Below are positions 1 to 64,000 of a stretch of 64,000 nucleotides of DNA, piece by piece. A model generated the notes under the pieces. That model worked only from the letters and a program-made list of their open reading frames with translations. It did no database searches and was not told the DNA's origin. The first letter of the stretch is position 1. Every line of letters begins with the position of its first letter. Position numbers and translations under genes: made by a program. The DNA comes from Cladocopium goreaui. Its lineage: Eukaryota > Sar > Dinophyceae > Suessiales > Symbiodiniaceae. The DNA is taken from NCBI GenBank assembly GCA_947184155.2, contig CAMXCT020000494.1, positions 67,501-131,500 on the forward strand, written 5' to 3'.

Positions 1-673
1 CCATTGAAGAGATTGGTCGTGTGGTCCTGGCACCGATCAAAAAACAAACCCAGGGACCCAGGGACCCTGTCTCTTGAGGAATTGAAGAGTCTGTTGAACA
101 TTGTGAAGAACTAGGTGAAAAAAAACCCAACTATTGTGGGATATCGCTAATCTAAGTATTCGAAGTCAACTACACTACAATATGTAACCCCCCCCATAAC
201 TCCCCATATTTTTCTGTTTCTGTTTTGGGGAAACAAAGCCAAAAAAATTCAATGACAGATGTCTTGGTGATGATCAGTGTTGGTGCGGTGTTGGAAAAAA
301 AAAACGAATCCCCAATATATCAACGGTAGGTTAATAGCCCCCAACCCAATCATAACCATCATCTTATCAATAATATCCCCTTTCATCATTTCAAAACCGT
401 GTGTTTTAAACAAAAAGACTAGAAATGATTGATGTTGATAGTTTTAGACACCCAAAAAGACTACATAACCTGATAGTTTTTGATAGTTTTAGACATTTTA
501 AACCTCCACAAAAGACTCTGTGACTTGATGGTTTTGATGGTTTTAAACATGTTCCCCGCAACCCCCTGGTTCGCCCACACTCAAACAACACATCCAAACA
601 ATATCATATACTTATCACCAGAGGATGAATGAAAACACCGGCTATACGCAGTCATTTTGACTTTAAGTTTTCA
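1..673. other. AT-rich spacer, no gene seen
   Basis: I see no exon I can support in either strand. The branching-enzyme gene that begins to the right is read leftwards and must continue beyond base 1, so part of this stretch is probably its intron. Confidence 0.5.
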
Positions 674-716
674 GGATTTAGGGTTTTAATTTAGGGTTTT
701 AGGTTTTAGGGTTTTG
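674..716 (+). repeat. Interstitial telomere-like TTTAGGG repeats
   Basis: Three degenerate copies of (T)TTTAGGG lie within about 40 bases, separated by T/A-rich spacers. TTTAGGG is the Arabidopsis-type telomere unit also reported for dinoflagellates. The copies are internal and imperfect, so this is an interstitial telomere-like tract, inside or beside an intron of the branching-enzyme gene, and not a chromosome end. Confidence 0.45.
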
Positions 717-804
717 GTGTTTGTTGTTTTGGAAAGTAAAAGACTTAAACCCTGCGCAGCGATTTGAGCATGTCAAAGGATATGCGGGCTTGGCCGCACT
801 GCTC

Positions 805-2802
805 CTGCCAAGCCAGCTTGGTCCAGGCCGGTACACGATCGTGCCAGCCGCCATCGTTGGCTTCGATGCCTTGAATGGTGGATTTTTTTGGATGTTTTAT
901 TGAATACCCTCCGGTAATTTAACATAACTATGGAAAATCATCATCTATAATGGATGTTCCCATGAAAAATTGTGATTTTCCATAGTTTTTTGTATGTTTA
1001 CCAGAGGGTAAATCCAATAGTTTGAAACAAAACTGATAATCCAAGCAATAATAATGATAATCCAAGGAAACTCCGATTATTTCTACAGAATGTCGGGTGG
1101 TTCATCATCATTGGTTGGGGTCATGTGTTTGCGGGCTATTCGTTGACAGGACTGTTTGAAGACAACTGCTCGCTGGATCTGGCCAAGTATTGTCAAGTGA
1201 TTCAAATGTCGCTGCCGAAAAGCTTCTGCTAATCAGTCACATGGCTGGAGTTTTCGAGTTTTTCCCCATTTAATCCACTTAGTTCAATGATCTTCCCAGC
1301 TATAAATCTCCTGAACACTTGATGACCGCCATGTGGCTGACACCCTTTAAGGTAGATCTCCCCTCACAATTGTTATGGGTGCTGTGATATAAATCATCCC
1401 CAGTCATGGTAGGTTGGTAGGTTTATGGCATTGGGTTGCACACATTATAATCCGATAGAATATGATATAATTAGATATAATTGGGTATATTTAGATATAA
1501 TATGATATAATTAGATCTTACTAGATATCATTAGATATATATATATAATTAGTATACTTCTACCGTGTATATCCAGGTTTTTGGACCACCTCAGCAGTTT
1601 TAAATAACGAAAACTCCGACGGCCGAGCTCCCAGCGGACTTTGACTTGTGTGGCGTGGTCGATGCCAGGTGAACCGTCTGCCTGGGGATCGACGGATGCC
1701 AGGTGGATGGCCATCCCACCAGGAACTCCGTCTGCTAAGGGTGGTGCCCCAGTGAGCTAAATCGTGAAGTTGGTGATACCCGTGTGGAAACCATAGGAAA
1801 ATGTGGGTTTATTGGAAATTATAGCTCATTTATGATAGCTAAGTTGGTGTAAATTTATAAGTCCAATTTCACTGGCTGGGTTTTGTTGGTGATCTGAAAA
1901 GAACTAGGTCATGGGATTATATAACCCATTTATAACTGGGGGGGCACCACCTTGTGGAAAACATTGGAAGATATGGAAAATCATTGGAAATAGAGTTAAT
2001 GGGATTGAAACCCATTTATAAATGGGGGTGCATTTTATGGCAGAATGACCCGAATGACCTGTATGTGAAAAGCTTTTGACCATGACACATCTGCTGAGTG
2101 GGTCAAAACGCCAAAACCTAGTACCCCTGCTATTCACGAAAAAATGAGCAAACTCAGAACAGTCTTTTCAGGTGTCGTTCTCCACCCCCCATCTCACTAT
2201 ATCTGGCACCTTGTCTTTGACGAAGAGAGCCCATCGTCCATAGCCTTCAGATGTCAATGGTGTGGTGTTCTGCCAGTCGTTGAAATTTCCGATCAGGAAC
2301 ACCTCGCGAAACAGGGCAGAGATGGATTCTGCCGGTGATGCATTTCCACCCCGATCAGTGTTTCGGTGCAAAACGAAATCACTGGTTTTCCAACCAGGTG
2401 AACCAGACCCTGCCTGCTTTGCATTGGGAAGCCATTCTCTGTAGACATAGCCGCCTGCCAAATGTCGACCAGGGGATGATGCAAGCCATCAATGCACATA
2501 ATGCACCTGCAGATCCCTTGCCCACAGAGTGTCCTGTCAACTTGGGTGTGTGACCTTCTCATACAGTTTCACTGCAACTGAACAAGCTCAGAATTCATAG
2601 ATCCTCTGAACGGCTATGGCTCAAGTTGATTGACACCCCAACATTTTCTGATTTTCCAATCTCTTCCAAATCTGTAGTTCTGCCAATACTACACCCTTAA
2701 AAGGCGCCTTTCTCGTCATCGCGGTTCCAGCCGAAGATCTTGTATCCCTCGGCGAATTTCTCGACGCCACCCTCGTTCTTCTCGAGCTCACCGAGCCACC
2801 AT
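805..2802 (-). CDS. GBE1: 1,4-alpha-glucan (starch/glycogen) branching enzyme, N-terminal exons, partial
   Basis: The enzyme makes alpha-1,6 branches in storage starch or glycogen. Five consecutive exons join in frame: 2802-2708, 2454-2414, 2302-2210, 1681-1624 and 869-805. They encode WLGELEKNEGGVEKFAEGY, then YREWLPNAKQ, then VFLIGNFNDWQNTTPL, then IDHATQVKVRWELG, then GGWHDRVPAWTK. This is the N-terminal helix plus CBM48 carbohydrate-binding module seen at the start of eukaryotic branching enzymes, in the usual order. The GH13 catalytic barrel is absent and must lie left of base 1. Donors are GC after 2708, 2414 and 1624, GT after 2210, and possibly GA after 805; acceptors are all AG. A further exon starting at 3763 (VMALKIFEIDRSLE) may encode the start, but I could not join it in phase. 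A MITE sits in the intron between the last two exons. The family call is firm; the last exon end is not. Confidence 0.85.
905..1010. mobile_element. MITE, TACCCTCYGGTAA family
   Basis: A hairpin element of about 106 bp that starts TACCCTCCGGTAATTTAACA and ends in the inverted form TTTACCAGAGGGTA, with an inner palindrome around CTATGGAAAATC. It is consistent with a TA target duplication. It lies in a branching-enzyme intron. At least six relatives occur in this window. Confidence 0.7.
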
Positions 2803-4772
2803 CTGTAACCTCACTCGGGCCTGAAGGATCCCAACCTGTATCACTTCAACCCACATGGCGATTGATAGAGTTGTGACCATTCAACCCACGTCAAACACGT
2901 TTAGAAAGGGGGAAGCAACATGGTGCCCACGTCGATTCTGGAACTCCACTTGTTTCACCGGATTGGTGACTCATTTCCCGAACCCTGGTGACCCTGGTGG
3001 AATGTGGTAGGGTCTTAACGGATGGGATTGGATCCATCGACATGTGATACATGGATATACATGGTTCAACCCCATTTTTTAAGCTTATCTATTCAACCTG
3101 ATCTATAGTAACCACACAAAAAATAGAAAAGTGGCATCCAATGCTAAAATAGTGGTATTTGTTGGTAATTGGTATAAATTGAACCTTCTCACAGCATTTT
3201 TTGGGGGGCTTCCCAGAAAGGGTCAACCCCAGCCATGTTGGGGTGGTATCATCAAGGCCCCCGATTCAGGTTGCTGCATCATCTAAGGCTCTCACCGTTG
3301 ACCCTGTCCCAAATTTGGCCTTGGCCAACGGGTTAAGACTGAGATAAGACCGCATAATAACAGCTGGCATTTATTATACAACTGGGATCATCTATTCGCA
3401 TAGGACTATTGGCGTAGAACCATGATATACGATCTTATGACACTTAAACCCAAAACCATAGACTCTAGACCATGCCCCAAAACTTCAACAGAACTGGGGA
3501 TGCGTGAAAACTCGCAAAACTTACCCTCTGGTAAACTAACATAAGTATGCGAAATCACCATTTTTAATAAGAAAACTCACTATTTCTATGGCCATTTTCA
3601 ATAGCAAACTGTTAAATTACCAGAGGGTACCAAAAATATTGGGGCGATTCTTTCTTCATAGCCATGAATCCCAGCTGTTTTACGCTGTGCCGTTACGCCG
3701 GCTGGACGCGCCTTGACAGCTCTCCAGGCTACGGTCGATCTCAAAGATCTTAAGCGCCATGACCTTGTTGGCAACGACGGATGTTGATTTTATGACATGA
3801 GATTTGTTCTTTAAAAGAAAAAGCAAATCTATATATCTTTATATAATGATATGATATATATATATAATAAATAAATAAATAAAGAAAGAAATAAAGAAAG
3901 AAAGAAAGAAAGAAAGCAATAAATATATAAATGAATGAATGAATAAACAAATAAATAAAGGTAATGTTGATCATCATGAATGGTACCTCCTCATTGTTAA
4001 TGGTTCGTATCCTATTTTGTTGATCGTCAGATAATCTTAATTAACTTTAACTGTAAAAAATGATGTCGTTTATTCTTTTCGGGTCTGTCCAGCTGGGGTC
4101 TACCCCAATATAGCAGTTCTAGTGGGGAAAGTGATGATAGACTCACCATGATATTTTGCTACTACTAGGTACCCTAATTTTTTGACCAAGCCGTAATAAC
4201 CCACCGAAAAAGATGAAAAAAGAGGCCATGGATGGAAAATGATGGAAATACCTTAGCGCTTGTCTGAAAAATTGAGTAAACCGCAAATCTCGTCGGAGAA
4301 AACCATTGTCCGAACTGAAATGGCCGTGGGGTATTGTCCGATGGCCGTGCCAGGGTATCCTTCGTGTTCGGACACGCCCCTTATCTTGGTCGAGCTGAGG
4401 ATCCAACAACGCACAGCCAGATGGGACGAGGACTTGATGTGCAAAAAAGAATCTGTTTGTCCCTAATTCTTTGCCAAGTTTGTGCTGAGGCTCGGCTGAA
4501 AAGCTGAAAAGAAAATGGCAAGGTGAAAATTTGGAAAAAGTTCGGGCACAGCCCATTGAATGGTCAAAGGTTACTTCCAAAATGGGCTGCGGTGACGTGG
4601 CGCGTTGAGACCCTCCAAAGACGTCTAACCCTAAACAAACGCTGAGAAATGAAAATCATTGGCCTGTGGCCTGTGGCTTAAATGTTTTTAAGCCAAGAAA
4701 AAGGCTGGTCTGGTAATGTCTGGTACTGAAATAGATTCAAGCTGCAGGTCCATTGGTGGCCTCCATGTTCTA
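2803..4772. other. Spacer with microsatellite and possible weak exons
   Basis: Apart from the MITE, this stretch holds an AAAT/AAAG-rich microsatellite at about 3868-3960. A possible upstream branching-enzyme exon starts at 3763 on the minus strand. A second coherent minus-strand frame lies at about 4440-4256 (WILSSTKIRGVSEHEGYPG), but I cannot assign it. Confidence 0.35.
3522..3629. mobile_element. MITE, TACCCTCTGGTAA family
   Basis: About 108 bp with intact terminal inverted repeats TACCCTCTGGTAA and TTACCAGAGGGTA. The interior is diverged from the copies at 4936 and 52473 but keeps the AACATA and AAAATC blocks. No coding capacity. Confidence 0.7.
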
Positions 4773-4881
4773 CTGGTTGGTGGTTTCAACCCCTCTGAAA
4801 AATATTAGTCAGTTGAGTCAGTTGGGATTATGATTCCCACTATATGGAAAAATAAAAGCCATGTTCCAAACCACCAACTAG
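4773..4881. mobile_element. Hairpin element, CTGGTTGGTGGTTT family
   Basis: About 109 bp bounded by CTGGTTGGTGGTTT and its near-perfect inverse AAACCACCAACTAG (13 of 14 pairs). The interior matches the tandemly expanded element at 60391-60694: both have CCTCTGAAAAATAT-like and GATATGGAAAAATAA-like blocks. Non-coding, probably a MITE. Confidence 0.5.
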
Positions 4882-4935
4882 ATATATATCTCATTAACCA
4901 TTATTAGCCACGATTAACCACCATTAACCACCATT

Positions 4936-5039
4936 TACCCTCTGGTAATTTAACATAGCTATTGAAAATGGCCTTTTTTAGTGGATTTTCCCATTAAAAA
5001 TGGTGATTTTCCATAGTTATGTTAGTTTACCAGAGGGTA
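4936..5039. mobile_element. MITE, TACCCTCTGGTAA family
   Basis: 104 bp with perfect termini TACCCTCTGGTAA / TTACCAGAGGGTA. The whole element folds into a long hairpin (ACATAGCTATTGAAAAT pairs with ATTTTCCATAGTTATGT, with mismatches). Very close to the copy at 52473-52578. Confidence 0.75.
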
Positions 5040-5188
5040 AAAAAACGCCAGATTGTGGCTGGGTATTTCATCATCGCCTCGGCCCTAAAAACCGGTGATC
5101 GGTGACCTGTCCGTTGCGGTGCTGGCGCGGAACACGCACAACACGACATGGCGCCGTGTTCTCGGCGCAAACGCGAGTGAAGAGTTGA

Positions 5189-5290
5189 TCAATGGATTGG
5201 TTTAAGGGAAAATTTACTGGTTTAAGCCCCATATTTAATGGGAAAATCTATGGTTTCCGGTTAAGATTTTCCCTTAAACCAATCCATTGA
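5189..5290. mobile_element. MITE with perfect 25-bp inverted repeats and 5-bp target duplication
   Basis: A 102-bp element whose first and last 25 bases are exact reverse complements (start TCAATGGATTGGTTTAAGGG). It is flanked on both sides by GTTGA (5184-5188 and 5291-5295), a 5-bp target-site duplication. No coding capacity. Perfect termini and target duplication suggest a recent insertion. Confidence 0.8.
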
Positions 5291-5609
5291 GTTGAGTCAA
5301 AAGTCAGCAACTTTTCTGAGTTCAGATGGCGAAAAACTGGGTTTTTTCGCCAAATGTCCATCATCCCACAGTCAACTGCCGTTAAGAGCTGAGCCAAAAT
5401 TGAAAGAAACAGAGAGATCTGCTGAAGCCTGCCATGCGGAACATAGGGTCCCAAAGATGGCCTCAAAAATAATATCTATATCTATATATATATATACAAT
5501 ATATACATATACCCATTACATCTGACTTTCTCTACTTTCATTCAAGTTGGCATAACAAAAGTGAGGCTTTGTTTGCAGAGCCTGTCCCCCAAAACAATCT
5601 TAGTTGACG

Positions 5610-5800
5610 CATTTTTTGCAGCGCTTCCAGTATCCACCAATCATATCTGCCAGGGTTTCGCTTCCAGCAGGTTGCACTTCTACTCGGCTGGCAGCTTGCC
5701 ATGCGAGCATTGAAGTGTCGCGACGAAGAAGCTCTGCAGGGCCCACACGATCGGCACGTCGTCAGGAGATGTTGCTGGGGAGATGTCGCGTGGCCGTGAC
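5610..5800 (-). CDS. Possible exon of an unknown gene
   Basis: One minus-strand frame reads coherently (RRDTSMLAWQAASRVEVQPA, then ETLADMIGGYWKRCKK). It might belong to the gene whose exons lie at 6735-7471. I do not recognise the family and did not establish its splice sites. Confidence 0.25.
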
Positions 5801-6729
5801 ACGACTGATTAGCTGCCAGCTGGAGGGCTCAGTACTGCTGATTGTATGGCCTCAGCAGAATAACTTTCGGAGAAAACAAAAATGGATGCGGGGTTTCTCC
5901 AAAAATTGCTGTGACTCATTTCCGGCCACTTCAACAGGAAACCCAACCAAACCCGTAAATGTCAACCCCCATCGCATCGCAACTTGGATGCCCCGCTTCT
6001 GCTTGGACCAGCCACGTCCGAGCCTCTGCAGCCCCAAGGAGTCGCTGTTCGGCCAGAATTTGAACCTCAGATGACTCAGATGTGGTGATCCGCGGCCTTT
6101 TAAGGCTTCAGTGGCGTGCACTCATCCCACCAAGGAATTCCAAAAAACAATGGGTGTATTTCCTATGAAAATGGACCATCCGCCACTGGCTTTATCTCCA
6201 ACTTGACCATGGCCCAAATCACTGGTGGTCCTAGAGGGTAAGCCCCTCACTGCCCTTTCGTTGAAGTAAATCGCCGCCTGCTTTTCACCTGGGTTTCCAG
6301 TGTTTGCAGCTGCTTGCAGAACCAACATGTCAGCTCTGCAGTAAGATGTGTGTGTGTATATATATATATATATTCTGATTCTGCGATTCCAACCCATACA
6401 TCTCTATTCTATATGTTTACAGACATCACACTACAAATACACCGACATGCCATTACATTCTTACATTCACATCCACATTCACATTATGCATTCACATCTC
6501 ATTACATGTCATTTACATTTGCATTTGAGCAGTGTCAAAACCCTGTGTCATCCCTTCAAAAACTGGTTGAACGGGATTCCCTTATTTTTTTGGATTGTCA
6601 CATTCCCGCTAGTGGAAAATCCCCGAACCAATCATCAACTGATCATTGATCATTCATATCGCCAGAATTCCCCATATCTATTGGTCAAAATCCATACAAA
6701 TCATGGTAAAATCCCAGCATTTCAAGGCC

Positions 6730-7471
6730 CCCGAGGCCGCCACTGGCACTCTGCCAGCGAGCGATGACGTAGACCAGGGCCATCTTGTGGCTCAAAACCT
6801 GGCTGAAGCGGATTTTGCTGAGGACCTCTTCATCGATGAAACATCATCAAACATCATCAAACATCAAACATTGAGATGCTGTTGACCACATGATGTTGAA
6901 TCATCGAATCCGCACCGCCAAATCCAAGGAGTCCTCGAGGTCATCCCATCTGGGGTCCTGCCATGGGACGGATATCCATGGCATGGGTTGACCACGGGCC
7001 CATCCGGCCCATCCTCAATCAGCTCATTCAAAGCCCGTCGGAGTGCTTCCAGATTTGCATCTTGCTCTCGGAGCTTGTCCAAGCAATGTAGGATCTGCCA
7101 CAGTCCGTGGGCAGTTGGGTCAACTCATCCGATTTGTGTATGTTTTTGTGTGCGTGTGCATATATATATAATATGTATATATACATACCATCTATATATA
7201 TATATATATACCATATATATATATATATATACCAGTTATATAAGGGGTGTACCCCGAATCATCCAAGTCATGGATGACCATCATTGAAACCCATGGATCC
7301 ACCATGGGTAAATGCAACATTTTTAGAAACCTCCAGACTGAAGTCATACTGTGTCAACTCTCTGCTGAGCGCCTGATCCAGTAGTTTCATCATCTCTGAA
7401 ACCGAAAGGCCATCTTTCACGACCTCCACATAGAGAGCCTCCATCCACGCGCCGGTTTTCCCCGCGATTTT
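6730..7471 (-). CDS. Unknown multi-exon gene, three exons
   Basis: Two exons join in phase 0. Exon 7471-7331 has a TCTAG acceptor and GT donor; it encodes 47 residues including TGAWMEALYVEVVKDGLS. Exon 7094-6996 has a GCAG acceptor and GT donor; it encodes 33 residues including LHCLDKLREQDANLEALRRA, an amphipathic, probably coiled-coil helix. A likely third exon starts at 6825 after AAGAG (VLSKIRFSQVLSHKMALVYV). The protein looks helical and soluble. I do not recognise the family. An AT microsatellite (about 7158-7240) sits in the intron between the first two exons. Confidence 0.5.
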
Positions 7472-7474
7472 CTA

Positions 7475-7985
7475 GAGAGAAAGTCTATGTCTAGAAAGCC
7501 GAAAAAAACGAAATGGGTTGCCTCACCCGATATGATACAGTACGGTATCACCAAATGTATCACCAAATATGGCTATGAGTCAAAACCCTGGCGCTATTCT
7601 GTTCACTCCAAAAACTCTCAGATTTATGGATGGTCATCCCTCTAAAATGTGATTGTTCATACATAGGTTTTGATTCGTCCGCATATAATGTTGATTATCA
7701 TTAATGGTACCTCCATTGTTCATGGTTCAATATCCCCATGTTTGATGGTGAAATAATCAGAGGTAAACTGGATAATAAACCATCCCCCAATTGGGCTTTA
7801 TTTTTGGCTATACCACTATTTCAAATTTCAAACAATTACGGATTATTTTCGAACGCCCCGAGCACAAATGACTGAAATGAGCAGGAAAAAATATTTTCAA
7901 GCAGACTTGACTCAAGCAGACAGTACTGTGCTTCGAAAAATCCAGGTCTATGAGCAATTGCAGCTTCTGGCTGCAGCACACGCAC
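7475..7985. other. Spacer, nothing recognised
   Basis: Non-coding by inspection. It contains an AACCATCCCCCAATTGGG-like block that recurs near 39700, probably a degenerate dispersed repeat. Confidence 0.4.
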
Positions 7986-7989
7986 TGCT

Positions 7990-9050
7990 CTATTGGCAGT
8001 TTACGGCTTCCACAAAAGCTTGAAGGCTTGCATAGGTCAGAATGCCTTTGTCAACTACTGGTCGGTCCCGGTGAATCTGTTCAACTGCTTTGGATGCATT
8101 CTCGAACAGCCCCAGCTTTAGCAAGCAAGCAACCAACATGCAGGAAGAGTCAGGAAGAGCGGGAATGTCCACCTTTGCAGTGAATGTAGACCTTCTTTCC
8201 AGCATGTTCTTCGAGCCAAGCTGCAACTGCCTTGGCACCATCCTCTAGAGTTTCCCTTCCAGGAGCCTCTGTGTCTAGAGTTTTGTATCGAATCTGCTTG
8301 ATCTTGCTCTTTGCATATGCGGCTTCAGGTCCACCCCACTCCTTGGTCATGTTCACCACAAGGCCAACTTCTAGGCTTTTCAACTCCTCGACATGGTGAG
8401 CTAATGGCCGGCCACCCAAGAAGAATGGCGTCCCTTTGATTTCAGATGCCACATCGAATGCTCTGGGATCGTTAAGGTCTCTGTGGCCGCTGTGGAAGTA
8501 TGGTGGTTTTCCAGGTCGGCAACATGTGTCCACCAAATAGCTGACCGTGAGGATAGGCACATCCCAGAAGCAATGAATCCAAGCACTCCTCGTGAACCAA
8601 GTCGCTTCAGCTGCCGGCAGTAAACAGCCACTGTCAAGCCGTGGACCAATGGACCACCAAGGATCGTTTGGAAAGAGACTCCAAAGAACCGCAAGGGAAA
8701 GAGACACATGGCCACAATATGAATGCACATTCGGTGAGCAAACTGCATGTTTTGCGGAAAGCTCCGGGCTGCTCTTCGTCTTTAATAATAGCTTCTGACA
8801 CTCGAAGACCGAAGGACCAAAAGACCACAGCCCGCCCGATCCAGGAGTACTGGGTCTCACATAAAGCTGCGGATAGAATGATTGGAAGAGCTCTCCAGGC
8901 CACCCCTTCGAAAAACCTAAGTGTTTTGGCAGGTAAAGTGGATGCACGGATCAGTTCGGCCACAATCAACATCACATACAAAAAATAAGCTGCCATCAGC
9001 TGCACAGTACTTTTGGGCACTTTTGGACACTTTTGCGCACTTTTGGGCAC
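7990..9050 (-). pseudogene. Dual-specificity protein phosphatase copy with frame breaks
   Basis: The C-terminal part is a DSP-type phosphatase. A DPRAFDVASEIKGTPFFLGG strand region is followed by the active-site loop HCKGGHSRSS, which fits HCX5R(S/T), then a typical C-terminal helix (SLQAFVEA). The catalytic Cys and Arg are present. No intron is needed across about 1 kb, but the frame changes several times. An N-terminal membrane-like segment (MAAYFLYVMLIVAELIRAS, start at 8996) is in one frame, FFGVSFQTILGGPLVHGLTV in a second and the phosphatase core in a third. A 10-bp tandem duplication at 8141-8160 (CAGGAAGAGT/C twice) ends the frame right after the active-site loop. Removing one unit would restore it. 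This looks like a decayed processed copy. Membrane anchoring and substrate are unknown. Confidence 0.65.
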
Positions 9051-9056
9051 TTTTAG
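9008..9056 (+). repeat. 10-bp tandem repeat CACTTTTGGG x5
   Basis: Five consecutive 10-bp units (cacttttggg, cacttttgga, cacttttgcg and so on) lie at the 5' side of the phosphatase pseudogene. Confidence 0.7.
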
Positions 9057-11690
9057 GGTCCAATGTTCCAGTGCTCAGACACAGGAGATCCAGGAACTGG
9101 AAAGTCAATTGCAACCAAGGAGCACCCAATGTTTTTTGGCCATGCGCAAAATCGGACCACAATCACATCGCCTCTCCCGCCTCTCCACAGGCAGAAGAGG
9201 CTCGATGCGATTCGCCATTTCCGCCTGTTCGGTTGTCGGAGCACAGCTGAACTTGGGACGCATCAAGGCCCTACATTTTGCAAGTCAAAATTGGAAATGT
9301 TGGGTACAGGGACCCGACAAAGTCATGCCTAAGTCACTCCTTTCGCTTGCCCCGCTTGTGAACGCAACAAAGAAGTCATGCCTAAGTCATGCCTTTTCGC
9401 CCCCTCCATTGTGAACGCAAGTGTCAAAATAGCCCTTTCCAAATCGGAACCTTTCACTTTCGCTTCTTTTTTTCCTCCCTGCCTTAAATATAGTCATTTC
9501 TTAAAAAAAAGGAACGACTTTGTCTTTTGGCTGTATGGGGCCAAGGTACTCTGGTGAGTTCCGGATTTTTTTCGTAAACTAGACGATACTGGATTGTTAT
9601 TTTCAAAAGTTGCAAGTTTGGACCCATAGCCATTTCAACGAAAAAGTAACATCGTCTTGAAGTTGTTCAAGTTTCCCGGGAAAAAATGGCTACACCAAAG
9701 AACGCAGAAACTTTGGTGAAGCCGTGGCTTTGCAGAATATCTATTAGTTTTCCAGCCTTAACTCCAAATTCTTGATGATTTTTGGCCATTTTGGCTGCCA
9801 AGGAGCTTTGGCGGCAAAAAGGGCGCTTCTTCCCTTCACGCTTCGGCAAGGAGCGAAAAGCGTGAAGTCGACAGACTTGCAGAACCTCGGATGGTCGTTC
9901 TTGGTGGAGGATCTTCAGGAAGCGGAACGTAACATCCACATAAAAATACTAAAAACATGAAACAATTTTTTTGTTGATCCTTCCCAATACCATTGGTGTC
10001 GTCAGAAATAGTGGTTTTCCATCTTCCAAAAGGGGCTTGCAGTAAGGATTCTGCCAAGTCAAAACGAAAGTCACATCTGGCAGATCAACCTTTAACGTCA
10101 CCAAGGTACCCCCCTCGTGACCCTAAACAGCTTCTCCACCTATGAAGCAAAAAATGGACCTATTACTCCTCAACTGGAACCCGAAAATCATGGGCTGCCT
10201 GAAATAAATTCCTGGAGACGGTAGTCCCCAAGTTGCACCTCAATGGATTTCAACATTGACCCCTCCAAAGTGATCAAATATGTTTTTTTCAAAGATCTGT
10301 CAACCAGAATAGCTGGGTTTTTTCTGCGTCCATGGTCAGTTTCTGGTGGCTACATATGCTCATCGGGATGAGCGAGTTTTCAAGCCTGTAAAATCACGAG
10401 ACAAGAGACACTCCCAATACAAGCAGCGACAAGATCGAAGGACTACGAGCCACTGGTTGGCTTGAAATCTGCAGCATCCAAATGGCTGCGAGAATCGATT
10501 CACTTTCTTGCGGGATTTGGGGTCTGTGAAAACATTCGTCCAGGGAGACCGAAGGCTGTCGGCCAAGAAGTTGCTGGGCGTCACATGTAATGACCAGGGA
10601 CGGACGTATCCGCGTATCCAAATACAAATGACAAAGGGATACATCATAGTGAGGCATACCGTTTTGATTTGAAAGATTTCCTCTTCAGATCTCTTCTTCG
10701 TTCCTGCGATTGCTAATTTGGGGCAAATCAAAGAGTGCAACGCATATCTATGCGGCGTACATCAGCGTTTCCATGATCAGCACAGGCTCCATCCCTTTGC
10801 TTTTCATGATGACTGGATTTACCACATTATCAAGTATGAATAATCCCTTCCCCGTAATAGTACACCCCACCAGAACTAAGGTTTAGCAGGGGATCTACAC
10901 ATATTTTGGGCGGTACAATGGAGATGTTTAACATTGGGGGAATTGGATTATATTCACCATCTGGATGCTCTCTGTGGTTCAAAGACGAGAATTATTTGCA
11001 GGAATGGCTACAAAGTGGGTTCCTCCATGATGTCCTCTGATGGGTCGAATCTGTAGGTAACCCTTATTGATGGCTTATTTAGGGCTGCTGTCATCGCATG
11101 CCAATGTCAAAAATCGAACGGGAACATTTCAATCAATAATAAGGAAATTATTGCTTATTCCATCGCATTCCCAGGCAATGAACTTTGATCTGTGGGGTGA
11201 CCAATCCAAGCTCCCAAAATAAGACACTTTTAGCCTTATTTTGTCCCCTTTGATCTGTACCTGGGCCCAAAGAAAATAGACCTTAATTAGGCCTTATTAT
11301 TTGTGTAACAAATCATAAAAGCTTATTCAAGGCTTAAATAAGGCCATTTGCCGTTTTTGTGGTTTAAGCTTCTAATAGCTATTTGATAAGCTACTATTAA
11401 ATTTACAACCCTTATTATTTTGGGGGGGGAGTGTGGGTGAGTGTAGTGTAGGTTTCTGTGAAAATATTCCATGAATATCCCATTAAGCCACCATTTTTAT
11501 GGGTATATCATCCAACCAACATGCACTCCGGATGGGATTATCATGTATAATCCTATTTGCGGTATTTTACAAGGAATATGAATATCTGCCGACCCCTAGC
11601 CTTGGCATAGGTGAGGCGGTGCCCGGGATCACCGCAGGTGTGCTACATCTCCAAACATTTTTCATACCAGACCCCCTGCAAACTTCAAAC
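9057..11690. other. Gene-poor stretch
   Basis: No exon I can defend. Weak coherent minus-strand frames occur at about 9870-9670 and 10650-10400 (QESESILAAIWMLQISSQPV), but I did not find convincing acceptors, donors or family matches. Confidence 0.35.
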
Positions 11691-11737
11691 CCTCCGCAGC
11701 GTTAAGCACCATTGCCATGGCCCGAAGCAACAGCCCC

Positions 11738-12046
11738 TCAAACCCTCCGCTGCAGCTTTACAAGGCTGCAACCCAGGCCGATGGGCGCAACCAGAATAAG
11801 CCCCTCACTGTTTCTATAAGGGTTCGAAACTGCCACGTGGCACGTTTCAGGCGCCCCTTCAATGCCTCAAACCCTCCGCTGCATGCACCGTTGCCAAGGC
11901 TGCAAGGCTGCAACCCAGGCCAAAGGACGCTGGCAAAACAAGCCCCTCACTGTTTCTATAGGAGTTTGAAACTGCCATGTGGCACGTTTCAGGACCCCTT
12001 GAATGCCTCAAACCCTCCGCTGCAGCTTTAGGCATCGTTGCCAAGG
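11738..12046 (+). repeat. Imperfect tandem repeat, about 130-140 bp period
   Basis: CCTCAAACCCTCCGCTGCA starts units at about 11738, 11867 and 12007. Each unit also has an AAGCCCCTCACTGTTTCTAT block and a CCACGTGGCACGTTTCAGG block. About 2.3 copies, no coding sense apparent. Confidence 0.7.
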
Positions 12047-12238
12047 TGTCCTTTTCTGCTTTGACTTTTCTAGTCTCTCTACATGCTGGTCATAATTTTC
12101 TCGTTGATTGAGCCAGCGCAATCCAGGCCCCCCCCTTGAAAGGGGGGTCGGCGGCACCAGGCGTTAGCCCTTTCATATCTTTATTGGGTGGAATATCAAT
12201 GAAAACCCATTAAACCCACCATATTTCTAGGACTTCAC

Positions 12239-12373
12239 CAGATCTTCCCATGGCCCGAACCCACTCTGCGGCCACGCAGCCCGCGCAGCCCGCGCAGCCC
12301 GCGCCTCCCCCAGAAATGGCAAGGCGTCCGCGAAGCGCTGCTGGGCGAACGAGAGGTTGCCGCAGGCCCAGGC
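12239..12373 (-). CDS. TPR-like exon of an unknown gene
   Basis: One 45-codon exon in phase 0 with a GGCAG acceptor and GT donor. It begins AWACGNLSFAQQRFADALPF. The pattern (N-L-A/Y-F-x-Q-x-R-F-x-x-A-L-x-F) is that of a tetratricopeptide helix pair, used for protein-protein contacts. An Ala/Arg tract (ARAARAARAA) follows, made by a short GCGCGGGCT repeat. Other exons of the gene were not located with confidence. A TPR-like minus-strand fragment near 17012-16957 (VLSNLGQCYLATEEFQEA) could belong to the same or another gene. Confidence 0.5.
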
Positions 12374-13646
12374 CTGCCATGTTAAGCTTCAAGAATGGGA
12401 TTCTCACCAACTAAAATATGAGACTTGAATCAAGACTGAAGGATTTGGCTTAGGGGACGTGCCTGAAAAAAAAAGTTGACAAAGGAGAAAAAATGGATCG
12501 GTTGAAACCGTACTGTCTTCATGATCCAATGGCCATTTGAAGGCATCTGTTTTTTTTATCGCAGAGGGTGCAATCATTGGGAGCTACACCGAAGTGAAGA
12601 GCCAAGGATCAGGAAACATGCGGATTTCAGCAACGAAGCTGGGGATTCTATCATTGACAAATGAATTGGTTCAGGGGATTTTTTTCAGAACACAATCACT
12701 TAAGATTTGAAGAAAATAGGCATAAAGATGTGCTGGTCTTTCGGGCTGGGATTCTCATCCGGAATCAGCACTTACCCAGGTTTTCTCACAAACATAACTC
12801 GCTGATATTGGATCTTAGTCATCCCCTAATCCGGAAAAAAAACATAAACCATCACTAGTAGCTATTCAGTCATGGTCCCATATTATATGTATGTTTTACG
12901 TCTCATCCTGGTCCTATAGTGTATATATATAATATCATATAATACGATGTACATGTTATCGGCAGGGAAATATCTGGCAGGGTCCGAGTTGGGTGCCCCT
13001 CCTGCATGCCAAAGAGTGGAGATCGCTTCCCCACCGTCCGCTCGAAAAGGCTGTACGCCTGGCTTTGTACAGTGGTGAAACCGAATCCGGGCGGTGAAGC
13101 GAACAGAGTTTACATGTGAACCTGATATTATCATGATTTATAGGCACATATAGATATGTAACTTGCTCTACAGAGATACACATATAATAGAATTTGAAAG
13201 AAATGAAACGTTCATACTAGAAATCGAGAGTGGCTTTGCGGTTTACCACATTCAAGTATTGAAGTTGCTTGTTTCAGCCAATTTGACTGCAAGACAAGCC
13301 GAATGAGTGGAAAATTTGTCACCCCATGTTTTTTCTCTCGCTGGCTATACAAGATGATACGGTGCCGATGTAGATCCTTAGGTGAGGACCGGTGGCGAAA
13401 ATGGAACAGGAAATCCCGTTCCCAGTGACACGGCGTCAGCGATGCGAAGACTCGCTGTGCTCGTTCAAAGATTGAATTACAGCAGTTCTAGGCAAGCACA
13501 TGTGCCCAAAACTGGAGCTTCATTGAATCAATGAAGCCATAAACCCTGGGTGAATGCACCGCACCGACCCGATTTGTGCGGACCCCTGGCCACCTCACAC
13601 AGAAAACCATGTGTGTAGCTTCATATCTCCATCATATGTCGAAACT
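12374..13646. other. Spacer downstream of RNR2
   Basis: Mostly non-coding. A GC-richer block at 12960-13130 has a coherent minus-strand frame (FTTVQSQAYSLFERTVGKRS), but two other frames are equally open, so I make no call. Confidence 0.35.
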
Positions 13647-15012
13647 CTAGAAGTCTGCATCCAAAGAGAAACGGTTTGACTCTTGATCAAGTGCATTCAT
13701 CACACCTGCTTTCTGATAGTCCCCAACTCTCTTCTCAAAGAAATTGGTCTTGCCCTGCAAGGAAATGAGCTCCATCCAATCGAAAGGATTGGCTGCATTG
13801 AACAGCTTGGAATGACCCAATGCACACAGCAAACGGTCAACAACAAACTCAATGTAGGTTGCCATGAGGTCTGCGTTCATGCCGATGAGATCACATGGAA
13901 GGGCTTCACAGATGAACTTCCGTTCAGCATCAACTGCTCCCTTGATGATGTCATGAACAACTTCCTCAGGAAGCTTGTTCTGCAAGAGGCCATAGATCAA
14001 ACATGCAAAGTCAGCATGAAGACCCTCATCTCTGGAGATCAGCTCGTTCGAGAAGCAAAGCCCTGGCATGAGACCCCTTTTCTTCAACCAGTAGATGGCG
14101 CAAAATGATCCACTGAAGAGTACTCCCTCCACCGCGGCAAAGGCGACGATGCGTTCTGCGAAGCTACATTCCTGATTCATCCACTGGACTGCCCACTTCG
14201 CTTTCTCCTGAACGGCTGGCATCGTGGCAATGGCATTGAAGACATGCTCCTTCTCTGCTGGATCTTTGATGTACTGCTCAATCAGCAGAGAGTAGGTCTC
14301 GGAGTGGATGTTTTCCATGGCCATTTGAAAGCCATAGAAGGCTCGGGCCTCCGGAACCTGGATCTCAGTGCTGAAATTCGTGGCCAAGTTTTCCAAGACG
14401 ATGCCGTCACTGGCCTTGGTGGTTGACACAGCTTATCTTTTGGGGAAATGTATAGTAAATCGCTCAATCCATCTAATCTAAAAAAAACTAAAACCTATGT
14501 GTACAATCTGTACGGCTACAATCCAAGCTGCCGCAAAGAAGGCTAAGATGTGCTTGACAAAGTGTTGCTCATTCTCCGTGAGACTCTGCCAATCTTTGGC
14601 ATCAGCAGCCAAGTCGATCTCCTCCGCAGTCCAGAAGGAGGCCTCATGTTTCTTGTACATTTCCTAGATTTGCTGATGGTCAAAGGCAAAGAATCCTTGG
14701 GTTATAGATGGTTATAGTAAGAAGATTCCCAATGGGAAATTTTGAGGATCTATTGGGATATCTTTCCAGCAGGATTTGCTGATGTATTCCAAACAGATAT
14801 GCCAAATACCCCATGTTTGGGTCGATTAACCAATTGGGAAAAAAAAAGACAACGTCTCAGCAAAGCCAGGTTTCAAAGATGCCAGAGTACTGGATGGGCA
14901 GCAAGACCCATCTGCGGGCATTGGGCTTCAGCAGTGGATCTTCCTTTTCTAAGTTCTTGAATTTGGCACTCACCGCGCTCACAGGAACTGGCACTGCACC
15001 AAGAGCCTCCAT
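13647..15012 (-). CDS. RNR2: Ribonucleoside-diphosphate reductase small subunit (R2), complete
   Basis: R2 carries the di-iron/tyrosyl radical that drives reduction of ribonucleotides to deoxyribonucleotides by the R1-R2 complex, normally in the cytosol. Three exons join in frame: 15012-14875, 14663-14532 and 14414-13647, giving 345 residues. All landmarks are present. KEDPLLKPN and [10 protein letters not shown] come first, then [14 protein letters not shown] and the first ligand Asp in AKDWQSL. GIVLENL is followed by [12 protein letters not shown], with two ligands and the radical Tyr. [10 protein letters not shown] and [10 protein letters not shown] hold the remaining Glu/His ligands. [11 protein letters not shown] and the C-terminal FSLDADF, the tail that docks on R1, complete the protein. 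Intron 1 (14874-14664, 211 bp) runs GA...AG with GAA repeated at both edges. Intron 2 (14531-14415, 117 bp) runs GC...AG. The start Met at 15012 fits the short N-terminus. It appears functional. Confidence 0.93.
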
Positions 15013-15079
15013 GCTGAGGAAGTGAGGAACACAAAGGACACAGAGTCGGAGTTTTCGTTGGGCAAATTGCCGTGGCTGG

Positions 15080-15091
15080 GCCAAAATGGCT
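15080..15091 (-). other. Possible decayed spliced-leader relict upstream of RNR2
   Basis: About 70 bases before the RNR2 start the minus strand reads AGCCATTTTGGC, which is the 12-base core of the dinoflagellate spliced leader as I recall it. The flanks match only partly and the core is nearly palindromic, so chance is a real alternative. Confidence 0.25.
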
Positions 15092-15370
15092 CGAGCGGTG
15101 GATAATAATATGGGTTTTAGATGGTTTATGAAGTTTTTAACCAGCAAATGTGGTCTGCCCTAAATTGCCAAGCATTTTTGTGTGGGAAATGCTTTGCCGT
15201 GGGGAGACCCCAACCACTGCTTGGGGTAGCTGCAGAAGCGCACCTCCGAATAGTGCTTGGATGCCTGCCAGTCAAGTCATTAGCCACATTTGTGGCTGGT
15301 CATGTGGAGTATGAAGCCATCCATTTTGGGCAGCGATCCAGAACCATTTCATGATCAAACATGATAAAAC

Positions 15371-15389
15371 AACAAAATGCAAACATGTC
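15371..15389 (+). repeat. 19-bp direct repeat, downstream side of ARPC1
   Basis: AACAAAATGCAAACATGTC, identical to 16579-16597. The two copies bracket the intronless ARPC1 gene. TGATAAAAC lies immediately outside this copy, and its inverse GTTTTATCA lies immediately outside the other. Confidence 0.85.
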
Positions 15390-15444
15390 TTTTCTCCAAG
15401 CAAGCCACTGGCTGAGAGGGCTATGACGGAAGCAAGCCCCTCAG

Positions 15445-16491
15445 TCACGAAAGCTCCCAAACAATAACTGTGCCATCTAGTGAGGACGTTGAGAATCGTC
15501 CATCTTTGAATGGGCAGCATGATGTAATGGTATTGCTATGTTCCGAGGTGGCTGCCTTGCCGCTGCTTGTGGGGCGAAAGCGTTTCCGCGCTTCATCATA
15601 GGATTCTCGCACTCCACCAGGGCCGCTGCTCGGAACTGCAGCTCCAAGGTCCAGTTTACCAGCAACCTGCCAGGCTCCATCCCGCTGCAGGAACAACACA
15701 GGCACATAGTCGAAGCCACATGCGACAAGCTGAGTGCGACCCACAAAGGCTAAGCATAGGAAAGGCAGACCCCGCCACCTGATATTTTCCACCGGAGCGT
15801 CACGGCCATCCACCAAAGACTTGAATCTCACAGTTGCATCTTGACAGGTGAAAGCCAAAACGTTGCCATTGCTGAACGCAATGTCGTTGATCCATGCACC
15901 TGCATCTTCTGTAACCTGAGGTGTGCCGAAGCCAGGCCCGGCGCCCTCCTCAGACATTGAGACATCATAGACCACGCAGTGCCGGTCAGTGGAGCCTGTG
16001 GCGAGGTACTGAGATGAGGGATGCCAAGCCAGGGCTGTGATTGCTGCTTTGGCTTTGCCCACTTTCATGGCCACCCAACAATTCACCTCCTCGTGCCAAT
16101 AGCAAAGGGCTGTATCCTTGGAAGAAAGGCCTACTGCAAACCGATCACCATCTGGAGACCAGGCTGCACACAAAGCTGCACGCTGTGCCTTAAGCTCAAC
16201 GTTGGAAGGCCTCCATTTTCCATCGCTGTCTTGCTGCCAAACAAAAGCAGTTCGGTCCTCTGAAACGGATAGCAAGCGCCGATGGCAGGACCAGTCAAGC
16301 CCTGTCACCCTCTGTGAATGCTTGGCCAGTACTGCATCCGTTCGCTGGTACTGCTCTGAAACAAGCTCAAAGATGTAAATCTCTTCTGCGTTTGCACAAA
16401 GTGCCAGGAACTGTTCATCCAAAGAAATTGCATGGCAGTTGACCACTTCAATGTCGGGCTCCTCCAAACGTCGAATCAAGCTCGCCAGCAT
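15445..16491 (-). CDS. ARPC1: Arp2/3 complex subunit 1 (ARPC1, p41), WD40 protein, intronless
   Basis: ARPC1 is the seven-bladed beta-propeller subunit of the actin-nucleating Arp2/3 complex. From the Met at 16491 the frame gives 348 residues, against about 370 in animals. It starts MLASLIRRLEEPDIEVVNCH. WD-type blade ends are visible: SEDRTAFVWQQ, KDTALCYWHEE, STDRHCVVYDVS, CQDATVRFKSL, and the C-terminal SSLDGTVIVWELS preceded by EHSNTITSCCPF, as in ARPC1. The frame is open about 18 codons upstream of that Met without another ATG. Neighbouring genes have several introns but this one has none. It lies between 19-bp direct repeats (15371-15389, 16579-16597), which suggests a retroposed but intact copy. 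Whether it is transcribed from its new surroundings cannot be told. Confidence 0.88.
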   Translation of the reverse strand: MLASLIRRLEEPDIEVVNCHAISLDEQFLALCANAEEIYIFELVSEQYQRTDAVLAKHSQRVTGLDWSCHRRLLSVSEDRTAFVWQQDSDGKWRPSNVELKAQRAALCAAWSPDGDRFAVGLSSKDTALCYWHEEVNCWVAMKVGKAKAAITALAWHPSSQYLATGSTDRHCVVYDVSMSEEGAGPGFGTPQVTEDAGAWINDIAFSNGNVLAFTCQDATVRFKSLVDGRDAPVENIRWRGLPFLCLAFVGRTQLVACGFDYVPVLFLQRDGAWQVAGKLDLGAAVPSSGPGGVRESYDEARKRFRPTSSGKAATSEHSNTITSCCPFKDGRFSTSSLDGTVIVWELS

Positions 16492-16578
16492 CTTCTCTTT
16501 CGCTGTAGTTTTGTTAGCCTTGAAATCAGAACATCGCTGGCTCAAACTTACATGCAGCCGCTCTGCATGGTTAGGTCA

Positions 16579-16597
16579 AACAAAATGCAAACATGTC
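16579..16597 (+). repeat. 19-bp direct repeat, upstream side of ARPC1
   Basis: Exact copy of 15371-15389, about 88 bases before the ARPC1 start. It is followed by GTTTTATCA, the inverse of the sequence outside the other copy. Confidence 0.85.
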
Positions 16598-16621
16598 GTT
16601 TTATCAGTTGATCCATGAAAC

Positions 16622-17870
16622 TAGTGAGCGTTCACGCGGAGAACGATGTGTCACACTTTCAACATCAGCTGTGAGTGTGAACCCTTCAACTTACAAAGAT
16701 GTGCAGCCACCAGATGCAGGGCTTTTGGTTAAGGTTTGTGCCTGACATTGCCTCGACTTCCGCTTGGGCCGTCGAAAACGGCGAAGAATGGGCGGACTTG
16801 GGTTTCACAGGCCCAAAAATCTGGAAGGTACTCCAACTCCCCTTAAACATGATGCAAACCCACAAAATCCGATGGCTCAAATGATAATTTCCCAAATTGT
16901 CCCCGCTATTTCATGGATCCTTTGTAGCTATCCCTATGTGTTTTCCATGTGTTTCCAGCCTCCTGAAACTCCTCAGTAGCCAAATAGCACTGCCCCAGAT
17001 TGCTCAAGACCTGCAGAAGACAAAAAGCTGGGATAAGCTGGGGGATTACTGCTCTGAACCTTCAGATTGGTGGAGTTTTTGGAGACCCCTTGATGGGACC
17101 CCCATTCCCATACTCCCATGTTTTAAACCTCAATGGGAAGATTCACCAGTAGCCTCCAGTAGACGTTTACAGGTCTGGAAATCCATTGGGTTCTGGAACT
17201 TATCTCAAAATGCTGCATGTTCCAATATGTGGACGTTTACCGGAGGCGAAAAAAAAGGATATATCATGATATATCACCAACGGCATGGGATTGTTTGATA
17301 CTTGGAATGGGGTTTTGACCCAATGCCCTAAAGCTTGACCAGAAATGTCTGAGGCTTCATGGCATTGGGCGGGCTTGGCCCTCTGGGAGAATCACCATGA
17401 AATTCATGGGTAAATCATGGAACTCAATGGGTCATGGCTTTCATAACTGTTAAAAATACCAGAGGGTAAGTAGAAACATGTAGAAACTATGAAAATATTG
17501 ATGGATCCTACATCTAAGACTTGCAGAAGACCCTCTCAGAGTCAGTATTCACAGCCCACCAAGAAATGACCGACCTTTGCTCGCAGGATGAGCTCATGAG
17601 GTTCAACCGCCTTCAACTGCCGTAATGCCTCGTCACAGCAAACATCACTGGAATAATCTGGAATGATAGGATAGGATTTGCGTGTTGACAAGTCATGCAC
17701 TACTGACGTTCATGCGTCAACCCTCAAATAATAGGTGTCATACGATATCATGATCGTAAAAGCAACTCTTTCCACAGTAATTCGGCTGCAAATGTCCAAG
17801 GACACAGTTATCCTTTGCTCTGTCTTTGCAAAATATGGACATTCTTTCTGCAAGGACTGGAAGTGCAGCA
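16622..17870. other. Spacer with weak exon-like fragments and one MITE remn
   Basis: Short coherent minus-strand frames occur at about 17012-16957 (VLSNLGQCYLATEEF, TPR-like, after a GCAG acceptor) and 17640-17582 (DEALRQLKAVEPHELILRAK, GT donor). They might be exons of a TPR gene that spans this region. A degenerate MITE lies at 17379-17468. Confidence 0.35.
17379..17468. mobile_element. Degenerate MITE, TACCCTCTGG family
   Basis: A shortened copy: CCCTCTGG at one end and ACCAGAGGGTA at the other, with a diverged interior. Confidence 0.45.
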
Positions 17871-17876
17871 GAAGGT

Positions 17877-19841
17877 TCAAGCACGCGAACCCCGATGGAC
17901 ATTGTTTCGCGCGTTTTCCCTGATCGAAAGCACAGCTCTTGAGTACCTCTTTGTCGCGCGAACTGTTGTTATATTCGCAGCCTCTTCTTGCTGCGACAAC
18001 AGTTGGCTGATCCCAAACTCGTGTGGCCGTCCAGATTGTGGCACCGATTCAAGTTCCAAACAGCTCTTAAGTCCAATGGACAAAGTATATGCCATGTATT
18101 TCATGTTGAGAGGAACTGATTTCACAACATCAGTAAACCCGAAATGATCTGAACATCTTCCCTGAAACAAACAGAGTCCTCCCCTGAGTGCCACATCTGG
18201 CATTGTTTTATGCCTCTCATGGCCAAGATCGTCCGCCAGTTTGCTCCATGGCCACATCGATCAGGTCCTCACAGTTTTCCAGATTTCCAGCTTCCCAAGT
18301 CCAAGAATCTCCCGAAAAAATTCTGGCCTCATCCTCCAGCCCAAGCTTCTCTGCCGTATCATCGGCCTGTGAAGGAGATACCATCTCGAAAATATGTTGT
18401 GCTTCAAGTTTCTGGTGATAAATTGTGGTAAAGCCAAAATAATTGACCATAGCAAATTTACCCTGCTTTACTATGTGGTATGAAAAAGCTATGTCGCAAA
18501 CCGGTAAAATGCTAAGCCAAGCCCAATAGGACTGTAAATGGGTTGTATGAACTATATCCAGTGAAAAAATTGTCCAGAAAAAATGGAGCGTGTACCCCCC
18601 AAATTCATGGCCCAAAAATACGGACAGTGATGATAAGATCCAGTGGAATGTAGGGAAAGTGATCGTTTTCCCATGATTTTCGAGGAAAGGATCAGTTGTT
18701 TCATCAGCGACTTCGCTTCGGATGTGCTGCTCGGTGTCCCGACAGCAATGCGCTCGCCATCCACCATGAACCGCACCTGTGAAGCCTCCCGACTTGGATT
18801 TTCGCCACCAAAACGGTGATCCAATGGGAGATGAATGGGAATATAGTTGAATGTAGTGACTAGAACAATAGAATATACATATATATATATATATATGGTT
18901 ATTCACTATAGTTCAACAATAGGTGAATGGCTATCCAAGTGACTAGAATAATGATAAGCCACTTGTTTTTTTTTGAGGGGTCGACATCTTGACAACCAGA
19001 CTTGAGAAACATACCGGCCTGAAGACCCAGGCGGCTGCAGTACGCATCCATCCTCAATTCTTCAGGCCAAGCATGATGGGGTTGTGTCTCTTAAATCAAA
19101 ATCGAATCTGACAAATGCAAGGTAATTGTCAAGCGAAGCTTTTCTCCATGGCAGTTTCATCGCAGTCATTGGCCTCTGGTACAGACCAGCAATTCCAGCC
19201 AGTCTGCACCTAGTAAAGAAGATCTGTTCACGAACCTCAAATCTTTGGAGGTCTGCCACTTGGATCTGTAGAGCATCGGGCACGGCTATAGCTACAGACC
19301 GCTGACATGGAAACCCTTCAGAAGCACGATGAAAAATCCGTCTCCGTCCTCCGCAGAAGGGGCCGAACAAAAAAACGAAGGGCCCCTTGAAAAAAAGACC
19401 GCCCAGAAAATGGCATCCTGTTCTAGCAGCAAACTTGGTCACAGTGATGATGAAAATGATGGTGATTCATTCTCTGGTAGACTAACATAGCTATGGAACA
19501 TCACAATGTTTCATGGGTAAATCATCGAACTAAATTTCCGTAGCTATCTTAGTTTACTGGAGGGTATGAGGATGGTGGTATTTGACCCTCTGGTCCTTGG
19601 GCCATCTTCATGCCAAAGACGCAACTGCGTCTCACTGATGACATGGTGATGACCTTGGTCAACATGGAGAACCAGGCACTGGCTGAAGCGACAAACAAAC
19701 GACAAATCTGGGCGCCCCACCACTGATGCAGCAGAAGGGGAAGCAAAACCTTCAGCAAAAATCTGCCGCCATGTTGTGACCATGTGCATTTGCGACAAAA
19801 ACGCACCAAGAAGTGTTGGAATTCTATGGGCGCCCGCAGCA
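17877..19841 (-). CDS. Unknown multi-exon gene, 3' part
   Basis: Coherent minus-strand exons include one starting at 19841 after TAAAG (TLLGAFLSQMHMVTTWRQIF, then LSFVCRFSQCLVLHVDQ) and ending near 19603. Others lie at about 18810-18700 (REASQVRFMVDGERIAVG) and 18405-18220 (PSQADDTAEKLGLEDEARIF). The last runs 18161-17877 after TTTGTTTCAG (KYMAYTLSIGLKSCLELESV) and ends in a stop. Phases between the middle exons were not resolved and I do not recognise the family. Two TACCCTCTGG MITEs flank the first exon. The gene could extend to the right, where the copia element begins at 20841. Confidence 0.4.
19471..19566. mobile_element. MITE, TACCCTCTGG family
   Basis: About 96 bp from TCTCTGGTAGACTAACATAG to TTTACTGGAGGGTA. 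The inner ACATAGCTATGG and CCGTAGCTATCTTAG arms pair imperfectly. Confidence 0.6.
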
Positions 19842-19895
19842 CTTTACTGTTTGATGCTGCTATGTGCACTCTTGAAGGATTGCCAGCAGCCTTAG

Positions 19896-19993
19896 CCTCT
19901 GGTAATTTCACATAGCTATGGAAAAGTACCATTTTAATTGGTAAAGGAGGTATAAATGGCTCATTTTCCATTGCTATGTTAGTTTGGAGGGTA
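19896..19993. mobile_element. MITE, TACCCTCTGG family
   Basis: About 98 bp, CCTCTGGTAATTTCACATAG to TTAGTTTGGAGGGTA, lying just upstream (in minus-strand sense) of the exon that starts at 19841. Confidence 0.6.
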
Positions 19994-20329
19994 GTGGATC
20001 TTGAATCCAACCTGGCAATGGTGACAATTCCCAAAAAATGCAGATGTTCTTCAAAGAAGATTACACAATAACTGTACGTTAGAATATAGAGTCACATAGA
20101 GCTGATGATGGAATTGTAATTCCATGTGTTTCCATGTTTTTGTCGATGTTTCCCTTAGAAATTTGGATTCTCGGCCACCTTGGACTTCCAAAGTCCATCC
20201 ACTTCGTCGCCAAGGAGCACTGGAAGCCAAATATCCCCAGACAAAGCGCTCCGAGGAATCAAGACCATGTCCTGCGTTCCATGCGACCACGGTGGGATGT
20301 CAGATACCATGTTTGTACGTGTATGTATA

Positions 20330-20520
20330 CAATGTTGTATGTATACATGTGTATATATATATATGTATACATATATATATACATATATATATACATATAT
20401 ATATATACATATATATATATATACATATGCATGTGTATGTATATGTATATATGTATACATATATATATATATATATACATAATTATATATATAATTATAT
20501 ACTACATACATATTATACTT
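20330..20520. repeat. TATATACA microsatellite
   Basis: About 190 bases of alternating TATATACATA/TATATGTATA. Similar AT tracts occur at 7158-7240, 31818-31905, 32065-32190, 36240-36330, 61308-61365 and 62460-62510. Confidence 0.85.
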
Positions 20521-20700
20521 CCATAGAAAAATATGCATAACATACATATCATATCCAAGTCGCTCATTTCTTCGAGACACGGTGTTGCACCAGCAGTTCA
20601 CAGCGATGCTGCCCCGTCTCCTCAGGGCCTTCTTTGTCCGTTTTCATCTTGGTGCCCAGCCTCAGACAAGATTCCAAACGCCGTGATACAGTGCAGTTCA

Positions 20701-20835
20701 GATGAGTTAATCATAGTTAACCATAGTAAACCATAGTTCAGTTGATGATAGTTAATCATAGTCAATCATAGTTAATAATATCATCATAGTTAACCACAGT
20801 TAATGATAGTTCGTCATAGTTATATATCATATATC
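20701..20835 (+). repeat. Degenerate CATAGTTAA repeat at the copia insertion site
   Basis: About a dozen diverged copies of a 9-12-bp unit (atcatagttaa, accatagtaaa, gtcatagttat). The copia element inserted at its right edge. Confidence 0.65.
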
Positions 20836-20840
20836 CATCG
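20836..20840 (+). repeat. Target-site duplication CATCG, left copy
   Basis: CATCG directly precedes the 5' LTR and recurs at 29465-29469 directly after the 3' LTR. Five bases is the normal length for copia integration. Confidence 0.9.
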
Positions 20841-21031
20841 TGTGAAGTGCACTCCATGCACTAGGGTTGTACATGTGATCCTGCGGTGATACCGCGGCAT
20901 TTCCTCTCAAGGGAGGGATAAACTGACGCCTGACGGCGAACGGAAACGCAGCCTTCTCGAAAAAGGCTGTGCCACTACTTTGTGGACTAGGCGGACCAGA
21001 CTTCGAGTGCTGTGTTCCCCCAGACTTCGCA
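20841..21031 (+). repeat. Copia 5' LTR
   Basis: 191 bp, starting TGTGAAGTGCACTCC and ending CCCAGACTTCGCA, identical base for base to the 3' LTR. As in other LTRs it should hold the promoter and, in the 3' copy, the polyadenylation signals. No clear TATA or AATAAA is seen, as is usual in dinoflagellates. Confidence 0.95.
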
Positions 21032-21032
21032 T

Positions 21033-21045
21033 TGGTAGCGGAGCC
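21033..21045 (+). other. Primer-binding site, initiator-tRNA-Met type
   Basis: TGGTAGCGGAGCC starts two bases after the LTR. It resembles the initiator-tRNA-Met complement used by many copia elements (TGGTAnCnGAGC). Confidence 0.7.
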
Positions 21046-21220
21046 AGCTGAGCTTCGTGCTCTTGGCTCTGTTCTGCTCTGCGGAGCCAGCTGAGCTTCG
21101 TGCTCTTGGCTCTGTTCTGCTTTGCTCTGCTCTGGAGCCTGCTGAGCCCTTGTGCTCTTGGCTCTGTGCTGCCTTGGAGCCAGCTGAGCCTTCAGTGCTC
21201 TTGGCTTCGTTCTGCCGCGG
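21039..21220 (+). repeat. 42-bp-type repeats in the copia leader
   Basis: GCGGAGCCAGCTGAGCTTCG begins at 21039 and again at 21081. Two more diverged units (GGAGCCTGCTGAGCCC, GGAGCCAGCTGAGCCTTC) follow. The leader also contains CCTGTGCAGGC twice, a motif that reappears after the ORF near 29200. Confidence 0.7.
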
Positions 21221-21304
21221 CCCTTGCTGAGCTAAGGTCCTGTGCAGGCCTTCTGTGCTTTGCCCTGTGCAGGCAATTGGTGACTGGGAACTACATCCTG
21301 GACT

Positions 21305-24300
21305 ATGTCTTCAGCGGCGAGTTCAGCTGGTGACACCGCGGTGACCAAGGACAACTATGTGCCCTTGTTCAGCGGTGCCCCAAGCGACTGCCGCGAGTGG
21401 CGGAAGAGGATCTCCCTGTACATGACCAAGATGAAGCTGCTCAAACGAGAAGCCGAAGGAGTCTTGAACCTGATCTCAAGCCTCACCGGCACAGCTTGGA
21501 AGCTGGTCGAATCGTTCCCGCTGGAGGATGTGGAGAAGGCCGACTCCTTCAACAAGGTTCTCAAGCTGCTGGACAAGGCCTTCGAGTATGACAATCGAGT
21601 TCAACTCCCTGGCGACTTCGACAAGTACTTCAGTGGCTTCCAGCGCCATAGCGGCCAGACGTTGCTGGACTACTGCACCCAGCACGACGAACTCTACAAC
21701 AGGCTGGCCGACCACAAGGTGACGCTGCCGACCCAAGTGCAGGGATGGCACTTGTTGCGCCGCGCTGGACTGACGCGCGAGCAGCGCCAGCTGGTGCTGA
21801 CCCAAGCGCCCACCTTGGAGAAGAACAAGGTCCAGGAGACGCTTTTCCTGGTGCTGGGCCAAGATTTCAAGACTGTGGCCGGACACTCCAAAGGAGGTCA
21901 CCGTGGAAAAGGCCGTGGTTATGCAGCCTTCTATGGTGATGATGAAGCCGATCCAGGTCAATGGGATGAGTCCTACGACTATGACGCGGAGGACTACTCC
22001 GTCCACTATGAGTACGACGAGTACTACACGGAGTACAATGACTCACCGACCCACTATGAGTCTCCCTCGCACCATGGGTACTATGAGGAGGACACCACTG
22101 GGTTTGACGATGATGCAGCCTACTATGGTGATGAAGCTCCTCCTGAAGACCCACAAGAGCAAGCTGAGGAGTACGACAGTGCCTTTGCAGCCTATCTTGA
22201 TGCTCGCAAGCGCTTCAACGACATCAAGCTGGCACGTGGCTACCTGCCCATCGTCGCCCTCAGCGAAGCTGGTGCTGGACTTTCCCCTGGCATTTCGCCA
22301 TCAGCCTCACCTTCGTCTTCGCCTGGTCGAGGAAAAGGGAAAGGCAAACCCAAGGGGAAGAACAAGGGCAAGGGTGGTCGCACGACCGTGAAGTACCCAC
22401 CACGTGGTCCTGGAAAAGCTGACCCTCGTGGACGTGCTCAAGCAGCCCTGGCATCTACGACGTGCCTGAGGTGTGGACAACAGGGTCACACGACCTACAA
22501 CTGTCCAGTTCCAAAGGGGAGCCCAAAGAAGAGATCTGCCCCAACCGAGTCAGTGGTTGGAGATGAGCATGGACTTGTCATCTTCTTGGATGACCGTGGC
22601 CATGAGCGACCTGACTGCTCTATGCTGGACCCTGGCGCTTCAGCATTTCTGAGCGGCTACGGTCCCTTCAAGCGCTATGCGGAGAAGCTGCGCGAGATGG
22701 ACTTTGACATCACGCAGCTGGAGTTCATGCGATGCTCTCGCACCTTCCACTTCGGAGGTGATGCAAGCTCTCAGTGCCAGTGGACAGTGAAGCTGCCCAT
22801 GTTCCTGGCTGGCCAGTTTGGCTATGTCCAGATGTACCTCCTCAAGGGAGAGACGCCTATGCTGATGGGACGGCCGATCATGGAGCAACTGGGATTGGTC
22901 CTGGATTGTGGCCGACGATGCATCAAGCTCGGCGACATGGACTGGCAGCCCACTGTGATTGGAGCCCATGGCGAATATCTTTTGCCACTTTTGGATGACT
23001 ACGACTTGGCTTGGCTGGCTCACCCACCAGCTTTTGAGCTGATTGCACCAGCCGACACCGAAGCCAACACCACGTCCTTCAAGGAGTTCAACAACATGGA
23101 GAACCTGCTTGAGATGGCCCCAACTGAATGTGCTTCAAATGAAGGCATGCGCCCCATGCAGCGCCATCTCTTGGACACTTGTGACGTCCACTTGAATGAG
23201 TTGGAGAACAGCCTACATGCCTATGTCACCAACGAGCTGCACAACTCTGGTAACCGACCTCGGGTCTTGTGGGAAGTGTGCTGTGGTGAGGCTCGAGTGG
23301 CCAAGATCGCCGAAAGCATGGGCATGACTGTGGAATGTTTTGGGCCCAACACTGGATGGGACTTTGATGACCCAGAGCACCCACGTGCCTTTCTTGAACG
23401 TCAACGTGAAGAGATGCCAGATGAAGTTTACATCAGCCCTGACTGCCGGCTGTGGAGCCAAATGCAGAACCTTGCGGCTCGAACCGAGTCTCAGCAGCTG
23501 GAGCTCTACAACAAGCGAGCTCGACACCACAAGGTGCACTTGAAGTTCGTTGCCCAGATCTACATGGAGCAGGTGGACAACGCCAGGCACGCTCACATAG
23601 AGCAGCCTGAACTTGCTCGCAGTTGGAAGACCACTGCACTCAAAGATCTTCCGGGCTACTTCACGATCTTCCACCAGTGCATGTTTGGCAGCTGCTGCCT
23701 CAACCCTGTTGGCTCATGGGAGCTTGTGAAAAAGGCAACAGCCCTTCTGACCTCCAAGGTCACGATGTCAGTGGCGATGAATCGACTTTGTGATGGGCAA
23801 CACAACCACTGTGCTTTGGAGGGATCTGCAAGCGGCATTGGCCGTAGAACTTCCTACATGGAGAACTACCAGCCCAGCCTTGCGGCAACACTGGCCTCAG
23901 CGATCTACGCTCCAGATCCACCTCAACTATGGGAACACGCTATGGCAGTTCCGGAGCAGAAGGAGGTCACTGGTAGACTCATCCAGTTGCAGACCAACCT
24001 CAAAGCAGAAGCGGTGCGAACAGTCCAACGGCTACACCGCAACTTGGGGCACCCGAGCCCAGAATCCCTTGTGGAACTTCTTCAAAGTCGAGGTGCTTCA
24101 GATGCTGTGGTTGAAGCCGCTCGCTCTTACAAGTGCGTGGCCTGTTTGCGCTACAAGAAACCCAACAACCCATCACCAGCGACTCTTCGACAACGAGCCA
24201 CTGAGTTGGGAGAATGTGTTCAAGCTGACGTTCTCTGGCTGAAGATTGGCGACAACAAGTTTCCAGTTTTGTCTGTGGTCGACACCGCCACCAAATACCA

Positions 24301-27300
24301 AGTGGCATCTCTCCTGAAGTCCGAGCGTGGTCCCGACCTGATCAAGGGCCTCGAGCGATGCTGGATCAAGCACTTTGGCATCCACACCAAACTGGTGACG
24401 GACGAAGGGAGAGGATGGTGTGGCACTGAGTTCTCTGAATGGACCACTGACTTTGGTGTCCAACATGAAGTTGCCCCAGGTGAAGCTCACACGCGTTTGT
24501 CTGCAGTTGAGCGCCGACACTCTGTCTTGCGCAAAGCGGCCGAGATCTTCATGACTGACCGCAATCTGGACAACACCACTGGAGTCCGAATGGCTCTGAC
24601 CTATGTGTTGCCCCAGATCAACTCTTCGACAACGGTGGCTGGCTTCAGCCCTATGCAATGGGTCCTGGGCAAGCAGGTGACACTACCTGGTGAACTTTGT
24701 GGTGAACGACTTTCACCTGGCCAACTCGATGGCTACAACTTTGAGAACGTTCTCAAGAACCGCACTGCCGCCAAGACAGCTCTGGCTCAGGCCGAAGAGG
24801 ACTCCAAGCTCCGAAGAGCACTACTCCGACAGTACCAAGGCACCAACTTCCCAATCGAAGTTGGACAGCTTTGCCACTTTTGGCGTGATCAGAGGGAGGA
24901 CAAGCTCACCAAGATCAGATGGCACGGTCCTGCACGTGTGGTGATGCGAGAAGATGATGATCAAGGAGCACCCCACACCTACTGGCTGGCTTGGAAGACA
25001 CAACTGCTGCGATGTGCACCACATCATGTGCGTGCTGACCTAACGTCCATGGCTAACCAGATCGAGGACGCCAAGGAGGCCAAGAAAGCCGTTGCTGGAC
25101 TTCGCTCACGTGGTGTGACGCGCTTCTTGGACTTGGAGCGCATCAACAAGCACAACTTGGACGACTTGGATGATGATGAGATGAGCGATGGAGCAGGAGA
25201 CGATGATGACGATCTCCAACCACCACGACAACGGCGACGCCTTGAAGGCCCTGCTCTACCTGCACAAGGTCTTCCTGCACTACCTGGTCTTGGCGACCCT
25301 GATGATGGCCCACGCACACCTGGGTACTCACCTGGCACACCTGTGGATGAGAATGCCCCCACTGAGGTGGTCCCCAGTGATGATGATGCGATCCTTGTGG
25401 ATCAAGATGCAGCTGCACACCTTCCAGTGCCAGAGCCTGATGAGCTTGAACCTGGACAAGAACCCTCTGTGCCACCGACACCAGCTTTGGCTGCTGCGTC
25501 GAGACCGGCTCTGACTTTGGACCCTGAAACGGCCGCTCTCTACGAGCCTGCCCCTGATGAGACCTTCAACCAGATGCGTCGACGATTTGACGCTCAGGAA
25601 AGCTCTCTCTTTGGTCCAATGAGGCGCAGACACAGACTTCCAGCGCCCTATGAAGAACCACACCGAGCTCCTCGGAGTTCCCAACCACCACAACCTGCTG
25701 AACCTTCTCTACCTCAACAGCCTACTGAAGAACAAGCTCTCTTCAACCATGCCTTCACGGTCACCGACCTTGATGCCGCTGAGCTTCCTCAGGGATGGCA
25801 TGTTGATGAGCAAGGCTACATCCAGCTCGACCTCTCCAAGATGGAAGACTACTGGGAGGTGAAGTCAGGCTGCCTGATCAGGCATCACCTTCGACCTCGG
25901 CGACTACTACATGAGTTTGCTCCTGGTCCTGACTGCCCTGTCACAGCTGACATGCTGGATCCAATCCGGGTGACGATGATGAGATTGCCCAACGGCACCA
26001 CCAATGTCATGACTAACAACATCAACACCCGAGAAAAGCCTATGCCCACAACATGGACTGGCATCACAGTCTACCAACTGACTGGCAAGGTTCGCAAAGA
26101 ACATGCTATGATGGCTACTGCCATGCCTGCGAAAAAGGTGGCCAGACAGCACAAGCACATGACTGCCAAGAAGATCGGCAAGAAACCAGCCGAACTTTCA
26201 GAGCGCAACATGTCGCTTTGGGAAAAGGAGCAGTTCATGGCTGCGAAGGCAAAAGAGCTGAAGAGCTTCTTTGAGCACGGCGTGTGGGAGTTCTCAACAG
26301 AGAAAGAGGCCGACCCGACACGGACACTGTCATCAAGGATGCTCCTGAAGTGGAGTCGCAATCCTGATGGGTCCCCTCGTGCCAAAGCCAGGCTGATAGT
26401 CCGTGGCTATGCTGACCGAGATGCCTTGGAAGGCCGGGTCGAGACTTCAGCACCCACTACGTCGAGGCTCAGCAGATCAATGTTCTTGAGTTTGTCAAGC
26501 TGTTTGAAATGGTCTGGATGGACGGCTGATGTGTCCATTGCCTTCTTGCAAGGTGTCCCACAACAGCGACGCCTTTGGGTCAAACTCCCAGCTGATGCTC
26601 TGGCGATTTTGGGCTGTGAACCTGATGTTCGCATGTTCCTCCACAAGCCGATCTATGGTCAGCTGGATGCGCCCCGAAGATGGTTTTTGGAGGCCTCACG
26701 CCGACTACTTGGTTTGGGTTTCAGAGTACACCCTCTTGACCCTTGCACCTTCCTGCTCTACGAGCAAGACTTTCCTGAAGGTCGTGAACAACCTGCACCA
26801 CCTGAAGAGCTACTTGGACCTCACGGACTTTGTGCTATGGTTTGCATCCATGTGGATGACATGCTGGGTGGTGGCTCTACGAGTTCAAAGGTGTATCAGG
26901 CCAAAGAGGCTGAGCTCAAGCAAGCCTTCAACTTCAGAGAATGGCAGACTGATGCCAAGCTGGAATACTGTGGAGCTTCTTTGGAAAAGACTCCAACTGG
27001 TGGCTGGGCTCTTCACCACGACCCCTTCCTGAAGAAGGTCAAGCCGATCCCTGTGGCACGTGGACGCGGTCCTGATGATGTGATGACTCCTAGCGAGACA
27101 TCTCAACTACGAGCTCTACTTGGCTCACTGCAATGGCCTGCAGTTCAAAGCCAACCGCACTTGCAGTGCTCTACTTCCTTGCTTGCCAGCAACATCAGCG
27201 CTGGACTGGTTCGAAGCCTTCAAGAAGCAAACAAGCTGTTGAAGTTCGCCAAGGACAACAGCGATGTGAAGCTTTGCTATGAGCCTCTGGGTGCTGTGGA

Positions 27301-29173
27301 CTCACTGCGCTTGGTTTGCCAGTTCGATGCTGCCTTCGGCATACGCCGAGACTACTCCTCACAAGGAGGCTGGATCACAATGCTGATCAACCAGAAGGCC
27401 TTTGATGGACAAGAATGTCCATACCACGTCATCGACTGGAAAAGCTCCAAGTTGCCTCGGGTGACACGATCTTCCCTTGGCGCCGAAGCCCAAGCCGCTG
27501 GCCAAGCTGAAGACAGCGTGGATTTCATATGTCGCTTCTGGGAGTGCCTCAAAGACCCCGACGCGACCCTGGCCGAGATCCTGGAGAGACCTTCGTCTCT
27601 TGCACCTGTTTTGGTGACTGACGCCAAAGCCCTGTACGACAGCTTCCATAGAGATGGCTTTGGGACTGGTCTGACTGACCGTCGAACTGCTTTGGAGGTC
27701 AAGGTGATCAAAGAAGGATTACAATCCTTGGGTGGTTCACTACGGTGGCATAGCTCTGAACGGCAGTTTGCCGATGGGCTCACCAAAGAGTCAACACGAC
27801 AGCTCTTAGCTGATCGACTTCGGCATCACCGCCTGAAGTTCACCTGGGACCCCACCTATCAAGCCTCAAAGCGGAAGGATCTCCAAACACGCCTGCAGAG
27901 CCAGAACGAGTTCAGCAAGCCAAAAGAAGATGCTGATGAACATCAGCCTGACCAAGATGACGAAGTTCCTGGCCATGCGACTCACTACATGGAGTCCTAT
28001 GTCTACATGGCTGACCCTGTGGACTATGTCATGGCCGATGAGGAGACCAACCACTATGAGCACTCTGAGCTCTCCATCATGCAAGAGCCTGAGGTCATTG
28101 CCGACCTGACGAACGTCAACACGGCGACCGGGGACTCTGCCACCAGCGCAAGTCGCTCTATGTCTTGGTGGATGAGATGGTTGACGGCATTTTGCTGTCT
28201 GGTCTCCGGGAAGGCGACAGAAGTGCTTCCCTCAAGTTTTGATGATTTTTCCGTGGCACAATGCCCACTACAGATCTATGAGCCGAAGACCGAAGGTCTT
28301 GGATCTGGTTCCTACGTCCTTGACTTCCTCTACGACTTCTCCTATGACATCTTCCTCCTGATCCTCTTCCTCACCATTGTCTTCATTGCCTATAAGGCTG
28401 CATTGGTTTTCGGATGGCATCAGGGCTACCGCTTTGTTTTGCGGCGGCGAGCGGTCAGAGCTGAGCGCTTCGAGCGACTGCTGGAGGAGAAGACGGAAGA
28501 GCTCCACGAAAAGACCGGAGCCCTAAATGAACTGGCAGAGGAACTCAACAGAAAGCTGACTGAGATTGCAAACCTCAATCAGCACATCCAAGATCTACAA
28601 GGTCATCTCGCCAATGCCCAACCAGAACTTCTGCACGCCCTGCAGCAGGAGCGAGCCAAAACAGCCAGACTGCAACTGAACTTACAGGCCTTGGAACAGA
28701 GCTACTTCCAGAAGAACGAACAACTGGTGACGTTTGAGCGACACATCAGGTCTCTCGAGAACTCAATTTCTGAGTACGAGAGGATTCGCACCAGTGGCAT
28801 GCGTGTGATGAACCGGGCCCACAACGAGCTCGAGCACCACTTTAACAGATATCACCGCAATGGTGAGATCTTTGTGGCGAACAGAGGGACGGTGTGGCAC
28901 ACCGATGGAGGATGCTACCACCTCCACAACTCCTTTGTTCGAGAGCTGTGGCCTTGTCAAGCCTGTGCTCAGGATGTGATGACGCCCCACATCCGGAATG
29001 AGAACGGCGTGACGTTGCACAACGCCATGACTGGATGGCTGGTGTCTGCTCAGTTCTTTGACACCTCCAATGCGGATTACCCGATGTTCCCAGTAGTTCC
29101 TGGAGCAGCTCCCTCTTCTGGCAGCGCACCTTCAAATGCAGCTGGCGCCGCGCCTTCTACTGCAGCTAGCTGA
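21305..29173 (+). CDS. Copia Gag-Pol polyprotein, 2,622 residues
   Basis: Start at the first ATG after the leader (MSSAASSAGDTAVTKDNYVP). Domains in order follow. Gag comes first, with an Asp/Tyr-rich stretch (about 205-290) and a zinc knuckle C387-X2-C-X4-H-X4-C400. The aspartic protease has D442-P-G-A instead of DS/TG. A methyltransferase-like segment covers about 650-840 (LWEVCCGEARVAKIAE, SPDCRLWSQMQN with C714, HIEQPELARSW). Integrase has H911/H916/C944/C947 and a D975-D1033-E1069 triad with DD35E spacing. Reverse transcriptase has D1742 in ADVSIAFLQG and HVDD with D1851/D1852. RNase H has D2008, E2061, D2106 and D2157. The C-terminal about 450 residues are extra: a hydrophobic patch at about 2288, a membrane span at about 2347-2370, a coiled coil at about 2379-2495 and a His/Cys cluster (WHTDGGCYHLH, WPCQAC). 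All catalytic residues of integrase, RT and RNase H are present and there are no breaks. Confidence 0.95.
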   Translation: MSSAASSAGDTAVTKDNYVPLFSGAPSDCREWRKRISLYMTKMKLLKREAEGVLNLISSLTGTAWKLVESFPLEDVEKADSFNKVLKLLDKAFEYDNRVQLPGDFDKYFSGFQRHSGQTLLDYCTQHDELYNRLADHKVTLPTQVQGWHLLRRAGLTREQRQLVLTQAPTLEKNKVQETLFLVLGQDFKTVAGHSKGGHRGKGRGYAAFYGDDEADPGQWDESYDYDAEDYSVHYEYDEYYTEYNDSPTHYESPSHHGYYEEDTTGFDDDAAYYGDEAPPEDPQEQAEEYDSAFAAYLDARKRFNDIKLARGYLPIVALSEAGAGLSPGISPSASPSSSPGRGKGKGKPKGKNKGKGGRTTVKYPPRGPGKADPRGRAQAALASTTCLRCGQQGHTTYNCPVPKGSPKKRSAPTESVVGDEHGLVIFLDDRGHERPDCSMLDPGASAFLSGYGPFKRYAEKLREMDFDITQLEFMRCSRTFHFGGDASSQCQWTVKLPMFLAGQFGYVQMYLLKGETPMLMGRPIMEQLGLVLDCGRRCIKLGDMDWQPTVIGAHGEYLLPLLDDYDLAWLAHPPAFELIAPADTEANTTSFKEFNNMENLLEMAPTECASNEGMRPMQRHLLDTCDVHLNELENSLHAYVTNELHNSGNRPRVLWEVCCGEARVAKIAESMGMTVECFGPNTGWDFDDPEHPRAFLERQREEMPDEVYISPDCRLWSQMQNLAARTESQQLELYNKRARHHKVHLKFVAQIYMEQVDNARHAHIEQPELARSWKTTALKDLPGYFTIFHQCMFGSCCLNPVGSWELVKKATALLTSKVTMSVAMNRLCDGQHNHCALEGSASGIGRRTSYMENYQPSLAATLASAIYAPDPPQLWEHAMAVPEQKEVTGRLIQLQTNLKAEAVRTVQRLHRNLGHPSPESLVELLQSRGASDAVVEAARSYKCVACLRYKKPNNPSPATLRQRATELGECVQADVLWLKIGDNKFPVLSVVDTATKYQVASLLKSERGPDLIKGLERCWIKHFGIHTKLVTDEGRGWCGTEFSEWTTDFGVQHEVAPGEAHTRLSAVERRHSVLRKAAEIFMTDRNLDNTTGVRMALTYVLPQINSSTTVAGFSPMQWVLGKQVTLPGELCGERLSPGQLDGYNFENVLKNRTAAKTALAQAEEDSKLRRALLRQYQGTNFPIEVGQLCHFWRDQREDKLTKIRWHGPARVVMREDDDQGAPHTYWLAWKTQLLRCAPHHVRADLTSMANQIEDAKEAKKAVAGLRSRGVTRFLDLERINKHNLDDLDDDEMSDGAGDDDDDLQPPRQRRRLEGPALPAQGLPALPGLGDPDDGPRTPGYSPGTPVDENAPTEVVPSDDDAILVDQDAAAHLPVPEPDELEPGQEPSVPPTPALAAASRPALTLDPETAALYEPAPDETFNQMRRRFDAQESSLFGPMRRRHRLPAPYEEPHRAPRSSQPPQPAEPSLPQQPTEEQALFNHAFTVTDLDAAELPQGWHVDEQGYIQLDLSKMEDYWEVKSGCLIRHHLRPRRLLHEFAPGPDCPVTADMLDPIRVTMMRLPNGTTNVMTNNINTREKPMPTTWTGITVYQLTGKVRKEHAMMATAMPAKKVARQHKHMTAKKIGKKPAELSERNMSLWEKEQFMAAKAKELKSFFEHGVWEFSTEKEADPTRTLSSRMLLKWSRNPDGSPRAKARLIVRGYADRDALEGRVETSAPTTSRLSRSMFLSLSSCLKWSGWTADVSIAFLQGVPQQRRLWVKLPADALAILGCEPDVRMFLHKPIYGQLDAPRRWFLEASRRLLGLGFRVHPLDPCTFLLYEQDFPEGREQPAPPEELLGPHGLCAMVCIHVDDMLGGGSTSSKVYQAKEAELKQAFNFREWQTDAKLEYCGASLEKTPTGGWALHHDPFLKKVKPIPVARGRGPDDVMTPSETSQLRALLGSLQWPAVQSQPHLQCSTSLLASNISAGLVRSLQEANKLLKFAKDNSDVKLCYEPLGAVDSLRLVCQFDAAFGIRRDYSSQGGWITMLINQKAFDGQECPYHVIDWKSSKLPRVTRSSLGAEAQAAGQAEDSVDFICRFWECLKDPDATLAEILERPSSLAPVLVTDAKALYDSFHRDGFGTGLTDRRTALEVKVIKEGLQSLGGSLRWHSSERQFADGLTKESTRQLLADRLRHHRLKFTWDPTYQASKRKDLQTRLQSQNEFSKPKEDADEHQPDQDDEVPGHATHYMESYVYMADPVDYVMADEETNHYEHSELSIMQEPEVIADLTNVNTATGDSATSASRSMSWWMRWLTAFCCLVSGKATEVLPSSFDDFSVAQCPLQIYEPKTEGLGSGSYVLDFLYDFSYDIFLLILFLTIVFIAYKAALVFGWHQGYRFVLRRRAVRAERFERLLEEKTEELHEKTGALNELAEELNRKLTEIANLNQHIQDLQGHLANAQPELLHALQQERAKTARLQLNLQALEQSYFQKNEQLVTFERHIRSLENSISEYERIRTSGMRVMNRAHNELEHHFNRYHRNGEIFVANRGTVWHTDGGCYHLHNSFVRELWPCQACAQDVMTPHIRNENGVTLHNAMTGWLVSAQFFDTSNADYPMFPVVPGAAPSSGSAPSNAAGAAPSTAAS

Positions 29174-29273
29174 TCTGGCCCTGAGCAGGCCGTGCTAAGC
29201 CCTGTGCAGGCTTCTCGCTGGCGATGACGGCCAAAACGGCCATAGATGCTTTTGTTTCACCAATACACCCCCG

Positions 29274-29464
29274 TGTGAAGTGCACTCCATGCACTAGGGT
29301 TGTACATGTGATCCTGCGGTGATACCGCGGCATTTCCTCTCAAGGGAGGGATAAACTGACGCCTGACGGCGAACGGAAACGCAGCCTTCTCGAAAAAGGC
29401 TGTGCCACTACTTTGTGGACTAGGCGGACCAGACTTCGAGTGCTGTGTTCCCCCAGACTTCGCA
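29274..29464 (+). repeat. Copia 3' LTR
   Basis: 191 bp, identical to the 5' LTR, followed by the target duplication CATCG at 29465-29469. Confidence 0.95.
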
Positions 29465-29469
29465 CATCG
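29465..29469 (+). repeat. Target-site duplication CATCG, right copy
   Basis: Matches 20836-20840 exactly. Confidence 0.9.
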
Positions 29470-29879
29470 TTATATAACCATGGTAACCATGGTTCATTCA
29501 TCACAGTTCATCACACTTAACGTCCCCAAGCCGCTGGCTGTGCCCACCACTTGGCAGCGATGCAGATGGGAGCGCTGGTGTACCAAAGGAAGGTCAGAAG
29601 CACGGCCAAGACCTGGCACTGGCGGAAGTCGACTCAGTTGGCCCTGGAAAAAACGGGCAGAAAATCTGGACGCAAAATGTGTGTCAAAACCTTGGTACCC
29701 CTGTAGTTCACATCAAAATAGCTGGGATATATGGATGTGAATAACCCACTAAAAATGGTATGTATATAGGTATTGATCCATACCCACATCGCAAAATGGG
29801 CATGGCAAAATCTGCCAATGGACCAAGGTGCTAAATTTCGATGGTTTTTTCTGTGTGAAAAAATGATTCAATTGGGGCT

Positions 29880-30690
29880 TCAATACTTTTGAACCATGAC
29901 CACGGCTGGATGTCTGTCTTGAAAAGTAAAGGACCTGCGAATCACCACTGCCAATAATTGCTTTTTGTCTGTAGTTTGTGTCGAATACTACTTTGGGGGA
30001 TAACCCAAGACTTAACCGATAGCCATCTGCCACCAGAAAATCCTTCAGAAACGTCTGAGAAGTTTGTTTTTCAGCTCCTGACCACATCCGTAGTGTAGTG
30101 GAATCGATTCGACAACACCAGGAAGATTTCCAGACCTACCACGGGAACACCACTGAACCACTGGATTGGTATCGAGATGTTTCCGTCCCACCTTGCTGGG
30201 CGATGCACACCATGTACACAGAGAAGACCACAACTTTCCTCCCGGGCAGCCACGAACCAAATGGCTGAATAACGGCCATGAAACCAGATAGTGATAGTAC
30301 CACATAGCCCAACCCCATTGAACTAATTAGATCATATTAGAACCATCAATTGCGAAGAATCTCGAATGATTTGATGGCATTTAAGGCATTTCAAGAGGCC
30401 TTTTCAGCGAAGTTCCCAGTGGTTCGCAGTGCGCAATGATCCACCCCCCGGCCTCTTGAAGCTGCTTTCAACATATAAGCGTGAGTCTGGATCGCTCAAG
30501 GCCTCGCTACATGCGCAGCCATTCACTTCCAACGTTTGGTCAGCTGTCGCACCTTTCGGAGAAGCTCGCAGAGCGCGAGGATGTAGAGAATGGTAAAATA
30601 TGTGTGACCAGAATAGATCATATCCTCAGCCAACAGCGAAGCCGCTGGTATCAATACAAACACAGCGGCAGGTGATTCAGTTCTGTTGCG
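29880..30690 (-). CDS. PAP2_C-type (sphingomyelin-synthase-like) membrane phosphotransferase, partial
   Basis: This family moves phospho-headgroups between lipids at membranes, using His residues in an SGHT motif and an HYT.DV motif. Both are here in the right order. An exon at about 30690-30535 encodes AVFVLIPAASLLAEDMIYSG, then SGHTYFTILYILALCELLRK, and ends at a GT donor. An exon at about 30310-30196 encodes a membrane pair (GYVVLSLSGFMAVIQPF, RKVVVFSVYMVCIAQQ). After a short GT-AG intron the next exon encodes LEIFLVLSNRFHYTTDVV. A further exon at about 30046-29880 (TFLKDFLVADGYRLSLGLS) is probably part of the same gene. The N-terminus is not found. The substrate cannot be told from sequence. 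The copia element lies 0.4 kb beyond, so it may sit within or just after this gene. Confidence 0.6.
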
Positions 30691-30759
30691 CCGAGTTGCG
30701 CCGCAGAAACGCATGCCAGAGCCAATCCTATCAGAACATGCCAAGGACATGCGAAAAGG

Positions 30760-33030
30760 ATGCTTGTTGAGAAGTGGCTTGTTGAAGTCATCATGGCGAC
30801 CATGGATTGCTGGGTTTCACCCACGTTTCGAAAATTGGAAGTGCGACAAAAAAAAACACATTATTATCCCGATGATTTTCCCAAGTCGATTTGTTGCACC
30901 CCAACAAAGTGTTGTGGATTTGGTCCGACGATCGGACCTGTCTTGGTGAGGACCTGTGAGTTCCACCCCCAGAATCGCCATCACCATGGTCCACCTGGTC
31001 CCAGAAGATTTGGATGGGATATCATGGGATATCATGGGAATGTTATGGGAATGTTATGGATCCTCCAAATGATCAAGAAGCCGGGCAAATCTTGTCAATC
31101 GAAGATTTGTCGCTTTTTTTGGGTGGTCCATCAAACTGTCATTGGATGGTCCACCCAAGTTGGAGGTGTTGAAATGTCCATGTCCGGCCATGATTTGAGG
31201 GTCTGAAGGTGTTGAATATGTTCCAAATGGCAATTGAACAGGAGAAACTCATGATAATTCACTGGATTTTGCAGGTTTCCCCTATTTTCCCACCATTTTC
31301 AGGTACCGCACACCTGGTTCCACTCAGTTTCTGACAGGCCATGGGTAGTGGGATCGGGAACCTTGCAAGGCGATGTCATAAATAAACCACCCATGACTTC
31401 CTGGGAAGGGTAACCATACCTATCAAAATGGCGACTGAGGGATGGTGCAGATGGCATGCAGATGGCATTGTTTTACCCACATCTATAATGATTAAAAAAA
31501 GAAAAACACATGTTTGATGCCTTGTGTGGAATTTCACCGCCATGTTTGATTCCCACGTCTTGATTCTTGTTATCCCATTCCATGTGTTGTCCCCATTGTC
31601 TCCCCATGAAATCCCCATCAACATCCCACTAAATCCCCATGAAATTGCCATAAAAAGTCAATGACTTGGACAGAGCTGCACCTCGTTGCGAAAATACGCG
31701 AGGCCCTTCTCTCCCAAACGCGCCTTTGCAGAGCGCCAAGGGGGGTGGTGAGTGACAAGGGCAACAACTGGGAGCACGGATGGTCTCTATGTATCTACTG
31801 CAACATATGAATACTCCATAAATATATATATATATCAATATATATATATACACATACAAGTAACTATATGTGTATAATTATATATATATATACATATCGT
31901 GTGTTATATTGCACATATATGTTATCTCCCATTCGAATTGCTGGCAAGTGCCTTGCAGTTGGCCCAGCCAATGCTGTCGGGGATGATGGTCGTCGCACCG
32001 AAGATCCCTTTGCCAAACGCAAGAACCTCGTGCTGTGACCTACCTGTGGCATTAAGGACCACGTATCAGATATATATATATATCCATGTGAATCAAATGT
32101 ATTTATACATATGTGTAGTGTAGGTGTATATATATATATATATACGTATATACATTTATATTATATATATATATCAGATCATATCTGTGTGTGTGCCCAT
32201 TGAACGGGCCACAGGAAACGCGTTAAGATTTCAAACCAAAAACCACGGCCAGGAAGCTGAATGGCATAGGAGCACTTTGGTCCATGCCTGGACGTCTCTG
32301 AGATAAATGACCTGCGTCCCGGGCGGAAAATTGCAGATCGATTTCGCCCAGATCGATTTCAAAATGCTTCGAAACCCGGGTTGTTTGAGTTGTCCCAAAT
32401 TGATAAAGCCAAAGCCATGGGTAAAAATGCGGGGTCAATTGAAAACTGTTGATATGGAGTGACTTCATCCTGCAGCTACAGCATCATCCTGCAGTTTCTT
32501 TGTTCGCGACTATGTATCTTGGCCTCAATCCCTTTTTGTCCAAGCATGTTCTCTGAGTAGCCAACTGCACAGAACCACAGAAAGGGAAACACCAAGGCCA
32601 CAGCGTCCAAAGCCTACCACAAGGAGCACTGGCAATCTTGGAAGTGTCACAATCAAGACAATCAAGGTCCAAATTGATAATTTCCCATTTTTCCAAATGC
32701 CAGCGGTCTTGAAATGGATCCAAATCAAAAATTCCAGTAATTCCAATTGAAAGTGCCACAAATTGGGAAAAAAATCCCCCCACGGGGCGAAGGTTCAATC
32801 AAACTCCACCTTGAGAGGCACATGTCGAAAGCCCAGCTGTGCTTCCAGCGGATCCTCTGTGACGAGGAACGGAACGGAACGGAACGGAACCGCTTCGTCT
32901 TGAAGATACCTTCATTGTGATACCTCGATATACCTCAATGGTTGATACAACTCCGTGAAAATAGGTATGATGCTCCGAGCGATGTATTAGACAAACTATG
33001 GTTCATATATCTAACCCAGCTCACAACCAT
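30760..33030. other. Spacer with scattered exon-like fragments
   Basis: Short coherent minus-strand frames lie at about 32035-31955 (HEVLAFGKGIFGATTIIPDS) and 31745-31675 (SAKARLGEKGLAYFRNEVQL). They may be exons of the gene with a membrane exon at 33291. The rest is AT microsatellite and low-complexity sequence, including a GGAAC pentanucleotide run at 32868-32890. Confidence 0.35.
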
Positions 33031-33039
33031 CATTGTTGC

Positions 33040-33291
33040 TTGGGAATCATCCCCTTCGAAAGAAAGGTCAGTGCCGGAGTCCTGCAAAGATCCGAAGGAC
33101 ACGCTATCTTTGCTCAGCCCGGCGGAAAAGAACTGCTTGGCCTTTTCGTCCTCGGTGTAGCCCGGCGTCCGCTGAAAGGCGGCCTCGAAGCGCAGAATGC
33201 CCTTGACGTAGTAAAAGGTGGCGATATGCAGCATCCACATGCAGATCAGGGAGCTGATCACGACCAGCATCGCAGGCACAATCCATTTCAC
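33040..33291 (-). CDS. Membrane-spanning exon of an unknown gene
   Basis: Starts after CCCTAG with VKWIVPAMLVVISSLICMWM, a clear transmembrane helix. YYVKGILRFEAAFQRTPGY and a polar tail with SLQDSGTDLSFEGDDSQ follow. The exon ends near 33040. I do not recognise the family. The exon reads like one membrane span followed by a cytosolic, possibly phosphorylated segment. Confidence 0.5.
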
Positions 33292-33299
33292 CTAGGGGA

Positions 33300-36240
33300 G
33301 CCACTGTGAAACCAACTGATTGAAGACACCAAAAGTTTGTTGTTGGGTTGATCAACTTTGTCTCAAACCCTGGCTGGTCTTAAACCGTAGAGGAAACCAA
33401 TGGTTTGGGGCATCCCGCATGTTTGGATATACCATGAGGAAAGGGGCGGGGAATCTTTCGAAACCATTGAGACAAGTGACAGGGCCCTTGCCACCCAAGG
33501 TCTTTGCTTGTCCGGCAACACGGGCTCTCCAACGTGTCACTTCTACATCATCCTGAGACATGTGAGTCAGTTTCTGGCCGGTTTCATGTGGAAAATGAGT
33601 TTCCAAACCATGGGAGAAACTGAAAAACACCAGCAGTGAATTCTTCCACGCACTTCTTTGTCATCCAAGGCTTGCAGAAAAATACCGTCCGGCAATCAAA
33701 CATGGCAATGGAAAGTCCCCCGTTTGTAGATTATGTTCCCATTAAAACCTCCATTTGTCACGAGCACGCCTAACCCTTATATTATAGACGTTTTCTAACC
33801 TCTACGTCTGCAAGATCAGAACCTAGTCAAAGCTTATGCCTAACCTTCGTACTTTGCTGACTTCAATGTTTAATTCCCTAACGTATGCACAACCCTCCTA
33901 ACCACAAATGATCAAAGTCAGCTAGCCTCACTCTGTTTGGGCACCTGGAGATCGAGCCATTCACATGCAGAGGATGCGCTTCTTGGGGATGGAACAAAGA
34001 CAACCAACTTTCTCCACATTGAGTGCTCTTGTGGCTTGGTACATACTGGTGGACAGATTGCTCACCTCAACTGCTATCTTCTCTTCAAACCTTCGCCCCC
34101 GCCACAAAGCGAGGCGCTGCAATAAAGAGTGCACAGCTGGTAGAAAATCTGCAAATGGTACAGGCCCTATATGTCCTACTGCTTGCACGCAGCTACCGTG
34201 AAGTACCAACAGCGGGCCTTAAGAAATATCTTGGCCCTGTTTTAATTTGGACCGCCAAATGTCGGAGATCTTACAATTTTGTGAAAATATCACCTCCCAC
34301 AGCCCAACTTCCGCGGCAGATGCCCCCACACAGGACCAAGTTGCGCACGTTAAGCCCAATTTGCGTCCAAACGTGCTCACGTTGCGCCATCTTGGACCCC
34401 AGTTTGGGCCCGAGTTGGAGCCAACTATCTACCCAGTACCCCATTGCTTCCTTTCCGAGTCACACTTTCAGTGTCACCTTCCGGATCTTCTTGCAACTCA
34501 AGCTCCCGCCTCAGTGGAACTGGCTCTGCAATGCCCGGAACCTGTAGTTTGAATTACAGAAATTGCCTGGAAGTCACCCTGAAAATGGTACAGAAGCTCA
34601 TGACTTGGGGACTGTTCTGCCTGGAACAACCATTCAACTCAAGCTGTTTACATTCCCGTTCCCATGTATACCTGCATTACATTGATATGTATCTATGGCC
34701 GGAAAATCCCTGGTAGAATTCCTCCGTTTTCGCTGGCACAAATCCCATGGTTTTGCCCCCAGCCGGCCCCCTCCCTTCACCAAGTTGCAATGCCATCCGC
34801 TGGGACATGGTGACACACGACGCACTTCCACGGCCCAAATGCTCTGCGGCTCGTTCCATGGACCCCAGAACACATCAGACTTACTGTATATTACCATAGG
34901 CCCAGAAAGGTAGATGTTGTATTTTCTTGATGTTTGTCGAATCTTATTTTTTACACTCTTGTTCAAGTTCGCTTCAAATATTAGTTACGGTATATCACAA
35001 ATCCCAGAGTTTTACTGGTGAAAATGTCAACAGAACTTGTCATCACCATGACAACTGGGTGATTGTTGGCGATTCACTGCACGGTTCCTGGGGTTTTGTA
35101 AATCCCTTATTGGTTCCATGGGACAATCATCGGGAATCCATGGTTTCCGATGGATTCTCCCATGGTTTCCTCTATATTTTCCCAGCCAAACCAGCCCATT
35201 CGAATCCGTCGCTGGGACTCCAAACAACTTGCGCAACGGAGTGGTTTTCTTGATCCTTGGCACGGCGTTACGGAGAGACATATCCGGCCATGCAACCATA
35301 CAACAAATGATCATGGTATCTCATGAGACTTTTTTATACTTTTTTGGGATAGATAAGTCTCCAACTCAAATCTAGATTCTTTGTGTTTCCAATGGCGAAC
35401 CAATCACTGCAGCCGAGCAATTGTGGCGTTCTGAATCAACCCTGGTCTCCTGGTCGATATTTTTTACACCTGGAAGATTGAAGAACTGGAAAGTTGATTG
35501 AAGAACTGGAACTGGAAAATTCATTGAAGATGTCCAAGAAAATGTCCCACCTGATGCTGGAACATTGAATTTCTGTTGCACCCACTGGATGAGGTCGTCT
35601 CGATTCTGCTGCTGGAGGTGTCCCAATTCCTTTGTAAAAGCACCTCTGTTTCTAATGTTATCTGTGCGTAAAGCTGCTCAGTGTATAAAAGTAATGATAG
35701 ATATGTTTTTTGTAGTAGTAAAATGCATGACTATTCTTCTTATTAATAATGACAGTAGAAAAAAATGTAAAAAAATTAAACATGATCCATGTTGCAGATC
35801 CATGGCTACCCTCAAGAAATCAACCCATTCCCTCCCAAGTCGAACGCACGCTGGCGAGGCAGCCGAGGCAGCCGAGGCAGCCGAGGCAGCCGAGGCACTT
35901 GAACTGCACCTCACTTCCCTGCTGATCCTTCACCTTTGCAGCCGTGAACAATGGTCAAAATGGGGAATCAAAGCCTATGAAATACCACGATATATGTATA
36001 TACACATATATACAATATATATATATATAACCATATAACATAATATATTATATAAATTGTATATAACCAAACCATGTTGATACATGCTATGTATAACCGG
36101 TGGCCATCTATTTTTCTGCGGGATGGATCACCCGCGCCTTGAGCTGGATGTGTTGAGGTGCGTCGCCGCCTTCCGCCATGCTTCACCTCGAAGTATGAGG
36201 TGATAATGGCGGTGATAACTTTTGATAATGATAGTAATAT
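33300..36240. other. Gene-poor stretch
   Basis: No exon could be fixed. Several minus-strand frames are weakly coherent (for example near 35300-35170 and 34930-34700), but competing frames are equally open. A 9-bp repeat lies at 35855-35897. Confidence 0.35.
35855..35897 (+). repeat. 9-bp tandem repeat GAGGCAGCC
   Basis: Nearly five exact copies. It would encode Glu-Ala-Ala or Ala-Ser-Ala style runs, but no gene is evident around it. Confidence 0.8.
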
Positions 36241-36360
36241 GATGTATGTATATATATATATATGTATATATATATGTATATATATATATATATGTATATA
36301 TATATGTATATGTATATATATGGTTGTTGATCAAAATTCCTTTATCCCGGAACGGCCATC

Positions 36361-36960
36361 CTTCGCGAATAAAAATTTTACTTTCGCGAAACTTTCTCCA
36401 ACTCCATGTTTATCTTTCGCGGGGCCCATGTTGGCCAACAAAACCTCTTATGAAGATTCGTACACCACCTGCCAAATTACGCCAGAGAATCACGGATCAC
36501 TTCTTGGTAGCCTTTTAAACATGCAGCTAGCATCACGGAATCCCTTCTCAGGACAGAATTTGTTTTTCAAAGTTTACTGGCCCACCCCCTTCAACATGCA
36601 CTTTGACTTTCGCCCGCTCTTTCGCATAACTTTCGCGGAACTTTCGCGAAAATATCCCTATTCACAGACCCCGGCCATCAGCAGGGGGTGCACTGAAGGA
36701 AAAGCGAAGACCAGGGGCCTTGGTGTTTGGCTCTCGCAAAGCCTCACTTTTGGAAACTTGGCTACTGCTACTCGCATTCTCTGGTGCCCTTCTCCTGCCG
36801 GACCCCGGGCGGCAGTGGGTGGCAGCCCTTTACATATAATGATTATAATACCCAACTTTCGCGAAACTTTCGCGAAATAAAATTTTACTTTCGCGAACTC
36901 GAAAAAAAAACTTTCGCGAGGGTTTCCAACATAACATGCACGGCTTTCGCAATTAAAACT
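36361..36960. repeat. Cluster of CTTTCGCG / TTCGCGAA motifs
   Basis: More than ten copies of (A)CTTTCGCGAA-like sequence occur in 600 bases, alone or in direct pairs. Two blocks share AAAATTTTACTTTCGCGAA (near 36370-36390 and 36876-36896). The core TTCGCGAA is palindromic. The motif is otherwise rare in the window. Confidence 0.65.
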
Positions 36961-37029
36961 CCTTACAAGGACCTTTAGATCGATCACCATATATATATAT
37001 GTGTGTGTGTGTATGTACAAATATGTAGG

Positions 37030-37240
37030 GATCATAGTGATAATAGTGATATAGTTCACAAAGTGAGGTAAACATCACTAAAAACAACATTACAATAACA
37101 TTAAAAAAGCACGATAATAGTAGTGATGATTATCACTAGCACCATCACAATGAACATCACTTAGTGATAATAGTGATAGTGATAAGAGCAGGGATGATAA
37201 TGATAGTAATATATAGTCATATAGTGATATATAGTGATAT
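37030..37240 (+). repeat. ATAGTGAT-rich degenerate repeat
   Basis: Many copies of ATAGTGATA/AATAGTGAT with CACCATCAC interruptions. Non-coding. Confidence 0.6.
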
Positions 37241-37409
37241 ATAGCACCGGAATTATAATATATAATTGTAATTGCTAGTCATTATAATATGTTATAATGA
37301 TAGCAGTAATGAAAAAAGAGAGAGAAAATCACCATTTAGTTCGATGATTGTCCCATCTATAAACCTCCATTTAGTTCGAGGATTTCCCAGCCATGTTTGA
37401 TGACGGGAG

Positions 37410-37820
37410 GGCTTAACCAGCCGGGAGACTTCAACTTTGGCTTGCGCAACTTCAAAGCTCGTGTTTTGAGCAAAATCTGCGGTGACGAAATTTGGCACAA
37501 ACTTGGAACCATATTAGTGCAAGAACTATAATATAAAGTTCCTGACACCAGTTTTTTTGGGAACTAGATTTGGTGTGTGTGTGTGCGCGCCATATTTGGT
37601 GTCTGAATGTGTGGGTGTGACTGCCAATGTCTCCTCTAAAGTTGGTCAATACATGTAGTGTACCAGTGTACCCAAAAAATCCTCCAAATGAGCTATGGCC
37701 TATGGCTATATCATGCTCGAACCATGGGATATTGGGCTGCTTTATTTTAGACAAGCCAATATCCCAGCTATGCACCTCAGCTATGATTTCGCGAGACTTG
37801 TAGAACTCGGGCCACCTGAC
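37410..37820 (-). CDS. Possible exons of an unknown gene
   Basis: A fragment at about 37500-37415 reads FVTADFAQNTSFEVAQAKVE. Another at about 37816-37775 reads WPEFYKSREIIAE after a GTCAG acceptor. They may belong with the exons at 38791-40585, but phases do not settle it. Confidence 0.25.
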
Positions 37821-38790
37821 ACATGGACAATGGTGTGTCAAAGCCATGGTGGGTCCCATTGCATCGTCAATAAATGGATAATCCATGAGAATCCACATTA
37901 CAGGATCATCATCTTTCAATGATTTATCATTGTGAAATGATAAATCTATAATAAAATCCATGATTATCCATAAAAAAATAATGATCTAATACATGATCTA
38001 ATAAACGATGATAAATCAAAAAATGGTGAGAAACCTCCATGCAGATCTCCCCCCAGAGTTTTTGCTCCCCAAATCCAGGGTTGTTTCCAGGGCCTTCCAG
38101 CTTGATAGGCACGATTGGCGATCAGGATCCCCAAATCCCAGAGATCCATCCAATCCTCAGTGGAGTTTTTGAAAAGGGGGAACCCGTTTAGCCGGGGAAG
38201 CCCAACAACAAACTGGGGAGGATTCGAAAGATGAACAAATGATGAAGAAATGATATGACATCCCTTTGTTTTATGATGATTATTTAAGAATCTTTTGAAT
38301 CCCCAGTTTTTGATATGGCGATTATGATATCAAATGATACATGTCATGTCATACTAAAACTTGGCAAGTTTTAGATGTGTTCCTATCATCTTTTTCCCCA
38401 TGACGTGGGGGCCACAACTTGTGTCAATCGGTCAATCCCTTAGTTTCACACAGCCCCAAATGTCCAAATCATCATTCATATGGTTACGGTTTTACTAATA
38501 TGTATATATATATATACTTATATACATCCGCATATGTTATGTTTGTGAACTATCCCCAAGATCATCGTGAATCATCGTTATGAGTCATTGTTGTTGACAT
38601 GTTCAAATAACTATCCCAACTATTGTTGACATCATTTACCCATCTAATAGATAACAATAGATAACAATGACAATCATTATGATTAACAATTTTTGTACCC
38701 AGCACCATGATTTTTCATCATCCCCAGCCATGGCCATGTCGCTTCAACCATGGGCCAACCAGCTATGGTGATGTTCGCTGAGCCACCCAC

Positions 38791-40585
38791 CAGCTGCTTC
38801 TTGTGGTATCGTGAGGCCTCGGTTGTTTGGCACATTTGTACATCGGATTCGGAGATGTACATATGGTACAAATATGATCAAATATGTGTATATACATAAT
38901 ATCAATTGATATCATAATAGCTATATTCATATATGTCATTCTAATATCATTTTAAATATCAGTGTATATATAATATTAATTAATATTATATATATAATCA
39001 TTATATTCCAGCTATTATGTGTCCCCCTTATTTCATGGGGACTAACAAGAGTCCCGGTCCCGCTGCCCGCATCAGCCGATCGGATCAGGCTGCCTCTGCC
39101 ATCTTGATGAAGTACACCGCAGCATCATCCTGGAGGGAACACCAGGCTCCACATCAACAGTTCCATGATTTCTTTTTATGACTATGAAATTGGCCCATAG
39201 AAATAGATGGTTTACCTATTAATAGCATGGTGGATCTTTCCATGGCTATGTTAAATAATCAATGACTATGAAATACTATGGAACTATGAAGTATGATATG
39301 GAATAAGTATGAAATACTACGAATATTCTATGAATAAACATAAAAGTCTATGGATAAGACACCTGGATGACTATGAAATACTAGGAATATTCTATGAATA
39401 AGTATGATTTTTTGGCCCAAAATAAACTTGATAAACACCTGGAAGATGTTTTCGGCTGACGAATGCCCTTCTGGATCGGCGCACGGCGCGGCACCTCGCG
39501 CCCCATGCGCCGCAGGGATGAGCTCATGTTGCGGTAGAGCGTCTCGTAGAACTCCGATGCCCCCTGAGGTCCGAGGTGTTTTGGTGTATGATGGTGTTAT
39601 AAAAGGTGTTGAAAGTGGGCAGAGTTTCAGAGTTTATGAAAGTTGATGGAAGTTCAGTTTAGGAAAAATGAACTAATGTGGGTAAAATGGTAAAACAATA
39701 ATAAACCATCCCCCAAATCACCATAAATAGGTGGTATAAACCATTCCCAAATGGGTGGTTTATGACGTTGTTTTACCCTCATCAACACATTGGATGCAGG
39801 CAACTCTACAGTGACTGAAGCTGAAGCCCAAGGCCCTTGGGAAAGGCCATGGAGCGCACCGGCTCGTGCATGGGGAAGTTGGCCAAGGACTCCATTTCGT
39901 ACATCATCTCCATGGCCTGAAGCAATGAACTGCTCAAGCCCAATGGGGGAGTGACCCCCCTCCAAATAGCAATCAAATAAGAGGGGGTAATCAATAATGG
40001 GATGCTTCGATGTTAATCAATGTTGATCAATGTTGATCAATGATGGTTTGAAGATCATGATGAACAGGAAAAAAAACACAGATTGATGAAGCATCATATT
40101 GAATCAAGCTGGGTGCATCTGAAATCTGCTTCGCTTCGCCAGACCTCCACGTCGCGACTCTGCTTCATCCGAACCTGGCGGGCCGTGACCGGCCGGAGCC
40201 CCGGCGCCGGCACCCCATGGAGCTTCCGGCCCTCGGCGCCCTCGACGCCCTTCTTTCGCCTGGGAGATGTGATTCAAGTACTTCACCAGCCAAGCACCGC
40301 TCCTGCAGGTAACATCAGGTAACCAGACACCTGCAAAACAAAACATGGTCATATTATGTCATATTATGTCATATTTAGCAATTTTAGTTCTGAAAGAACA
40401 CAGGTTCAAAACAGTTTCTACATCATAATCATCATAGGCTTCCAGCATCTTCCAGCTTTTTTGGGGGACTCTCCAACCGGGCTGGATGACCACATGTGGA
40501 TGGCCTCTCTTCCGCATTGCGCGTGCAGCGAAGCAGCACGGCCTGCATCAGCGATAGGTAGCAGTGGCTTGGTCCAGAAATAACG
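38791..40585 (-). CDS. Unknown gene with very small exons
   Basis: Minus-strand exons read coherently. About 40585-40447 gives TKPLLPIADAGRAASLHAQC. About 40271-40133 gives GLRPVTARQVRMKQSRDVEV. From 39916 comes AMEMMYEMESLANFPMHEPV. 39563-39439 has a CTCAG acceptor and GT donor and gives GASEFYETLYRNMSSSLRRM. 39129-39094 encodes 12 residues (DDAAVYFIKMAE) with a GC donor. 38817-38791 encodes 9 residues (ASRYHKKQL) with a GT donor. The last two join in phase 0. I do not recognise the protein. The first exon reads open right up to the edge of the retroelement at 40600, so that insertion may have hit or truncated the gene. Confidence 0.45.
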
Positions 40586-40599
40586 GTCAATTATACAGT

Positions 40600-40730
40600 A
40601 ACATCTATCATACGTTCAAAACTGCTCAAATGCAAGGCCGCTCTCACTGCATCTTTTTGAGGCCGTAGGGGTGCGTTGTGACAGCTGTTGGCTCTGTTCA
40701 GCAAGTGTCACCTCTGGTGCCGTTTCTCTC
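40600..40730 (-). repeat. Split repeat B2 (outer end)
   Basis: 131 bp, identical to B1 at 40890-41020. It forms the outer 3' end of the element in the minus-strand sense. Confidence 0.9.
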
Positions 40731-40802
40731 AGAGGAACCCTGCCTAATAGAGCTAGCTGTGCTCGTAGGCCTAAAAACCAAATTGGTGCGGGATTGGGAG
40801 GG

Positions 40803-40889
40803 TGTTTTTGGGCAGCTCGAGCCCTTATAGCTACACGTTTGGCAGCTTAACACTTCCTCCAGATGTTCCTGTGCACACATGTGCTACTA
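40803..40889 (-). repeat. Split repeat A2
   Basis: 87 bp differing from A1 (48699-48785) at one base (GTTCCTGTGC versus GTTCCTGCGC). A 72-bp non-repeated spacer (40731-40802) separates it from B2. Confidence 0.9.
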
Positions 40890-41020
40890 AACATCTATCA
40901 TACGTTCAAAACTGCTCAAATGCAAGGCCGCTCTCACTGCATCTTTTTGAGGCCGTAGGGGTGCGTTGTGACAGCTGTTGGCTCTGTTCAGCAAGTGTCA
41001 CCTCTGGTGCCGTTTCTCTC
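40890..41020 (-). repeat. Split repeat B1
   Basis: 131 bp identical to B2. The RNase H frame ends inside it at 40906, so the repeat doubles as its C-terminal codons. Confidence 0.9.
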
Positions 41021-41844
41021 CACACTGGCGCCAGTTCACCCACCCTGCCAGTGTGAGAGGTCTGCATTGGAGCATATTGAAGGTTGAGCACGTCCTGAAG
41101 AGCTTGGCCATGTGCGTATTGGTGATCTGTGGCCACGCTGTGGAGGATGCGGTAGACATTGGCGGTGTCTACTTCCACCCACTCTGCTTCAAGTTCTGCC
41201 ATTTCTTTGAATTGATGTCTGGACACCTGATCGCTGATGTTCATACCTGATGGTACCCACTCCAGGTGCAAGTGCCAGCCGTCATGTGCGATGATTCTCC
41301 ACACCAAAGCTATCATGTTGCAGATGGAGGGGTCCTTACAATATCCTTTCCGGAGCGCAAAGAAGCCTGATGTGTTGTCGATGAATGACAACACGAGGCT
41401 GGATTTCAATTGCCTGCAAAGTAGAAAGCCCAGGAACTGTGCAGCTACCTCCAGAAAGTAGATGAAGGCTTTCCGTGTGCAAAATCGTTTGATCAGCCAA
41501 GGAGGAACTCGTCCTGCTGAATAGAGGGTGCGTCCGCAAAAGTGGATGACGAAACCCCAGCCATTCTCGTAGGTATGGCATTTGGTCTTAAGCCATTGTT
41601 TGGGTATCGAAGAAGATCCCGGTGAGTGTGTCTGGCCACCGATGACGAAGTAGGCGTCGGAGTAAATCACAACAACTGGCTGATTCGGTTGTCGTAGGAT
41701 CTCCCGTGGTTTGATCACTTGCAGCAGGCCCCGCAATGTCAATAGGGCTGAGCGCAAAGTTGAGTTGGCCTGAGTGATCTCCTTCGGACAGACCGTGAGC
41801 CCTGGCATACAGGGGCTGCAGTGCTGCCTTGCCAAGCTGTCCAA
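40906..41844 (-). CDS. RNase H-like domain of the recombinase retroelement
   Basis: A 312-residue frame overlapping the end of the RT frame. It carries the DIRS-type RNase H: VVVIYSDAYF with the first Asp, GWGFVIHFCGRT, RKAFIYFLEVAAQ with the Glu, LVLSFIDNTSGFFAL with the second Asp, and HLEWVPSGMNISDQVSR with the last Asp. It degrades the RNA strand during reverse transcription. The true join to RT is near AACTTTGCGCTCAGCC (about 41750-41765). Skipping one base there fuses RT ...LNFA to SALLTLRG. The first 30 residues of the open frame are therefore probably not used. Confidence 0.8.
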   Translation of the reverse strand: MDSLARQHCSPCMPGLTVCPKEITQANSTLRSALLTLRGLLQVIKPREILRQPNQPVVVIYSDAYFVIGGQTHSPGSSSIPKQWLKTKCHTYENGWGFVIHFCGRTLYSAGRVPPWLIKRFCTRKAFIYFLEVAAQFLGFLLCRQLKSSLVLSFIDNTSGFFALRKGYCKDPSICNMIALVWRIIAHDGWHLHLEWVPSGMNISDQVSRHQFKEMAELEAEWVEVDTANVYRILHSVATDHQYAHGQALQDVLNLQYAPMQTSHTGRVGELAPVWRETAPEVTLAEQSQQLSQRTPTASKRCSESGLAFEQF

Positions 41845-43195
41845 AGAGCGTAGATGTGAGAAACACCAGTTTGCCTGCCAACCGATGTGCTAAGTCACTG
41901 GATAGCATGTTGGTATCCAGTGCTGTCTGGATTGTCTTGCATGCTCTTTGACAGCGATCTGGATGAGGTGAGAGGATGATCTTGTCCTCCTTGATGTGCA
42001 TGATGATGCCCAAGACCTTCTGTTGAGCCGCCGGTGCAAGAGCTTTCCTCTCTTTCATCCGCAGGCCAAGGGTTCGCATCAACCGTGTAAACTCTGAGAA
42101 ACCGCTTTGGACCAGTGGGGCAGGCTCCACGCCTATGAAGTCATCAACATAGTGGCCCAGTGGGGTCCCCAGTAGTCGTCTGCTGAGGAACATGATGCTG
42201 TCAGCAGCCCTGTTGAAGTTCCATACCGAACTCACTGCCCCGAAGGTCATGGCATGGTGTTGCAGCAAAACCGGACCGCCCGGTGTCATGAGGACGCAAT
42301 AACAATCCGTTGGGTCTCGTACCGGAAACTGTCGGTAGGCCCCATCCAGGTCCTGTGCCCACACAAGGGAGGCTTCTTCCCCAGGTGGTGTGGCAAGGGC
42401 CAGCTCCGTGAAGGTCCGTATGTCATGATGATGAGGGACATCATGTGCAATCACGGTGGCATTGTGACCGGACCGACGAAAATCTTCGCATCGCCGGATC
42501 TTGTCAGATTGTACCACGCTGAAGCAGAAGCTGGTGCTGATCTCTTGGCTGGGTAGAGGGCGCAAAGGCATGTCATCGATGGTTGTGGTGGGAACCGGCC
42601 ACCAATCGGGAGCCCGATAAGGCCCAGACATGCGCCCCTTCGCCAGCTCAGTTCGAAGTTCATCCTGCATGGTGGCCCATTCAGGGTCTACCCTCTTGCT
42701 GAGTAACTTCCGCATGGTGTATTGCCTGTTGTTGCGGAGGAAGGCCTCCGAGGTCACAGGAAATTCATATCTGCTGTCTGTTCGTGGGAGCCAACCTGAA
42801 CCGGCATGCAGCTCACCCATCACTTTGAACCCTCGCTGTAGGTCATCGGACAAGTCGTCCAGGCCCGGCATCCGCACAAGGCGGAGTAGGTGTAGGAGCA
42901 ATGGGATCTGAGAGATCTGGTTGTGATCTTTGTTGAAGTAGACTTGGGCGACATGGTGAGGCAAAGATTCCCACCATTGTGTTGTCCCATCTGCCCAGTC
43001 TGATGCCATCTGTTCAATCTCGTCCACAATCTCGGACCTCATGCGAGGGAGGCTGCCGCCAATGATGTTGCGGAGGTCGGCACATTGTTGCAGCCCCGGT
43101 TCAAGCCGGGGGCCGTTGCATTGGGTGTGTCGCCACAATGGCTGCCTTCCAATGTTCCCACATAGATCCTGTCTGGGCGACACAGATGGCCTCAC
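41588..43195 (-). CDS. Reverse transcriptase of the recombinase retroelement
   Basis: 535-residue frame. RT motifs seen: SLVWAQDLDGAYRQFPVRD (catalytic Asp, DIRS-like DLxxAY), GGPVLLQHHAMTFGAVSSVW, and GHYVDDFIGVE with the YVDD box. A thumb segment HRLAGKLVFLTSTLFGQLGK follows. It copies the element RNA. The frame overlaps the DNMT frame by about 95 bases. The two become continuous if one base is skipped in a run of five C (43108-43112), giving ...HPMQRPRLEPGLQQ. The protein is therefore probably made as a DNMT-RT fusion, or the run has gained a base. No independent start is convincing. Confidence 0.85.
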   Translation of the reverse strand: MRPSVSPRQDLCGNIGRQPLWRHTQCNGPRLEPGLQQCADLRNIIGGSLPRMRSEIVDEIEQMASDWADGTTQWWESLPHHVAQVYFNKDHNQISQIPLLLHLLRLVRMPGLDDLSDDLQRGFKVMGELHAGSGWLPRTDSRYEFPVTSEAFLRNNRQYTMRKLLSKRVDPEWATMQDELRTELAKGRMSGPYRAPDWWPVPTTTIDDMPLRPLPSQEISTSFCFSVVQSDKIRRCEDFRRSGHNATVIAHDVPHHHDIRTFTELALATPPGEEASLVWAQDLDGAYRQFPVRDPTDCYCVLMTPGGPVLLQHHAMTFGAVSSVWNFNRAADSIMFLSRRLLGTPLGHYVDDFIGVEPAPLVQSGFSEFTRLMRTLGLRMKERKALAPAAQQKVLGIIMHIKEDKIILSPHPDRCQRACKTIQTALDTNMLSSDLAHRLAGKLVFLTSTLFGQLGKAALQPLYARAHGLSEGDHSGQLNFALSPIDIAGPAASDQTTGDPTTTESASCCDLLRRLLRHRWPDTLTGIFFDTQTMA

Positions 43196-44381
43196 TCGGC
43201 CATCGCCCTGGGCCGATCTGTGGTTCCAGCGGTTGCAGGATGTTCAGCATGGTCTGCATCGCTGTGTGTCTGGGTTGTGGAGCTGGAGTGGCCGCTGCAG
43301 TCATGAGCATGGACTGTAAGACAAGCATCATGATGAACTTGGCCGAGCCGATGTGCCAGCCGTTTGCAAGCATCCGGTGTCTGGCACGTTCCGACACTCC
43401 AGGCACAGCTGTGTACCATCTCGGCAACTGGTGTAGCTGTTCTTTGGCCTCTGGGGGCGGAACAGTCATGCTTCCATCTGCTGCGTGGAGAAGGGCTTCT
43501 GGAGAGTATTGCCACGGAGCGAACGACCGTCCGTCCTGCAGCCACCTTGCCTTCTGCTCCGGGTCGATCTTGCCCCTCAGCTTCTTCGGCGCCGGACGGC
43601 CATCGTCAGATGGGGCCGGGGTTGTCAGGCACGGCATGCGCCTGTCATGCGTCGCCACCGCCGTGTGAAGACGGAGGCCATCCAGCTGCAAGTCTGTCTC
43701 TTCTTGGAGCTGCGTGTCATGGTGGAGGCGGTGGTATTTCTGATTCTTTGACCACCTCAGCCGCTTCCCTGTGATGGGGTTCGTCCGGGTGCGGCTCCAA
43801 TCCACTCGTGTCCACCACAGGCGTGGGCGGTTGATCAGTCCAAAGTCTTGTGCATCAGCCAAGACGGTGTTGCAGTCAAGGAGACCTGCGAAGTGATCTG
43901 CCTCTCCTTTGTCCATCACCACGTTCTCTGTGATGTGGCCCGTCCTCTTGTGAGGTATGTCCATCTCCACCTTGCGGATGAACTCACAGTATGGTGCATC
44001 GTCACGAATTCGTGAGAAATCAGGGCATGGAGGAGCTGATGCAAAGAGCACGAGCTTGGTGCCCTCTGGATCATGACGATGTATAGCACGGGCAACTTCT
44101 GCAGGGTCATCTTTGAGGAAGTCACCACGTATCACTGCCTCTGGATGACGTGCTTTCAGCACCTCCAGGCAATCACTGTCTACCTCCCAGGCAATGTGTA
44201 AAGAGATGTCCGCAACCAAGCCCTTGAGGATCAGTGCAGCCGATCCGATGCCATCAAAGCAGCTGAGAAGAATGACTTCTTCTTCCACTCTCTGAAAAAC
44301 CTGGCCTAACGTGGCCGCTGGTGGTGTGCTGGGTGGAGGGTACCCAGTGTTGTCGGGTGTCATGGGATCCACCTGTCCCAT
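43101..44381 (-). CDS. C5-cytosine DNA methyltransferase carried by the retroelement
   Basis: Transfers methyl groups from S-adenosylmethionine to cytosine C5. All core motifs are visible in order: motif I ILLSCFDGIGSAALILKG, and motif IV FASAPPCPDFSRIRDDAP with the catalytic Cys codon at 44027-44025. Next come motif VI TENVVMDKGEADHF and motif VIII-like DAQDFGLINRPRLWW. Motif X is MLANGWHIGSAKFIMM. A target-recognition region lies between VIII and X. The motif style is closest to DNMT3/bacterial-like enzymes with an NRPRLWW element. The frame is the same as the upstream Gag-like ORF, separated only by a UAG (44399-44397) and five codons, so readthrough would give Gag-DNMT. It looks catalytically intact. 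DNMTs inside dinoflagellate retrotransposons have published precedent. Confidence 0.88.
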   Translation of the reverse strand: MGQVDPMTPDNTGYPPPSTPPAATLGQVFQRVEEEVILLSCFDGIGSAALILKGLVADISLHIAWEVDSDCLEVLKARHPEAVIRGDFLKDDPAEVARAIHRHDPEGTKLVLFASAPPCPDFSRIRDDAPYCEFIRKVEMDIPHKRTGHITENVVMDKGEADHFAGLLDCNTVLADAQDFGLINRPRLWWTRVDWSRTRTNPITGKRLRWSKNQKYHRLHHDTQLQEETDLQLDGLRLHTAVATHDRRMPCLTTPAPSDDGRPAPKKLRGKIDPEQKARWLQDGRSFAPWQYSPEALLHAADGSMTVPPPEAKEQLHQLPRWYTAVPGVSERARHRMLANGWHIGSAKFIMMLVLQSMLMTAAATPAPQPRHTAMQTMLNILQPLEPQIGPGRWPSEAICVAQTGSMWEHWKAAIVATHPMQRPPA

Positions 44382-44396
44382 GACCCCGTGCTGTCC

Positions 44397-45611
44397 CTAC
44401 TTGGACGGCGTCTTCCAATCGGAAGACCATGAATCCTTTTGCCAGGCTTGTTTGTCCTCGTGTCTTGGGGATCCTTGCCATTGGTTCTGCGCTTTGCCAG
44501 ATCGGTCAGAGGCACTCCCAGGCCAAGTCTTGGTTGGCCTTGAGTACGGGCTTGGTCGAGTGCCTTTTCCTGACTTTGTGGAGCCCTTGCCATAACCCTT
44601 CACCTCAGTCTTAGACGGACTGGTGTTGACCGGTTTCTTGGTTGTCTGAGTAGGTTCACGGCTCATGCATTCGGTGAACGAGTCATAGTCTTTCATGATG
44701 ACCGACGTAGCCTCCACAAAGGTGCGGCCCCCACGCATCTCCAGTGCCAGCTTCCAGGAGACTGTCATCCAGAACTGGGCGAGCTGGTCGGTCTTCTGGG
44801 GCCTGCTGCGTACCAGGCGAACAAGCCAGTCGAAGAAGGCATGGACTGCTTGTTCCGTGCCCATCTTGCACAGGATGAAGCACCATCTGATGCTGGCCAA
44901 ACCGTCCAAGATCGCCAAGACACTTCGTGGCTGCCATGGCTCCTCAGGTGCCGCCACCAATTGTTCACCTGTGAGGGTGAGCTTGGTCACGCTGCGCTCC
45001 CTCTTTGCCAACGGGTTGGGCTCACCGTTCGCCTGAAAGGTGCGGATGGAGATCACTTCACCCAGCAGCACCGGCGTGTAAGACTTGCTGGTCTCGTGCT
45101 CGTGTAAGACCCTGGCAATCACAGATTCTGCACCAAGCAGTTCTTGAACCGGGAACACTCTGTCCTGCCCGGCGATCTGCTGCGTCTGAAAGTCCTGGAC
45201 CAGTGATGCCCATCTTCCGGGGGCTAATGTCTTTGGGATCTTGTCCTCAGTGCTGGTTGCAGGAGACCCTGTTGAGGAGTTGGCCGGTGTGGCCGGTTTG
45301 GGCTTGGCTGCGATCTGAGCTGCCTCCCATGCTTGTTTCGCCATCATCCACATGTGCAGCAAGACTGCTTTGGCGATGGGCTTGTCATTCTCAGGAACCT
45401 TGAGGACGGTGCCATCATCACGTGACCATCCTTGGAGAAGGGGTTGGATCAAGGTCTGTTCCAAACTGTCTTCATCCCGGCTCAACAAGGCCAGTGTGGC
45501 CGGTGTCTTGATGCCTCTGAGCTCGAGGTACTCATTGATCACGGCTCCCGCTGCCGCGTCCCTAGCTATGTCAGCCAGTGAGACTGGTGCCAGCGACAAC
45601 ACCATGGTCAC
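44397..45611 (-). CDS. Gag-like protein of the recombinase retroelement
   Basis: 404 residues starting MTMVLSLAPVSLADIARDAA. The N-terminal half is helical (YLELRGIKTPATLALLSRDE; LLHMWMMAKQAWEAAQIAAK). A globular middle (FDWLVRLVRSRPQKTDQLAQ) is followed by a basic Lys/Ser/Gly/Trp-rich tail that could bind nucleic acid. No zinc knuckle. The assignment as Gag rests on position and on the basic tail, not on a recognised domain. It ends in UAG followed by GGA CAG, with the DNMT open in the same frame. Confidence 0.55.
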   Translation of the reverse strand: MTMVLSLAPVSLADIARDAAAGAVINEYLELRGIKTPATLALLSRDEDSLEQTLIQPLLQGWSRDDGTVLKVPENDKPIAKAVLLHMWMMAKQAWEAAQIAAKPKPATPANSSTGSPATSTEDKIPKTLAPGRWASLVQDFQTQQIAGQDRVFPVQELLGAESVIARVLHEHETSKSYTPVLLGEVISIRTFQANGEPNPLAKRERSVTKLTLTGEQLVAAPEEPWQPRSVLAILDGLASIRWCFILCKMGTEQAVHAFFDWLVRLVRSRPQKTDQLAQFWMTVSWKLALEMRGGRTFVEATSVIMKDYDSFTECMSREPTQTTKKPVNTSPSKTEVKGYGKGSTKSGKGTRPSPYSRPTKTWPGSASDRSGKAQNQWQGSPRHEDKQAWQKDSWSSDWKTPSK

Positions 45612-46012
45612 TGTTGGAGTGCGCTGGGTTTCGTTTCAGCCAGGCTGCAGAAGTTATTCATGCATGAAATACCAGAAACTGCAGTCAAAGAATGTACACG
45701 TCCGAAGAAAGTGGCAACTTGGTCCATGGCCGCAGGCTGTTCCGTTGCCAGAAGCAGAATTGAACAGCGAACGAACCACGACCAAGCGCGTCACCAACCC
45801 CAAACGCGAAGGGCAGGAGGTCTCGCATGACTGAACAACCTGATTTAGAAACAGTTGAAAAACCAACGGCCAAAAATCAGCAACAAATGAAAATAAATCA
45901 CAACCCGAACTGAGGAATGCAGAGGTCAACGACTCGTGTCATGTCTGTGGCAAACTGCTGGACTGTCTTTTTCAATGCCTGCTGATCGAGTCAGCTCTCC
46001 CGCTGGAGCTGT

Positions 46013-47721
46013 CTATTCCTCCTCAGCGCTGCTTGCTGAGGAGGCCTCTAATTCGGTAATATCGGACGAGTCATCGCTGCTGTCCGAGCTGGAATCGTTG
46101 CCTAAATTAAAACATTTCCGGCATCGCCTCGCGCCATCCTGCTCATTGGCAGTTCTCAAAAACGTGCGACTGCCGTAGCACCAGCCACATGGTGTCCGCC
46201 ATTTCGACGGTTCGCTGCTGTCCTCATATTGCGAGGCACGATGAAGGATCTTCGCCCTCGGACGAAAGACAAAGGTCTGAGCTGGCACCTGCACGGCCTG
46301 CTTCACCTGCTCAAGTTCTGCCTGCAGACTGCGAACCGCAGCTGCAAAGGCCTTAGGCCTGGCGGCTGGGGGCCTCTGTTGCACGGCCGGTTGGCTCGCC
46401 GAGGCCTTGGGCTCTGGCTGCATGACTTGCATCTGGAGCTTGAATGAGCCAGAGGCCTCCTCTGACAAGACCTGCTGAGGAATGTTCGGAACACGGCTGA
46501 GGGCACTGTCCTGGGTGTACCGCAACACTGCTGTGCTGGTCCACCGACCCAGCAGTTGGATCAGGGCAAGCTCAACCCCTGAGCTCGACAGCATTTGTGC
46601 GCCAGAAACCTCAAAACATGTCCATGATACCGCTGTGTGTCCTGTCCTTCTGGGCCAGGTCGGGTCAGAGAAGTCCCGGTCTTGGCAATGACCCTTCTGA
46701 TGGCCTCGATGAAAGTCTGCTTCGAGGCTGTCTTGCCCTCCTCATCTGGGAAAAGAGGGATACGTGTACGAGAGCCTCCACAGGGGTGTGACTCTAAACG
46801 TAGAAGGTGTCGTTCAGCGCTGTGCCAAACGCACATGCCATGGACCTTCACTCCACAGCTACAAGTGAGGGATCTCTCGGTGAATCTGCCCCATTGGTCG
46901 GTCTTGTGAATCGGGATACTGAGGCAAACCTCATGCCCTTCCAACCTGAGGTCGCAGGCGCGAGCACTGGCCAACTCCGATTCCCGGAGCATGAACCACA
47001 GGCCGATCATGGCCATGTCTCTACAATGTGAGACGTTCGCAAACGAGAAAGGCTCCTCATCCATAGTTGGTGCAATGTTGCCCAACAACAAACCGTTGAA
47101 GGCATCCTTGAGGCGACTCTCACCTAGTCCTCTCTGAATTGAACGAATGCAGTCACGGATGCCCATCTTGACTATGGCGGGAATTGGTGTCTTGAGAGCC
47201 CTTTGCTGATGCCCACAAATGGCCTGAAAATATACGGCGGCACTGCGATACCCTCCCGCTTTCAAGGAGGCCCCGAAACACCTGATGTTCTGGTTGTCCA
47301 AAGGGAAAGCCGCCACCTCCCAGGCACGGCAGATGGCCATGTAGGTCCTGACTCTGGCCTCCACGGCCGGGTTTGTTGACCTGGCGAGGACGTCTTGGTC
47401 CAACATCTGCAGGGACTTCTGTCTCTGATTGGGTAGTGCTGCCTCCAGAGCAGCCTGAAGGCAAGCACGTTTGCCCATGTTTCGAACCGGTAAATCGTCC
47501 CGGTGGGCCTGGCCTGGAGAGGTCACCGGTCCCGCTGCCGGGCTCTCCGAGGCGGCCAATATGGCCTCTAGCTGCCAGTGTGGCACACCAGCACCATGGA
47601 GCGTGTCGTATTGCAACACCAACTGGTTGATACTGACTACGCCGTGGCGGATGAGATCAGGGGCTAATCGTTCCAGGCTGGCCCGTCTTAGGGCGTCCCA
47701 GAGCTCTCCTATGTTCGACAT
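46013..47721 (-). pseudogene. Tyrosine recombinase of the retroelement, one-base frameshift
   Basis: Two frames, 47721-46561 and 46594-46013, together form a DIRS-type tyrosine recombinase, the enzyme that integrates the circular DNA. The first has the Arg box (GLWFMLRESELASARACDLR) and HGHVLR with the second Arg. The second continues SGAQMLSSSGVELALIQLLG and then GRWTSTAVLRYTQD with the nucleophile Tyr. The frame is lost right after HGHVLR at about 46608-46611. One extra G there would join the parts. Beyond the catalytic core is a 150-residue extension with a CX2C...CX2C pair (CGWC, CRKC) and an acidic Ser/Asp/Glu tail. Either a null allele, a sequencing indel, or a programmed shift. Confidence 0.75.
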
Positions 47722-48098
47722 GGTCGGCTGCGATGTTAATCAAATGAATTGCAACTGCATGCAAACAACCACAACATGAGCAAGTAACTCAACAGCAATC
47801 ATGGTGCAAACCTATGAACCTGCCTACAATGGTCATGGACGATTGCAGCAAAGCCAAATGAAGGGCGATGAGCCCACGTGAAATGAAAGAAGCAAACTGA
47901 AACGCTGCACAACTGTAACAACTGGAAGTAGTGATGGAGTCGATCGGTCTGCTGATCAACTTCTTTTTCACTAACGCAAGCTGCATGTCTCAAAATGGCC
48001 GAATTGGCCCGACTGGCATGGATACCGGACGTCGGTGGCACGTCAATGCTAAGCCCGACTGTGACGTGGGTCTGTCTCATGTAGTCCCATCATTGGTG

Positions 48099-48673
48099 TC
48101 ATTGGGTCTGTTGGCCTGCGATCATGGCCATCTGAAGCCTGTCCTGAGTACGCTCGATCAGCGCAGTCTGCATGCGCCACTGGTAACTTTTCAGGATCGA
48201 CTGGATGAGATTCAGGGCAGGGAATATGTCATAATATCTCATTTCTTCTATGGCCAATATGGCCGAGTACATCCTGCGATCGGCACGAGTGCCTGACTCT
48301 GTGTCCTTCTCCAGGCGCCAACGGACCATGCTGTCTGTGGCTAACTCCAATTCGGTTCGAAGCTCTGTCATGCTCTGTGCAATCTCCTGCATCGACGGTT
48401 GGTCCGAGCCCTCGGTCCACGAAAATCACCTTCAGCCATGGCGGCCGTAGATTCCGCGGCCAAGGGGCCAATCACGGCCAACATCTGCACCAGCGTCAGA
48501 CTCAGAGCTCGAATTGGGTTATCTCCACTGAGGGTCCAATGGTCGAGGGCGGCCGTTACGGCCATGAGGAGAAGGCCCACCACCGGGCTCGCAATCGCTT
48601 CTGGGAAGCACGAGTTGCGCGCATTCTGCGCATCTGCAACCTGCTCCATAAGAGCAATGGCGAGGGCAGCCAT
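48099..48673 (-). CDS. First ORF of the retroelement, unknown, one frame change
   Basis: The frame 48673-48368 (MAALAIALMEQVADAQNARN, two hydrophobic helices PVVGLLLMAVTAAL and LVQMLAVIGPLAAES) continues in another frame as 48392-48099 (MQEIAQSMTELRTELELATD, helical). One missing G near 48418 would fuse them as ...DFRG-TEGSDQPSMQEIAQ. I do not recognise the protein. It could be a membrane-associated accessory factor or a Gag fragment. Confidence 0.45.
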
Positions 48674-48698
48674 GGCTCAGTCGAGGTCTACCTGGACC

Positions 48699-48785
48699 TG
48701 TTTTTGGGCAGCTCGAGCCCTTATAGCTACACGTTTGGCAGCTTAACACTTCCTCCAGATGTTCCTGCGCACACATGTGCTACTA
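48699..48785 (-). repeat. Split repeat A1 (outer 5' end)
   Basis: 87 bp, one base different from A2. It forms the outer 5' end of the element in the minus-strand sense. Confidence 0.9.
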
Positions 48786-49003
48786 TACACCATATTTATA
48801 CATCATGGTTTATACATGTGTATACATTTATCATTTATGATTGGTTTATCATTGGTTTATCATGGTTTATACATCCCAGTTTTTGACATGTCTTCGGAAA
48901 TACGATGCTAAACCATGATACACCTCTAAAATCCGGGGTACTGTCTATCCATTTTTTGCATCCAGCTTGTCCGCAAGATGAAATAACAGTTGTGCAGTCA
49001 CCG

Positions 49004-49041
49004 TCACGCCTCGGCTTTCTCCAGCTTGTAGTTCTTCTTGT
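49004..49041 (-). CDS. Possible terminal exon of an unknown gene
   Basis: After a CCAG acceptor the minus strand reads YKKNYKLEKAEA then stop. A lysine-rich tail like this occurs in many small proteins. The preceding exon may lie near 49250-49160, but three frames are open there. Confidence 0.25.
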
Positions 49042-49292
49042 ACCTGGAAACCATGGAAACTCCAGATATTGGGACTAGAATTCGAATATTGCTGTGGAAT
49101 GAGACAGAACATAGAACCTCTGTTAAACATTCTCAAACTTGACTCCCGTTGCGAGGATCTCACCACTTGCTTTTCGGCCACAAAGCTGCCCAAAAACTCC
49201 ATTTTAAATCCCACAGATTCACATCTTTGACCACGCGCAGCGGGGCGTGGTGGCCCAACGATTTCCAGCAAGGATTCTTCGAAGTCAGGACG

Positions 49293-50192
49293 TCAGGACG
49301 TCACATCGGCCACCGTGAAGCCAAAGATCTTCACGGATTCATCGACATTGAGGCGCAACTTTAAATCGACATGGCCACCACCCAACCAGAATTGACCAGA
49401 GGCCAGCTTGGTAATTTCATCGCTGAGCACCATGGGAAGATCCTGTGTTGCAACCGAGGATTTTCCCATGGAAAAAGATTTAACGGGAAAGGTCAGGGGC
49501 CTATTGGTCGTAGATTAACACACGGTGTGAAACCTCAGTTTCATGAAATATTCTCATCCAAATTGCTTAGTCTCATCATCCCAGGTATGATGGACAAAAT
49601 CAGAAACAACCCATGGTACCGGCACCTGCCCCAGTGGTGTCACAGCATTGTGCCCGCAGCCCGTCATCTCTTGACAAGCAGTTCCTTCCAAAAGTCGCAT
49701 GTTATACTGTTTCTTTCCAAGTGGTGGAAGACCTTTTGCACTTTCCATCCCTTGAACCACCTTGATCAGTTTCTCCTTATGAAGCTTTGCCACATATTGT
49801 ACAATCACCAGCACACAGCGTACACGGCCTGCTTCACTGCTGGCATCTAGCTTAGTGTTTTCCAAAACCACGCTCTTGCACAATTCCTCCACAGAATTGG
49901 CACTCAATCTGTCACGTCTCCATTCCAGGGATTGCTCATAGTATGGAGGATCTGCATCAACCGCTAACAGCAAGGATGAAAGGTTCAGTGCTTTGGCTTT
50001 GTCTTCCATGGCCTTTTGCACCTCCTCCACCGACCCATCCGCTCCGTTCGCTCCGTTGTCTGCCACCGGATTGGTCGGGACCGGATCCTTCGGACCCTTC
50101 GGATGCGCTGCAGTGACAACCTTGGTGAGGAGCACTGCGGAAGACAGCACCAACGGCAGGCCACATGAGCGCAGGTCATCTAAGGAGGACAT
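49293..50192 (-). CDS. YbaK/aminoacyl-tRNA-deacylase-associated domain protein, two exons
   Basis: YbaK-type domains hydrolyse mischarged aminoacyl-tRNAs; eukaryotic stand-alone members are less well known. Exon 1 (50192-49626) starts MSSLDDLRSCGLPLVLSSAV. It carries DADPPYYEQSLEWRRDRL, then ELCKSVVLENT with the conserved Lys, then VLVIVQYVAKLHKEKLIKVV and EMTGCGHNAVTPLG. A GT-AG intron (49625-49443, 183 bp) follows. Exon 2 (49442-49293) reads DLPMVLSDEITKLASGQFWL, GGGHVDLKLRL, VADVTS, stop. The join restores the family signature HNAVTP..... (I/M)VLSD and the WLGGGxVDLKL motif. 238 residues in all; an in-frame Met also exists at 50237. The hydrophobic N-terminus might be a signal anchor or transit sequence. 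An 8-bp duplication (ACGTCCTG) lies at the stop. Confidence 0.85.
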
Positions 50193-50239
50193 GATGTGGC
50201 GGCTGATGCAGCTGGGGGGTGTAAACAGCTTCTGCAAAA

Positions 50240-52470
50240 CTCGAGTACTGTGTTAAACTGCTGGGGAAGCAAAATTTGAACGCTTGAGTTGTATCTCTGA
50301 TTTAAAGTCCGCATCAAGGATGTTCTAAACTCAAAGCCGGCCCAGACTTGATACAAGGCGATGGCCGGTGTCAATGTGTGGCAAGGCACACTCCCAATAA
50401 TAATCCCTGGCCCAGTCTATCGAAGCACTCTTCTGTTTGAAGGCAAACCGTCTGCTTGAAAAATGCAAAACCTGATATTTCAATCTGCACTTGATGAAGT
50501 GGCAAATCCAATCACAACCACCTTGCCATTGGAAATAATGAATGAATTGTGGTCTTCGGGATGTTCTTTCTCCATCCGCACCTGTTTTTTGGACACAACA
50601 ATTGGAAACCTGGACATTCCTGGTGAGACTCAAAGAGTGACAACCCAGCTTTGGGGGCATGCCACAACATTAGGCGTTGAGGGGTGCGGTCGTGCCCTGG
50701 CCCCTTGCTGCCAAACGACACAGCGAGTACCCGGGATCCCCAAATTTGTTCCAATATTTGTTCCAATATTTGTTCCAAAATCTGGATTAAATCAGAGAAA
50801 ATCTAAAGACTCAACACATCCAGATTTTGTTCAACCAAAGGTCGCGGGCTCCTCAACTGAGTAAGAGGCGGCCGAATCTTTCAGCCAAACGTGATCGGCT
50901 GTGAAACGATCACCCCAGCGGCAGGCAGCCTGTGCTTTGAAGCTATTTATATTTGAATGATTATCAGCGAAATATTTAGAGTCAAAGCACTGGAAATCCC
51001 TCCTTTTATGGATGTTCCTTGAAAAATGGTATTGCGGGTTTGACCCATGCTGTTCTGCTGAAAATATCTACATGCTACATCTCCTTGGATATCTTGTGTC
51101 CACAACAAAAGGCGAACAAAAGCAAGACTTGCCACAAGCCAAAGCTGATTGCACTTCGGCAACAGCGCATGAGAATCATAACCCCCTGTCAACCCATTTG
51201 TCGACTCATTGTTGGCTCCTGGCTCTTGTGGTGGCCACATCAAGCAGATTTCTCTTACAAACTCGCGGCCTTCTGTGATTCACTCCTCCAAAAATCCACA
51301 ACTTCGTGTACAATCTTCTTATCTCTTCGTTCCTAATCCTTCTAACAGATTCGGAAGACGCAGGGCCAGAAGATATCACAAGCTGCTGACATCCGATAAA
51401 CCTGGCCTATGGCAACATCCGTCGGAGAGCTCTTTCGTAGTACCAAGGTATGTGCTGCACAGACCTGTGATCCCCATGTGCATGCGCCGCATCTGAAGGT
51501 TTCGGAGATGAACCTTTTGGAAGGTTTGGGGCATACAGTGTGGCAATGTGTGGCCTGTAATTTTCAGACTCACAGGAGGATCATGAGGCAAAACACTGCA
51601 CTTTTCAACGACGAGTGAATTTCTGAGGCCCTCGCTTTTTGGCAGCCAGCTCCGTCATTCGATCTGGCAGGTCTTGCTTCAGAACCTGATACAAAGACCC
51701 AAGAAGTGTCTCCCACAAAACCACAGGTTTCAATACTAGTGGTCATCCATGACCTGGATGATTCGGGGCTGCCCCCATGGATTCGAAACCCCCAAAATCA
51801 CCATATTTGGAGCTTCTTGGGCCCCCCCACTCTATCAATGAGCGCATTTCGCTTCACCGACTTCTTCTGCGCCTCAAGGAGGGAAGGGGTGCTACCCATG
51901 ACCATGCATCATTGGAAACAATGGCCGACCTCTAATACCATTGATGCACCAACGGTGCGAATGAGGGCACTCTGCATCGCGAAGTACTGAGTGTCCTCAG
52001 CTTAACTGGGCTGGTGATTTGATCTGGAAAGTAGACTACCCCTAAATTTCATGGTTTAGTTTTTAGAACTATCAAATAATCGCCACAACTTGGTTTTAGT
52101 TGTTTAAAAAATCGGGTCTGGGTTTCTCTGAAAATCGGGTACCTCCCAAAAAAAACATTCAGTTGATCCTCATGTTCCCTACCCACCCTCTCGTAATCTA
52201 ACAGTTTGCTGTTTAAAAATCACCAATTTCAATATGTGAATCGCCTCAAAATTGGGCCATGTTCTACAAATCCACCATTTAGTTCAATATCATTTTCCCA
52301 GCTACCTCCATTTCCCATCATTTCCCATCACTTTCCATCGCAATCTCCGAAAAAACTACGGCCGGCGGACGCCAAAATTATTGCCACTCTCGCTGGTGCG
52401 AGGCGAATCTCTGCTGGGCGGCGGCACCTGGCGATGAAGCAAATGCTGGTTGCCATGGGATTTCTGAGCT
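50240..52470. other. Gene-poor stretch with small exon-like frames
   Basis: A plus-strand frame at 51409-51618 encodes a Cys/His-bearing peptide (HTVWQCVACNFQTHRRIMRQ). Minus-strand fragments at about 51990-51935 (MQSALIRTVGASMVLE) and 51885-51835 (AQKKSVKRNALID) look exonic. None could be joined or named. Confidence 0.3.
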
Positions 52471-52472
52471 GA

Positions 52473-52578
52473 TACCCTCTGGTAATGACTAACGTAGCTA
52501 TTGAAAATGACCATTAATAGTGGATTTTCCCATGAAAAATGGTGATTTTCAATAGCTATGTTAAATTACCAGAGGGTA
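52473..52578. mobile_element. MITE, TACCCTCTGGTAA family
   Basis: 106 bp with perfect TACCCTCTGGTAA / TTACCAGAGGGTA ends and a well-paired interior. Closest to the copy at 4936. A half copy (CCCTCTCGTAATCTAAC) lies near 52190. Confidence 0.75.
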
Positions 52579-53108
52579 TGAGATATGACTTCCCATGAAA
52601 CCACCATGATAAAAATCATATCCGGGATATGAATAAACATGGTGGTTGAAAATGGGAATAAACATGTCAGGACATGATGTAATGGGAACATCATGGCTGT
52701 ATAATGATGGTCAGTGGTTATCAATGGGATAGGACATACCAACTCCATTCAATTCGGCTGCGCCTGAAAATGGCTTCTACACACCCAAACCCAAAATATT
52801 CCAAAATGGTTACGCTATTTTTAGAAAAAACCATCTCACATGTCTAACATGTCTGTGCAGGTTTCATGAGGTCTTCAGAATGGCAGCTTTTGTGTATGGT
52901 CCTTACACTAAGTGCTCAACATGCTTTGAGCCGTTCCGGGTATGGCCGGCATGGCCTTGTCAATGAATCCTCTGCTCACTAACATCCGAGTGGCTCGGAA
53001 TAGCCGTAGCCTGGGAGCGCCGGAGTTCTCGTGGTGAAGGGCTACTCAAGGCCCGAAAGCTGCATGAAAGACTCTATAACAGGTGGATAATCATCAGCGT
53101 ACTTATAT

Positions 53109-53116
53109 CCGATGAC

Positions 53117-53149
<33 letters not shown>

Positions 53150-53151
53150 AA
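53109..53151 (+). repeat. GAT trinucleotide repeat
   Basis: About 13 GAT/GAC units in non-coding DNA. A second ATC run at 54508-54540 marks the start of an intron in the gene beside it. Confidence 0.9.
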
Positions 53152-53255
53152 AAGGAGTAGCAATTATACTAGTATACTATACGCTGATATAATCTACTTA
53201 ATTGGTAGGTAGCTCTGGTCAAACTCAATGTAATGTACAAGCGGAGTCAGTGCGC

Positions 53256-54509
53256 TACCGCTGAGTCTTCAGGCAGGTCAAAGTGAGTCGCTCCACCCCA
53301 TTGCGAACAACTGCCTCAGCTTTGCACGTTGAACCATCCAGCTGAAGCTAGGATATAATGGGAATTCATGGGATATAAGGGGATATAAAACCAACCATAC
53401 ATCTGCTCTCCAATCTTTGTGCAATATTTTTTCTCGCAACCTCTGAGGCCTGTTCTTGCTGCCAAGTCTGGAAGAGTAAAAGACCCTTCGAAGCACGTGG
53501 ACATTTTCAGCGCCGCCATCTGCAGGGCAACAGATTGGATGCTCAAGCAGTACTGAAAGTCAGCGGATTCCTGATGAATGCCCAATGAATCGCCGAAATG
53601 ACCCTTTGAGCATCTCAAATGCTATCTCAAGTATCATCCCAGATGATTCACCCCATCATGATAAGTTCTGCATCGTCTTTCAAAAAAAAAACACTGCGGT
53701 GAAAGACCTTTGAAAAACCATCTCTGCCCTGGTTTTTTCAGTGTGGGCATTTCCACACCTCAATGGGGTCCAAGGACTCGATATTGCACACTGTGCCACC
53801 CACCATGGCGGTATGGCTCCATGCAGCAATGTCAATTTTGTCCAAAGCCGCACTTGCCGACGCGCCACTCTTCACCTGCTGGCCGTGGCTGTCCAAAAAT
53901 GGGTTTCAACACCCCATTTTTGAGTCAATCGTCAGTGGTAATCATGAAACCTTTCCCTAGTTTAGAATCAGTTCTAGTATAGCCAGTATAGCTATATATA
54001 TATATGAAATCCATTTTGGACACAAACCCTGACCGCTGTGATGGATGATTCAACATGAACCAAAATGAGCTCGGAAAAGCTACCTTTCTCTTGGCGTCCA
54101 ATTACTGTCTGGATGCGTCGCCACAATTTCCCATGGCTCCTAACCCTTGCCAAGACTGAATCTAGGTGTCATCTTCAAGTTTGATGCCAAAATAAATAAA
54201 TATATTATATATATATGTAATATGTATGGTCAGAATTTCGTACCCCCCAGATTAGATTATTCATGGCAATATCTCAAAAATGACCGTTGAATAAGCAATA
54301 ATTACAGTATCTGTGGCCACCCTCTCTGAGTGGGTCTGTCTGAAAATCGTTGCTCCAAACTCCCAGGGTTTATCATCAGATTTCCCCATGAAAATGGCCA
54401 TAACTTGGGGGTCAATCCCCCAGATTCAGACGCAAAAAAAATCACATTGGTGCTGATTGAATCTTTTGTCTGATTCATCCCAATAAATATTCAAGAAAAT
54501 CCTGGTTGG

Positions 54510-54540
<31 letters not shown>

Positions 54541-55090
54541 CCAAACCCAAACTTACCCAAACTCTTCCTTTGTTGTTTCACCACAACAAAAATATGGCCG
54601 CGGCCAACAGGCCTGGCCTTCAGATTGCCATCTTGCAGCAGCTGATCCAAGGTTTCCCGGATGTAGAGCGGATTGCTCATGGTCACCTGCCCAGTTGGCC
54701 CAGTTTTTTCGGGAAATTTGGGCATGTTTTTTGGGAAATGTTGGGGAATTCCGGAATTCATGCGAATTCCCCGAAATTTCCCCCAAAAAATGGATGTGAT
54801 TGGTAATGTTGGCGCCTGTGACACGAAGCGTCTCAAGGGAGGGGGCACCGCATCTTCGGGGATACCCAGGTAGCTGGCCATGTACTCCAGGATGTGCTCT
54901 TCCTCAACGAAACCGAGCATCAAGACATCACAAAAACGCAGATCTTGAGAGGATCTGAGGGGCAAAAAATCGCTGCCAAGCGACGTTGAGGCCATTCAGG
55001 CTCAGGAGGTTTCCTGATGACATAGCATCCTTCACGCACTGCTGATCTTGACCGGCCTGCAGAGCACATCAGGAAACTCGTCAACATCGG
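53256..55090 (-). CDS. Unknown multi-exon gene, 3' end included
   Basis: Exons in order: about 55090-55040 (IEDEADVDEFPDVLC), about 54960-54816 (LRFCDVLMLGFVEEEHILEY, ending RRFVSQ), 54686-54542 (VTMSNPLYIRETLDQLLQDG), 53875-53759 (VKSGASASAALDKIDIAAWS) and about 53573-53435 (ADFQYCLSIQSVALQMAALK). A terminal exon starts near 53350 and stops at 53278 or 53256 depending on phase. The intron 54815-54687 is GC-AG. The intron after 54542 begins GT and runs straight into the GAT microsatellite. The exon 53875-53759 is in phase 0 at both ends. Some exons look like a degenerate winged-helix or regulatory module, but I do not recognise the family. Confidence 0.5.
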
Positions 55091-55427
55091 CTTCATCCTC
55101 AATCGGCAACACTTTATAAGACTTTATATATTTGTACATCCAAAACCCCCAAATAACTGCTGCCAGAAAATCCCAGAATGAAAACCGGCGAGCCTTGCGG
55201 ACGAGAACCAGCCCCGCGACGGACTTCTCCTGTCACGGGAATGCTTCACCCTGCTCTTTGTTGTGGTCGAAGGTCTGGTTGTGGCTACTATCGGAACCAA
55301 TGAAATTGTGAGTGTCTGTTTGGCTGTCATTCGCATCCACTTGGTGCTTTTTCTTCACTTCTTCTCCTCCCTTCCTCCATTTCCCTCTTTTCCTTCTGAT
55401 TCTTGAATTTTTGGTTGTCATGACTGA

Positions 55428-56150
55428 CTAAATCTTAGTGCTGCCCTGATTGCTGCTGCAAGTGATCTTGCTATCTGCTGTTGTTGCTGTTGTTGCTGCC
55501 ATCACTTCAGCAGAAGTTGAAGTTCCCGTGGTGGTTGCCATCATCACTTTGCAGTTGCGCAACAGTGTTGGTGCCTTGGATGTAGGTGGCAGCGAAACCG
55601 TCCAAAACCACACCAGCCTTGTTGACCAGAAGACTAATCTCTGAGGTGAATCTCCAGAAGATTGCCTCAAGCAGAAAGGCACCGGCTTATAAGTTCTTCC
55701 CCTGCCATAACTGTCCCGTTGAGAAGCCCTGACGTCTGACATCACCCTGTGAACTTCTGTGCTTTCAGATGTCTTAAGAATAGCAAATGCTCTTGGAAAT
55801 GTTGTTATGAAATCCGCCCACACCGCTTTGGCGGTGAAGGCGTGCTTATTGGGGGGCAACAGCAACACTAAATGCTCAATGACATTTGTTAATATAGCAG
55901 TCGCTATATCAGCTTTAGCTGGGGGGGGGCCAAAAACGGTTTCGCACCGAGACCAGAATACGGTGGTGTTTTCGACATTTTTCGAGGATTTTTGGGTGTC
56001 TGAGCGCAAGAGGGTATTGAAATGGAATTTTGGGTCATTTTGGTAGCTTTCCGGCAATGGAAAAACGGCCAAAAATGAAAAAAACATTGTACATAGCAAG
56101 ATTTTGCAGGGTTTTTGGATGCCAGAGCATTGAAAACACTGCAAAAACAA
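55428..56150 (-). CDS. Possible protein-coding frame, unknown
   Basis: A 240-residue minus-strand frame. Its middle reads coherently (NKHAFTAKAVWADFITTFPR, HRVMSDVRASQRDSYGRGRT) and it ends with a Thr/Ala-rich tail. The N-terminal part runs into degenerate repeats and is probably not coding. No family match. Confidence 0.3.
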   Translation of the reverse strand: MFLQCFQCSGIQKPCKILLCTMFFSFLAVFPLPESYQNDPKFHFNTLLRSDTQKSSKNVENTTVFWSRCETVFGPPPAKADIATAILTNVIEHLVLLLPPNKHAFTAKAVWADFITTFPRAFAILKTSESTEVHRVMSDVRASQRDSYGRGRTYKPVPFCLRQSSGDSPQRLVFWSTRLVWFWTVSLPPTSKAPTLLRNCKVMMATTTGTSTSAEVMAATTATTADSKITCSSNQGSTKI

Positions 56151-56560
56151 GTGTTTTGGACTGACGTTATAGCAAAAAACGTGTAAATTACCGTATGCTT
56201 GACTGGAAACATTACAAAAACACTGTCAAAAGCAATGTTTTGGAAGGATTTACTGCCTTTATGGCAAAAAACGTGTAAATTACCGTCTGTTTGACTGGAA
56301 ACATTGGAAAAACACTGTCAAAAACAATGTTTTGGAAGGATTTCTTATATATATGTTGGAGTTGGCTACCGGCATTGGCACATGGAAAAATTGAAGAAAA
56401 CACTGTAAATAGCGGTATTTTCAACGGTTGGGGAGATAAGGGAATTGGAAGCATTGTCGAACATGATGTTTTCGACCGGTTTTATGGCGACAAAAGTGTA
56501 AAGTACCGTGCTTTGAAGGAAACCATTGCAAAAACATGGAAACACATTCAAAGAACACGG
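56120..56560. repeat. Degenerate tandem repeat, about 85-110 bp
   Basis: Blocks such as AAAACGTGTAAATTACCGT, TTGACTGGAAACATT and ATGTTTTGGAAGGATTT recur three to four times in the same order, with growing divergence. Confidence 0.65.
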
Positions 56561-56606
56561 GATTTGGGGGACTATCTAGGCGTCGTTGTCTAGCTATTTG
56601 AAATTC

Positions 56607-56965
56607 CGCAGCTTGGAGAGCCTCCAAGGGAGGGAAAAGTGAAAATTCCATAGCTTGGGAAGCTGTCACGGCGGGGAAAAGTGAAAATTCCCTAGCTTGG
56701 GAAGCCCCCACGGGGGGGGAAAGTGAAAATTCCCTAGCTTGGGAAGCTGTCACGCCGGGGAAAAGTGAAAATTCCCTAGCTTGGGGAGCCCCCACGGGGC
56801 GGGAAAGTGAAAATTCCCTAGCTTGGGGAGTCCCCACGGGGGGGAAAAGTGAAAATTCCCTAGCTTGGGGAGCCCCCACGGGGGGGAAAAGTGAAAATTC
56901 CCTAGCTTGGGGAGCCCCCACGGGGGGGGAAAGTGAAAATTCTTAGCTTGGGGAGCCCCCACGGG
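56607..56965 (-). repeat. 42-bp minisatellite, about 8 copies
   Basis: Unit GGGGAAAAGTGAAAATTCCC followed by TAGCTTGGGGAGCCCCCAC(G), 42 bp. Eight or more copies. The period is a multiple of three, so the minus strand stays open as a 14-residue repeat (GAPQAREFSLFPPV). Probably a non-coding satellite, but the open frame spans the array. Confidence 0.85.
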
Positions 56966-57429
56966 GGAAAACCACCCTTAGCCCCTCTCACGGACCGAAA
57001 TAAACCTGCGGTGTGGGCGGCCACCCCACGCGAAGCGGGGTGAATATCCCATGATAAAAGATATCCATTAATGTTCATATGATACTTCATACAACCCGTA
57101 GCATCCATAGCATCCATAGCAGATCTTTAATGCTTCATATATATATATACCATTCTTCATCTCCCCATGATATAGCCATGGTGTCTTGGAACAACTCAGC
57201 TCCAGACCAGGTCCTTTTCGGCCGTCTTTTCGAAGAGATTTGTTCCCTGTCGGACTTTCTGAGGTCAACGAGATTTGGAATGGGGATACAATGGGGATAT
57301 GAAATGGTGTATACACAGCTATGTGTTTGTATATATATATATGTATAATTATGTATAATTATATGTATAATTATATGTGTACAAAGTCTCCCAGGAAAAA
57401 AAAAAACATGGTATAAAGGGGGAAAGAAA

Positions 57430-58750
57430 AAAAACTCTCCGCATCGACGACAACACACCCCAAGGTCAAAGTTCTTCCCGCAATTAGGCTACATGTTTTT
57501 TGCCAACTTCCCACCTGCTCAAACTGAAGGACCACCAAGATTCCTGTCGTCACAGCTGTGGATAGAGTTTGTATGCAGCGTTCGCTCCAGTTTGTTGGCT
57601 TGACCGTCCTGTCTTGCTTCTGAGCCCAGCAAGAAGTGAGACAATCACCTGGCGCATTTCGTCGCAAATTTTGCCTGAGAGCCTGGCCTTTCACCCCTAT
57701 TTGGAGGGGTCCAAAGTCTATGGTTTTCCATAAAATATCCATAATTTCCCCTGGTTTTGATTGATGTCGTCACGACGTTACCAAATGGTTCTGAGATCAT
57801 GCCCATCATATTTCCCATTCTAATCGCCTTACCTGGTCAGGGTAAGCCCGCAATTTCCTATGCACCCAAAGAACACCTCAGAAAACCTCATCCGATCATC
57901 GCCCCATGGAATCCATGGCCTTGGATCCCACATCGATCCCACATCGATCCCACATCGATCCCATCCCAAGTGCCTTCAGGGCAACATCCAGTGCCGCTGG
58001 GCTATCGGAACTCTGGGTCAGGAGCTCGGACAAGGTGGGCATGCTGCCGGCCTCAGCTCATAGCAGAGCTCTGCTCATTGGAAAATTTTCGGCTGGGAAA
58101 AAGGCCTAGAAAAAATGGGATTTCCGTGCTGGATGATGATAGTTCCCAATATCTTGGATAGTCTTTGGAATTCGGAAAGCTCGCGGACCTTGGGCACATC
58201 TTGGAATCTCGTGGTGAACAATGTGATAAATGTGATAGCTTTGCGACTTTTCAGTGCACAATCAAGATCAGAATAATCCACAGATGGATGCTCCTTACCT
58301 TGGAGAGACTGTTAATGTTATCGAAGTCGAGGCAAAAACCTGCGGCCCTATCGCTGTGTGAGCTCCAAGCGAAGACTGAACTTGCCATATTTTCGTAGGG
58401 ACGATTTGGAAGCCCGGAGGATCCGGAGGTGGCAAGAACTGCGTCAAGTCTTCCAAGAGATCTCTTAGACACTTTTTCTGGCAGCAATTCCTCGGACCTA
58501 ACAAACATCTAGTCGCAGAAGGAAAAACTACACTCAAATAGAGAGAGAGAGAGAAGAATTTTCCAGTGCCCAGAAGATCCCAGAAATACCAAGCTCCAAA
58601 CATATTGAGGTGAGATGAGTTTCTCCAGTGCCTCAGTGTGTTCCAGTTGTGACGATCCATGGCAGTCCGTGAAGCTTCTGCCCCCACCTGCACATCATCT
58701 GGCGGAAGGCTGGGACTCATCATCCGGTAGACCGCCACCTCGGGAATGAT
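57430..58750 (-). CDS. Unknown multi-exon gene(s)
   Basis: Coherent minus-strand exons: about 58750-58620 (VAVYRMMSPSLPPDDVQVGA, TAMDRHNWNTLRHWR); 58500-58301 (MASSVFAWSSHSDRAAGFCL, DFDNINSLSK, ending at a canonical GTAAGG donor); about 58060-57965 (MPTLSELLTQSSDSPAALDV); and about 57700-57430 (LRQNLRRNAPGDCLTSCWAQ, CIQTLSTAVTTGILVVLQFE). Phases between them are not resolved and they may be one or two genes. No family recognised. Confidence 0.4.
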
Positions 58751-58780
58751 GGGTCTTAAAGTGGGAGATTGACCCAACAA

Positions 58781-60385
58781 ACCTAAGGACCTATATATTA
58801 CAGTATAATCAGTATATCATTATATGATAATTATATGAGAAATATATCATATTACATCTAGAATTTTCATATTACTTCCCCAGATTATAGAACAATTACC
58901 ATTCTACTGAAAACATGGTAATGATCATCTCATAATCAAGTCCACCGGATTCAACGGGGTATCCTCTCCAAAAATCATCCAAAAGTTTTCGTAGCAAAAA
59001 CACCATGTTTTTGGGCCCTGTCTGAAAGATTCCCACTTCGCTGAGTCTGAGGCTATACTTCTCAGCAGCTCAATGGCCATCCGATTGGATTCCCCAGGCC
59101 TGGAGCGTCAAGGCTGATGCAAGTCACGACATATTCCGCGCGTGGGACTGTGACTATACCGATGGAGCTCCTTGGCTCCATCCGGTAGCCACTGGTTTCT
59201 TTCCCACAGCGCCTTGGGCCCATGGTGCCAAAGACGGGCATCATCTGAAACCTGGGAGATGACCCAGGGTTGCTGCAGGTGCTTATTGACTGTTTAGGGC
59301 GAAACCCTGGTGAAAGGGATTTGATTCGGAAAAAAATCACTGGGGAAGCGTTCAAAACAACTGCGGCGCAGCTCCGTATGGCGACCCTGAGGCATCGCAC
59401 TGCGTGGCACAATGCGCAATAATGTGCTCAGCAAGCTCAATCTTGCCAGTGCCTGCAGGATCCCAAAGGCTCCAACACAACACTGAAGATGGCATGCATG
59501 ACAGGGAAACAGCACCAGCGTCGGCATCGGCGTTGCAATCGTCATCAGCAGCATCATCGTCATCGTCATTGTCGCCACCAAACTCGCAAGACCGAATCAA
59601 TGAGCTCATCAGCAGCAACAGGAGCACCAGTCCATTTTCCAATCCCTTCACTCCACTGGACCTGTAGCTCCCTCGATGACGACTAAACCTCCATCTGCGA
59701 AGGGGCTACCAGCTGGTGCCTCCCAAGATACCAGGGCAGAAAAATTGCCACAAGGGAGAAAAACTGGTTGTTGTGGCAGGTCGGATACTCACCAAGTTTC
59801 AGTTCTATGGTTCCTTAGTAGCCCCTCATTGTTGGAATACGAACAGCCCATGAACAAAACGCAGCTTTTGTACTCGATCATTCGGCACCTTGGAGCGCCC
59901 CACTGGAGTAGACCCAATGGTCTGCTCGGGAGAATGCAGCACCTTCGGCCAGGCGTGAGCATCAATAGTGTTTTTGGGGGGTCCAGTTGGGGTCTCCGAT
60001 TTCTGATATTTCTGATCACTGGAAGGTTGAGTTGGAACGTCCAGCTGGAATATCAGCTACCACTCTCCACGTCTGGAATTTTCAGAAAAAAAAACACCAG
60101 CTACCAGCTACGGCTCAAAAATACAGCAGAAACGCACCTTGTTGAAGGGGCCACCCAGCATCTCAGCCACTTTCACATTGGCTGTCCACTTCTGTATAGA
60201 GCAGAGGTGTTGTACCTGGCATCGAATTCTGGCCATGATGCCCTGGCCATGGCCATGGCATGGCCATGGGCATCCAACCTTCGTCTTGGCCGTCAGGACG
60301 GGATCTTTGGAGGTCAGGCTGCTGCCGTCCAGGAGATTGTCCTCGGGGCGAGCAACCAGAGATGTGCAGGGATTCCCACGGCCTA
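58781..60385. other. Spacer with weak exon candidates
   Basis: A minus-strand frame at about 59470-59350 contains DPAGTGKIELAEHIIAHC, which resembles a degenerate Walker A of an AAA+ ATPase (normally GxxGxGKT/S). Around 59280-59080 and 60420-60130 two or three frames are open at once. I make no gene call. Confidence 0.3.
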
Positions 60386-60390
60386 CTGGG

Positions 60391-60694
60391 CTGGTTGGTG
60401 GTTGACCTAGCCCTGAAAAATATAAGTTAGTCAATTGGGATCATGAAATTCCCAAGATATGGAAAAATAATCCAAATGTTCCCAAGATATAAAAGTCAAT
60501 TGGGATCATGAAATTCCCCAGATATGGAAAAATAATCCAAATGTTCCCAAGATATAAAAGTCAATTGGGATCATGAAATTCCCAAGATATGGAAAAATAA
60601 TCCAAATGTTCCCAAGATATAAAAGTCAATTGGGATCATGAAATTCCCAAGATATGGAAAGTCATAAAATTCCATGGTTCCAAACCACCAGTGG
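60391..60694. mobile_element. CTGGTTGGTGG hairpin element, internally expanded
   Basis: The ends (CTGGTTGGTGGTT... and ...AAACCACCAGTGG) and inner blocks match the 109-bp element at 4773-4881. The interior has been expanded by a 65-bp tandem repeat to about 304 bp. Confidence 0.5.
60430..60661 (+). repeat. 65-bp tandem repeat, about 3.6 copies
   Basis: GTCAATTGGGATCATGAAAT starts at 60430, 60495, 60560 and 60625, exactly 65 bases apart, with almost no differences between units. Confidence 0.92.
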
Positions 60695-60699
60695 CTAAT

Positions 60700-61616
60700 G
60701 TAACCAATGTAACCCCCTTGTAGAGCGGTACCGATCAACCCACTTTTGGATCGGCAAGCCATGCCCAACTGGCTCAGCCCGGAACGTACCAAGGAAATCG
60801 AATCTTCCGATCCATGGTCACACCACAGGCACCAGCTGCCTAGGCTTCAAGACATTAAATACCCAAGGGCCCAAGGGAACACGTCAAGGTCACCAATGGA
60901 ACACGTGAGGTAAGACGTCAAGGTCGTTTCTCTGAAACCAGGGTTCATCGTTGACCCAAAATGATCCAAACTCCATTGGTTCATCATGGGTCATGGGTTC
61001 ATCCCTCTCTCCACTTGGACTTGTCCTCCTGCCTCGCGAGGAACTGGCTGGAAAATCGGGATGGGGTTCGCTTTCCCCTTCACCTGTCGGCTGCCAGCGT
61101 AGCACTTGGCAACGCACAGGGCGTGTGGAAAGCTAAGAATCCAATTAGACCCATCAAAAGAATGGGAAAGTATTGGAAAAGCATCGCTTATTCACATTTC
61201 TTATTGGACTTCTTCACATTTCTTATCCAATACATTCAAATACTATTGCAAGATATTGCAGGTCGAAATGGAAGGAATGGAAGGAATGATCTACAATGGT
61301 ATACACAGTGTATATATATATACATATGTATATATATATATATGTATATATATATATAAATGTATAATTACTCACGACAAGAAAGATGTTACACCACAAC
61401 CAAACTCAGCAGTCAGCACATGAGACTCACGTGCTCTCACCGTGGCGCCCCGAGATTCGCCACCCTTTGTCTCCCTTTTTTTCTCGCCTTAATGGGAGCC
61501 AGTGCTTTGAAGATCATCTCACCTGGCATCAGTGATGATCAGTATCAGTCTAAAGAGTCGAAAGTCAAAACGCAAGTATCCCAAAATGGATTGGCTCTGT
61601 ATATAGAGATAGAGAG
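60700..61616. other. Spacer, no gene called
   Basis: A block at 60990-61130 is open in several frames on both strands (minus: QVKGKANPIPIFQPVPREA). An AT microsatellite lies at 61308-61365. Confidence 0.35.
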
Positions 61617-61890
61617 ATAAAATATAGATAGATAATTAGATTAGATTAGATTAGATTAGATTTGGTTGGATTAGGTTAGATTAGATTGGATAAGATTAGA
61701 TAAGCTTAGATAGAGTAGATGGACAATAGTATAGGACAGATAAGATAGATAAGATAAATGATATAGCATAAGATAAGATAATATAAGATAAGACAAAATA
61801 GAATAAGAGAAAATAAGATAAAATAAAATAAGATAAAATAAGATATGATGAGATAAGATAAGATAGGTAGGTAGACAGATAGATTATTTA
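61617..61890 (+). repeat. AGATAA / TTAGA simple repeat
   Basis: GATTAGATTAGATTAGATTA, then degenerate AGATAAGATAAAATAAGATA. It directly follows (plus sense) or adjoins the 3' end of the cyclase exon. Confidence 0.85.
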
Positions 61891-61893
61891 CTA

Positions 61894-63957
61894 CTATATA
61901 AGCATGAGCGACTTTGCAAATTTGATCTCCAAGTCTGGCCGATCTTGTTTTTCCTGTTGAACTTCTAACATCTCTCCCTCCGCAGTGTGAGAATCTTCCC
62001 CCAGGCCTGTAGACTGTTTGCTGGTCTCCTCATCAGCGAGAACACCCAGTGCGGGCGCATTGGCCTGCCAGCGCTGTCTCAAACTTGGAGGATCTGAGGA
62101 TATTCCCATAAAATTCCCAAAATCAGATATTTTTCCTCAGAATCAGGAATTCATGTATTATACATGTGTCATCCCAAATCAGAATCATAAATCCGGATAT
62201 CCCGGTGTTTTGTTTTTTCATTGTGAAAGGATCCCTTTCTGGTTTTTTCCCCTGTGGGCTCTGCAGCTGCACCAACCAGCAAGGAGGCCAGCAGCACCAT
62301 TAAGCGGGCTGACAAGTTGACGCAGTCACCCAAAACCTGGATTCACACCGCGACATGAAAAATATTAAAATGGCTTCAGACACAGCCTGGAAGTCGATTT
62401 TTTGCCTGGATGTTCCCAACTGATTTCCAACCATACTGGTTGCTTCATGATAATTCCCAATGTGTATATATATATGTATATATATATATATGTTTATATA
62501 TAATATTATATATCTCTGGGTAAATTATAATATTTCACTAACCTGAAATAAGGCTATTTTGGGATAATTCTCCTTATTGACTATGATTCCAGTGAGGTCG
62601 CAGTGAGGTCGTTATAATTTAACCAGATATATATTTAAGTTATATGACTTTAAAACTTATATCCCCAGATATTTGCTAGTTCAAAGCCCATCAACATCAA
62701 AGCCTAAATCAGAACTGCCAAATCTCGCCCAGACACTGTGTATTCCATCCTCTTGGCACTGCCACAGACGCCACAATAACTGCGGCCAGTGGTGACGCCA
62801 AATCGCCCAACCAGTTTCAGGCGCTTGAAGACCTGGGTTCCAATTTTTGGCAGTTCGGCGGATCAGTGGAGTGAAGAAGGGGAAGGTGGAGATTGGTATT
62901 GCAGGATGGCATTGATTAGTATTGGTTCATATTGGGTCATATTATATTCATATTGGTTAGTGTGAAGTTGGATTCCAAACCACTTCTGTCAGATATCACC
63001 AAGCGAAACTCACCTGAAACCCGGCCATGCGACACTCACCAGCTCCTTGCTGGCCAGCACGGCCCGTGCAGGGTCGTCGGGGTGCACCAAGGGTGGCAGC
63101 CCGAAGACCAGCAGAAACAGCCTCAGGGGGGTTATGGTAGATACAATGGTAGATGATATAACTGATATAACCAACAACTATGAACCCCAATTGGTTTTCA
63201 TTTTAAACTTTTACTAAGTTTGTGGTTTATAAACCCCATGATACATCCATACTTCATGATGGTTTAGAAACCAACAAAAATGAGGGGTACCACCTTCTGG
63301 CACTGCGAGGGATGGATGTAACGGTGGTTGAACTGTCCATCTCAAAAAACACACATGCCATGCCACGGAAATGGTCTACCACGCAATTTCTGGATATGCC
63401 AGGTAGGCTTGAAAACAAACTAGAAGATCTAGAAGTTGAATAAATCAGGACACATTGCGGTGCATGGTGGATTGCTTCAACTTCGCTGCGTTGAGCCCAG
63501 CGCATGCCCTTGTCGTCAATCAGGAACTTGTTGAGAGTTCCTTCATGCGAGTAGCACACTTTCTGCACCTCAGGGGCAACGCCCGGAACGCCCGGAACGT
63601 GGTGCTGTGGGATCCCAAGGTGATCGGCGCTGGGGCTGCCACGGAAGACATCAGTTCCTGCGCCTGCTTTGGGCCATCCTGGGACATGACCTCAGGAAAT
63701 CTTCGTGAGCAGTGGTCAAGACATCATCGACATCCCGGGTTTGTCAAATTTCCCCAATAATCCCAATATATTCCAATATTATGAAGGTTATGAAGGGTTA
63801 TGAAGGGTAAGTAGTATAACTTTTCCGAACTCGTCATCAACTGTGCACTGTTTTGAACATTGCTCAACTGTGCACTTGATCCAAAGGAGAAAAGCTTTGA
63901 GCAATGGGGTCATCACGTCCAGACCGGAGCCATTGATGAAGAGCACTGAAATCTTGC
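61894..63957 (-). CDS. Class III adenylyl/guanylyl cyclase, catalytic half-domain, partial
   Basis: Makes cyclic nucleotides from NTPs. Very small exons join in phase. An exon from about 63957 gives KISVLFINGSGLDVMT. 63568-63504 gives VQKVCYSHEGTLNKFLIDDKG and has a GC donor. 63121-63040 gives LFLLVFGLPPLVHPDDPARA and has a GTGAGT donor. 62832-62737 gives VFKRLKLVGRFGVTTGRSYC, then VCGSAKRMEYT. 62336-62298 gives VLGDCVNLSARLM. 62064-61894 gives ANAPALGVLADEETSKQ and ends at a stop. The order matches soluble-adenylyl-cyclase-type domains: EG..NK...DDKG, FG.P...H.DDP, GV.TG..YCG, MEYTV.GD.VNL.ARLM. Asn and Arg of VNLSARL are the transition-state residues of the C2-type half. The first metal Asp is replaced (FINGSG), so it probably works with another half-domain. 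The exon between 63810 and 63570 is unresolved, and the gene extends right of base 64000. Confidence 0.82.
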
Positions 63958-64000
63958 CTCGCAACGACCAAGAGCCCGGTTGATTGGGTAAAAAACTGCC

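What the first reader, a model, noticed from the sequence alone, without database searches (positions are those of the whole stretch)
40600..48785. Tyrosine-recombinase retroelement carrying a complete C5 DNA methyltransferase
The element encodes recombinase, Gag-like protein, a DNMT with all core motifs (including PPC and motif X), RT and RNase H inside PAT/Ngaro-style split repeats. The recombinase lies upstream of Gag and RT, unlike classical DIRS or Ngaro and more like VIPER. A retroelement that can methylate its own DNA could shape host silencing or evade it. DNMT capture by dinoflagellate retrotransposons is published; whether this family and this gene order are described I cannot check.
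Basis: partly seen in the sequence, partly recalled or inferred. Interest (0 to 1): 0.88.

Follow-up and report, generated by a model that had tools for sequence, protein, structure and literature searches.

The report
Decayed methyltransferase-carrying dinoflagellate retrotransposon
This is a broken copy of a kind of jumping gene already described from coral-symbiont algae, one that carries its own DNA-methylating enzyme; in this copy the enzyme gene and most other genes are damaged, so it looks like a fossil of a known kind rather than a new system.

Summary
The element is real. On the minus strand, 40600-48789 reads A1 - genes - B1-A2-B2, with B1/B2 131/131 and A1/A2 89/91 identical. The kind is published: SymbioDIRS-Dnmt3 (de Mendoza 2018, PMC5890265) has A-coding-B-A-B repeats, Dnmt3 in the Pol ORF, a separate recombinase ORF, and two structures with shuffled integrase/Pol order; tested enzymes methylate CG in yeast.

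"Complete" fails. The window's methyltransferase lacks 12 residues between motifs IV (PPC) and VI (ENV), where motif V lies. The spacing is 33 here and at least 39 in all 65 relatives measured, of 87 found. ORF0, recombinase, DNMT/RT and RT/RNase H frames are broken where relatives read on, and a TAG separates Gag from DNMT.

Best reading: a fairly recent but dead YR-first SymbioDIRS-Dnmt3-type insertion in a dinoflagellate genome. Intact relatives probably methylate their cDNA or host CpGs; this copy shows no CpG trace of it. Clade placement, copy number and host species could not be tested.

The parts
40600..48789 (-). Whole element, 8190 nt, A1 - genes - B1-A2-B2
48699..48789 (-). Repeat A1 (5' end)
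   Evidence: 89 of 91 identical to A2
48099..48673 (-).
   Evidence: pieces match consecutive parts of P0193, 70% over 76 aa and 68% over 108 aa; P0193 is itself a decayed copy
46609..47721 (-). Tyrosine recombinase, first frame, up to the HxxR box
   Evidence: P0129 97% identical, 569 aa in one frame
46013..46609 (-). Tyrosine recombinase, second frame, with GRW and candidate catalytic Tyr
   Evidence: aligns to the C-terminal part of P0129
44397..45605 (-). Gag-like ORF ending in TAG (44397-44399)
   Evidence: six of the 194 fetched proteins match it, all six also DNMT hits; no Pfam match
43101..44396 (-). Dnmt3-type C5 methyltransferase ORF, same frame as Gag-like; 12 residues with motif V missing after DDAP
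41588..43243 (-). Reverse transcriptase ORF (QDLDGAYR, YVDD)
   Evidence: Pfam RVT_1 E 0.01 for the window, 6.4e-5 best among relatives; 47 relatives
40906..41766 (-). RNase H part (candidate acidic residues in YSDA, FLE, FIDN, NISD), frame-broken from RT
   Evidence: P0089, P0093, P0094 carry RT and this part in one frame; no Pfam match
40890..41020 (-). Repeat B1
   Evidence: 131 of 131 identical to B2
40803..40893 (-). Repeat A2
40600..40730 (-). Repeat B2 (3' end)

Best explanation
A fairly recent but inactivated insertion of a YR-first SymbioDIRS-Dnmt3-type retrotransposon in a dinoflagellate genome. Inferred cycle of intact relatives: RNA is copied by RT and RNase H; the split repeats regenerate a circular cDNA whose junction equals B1-A2; the recombinase inserts the circle by site-specific strand exchange without a long target duplication; the Dnmt3 enzyme, made in the same polyprotein as RT, adds 5mC at CpG to the new cDNA and/or to host DNA. 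This copy probably cannot do so: its enzyme lacks the motif V segment and most frames are broken. Shown here: repeats, gene content and order, homology, lesions. Shown by others: CG methylation by SymbioDIRS-Dnmt3 enzymes in yeast (PMC5890265). Inferred: circle, integration, self-methylation, loss of activity.
For: A1-body-B1-A2-B2 repeats, 131/131 and 89/91 identical. Dnmt3-type by profile and fold. DNMT and RT in one frame in P0004, P0008, P0010; DNMT tail through RT to RNase H in one frame in P0089, P0093, P0094. Recombinase P0129 97% identical and intact; PF00589 at 3.1e-6 in P0131, above its cut-off. Names given by sources to relatives: Symbiodinium necroappetens, Symbiodinium sp. KB8, Skav genes. 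Skav210513 (YR) lies upstream of Skav210514 (RT) on one strand, and Skav212377/212378 likewise. Published description matches in repeats, Pol fusion, separate recombinase ORF and shuffled order. Motif V gap and frame breaks.
Against: No SymbioDIRS-Dnmt3 sequence was available, so clade membership is untested. Which of the two published orders this is was not seen. The PPC-ENV spacing could not be measured in 22 of 88 proteins, and a few relatives (P0040, spacing 39; P0019, P0020, P0054, no ENV in range) are disrupted in the same region, so the gap is not proof that only this copy is dead. Three of the 66 recombinase hits counting the window's own ORF end or break within about a dozen residues of one another (window, P0133, P0150), which is unexplained. 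CpG observed/expected is no lower than in the rest of the window, so there is no trace of self-methylation. Loss of activity is not assayed.
Confidence: 0.82

Rival explanations
1. A VIPER-like family distinct from SymbioDIRS-Dnmt3 that captured Dnmt3 on its own: ORF0 would be the Gag, then recombinase, then a Pol with N-terminal domain, DNMT, RT and RNase H.
For: VIPER copies of T. cruzi and C. fasciculata have A1 at the 5' end and B1-A2-B2 at the 3' end (PMC6681497, passages); recombinase before RT as in VIPER (order recalled); ORF0 precedes the recombinase.
Against: Named relatives of DNMT, RT and recombinase are Symbiodiniaceae, where PMC5890265 already reports two architectures with shuffled order.
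Confidence: 0.1
2. An intact element whose frame breaks are sequencing or assembly errors.
For: Repeats are almost identical, so the insertion is young; reads were not available.
Against: At least four frame breaks plus a 36-nt in-frame gap in 8 kb, while a 2629-aa ORF at 21284-29173 of the same window is uninterrupted.
Confidence: 0.06
3. The frame changes and the TAG are programmed (frameshifting, read-through), so the copy is functional.
For: Gag-like and DNMT share one frame around a single TAG; P0002 and P0003 start with Met just past that place; P0133 and P0150 end close to the window's recombinase break.
Against: All 36 of the 66 recombinase relatives that show the HxLR pattern read on in frame; P0089, P0093 and P0094 read DNMT tail, RT and RNase H in one frame. 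It would not explain the motif V gap. For the TAG alone the question stays open.
Confidence: 0.04
4. The DNMT is a host gene or retrocopy that landed in the element by chance.
For: None found.
Against: DNMT is in frame with RT in P0004, P0008, P0010 and with Gag-like sequence in six proteins.
Confidence: 0.01

Closest known systems
SymbioDIRS-Dnmt3 retrotransposons (de Mendoza et al. 2018, PMC5890265; abstract, sections 6 and 7 and passages seen; no figures or supplements)
   Same: A-coding-B-A-B repeats; Dnmt3-type domain in Pol with RT; separate recombinase ORF; one of two structures with shuffled integrase and Pol order; Symbiodiniaceae.
   Different: This copy is frame-broken and lacks motif V. 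A Gag-like part and ORF0 are described here; the paper's main text does not use the word Gag.
VIPER-like elements of kinetoplastids (PMC6681497; passages and section 13 seen)
   Same: A1 ... B1-A2-B2 split repeats; recombinase before RT (order recalled).
   Different: No DNMT mentioned in the passages seen; different hosts; here a Gag-like part lies after the recombinase.
Ngaro-like and PAT-like elements (PMC6681497 passages; rest recalled)
   Same: Split direct repeats in the order A1-B1-A2-B2, recombinase, RT and RNase H.
   Different: Recombinase downstream of RT there (recalled), upstream here.
KnitGypsy-Dnmt3 of Klebsormidium nitens (PMC5890265, passages)
   Same: Dnmt3 domain in a retrotransposon Pol; figure legend reports DIRS-like repeat structure.
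   Different: Gypsy-type domains; reported as an independent capture.

Membership tests
SymbioDIRS-Dnmt3 | A-coding-B-A-B repeats | tested here: met
SymbioDIRS-Dnmt3 | C5 methyltransferase of Dnmt3 type | tested here: met
   Profile: DNMT3 chains 4e-22 to 4e-19, DRM2 2e-5, two chains named only DNA methyltransferase 7e-5 and 2e-4, another C5 enzyme 0.057; fold. No tree with reference DNMTs.
SymbioDIRS-Dnmt3 | DNMT shares the Pol ORF with RT | tested here: inconclusive
   Met in relatives P0004, P0008, P0010; in the window the frame is broken near 43105.
SymbioDIRS-Dnmt3 | Separate ORF for a tyrosine recombinase | tested here: met
   frame-broken in the window
SymbioDIRS-Dnmt3 | Key DNMT residues conserved | tested here: not met
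   PPC and ENV kept, motif V stretch deleted. A lesion of this copy; it counts against an active member, not against descent.
SymbioDIRS-Dnmt3 | RT/DNMT in one of the two published clades | not testable with these tools
   Published sequences not held.
VIPER-like | A1 ... B1-A2-B2 repeats and recombinase before RT | tested here: met
   the order in VIPER is recalled
VIPER-like | RT groups with VIPER/TATE | not testable with these tools
   No VIPER RT sequence held.
Ngaro-like / PAT-like | Recombinase downstream of RT (recalled) | tested here: not met
Intact autonomous element | All ORFs open | tested here: not met

The most novel reading that the evidence does not exclude
Intact relatives make Gag-like, Dnmt3, RT and RNase H as one polyprotein, so the methyltransferase is packaged with RT in the particle and methylates the element's own cDNA before the recombinase inserts it, marking new copies from birth. 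Copies with the motif V deletion would be natural catalytically dead controls, and the 34-member 90% cluster of the window's DNMT could include a lineage that spread with a dead enzyme.
Probability: 0.2. Interest if true: 0.6.

Novelty: new member of a known kind. Interest (0 to 1): 0.27.

Why it matters
Retroelements with their own DNA methyltransferase bear on how dinoflagellate genomes came to be CG-hypermethylated, but that link is already in print (PMC5890265). What this window adds is modest: the anatomy of a YR-first copy, a conserved 5' ORF, protein evidence that a Gag-like part can be fused to the DNMT in relatives, and a copy whose DNMT has lost motif V and could serve as a natural negative control.

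Tried and rejected
Loci of relatives were sought in viral contigs with A1, P0129 and P0089 and in genome contigs with P0089; none encodes a relative. The A2 scan did not run. The genome search for the window's own genome was asked in the same form eight times and never answered, so copy number and genome-wide state are unknown.

Programmed frameshifting was considered because P0133 (389 aa) and P0150 (388 aa) end near the window's recombinase break; their tails differ and 36 of 36 relatives with the HxLR pattern read on, so decay is preferred, but the clustering is not explained. CpG depletion: observed/expected 0.65 in the element, 0.63 in the rest of the window, no signal. One of two A1/A2 differences is a CpG change; n = 1 says nothing. 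The RT profile had no reverse transcriptase among its two PDB matches; NCBIfam gave none for five proteins.

A methyltransferase-like insert suspected by eye in the neighbouring copia ORF was not confirmed: best PDB match E 0.74 and no methyltransferase among eight, no Pfam match, no real profile match to A1, single-sequence model pLDDT 38, no viral contigs relative of the ORF.

My first count of PPC-ENV spacing mis-hit P0003, P0005 and P0006; one search is the corrected count and sets aside 22 of 88 proteins (19 without the PC motif, 3 without EN in range). The homolog searches scored only the 7993, 8000 and 7999 candidates that share most words, so hit numbers are lower bounds.
Full report
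Observation. The element occupies 40600-48789 and is read on the minus strand. Two sets of direct repeats frame it: A1 48699-48789 at the 5' end, then B1 40890-41020, A2 40803-40893 and B2 40600-40730 at the 3' end. B1 and B2 agree at 131 of 131 positions, A1 and A2 at 89 of 91. A2 begins inside the end of B1; 72 nt separate A2 from B2. TGT stands at the left end, at the B1/A2 junction and at the right end, as expected if a recombinase inserted a circle, but three bases prove little. blastn of the element against the window finds only itself and its own repeats.

Genes. Stop-to-stop ORFs and marker positions give the order 5' to 3': ORF0 (about 48673-48099, two frames), tyrosine recombinase (47721-46013, two frames), Gag-like (45605-44397), DNMT (44396-43101, same frame as Gag-like, one TAG between), RT (ORF 43243-41588) and RNase H (about 41766-40906). 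Its two pieces match consecutive parts of one relative, P0193, at 70% over 76 aa and 68% over 108 aa; P0193 itself looks decayed, since it runs on into only part of a recombinase.

Recombinase. 66 relatives. The closest, P0129, is 97% identical and 569 aa long. Phage integrase PF00589 matches P0131 at 3.1e-6 (above its cut-off) and P0129 at 3.5e-5 (below it); the window's own pieces have no such match. In the window the frame changes between the HxxR box and the box with the candidate catalytic tyrosine (residue roles recalled). Of 66 relatives, 36 show the HxLR pattern; all 36 read on in frame and 33 reach the tyrosine pattern. The other 30 lack the pattern; some are truncated, some end normally and so are variants. 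P0133 and P0150 end close to the window's break, which I cannot explain beyond chance.

Methyltransferase. 88 hits, of which P0001 is the window's own protein. A profile of 21 sequences matches DNMT3A at 4.2e-22; the DNMT3 rows end at 4e-19, then DRM2 at 2.1e-5, two chains named only 'DNA methyltransferase' at 6.7e-5 and 2.4e-4, and a bacterial-type 'cytosine-specific methyltransferase' at 0.057. Single-sequence Pfam matches are weak: window 0.036, and 10 of 21 members at 0.1 or better, best 7.8e-8. The model built on the alignment has mean pLDDT 82; the 50 PDB rows printed, of 130 with E <= 0.001, are all DNMT3 entries. So the catalytic region is Dnmt3-like, but not complete. Against P0002 (93% identical) the window lacks 12 residues after PPCPDFSRIRDDAP. 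In the profile alignment that stretch pairs with DNMT3A residues around GLYEGTGRLFF, i.e. motif V (name recalled). PPC-to-ENV spacing was measurable in 66 of 88 proteins: 33 in P0001, 39 in P0040 and 42 to 50 in the other 64. P0040, and P0019, P0020 and P0054 (no ENV in range), are disrupted in the same region, so other decayed copies exist. Model confidence drops to 60 in residues 121-130, the PPC loop just before the gap. Loss of activity is inferred, not shown.

RT and RNase H. 47 relatives. Pfam RVT_1: window 0.01, 6 of 10 members of A2 at 0.1 or better, best 6.4e-5. Of the 47, three (P0089, P0093, P0094) carry all seven marks from the DNMT tail through YVDD to NISD in one frame; P0004, P0008 and P0010 hold DNMT and RT in one frame. 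Hence the frame changes near 43105 and 41750 are most simply lesions of this copy. The TAG is open: six proteins (P0016, P0020, P0054, P0069, P0076, P0077) carry Gag-like sequence and are DNMT hits, but five are eukaryotic gene models that may skip stretches, and near relatives P0002 and P0003 begin with Met just past the TAG position.

Unit in other genomes. Skav210513 (YR, scaffold3045:15362-17098 +) precedes Skav210514 (RT, 20256-22040 +); Skav212377 (YR) precedes Skav212378 (RT) on scaffold1983, with about 3 kb between; what fills it was not seen. By gene names, s2661_g10/g11/g12 are RT, Gag-like+DNMT and YR; s257_g4/g5 Gag-like+DNMT and YR; s2362_g5/g6 RT and Gag-like+DNMT; s1402_g8/g10 YR and DNMT. 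Four contig lengths (369540, 383075, 236583, 531940) recur between the DNMT and YR lists, which suggests shared contigs.

Known or new. PMC5890265 (abstract, sections 6 and 7, passages; no figures or supplements) describes SymbioDIRS-Dnmt3: A-coding-B-A-B repeats, Dnmt3 in Pol with RT, a separate recombinase ORF, two structures with shuffled integrase and Pol order, independent Dnmt3 captures, mostly purifying selection on the DNMT, and de novo CG methylation in yeast by both tested copies. 'Gag' does not occur in its main text. 'SymbioDIRS' occurs in no other paper of the held library. Searches for DIRS + dinoflagellate + retrotransposon (18 papers, 17 listed) and for Symbiodinium + retrotransposon + DNA methyltransferase + copia (2 papers) showed, by titles and abstract openings, no other report of these elements; PMC9998398 (passages) only cites them. 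Split repeats with recombinase before RT also parallel VIPER (PMC6681497, passages and section 13; the ORF order is recalled). I file it as a decayed member of a published kind; membership by tree was not testable.

Mechanism. The split repeats let RT regenerate full ends through a circular intermediate and the recombinase inserts the circle (established for the group, recalled). The DNMT, made with RT in relatives, is well placed to methylate cDNA, as PMC5890265 proposes. Against it here: CpG observed/expected is 0.65 in the element and 0.63 in the rest of the window, and PMC5890265 likewise found no significant CG difference for SymbioDIRS-Dnmt against DIRS elements without DNMT.

Host. Source names of relatives are Symbiodinium necroappetens, Symbiodinium sp. 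KB8 and Skav genes (taken from the name to be S. kawagutii). The window also holds a ribonucleotide reductase small-chain piece, a WD40 protein and a copia element. The species is unknown and the window's genome could not be searched.

Noticed in passing
20841-29464 (+): Apparently intact, very young Ty1/copia element: the 193-nt repeats found at 20839-21031 and 29272-29464 are 193/193 identical, which reads as 191-nt LTRs (TGTGAA...CTTCGCA) flanked by CATCG on both sides; one uninterrupted 2629-aa ORF at 21284-29173 with RVT_2 3.5e-8, rve 4e-8 and a sub-threshold zinc knuckle.
   Followed up: partly
23243-24022 (+): Insert between protease and integrase regions of that copia ORF looks, by eye, like a SAM methyltransferase (VLWEVCCGEARV, SPDCRLWSQMQN, HIEQPEL). 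Sequence, profile and single-sequence fold tests gave no support; PMC5890265 says Symbiodinium copia lacks any DNMT domain.
   Followed up: partly
28172-29170 (+): C-terminal extension of the copia ORF after RT/RNase H: a hydrophobic stretch by eye, then coiled-coil-like sequence with only sub-threshold Pfam matches.
   Followed up: partly
48099-48673 (-): ORF0 at the 5' end of the element, conserved with P0193 and of unknown function.
   Followed up: partly
46609 region and P0133, P0150: Two recombinase relatives end within about a dozen residues of the window's recombinase frame break.
   Followed up: partly
13647-14432 (-), 15445-16575 (-), 8150-8950 (-): Ribonucleotide reductase small chain (3e-81), WD40 protein (6.2e-25) and a dual-specificity-phosphatase-like piece (1.1e-7, just below cut-off).
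   Followed up: no
60429-60660; 56601-56967: Tandem arrays: 65-nt unit, 3.6 copies, 98% matches; 42-nt unit, 8.8 copies, 88% matches, the second reading open on the minus strand as a 14-residue repeat.
   Followed up: no
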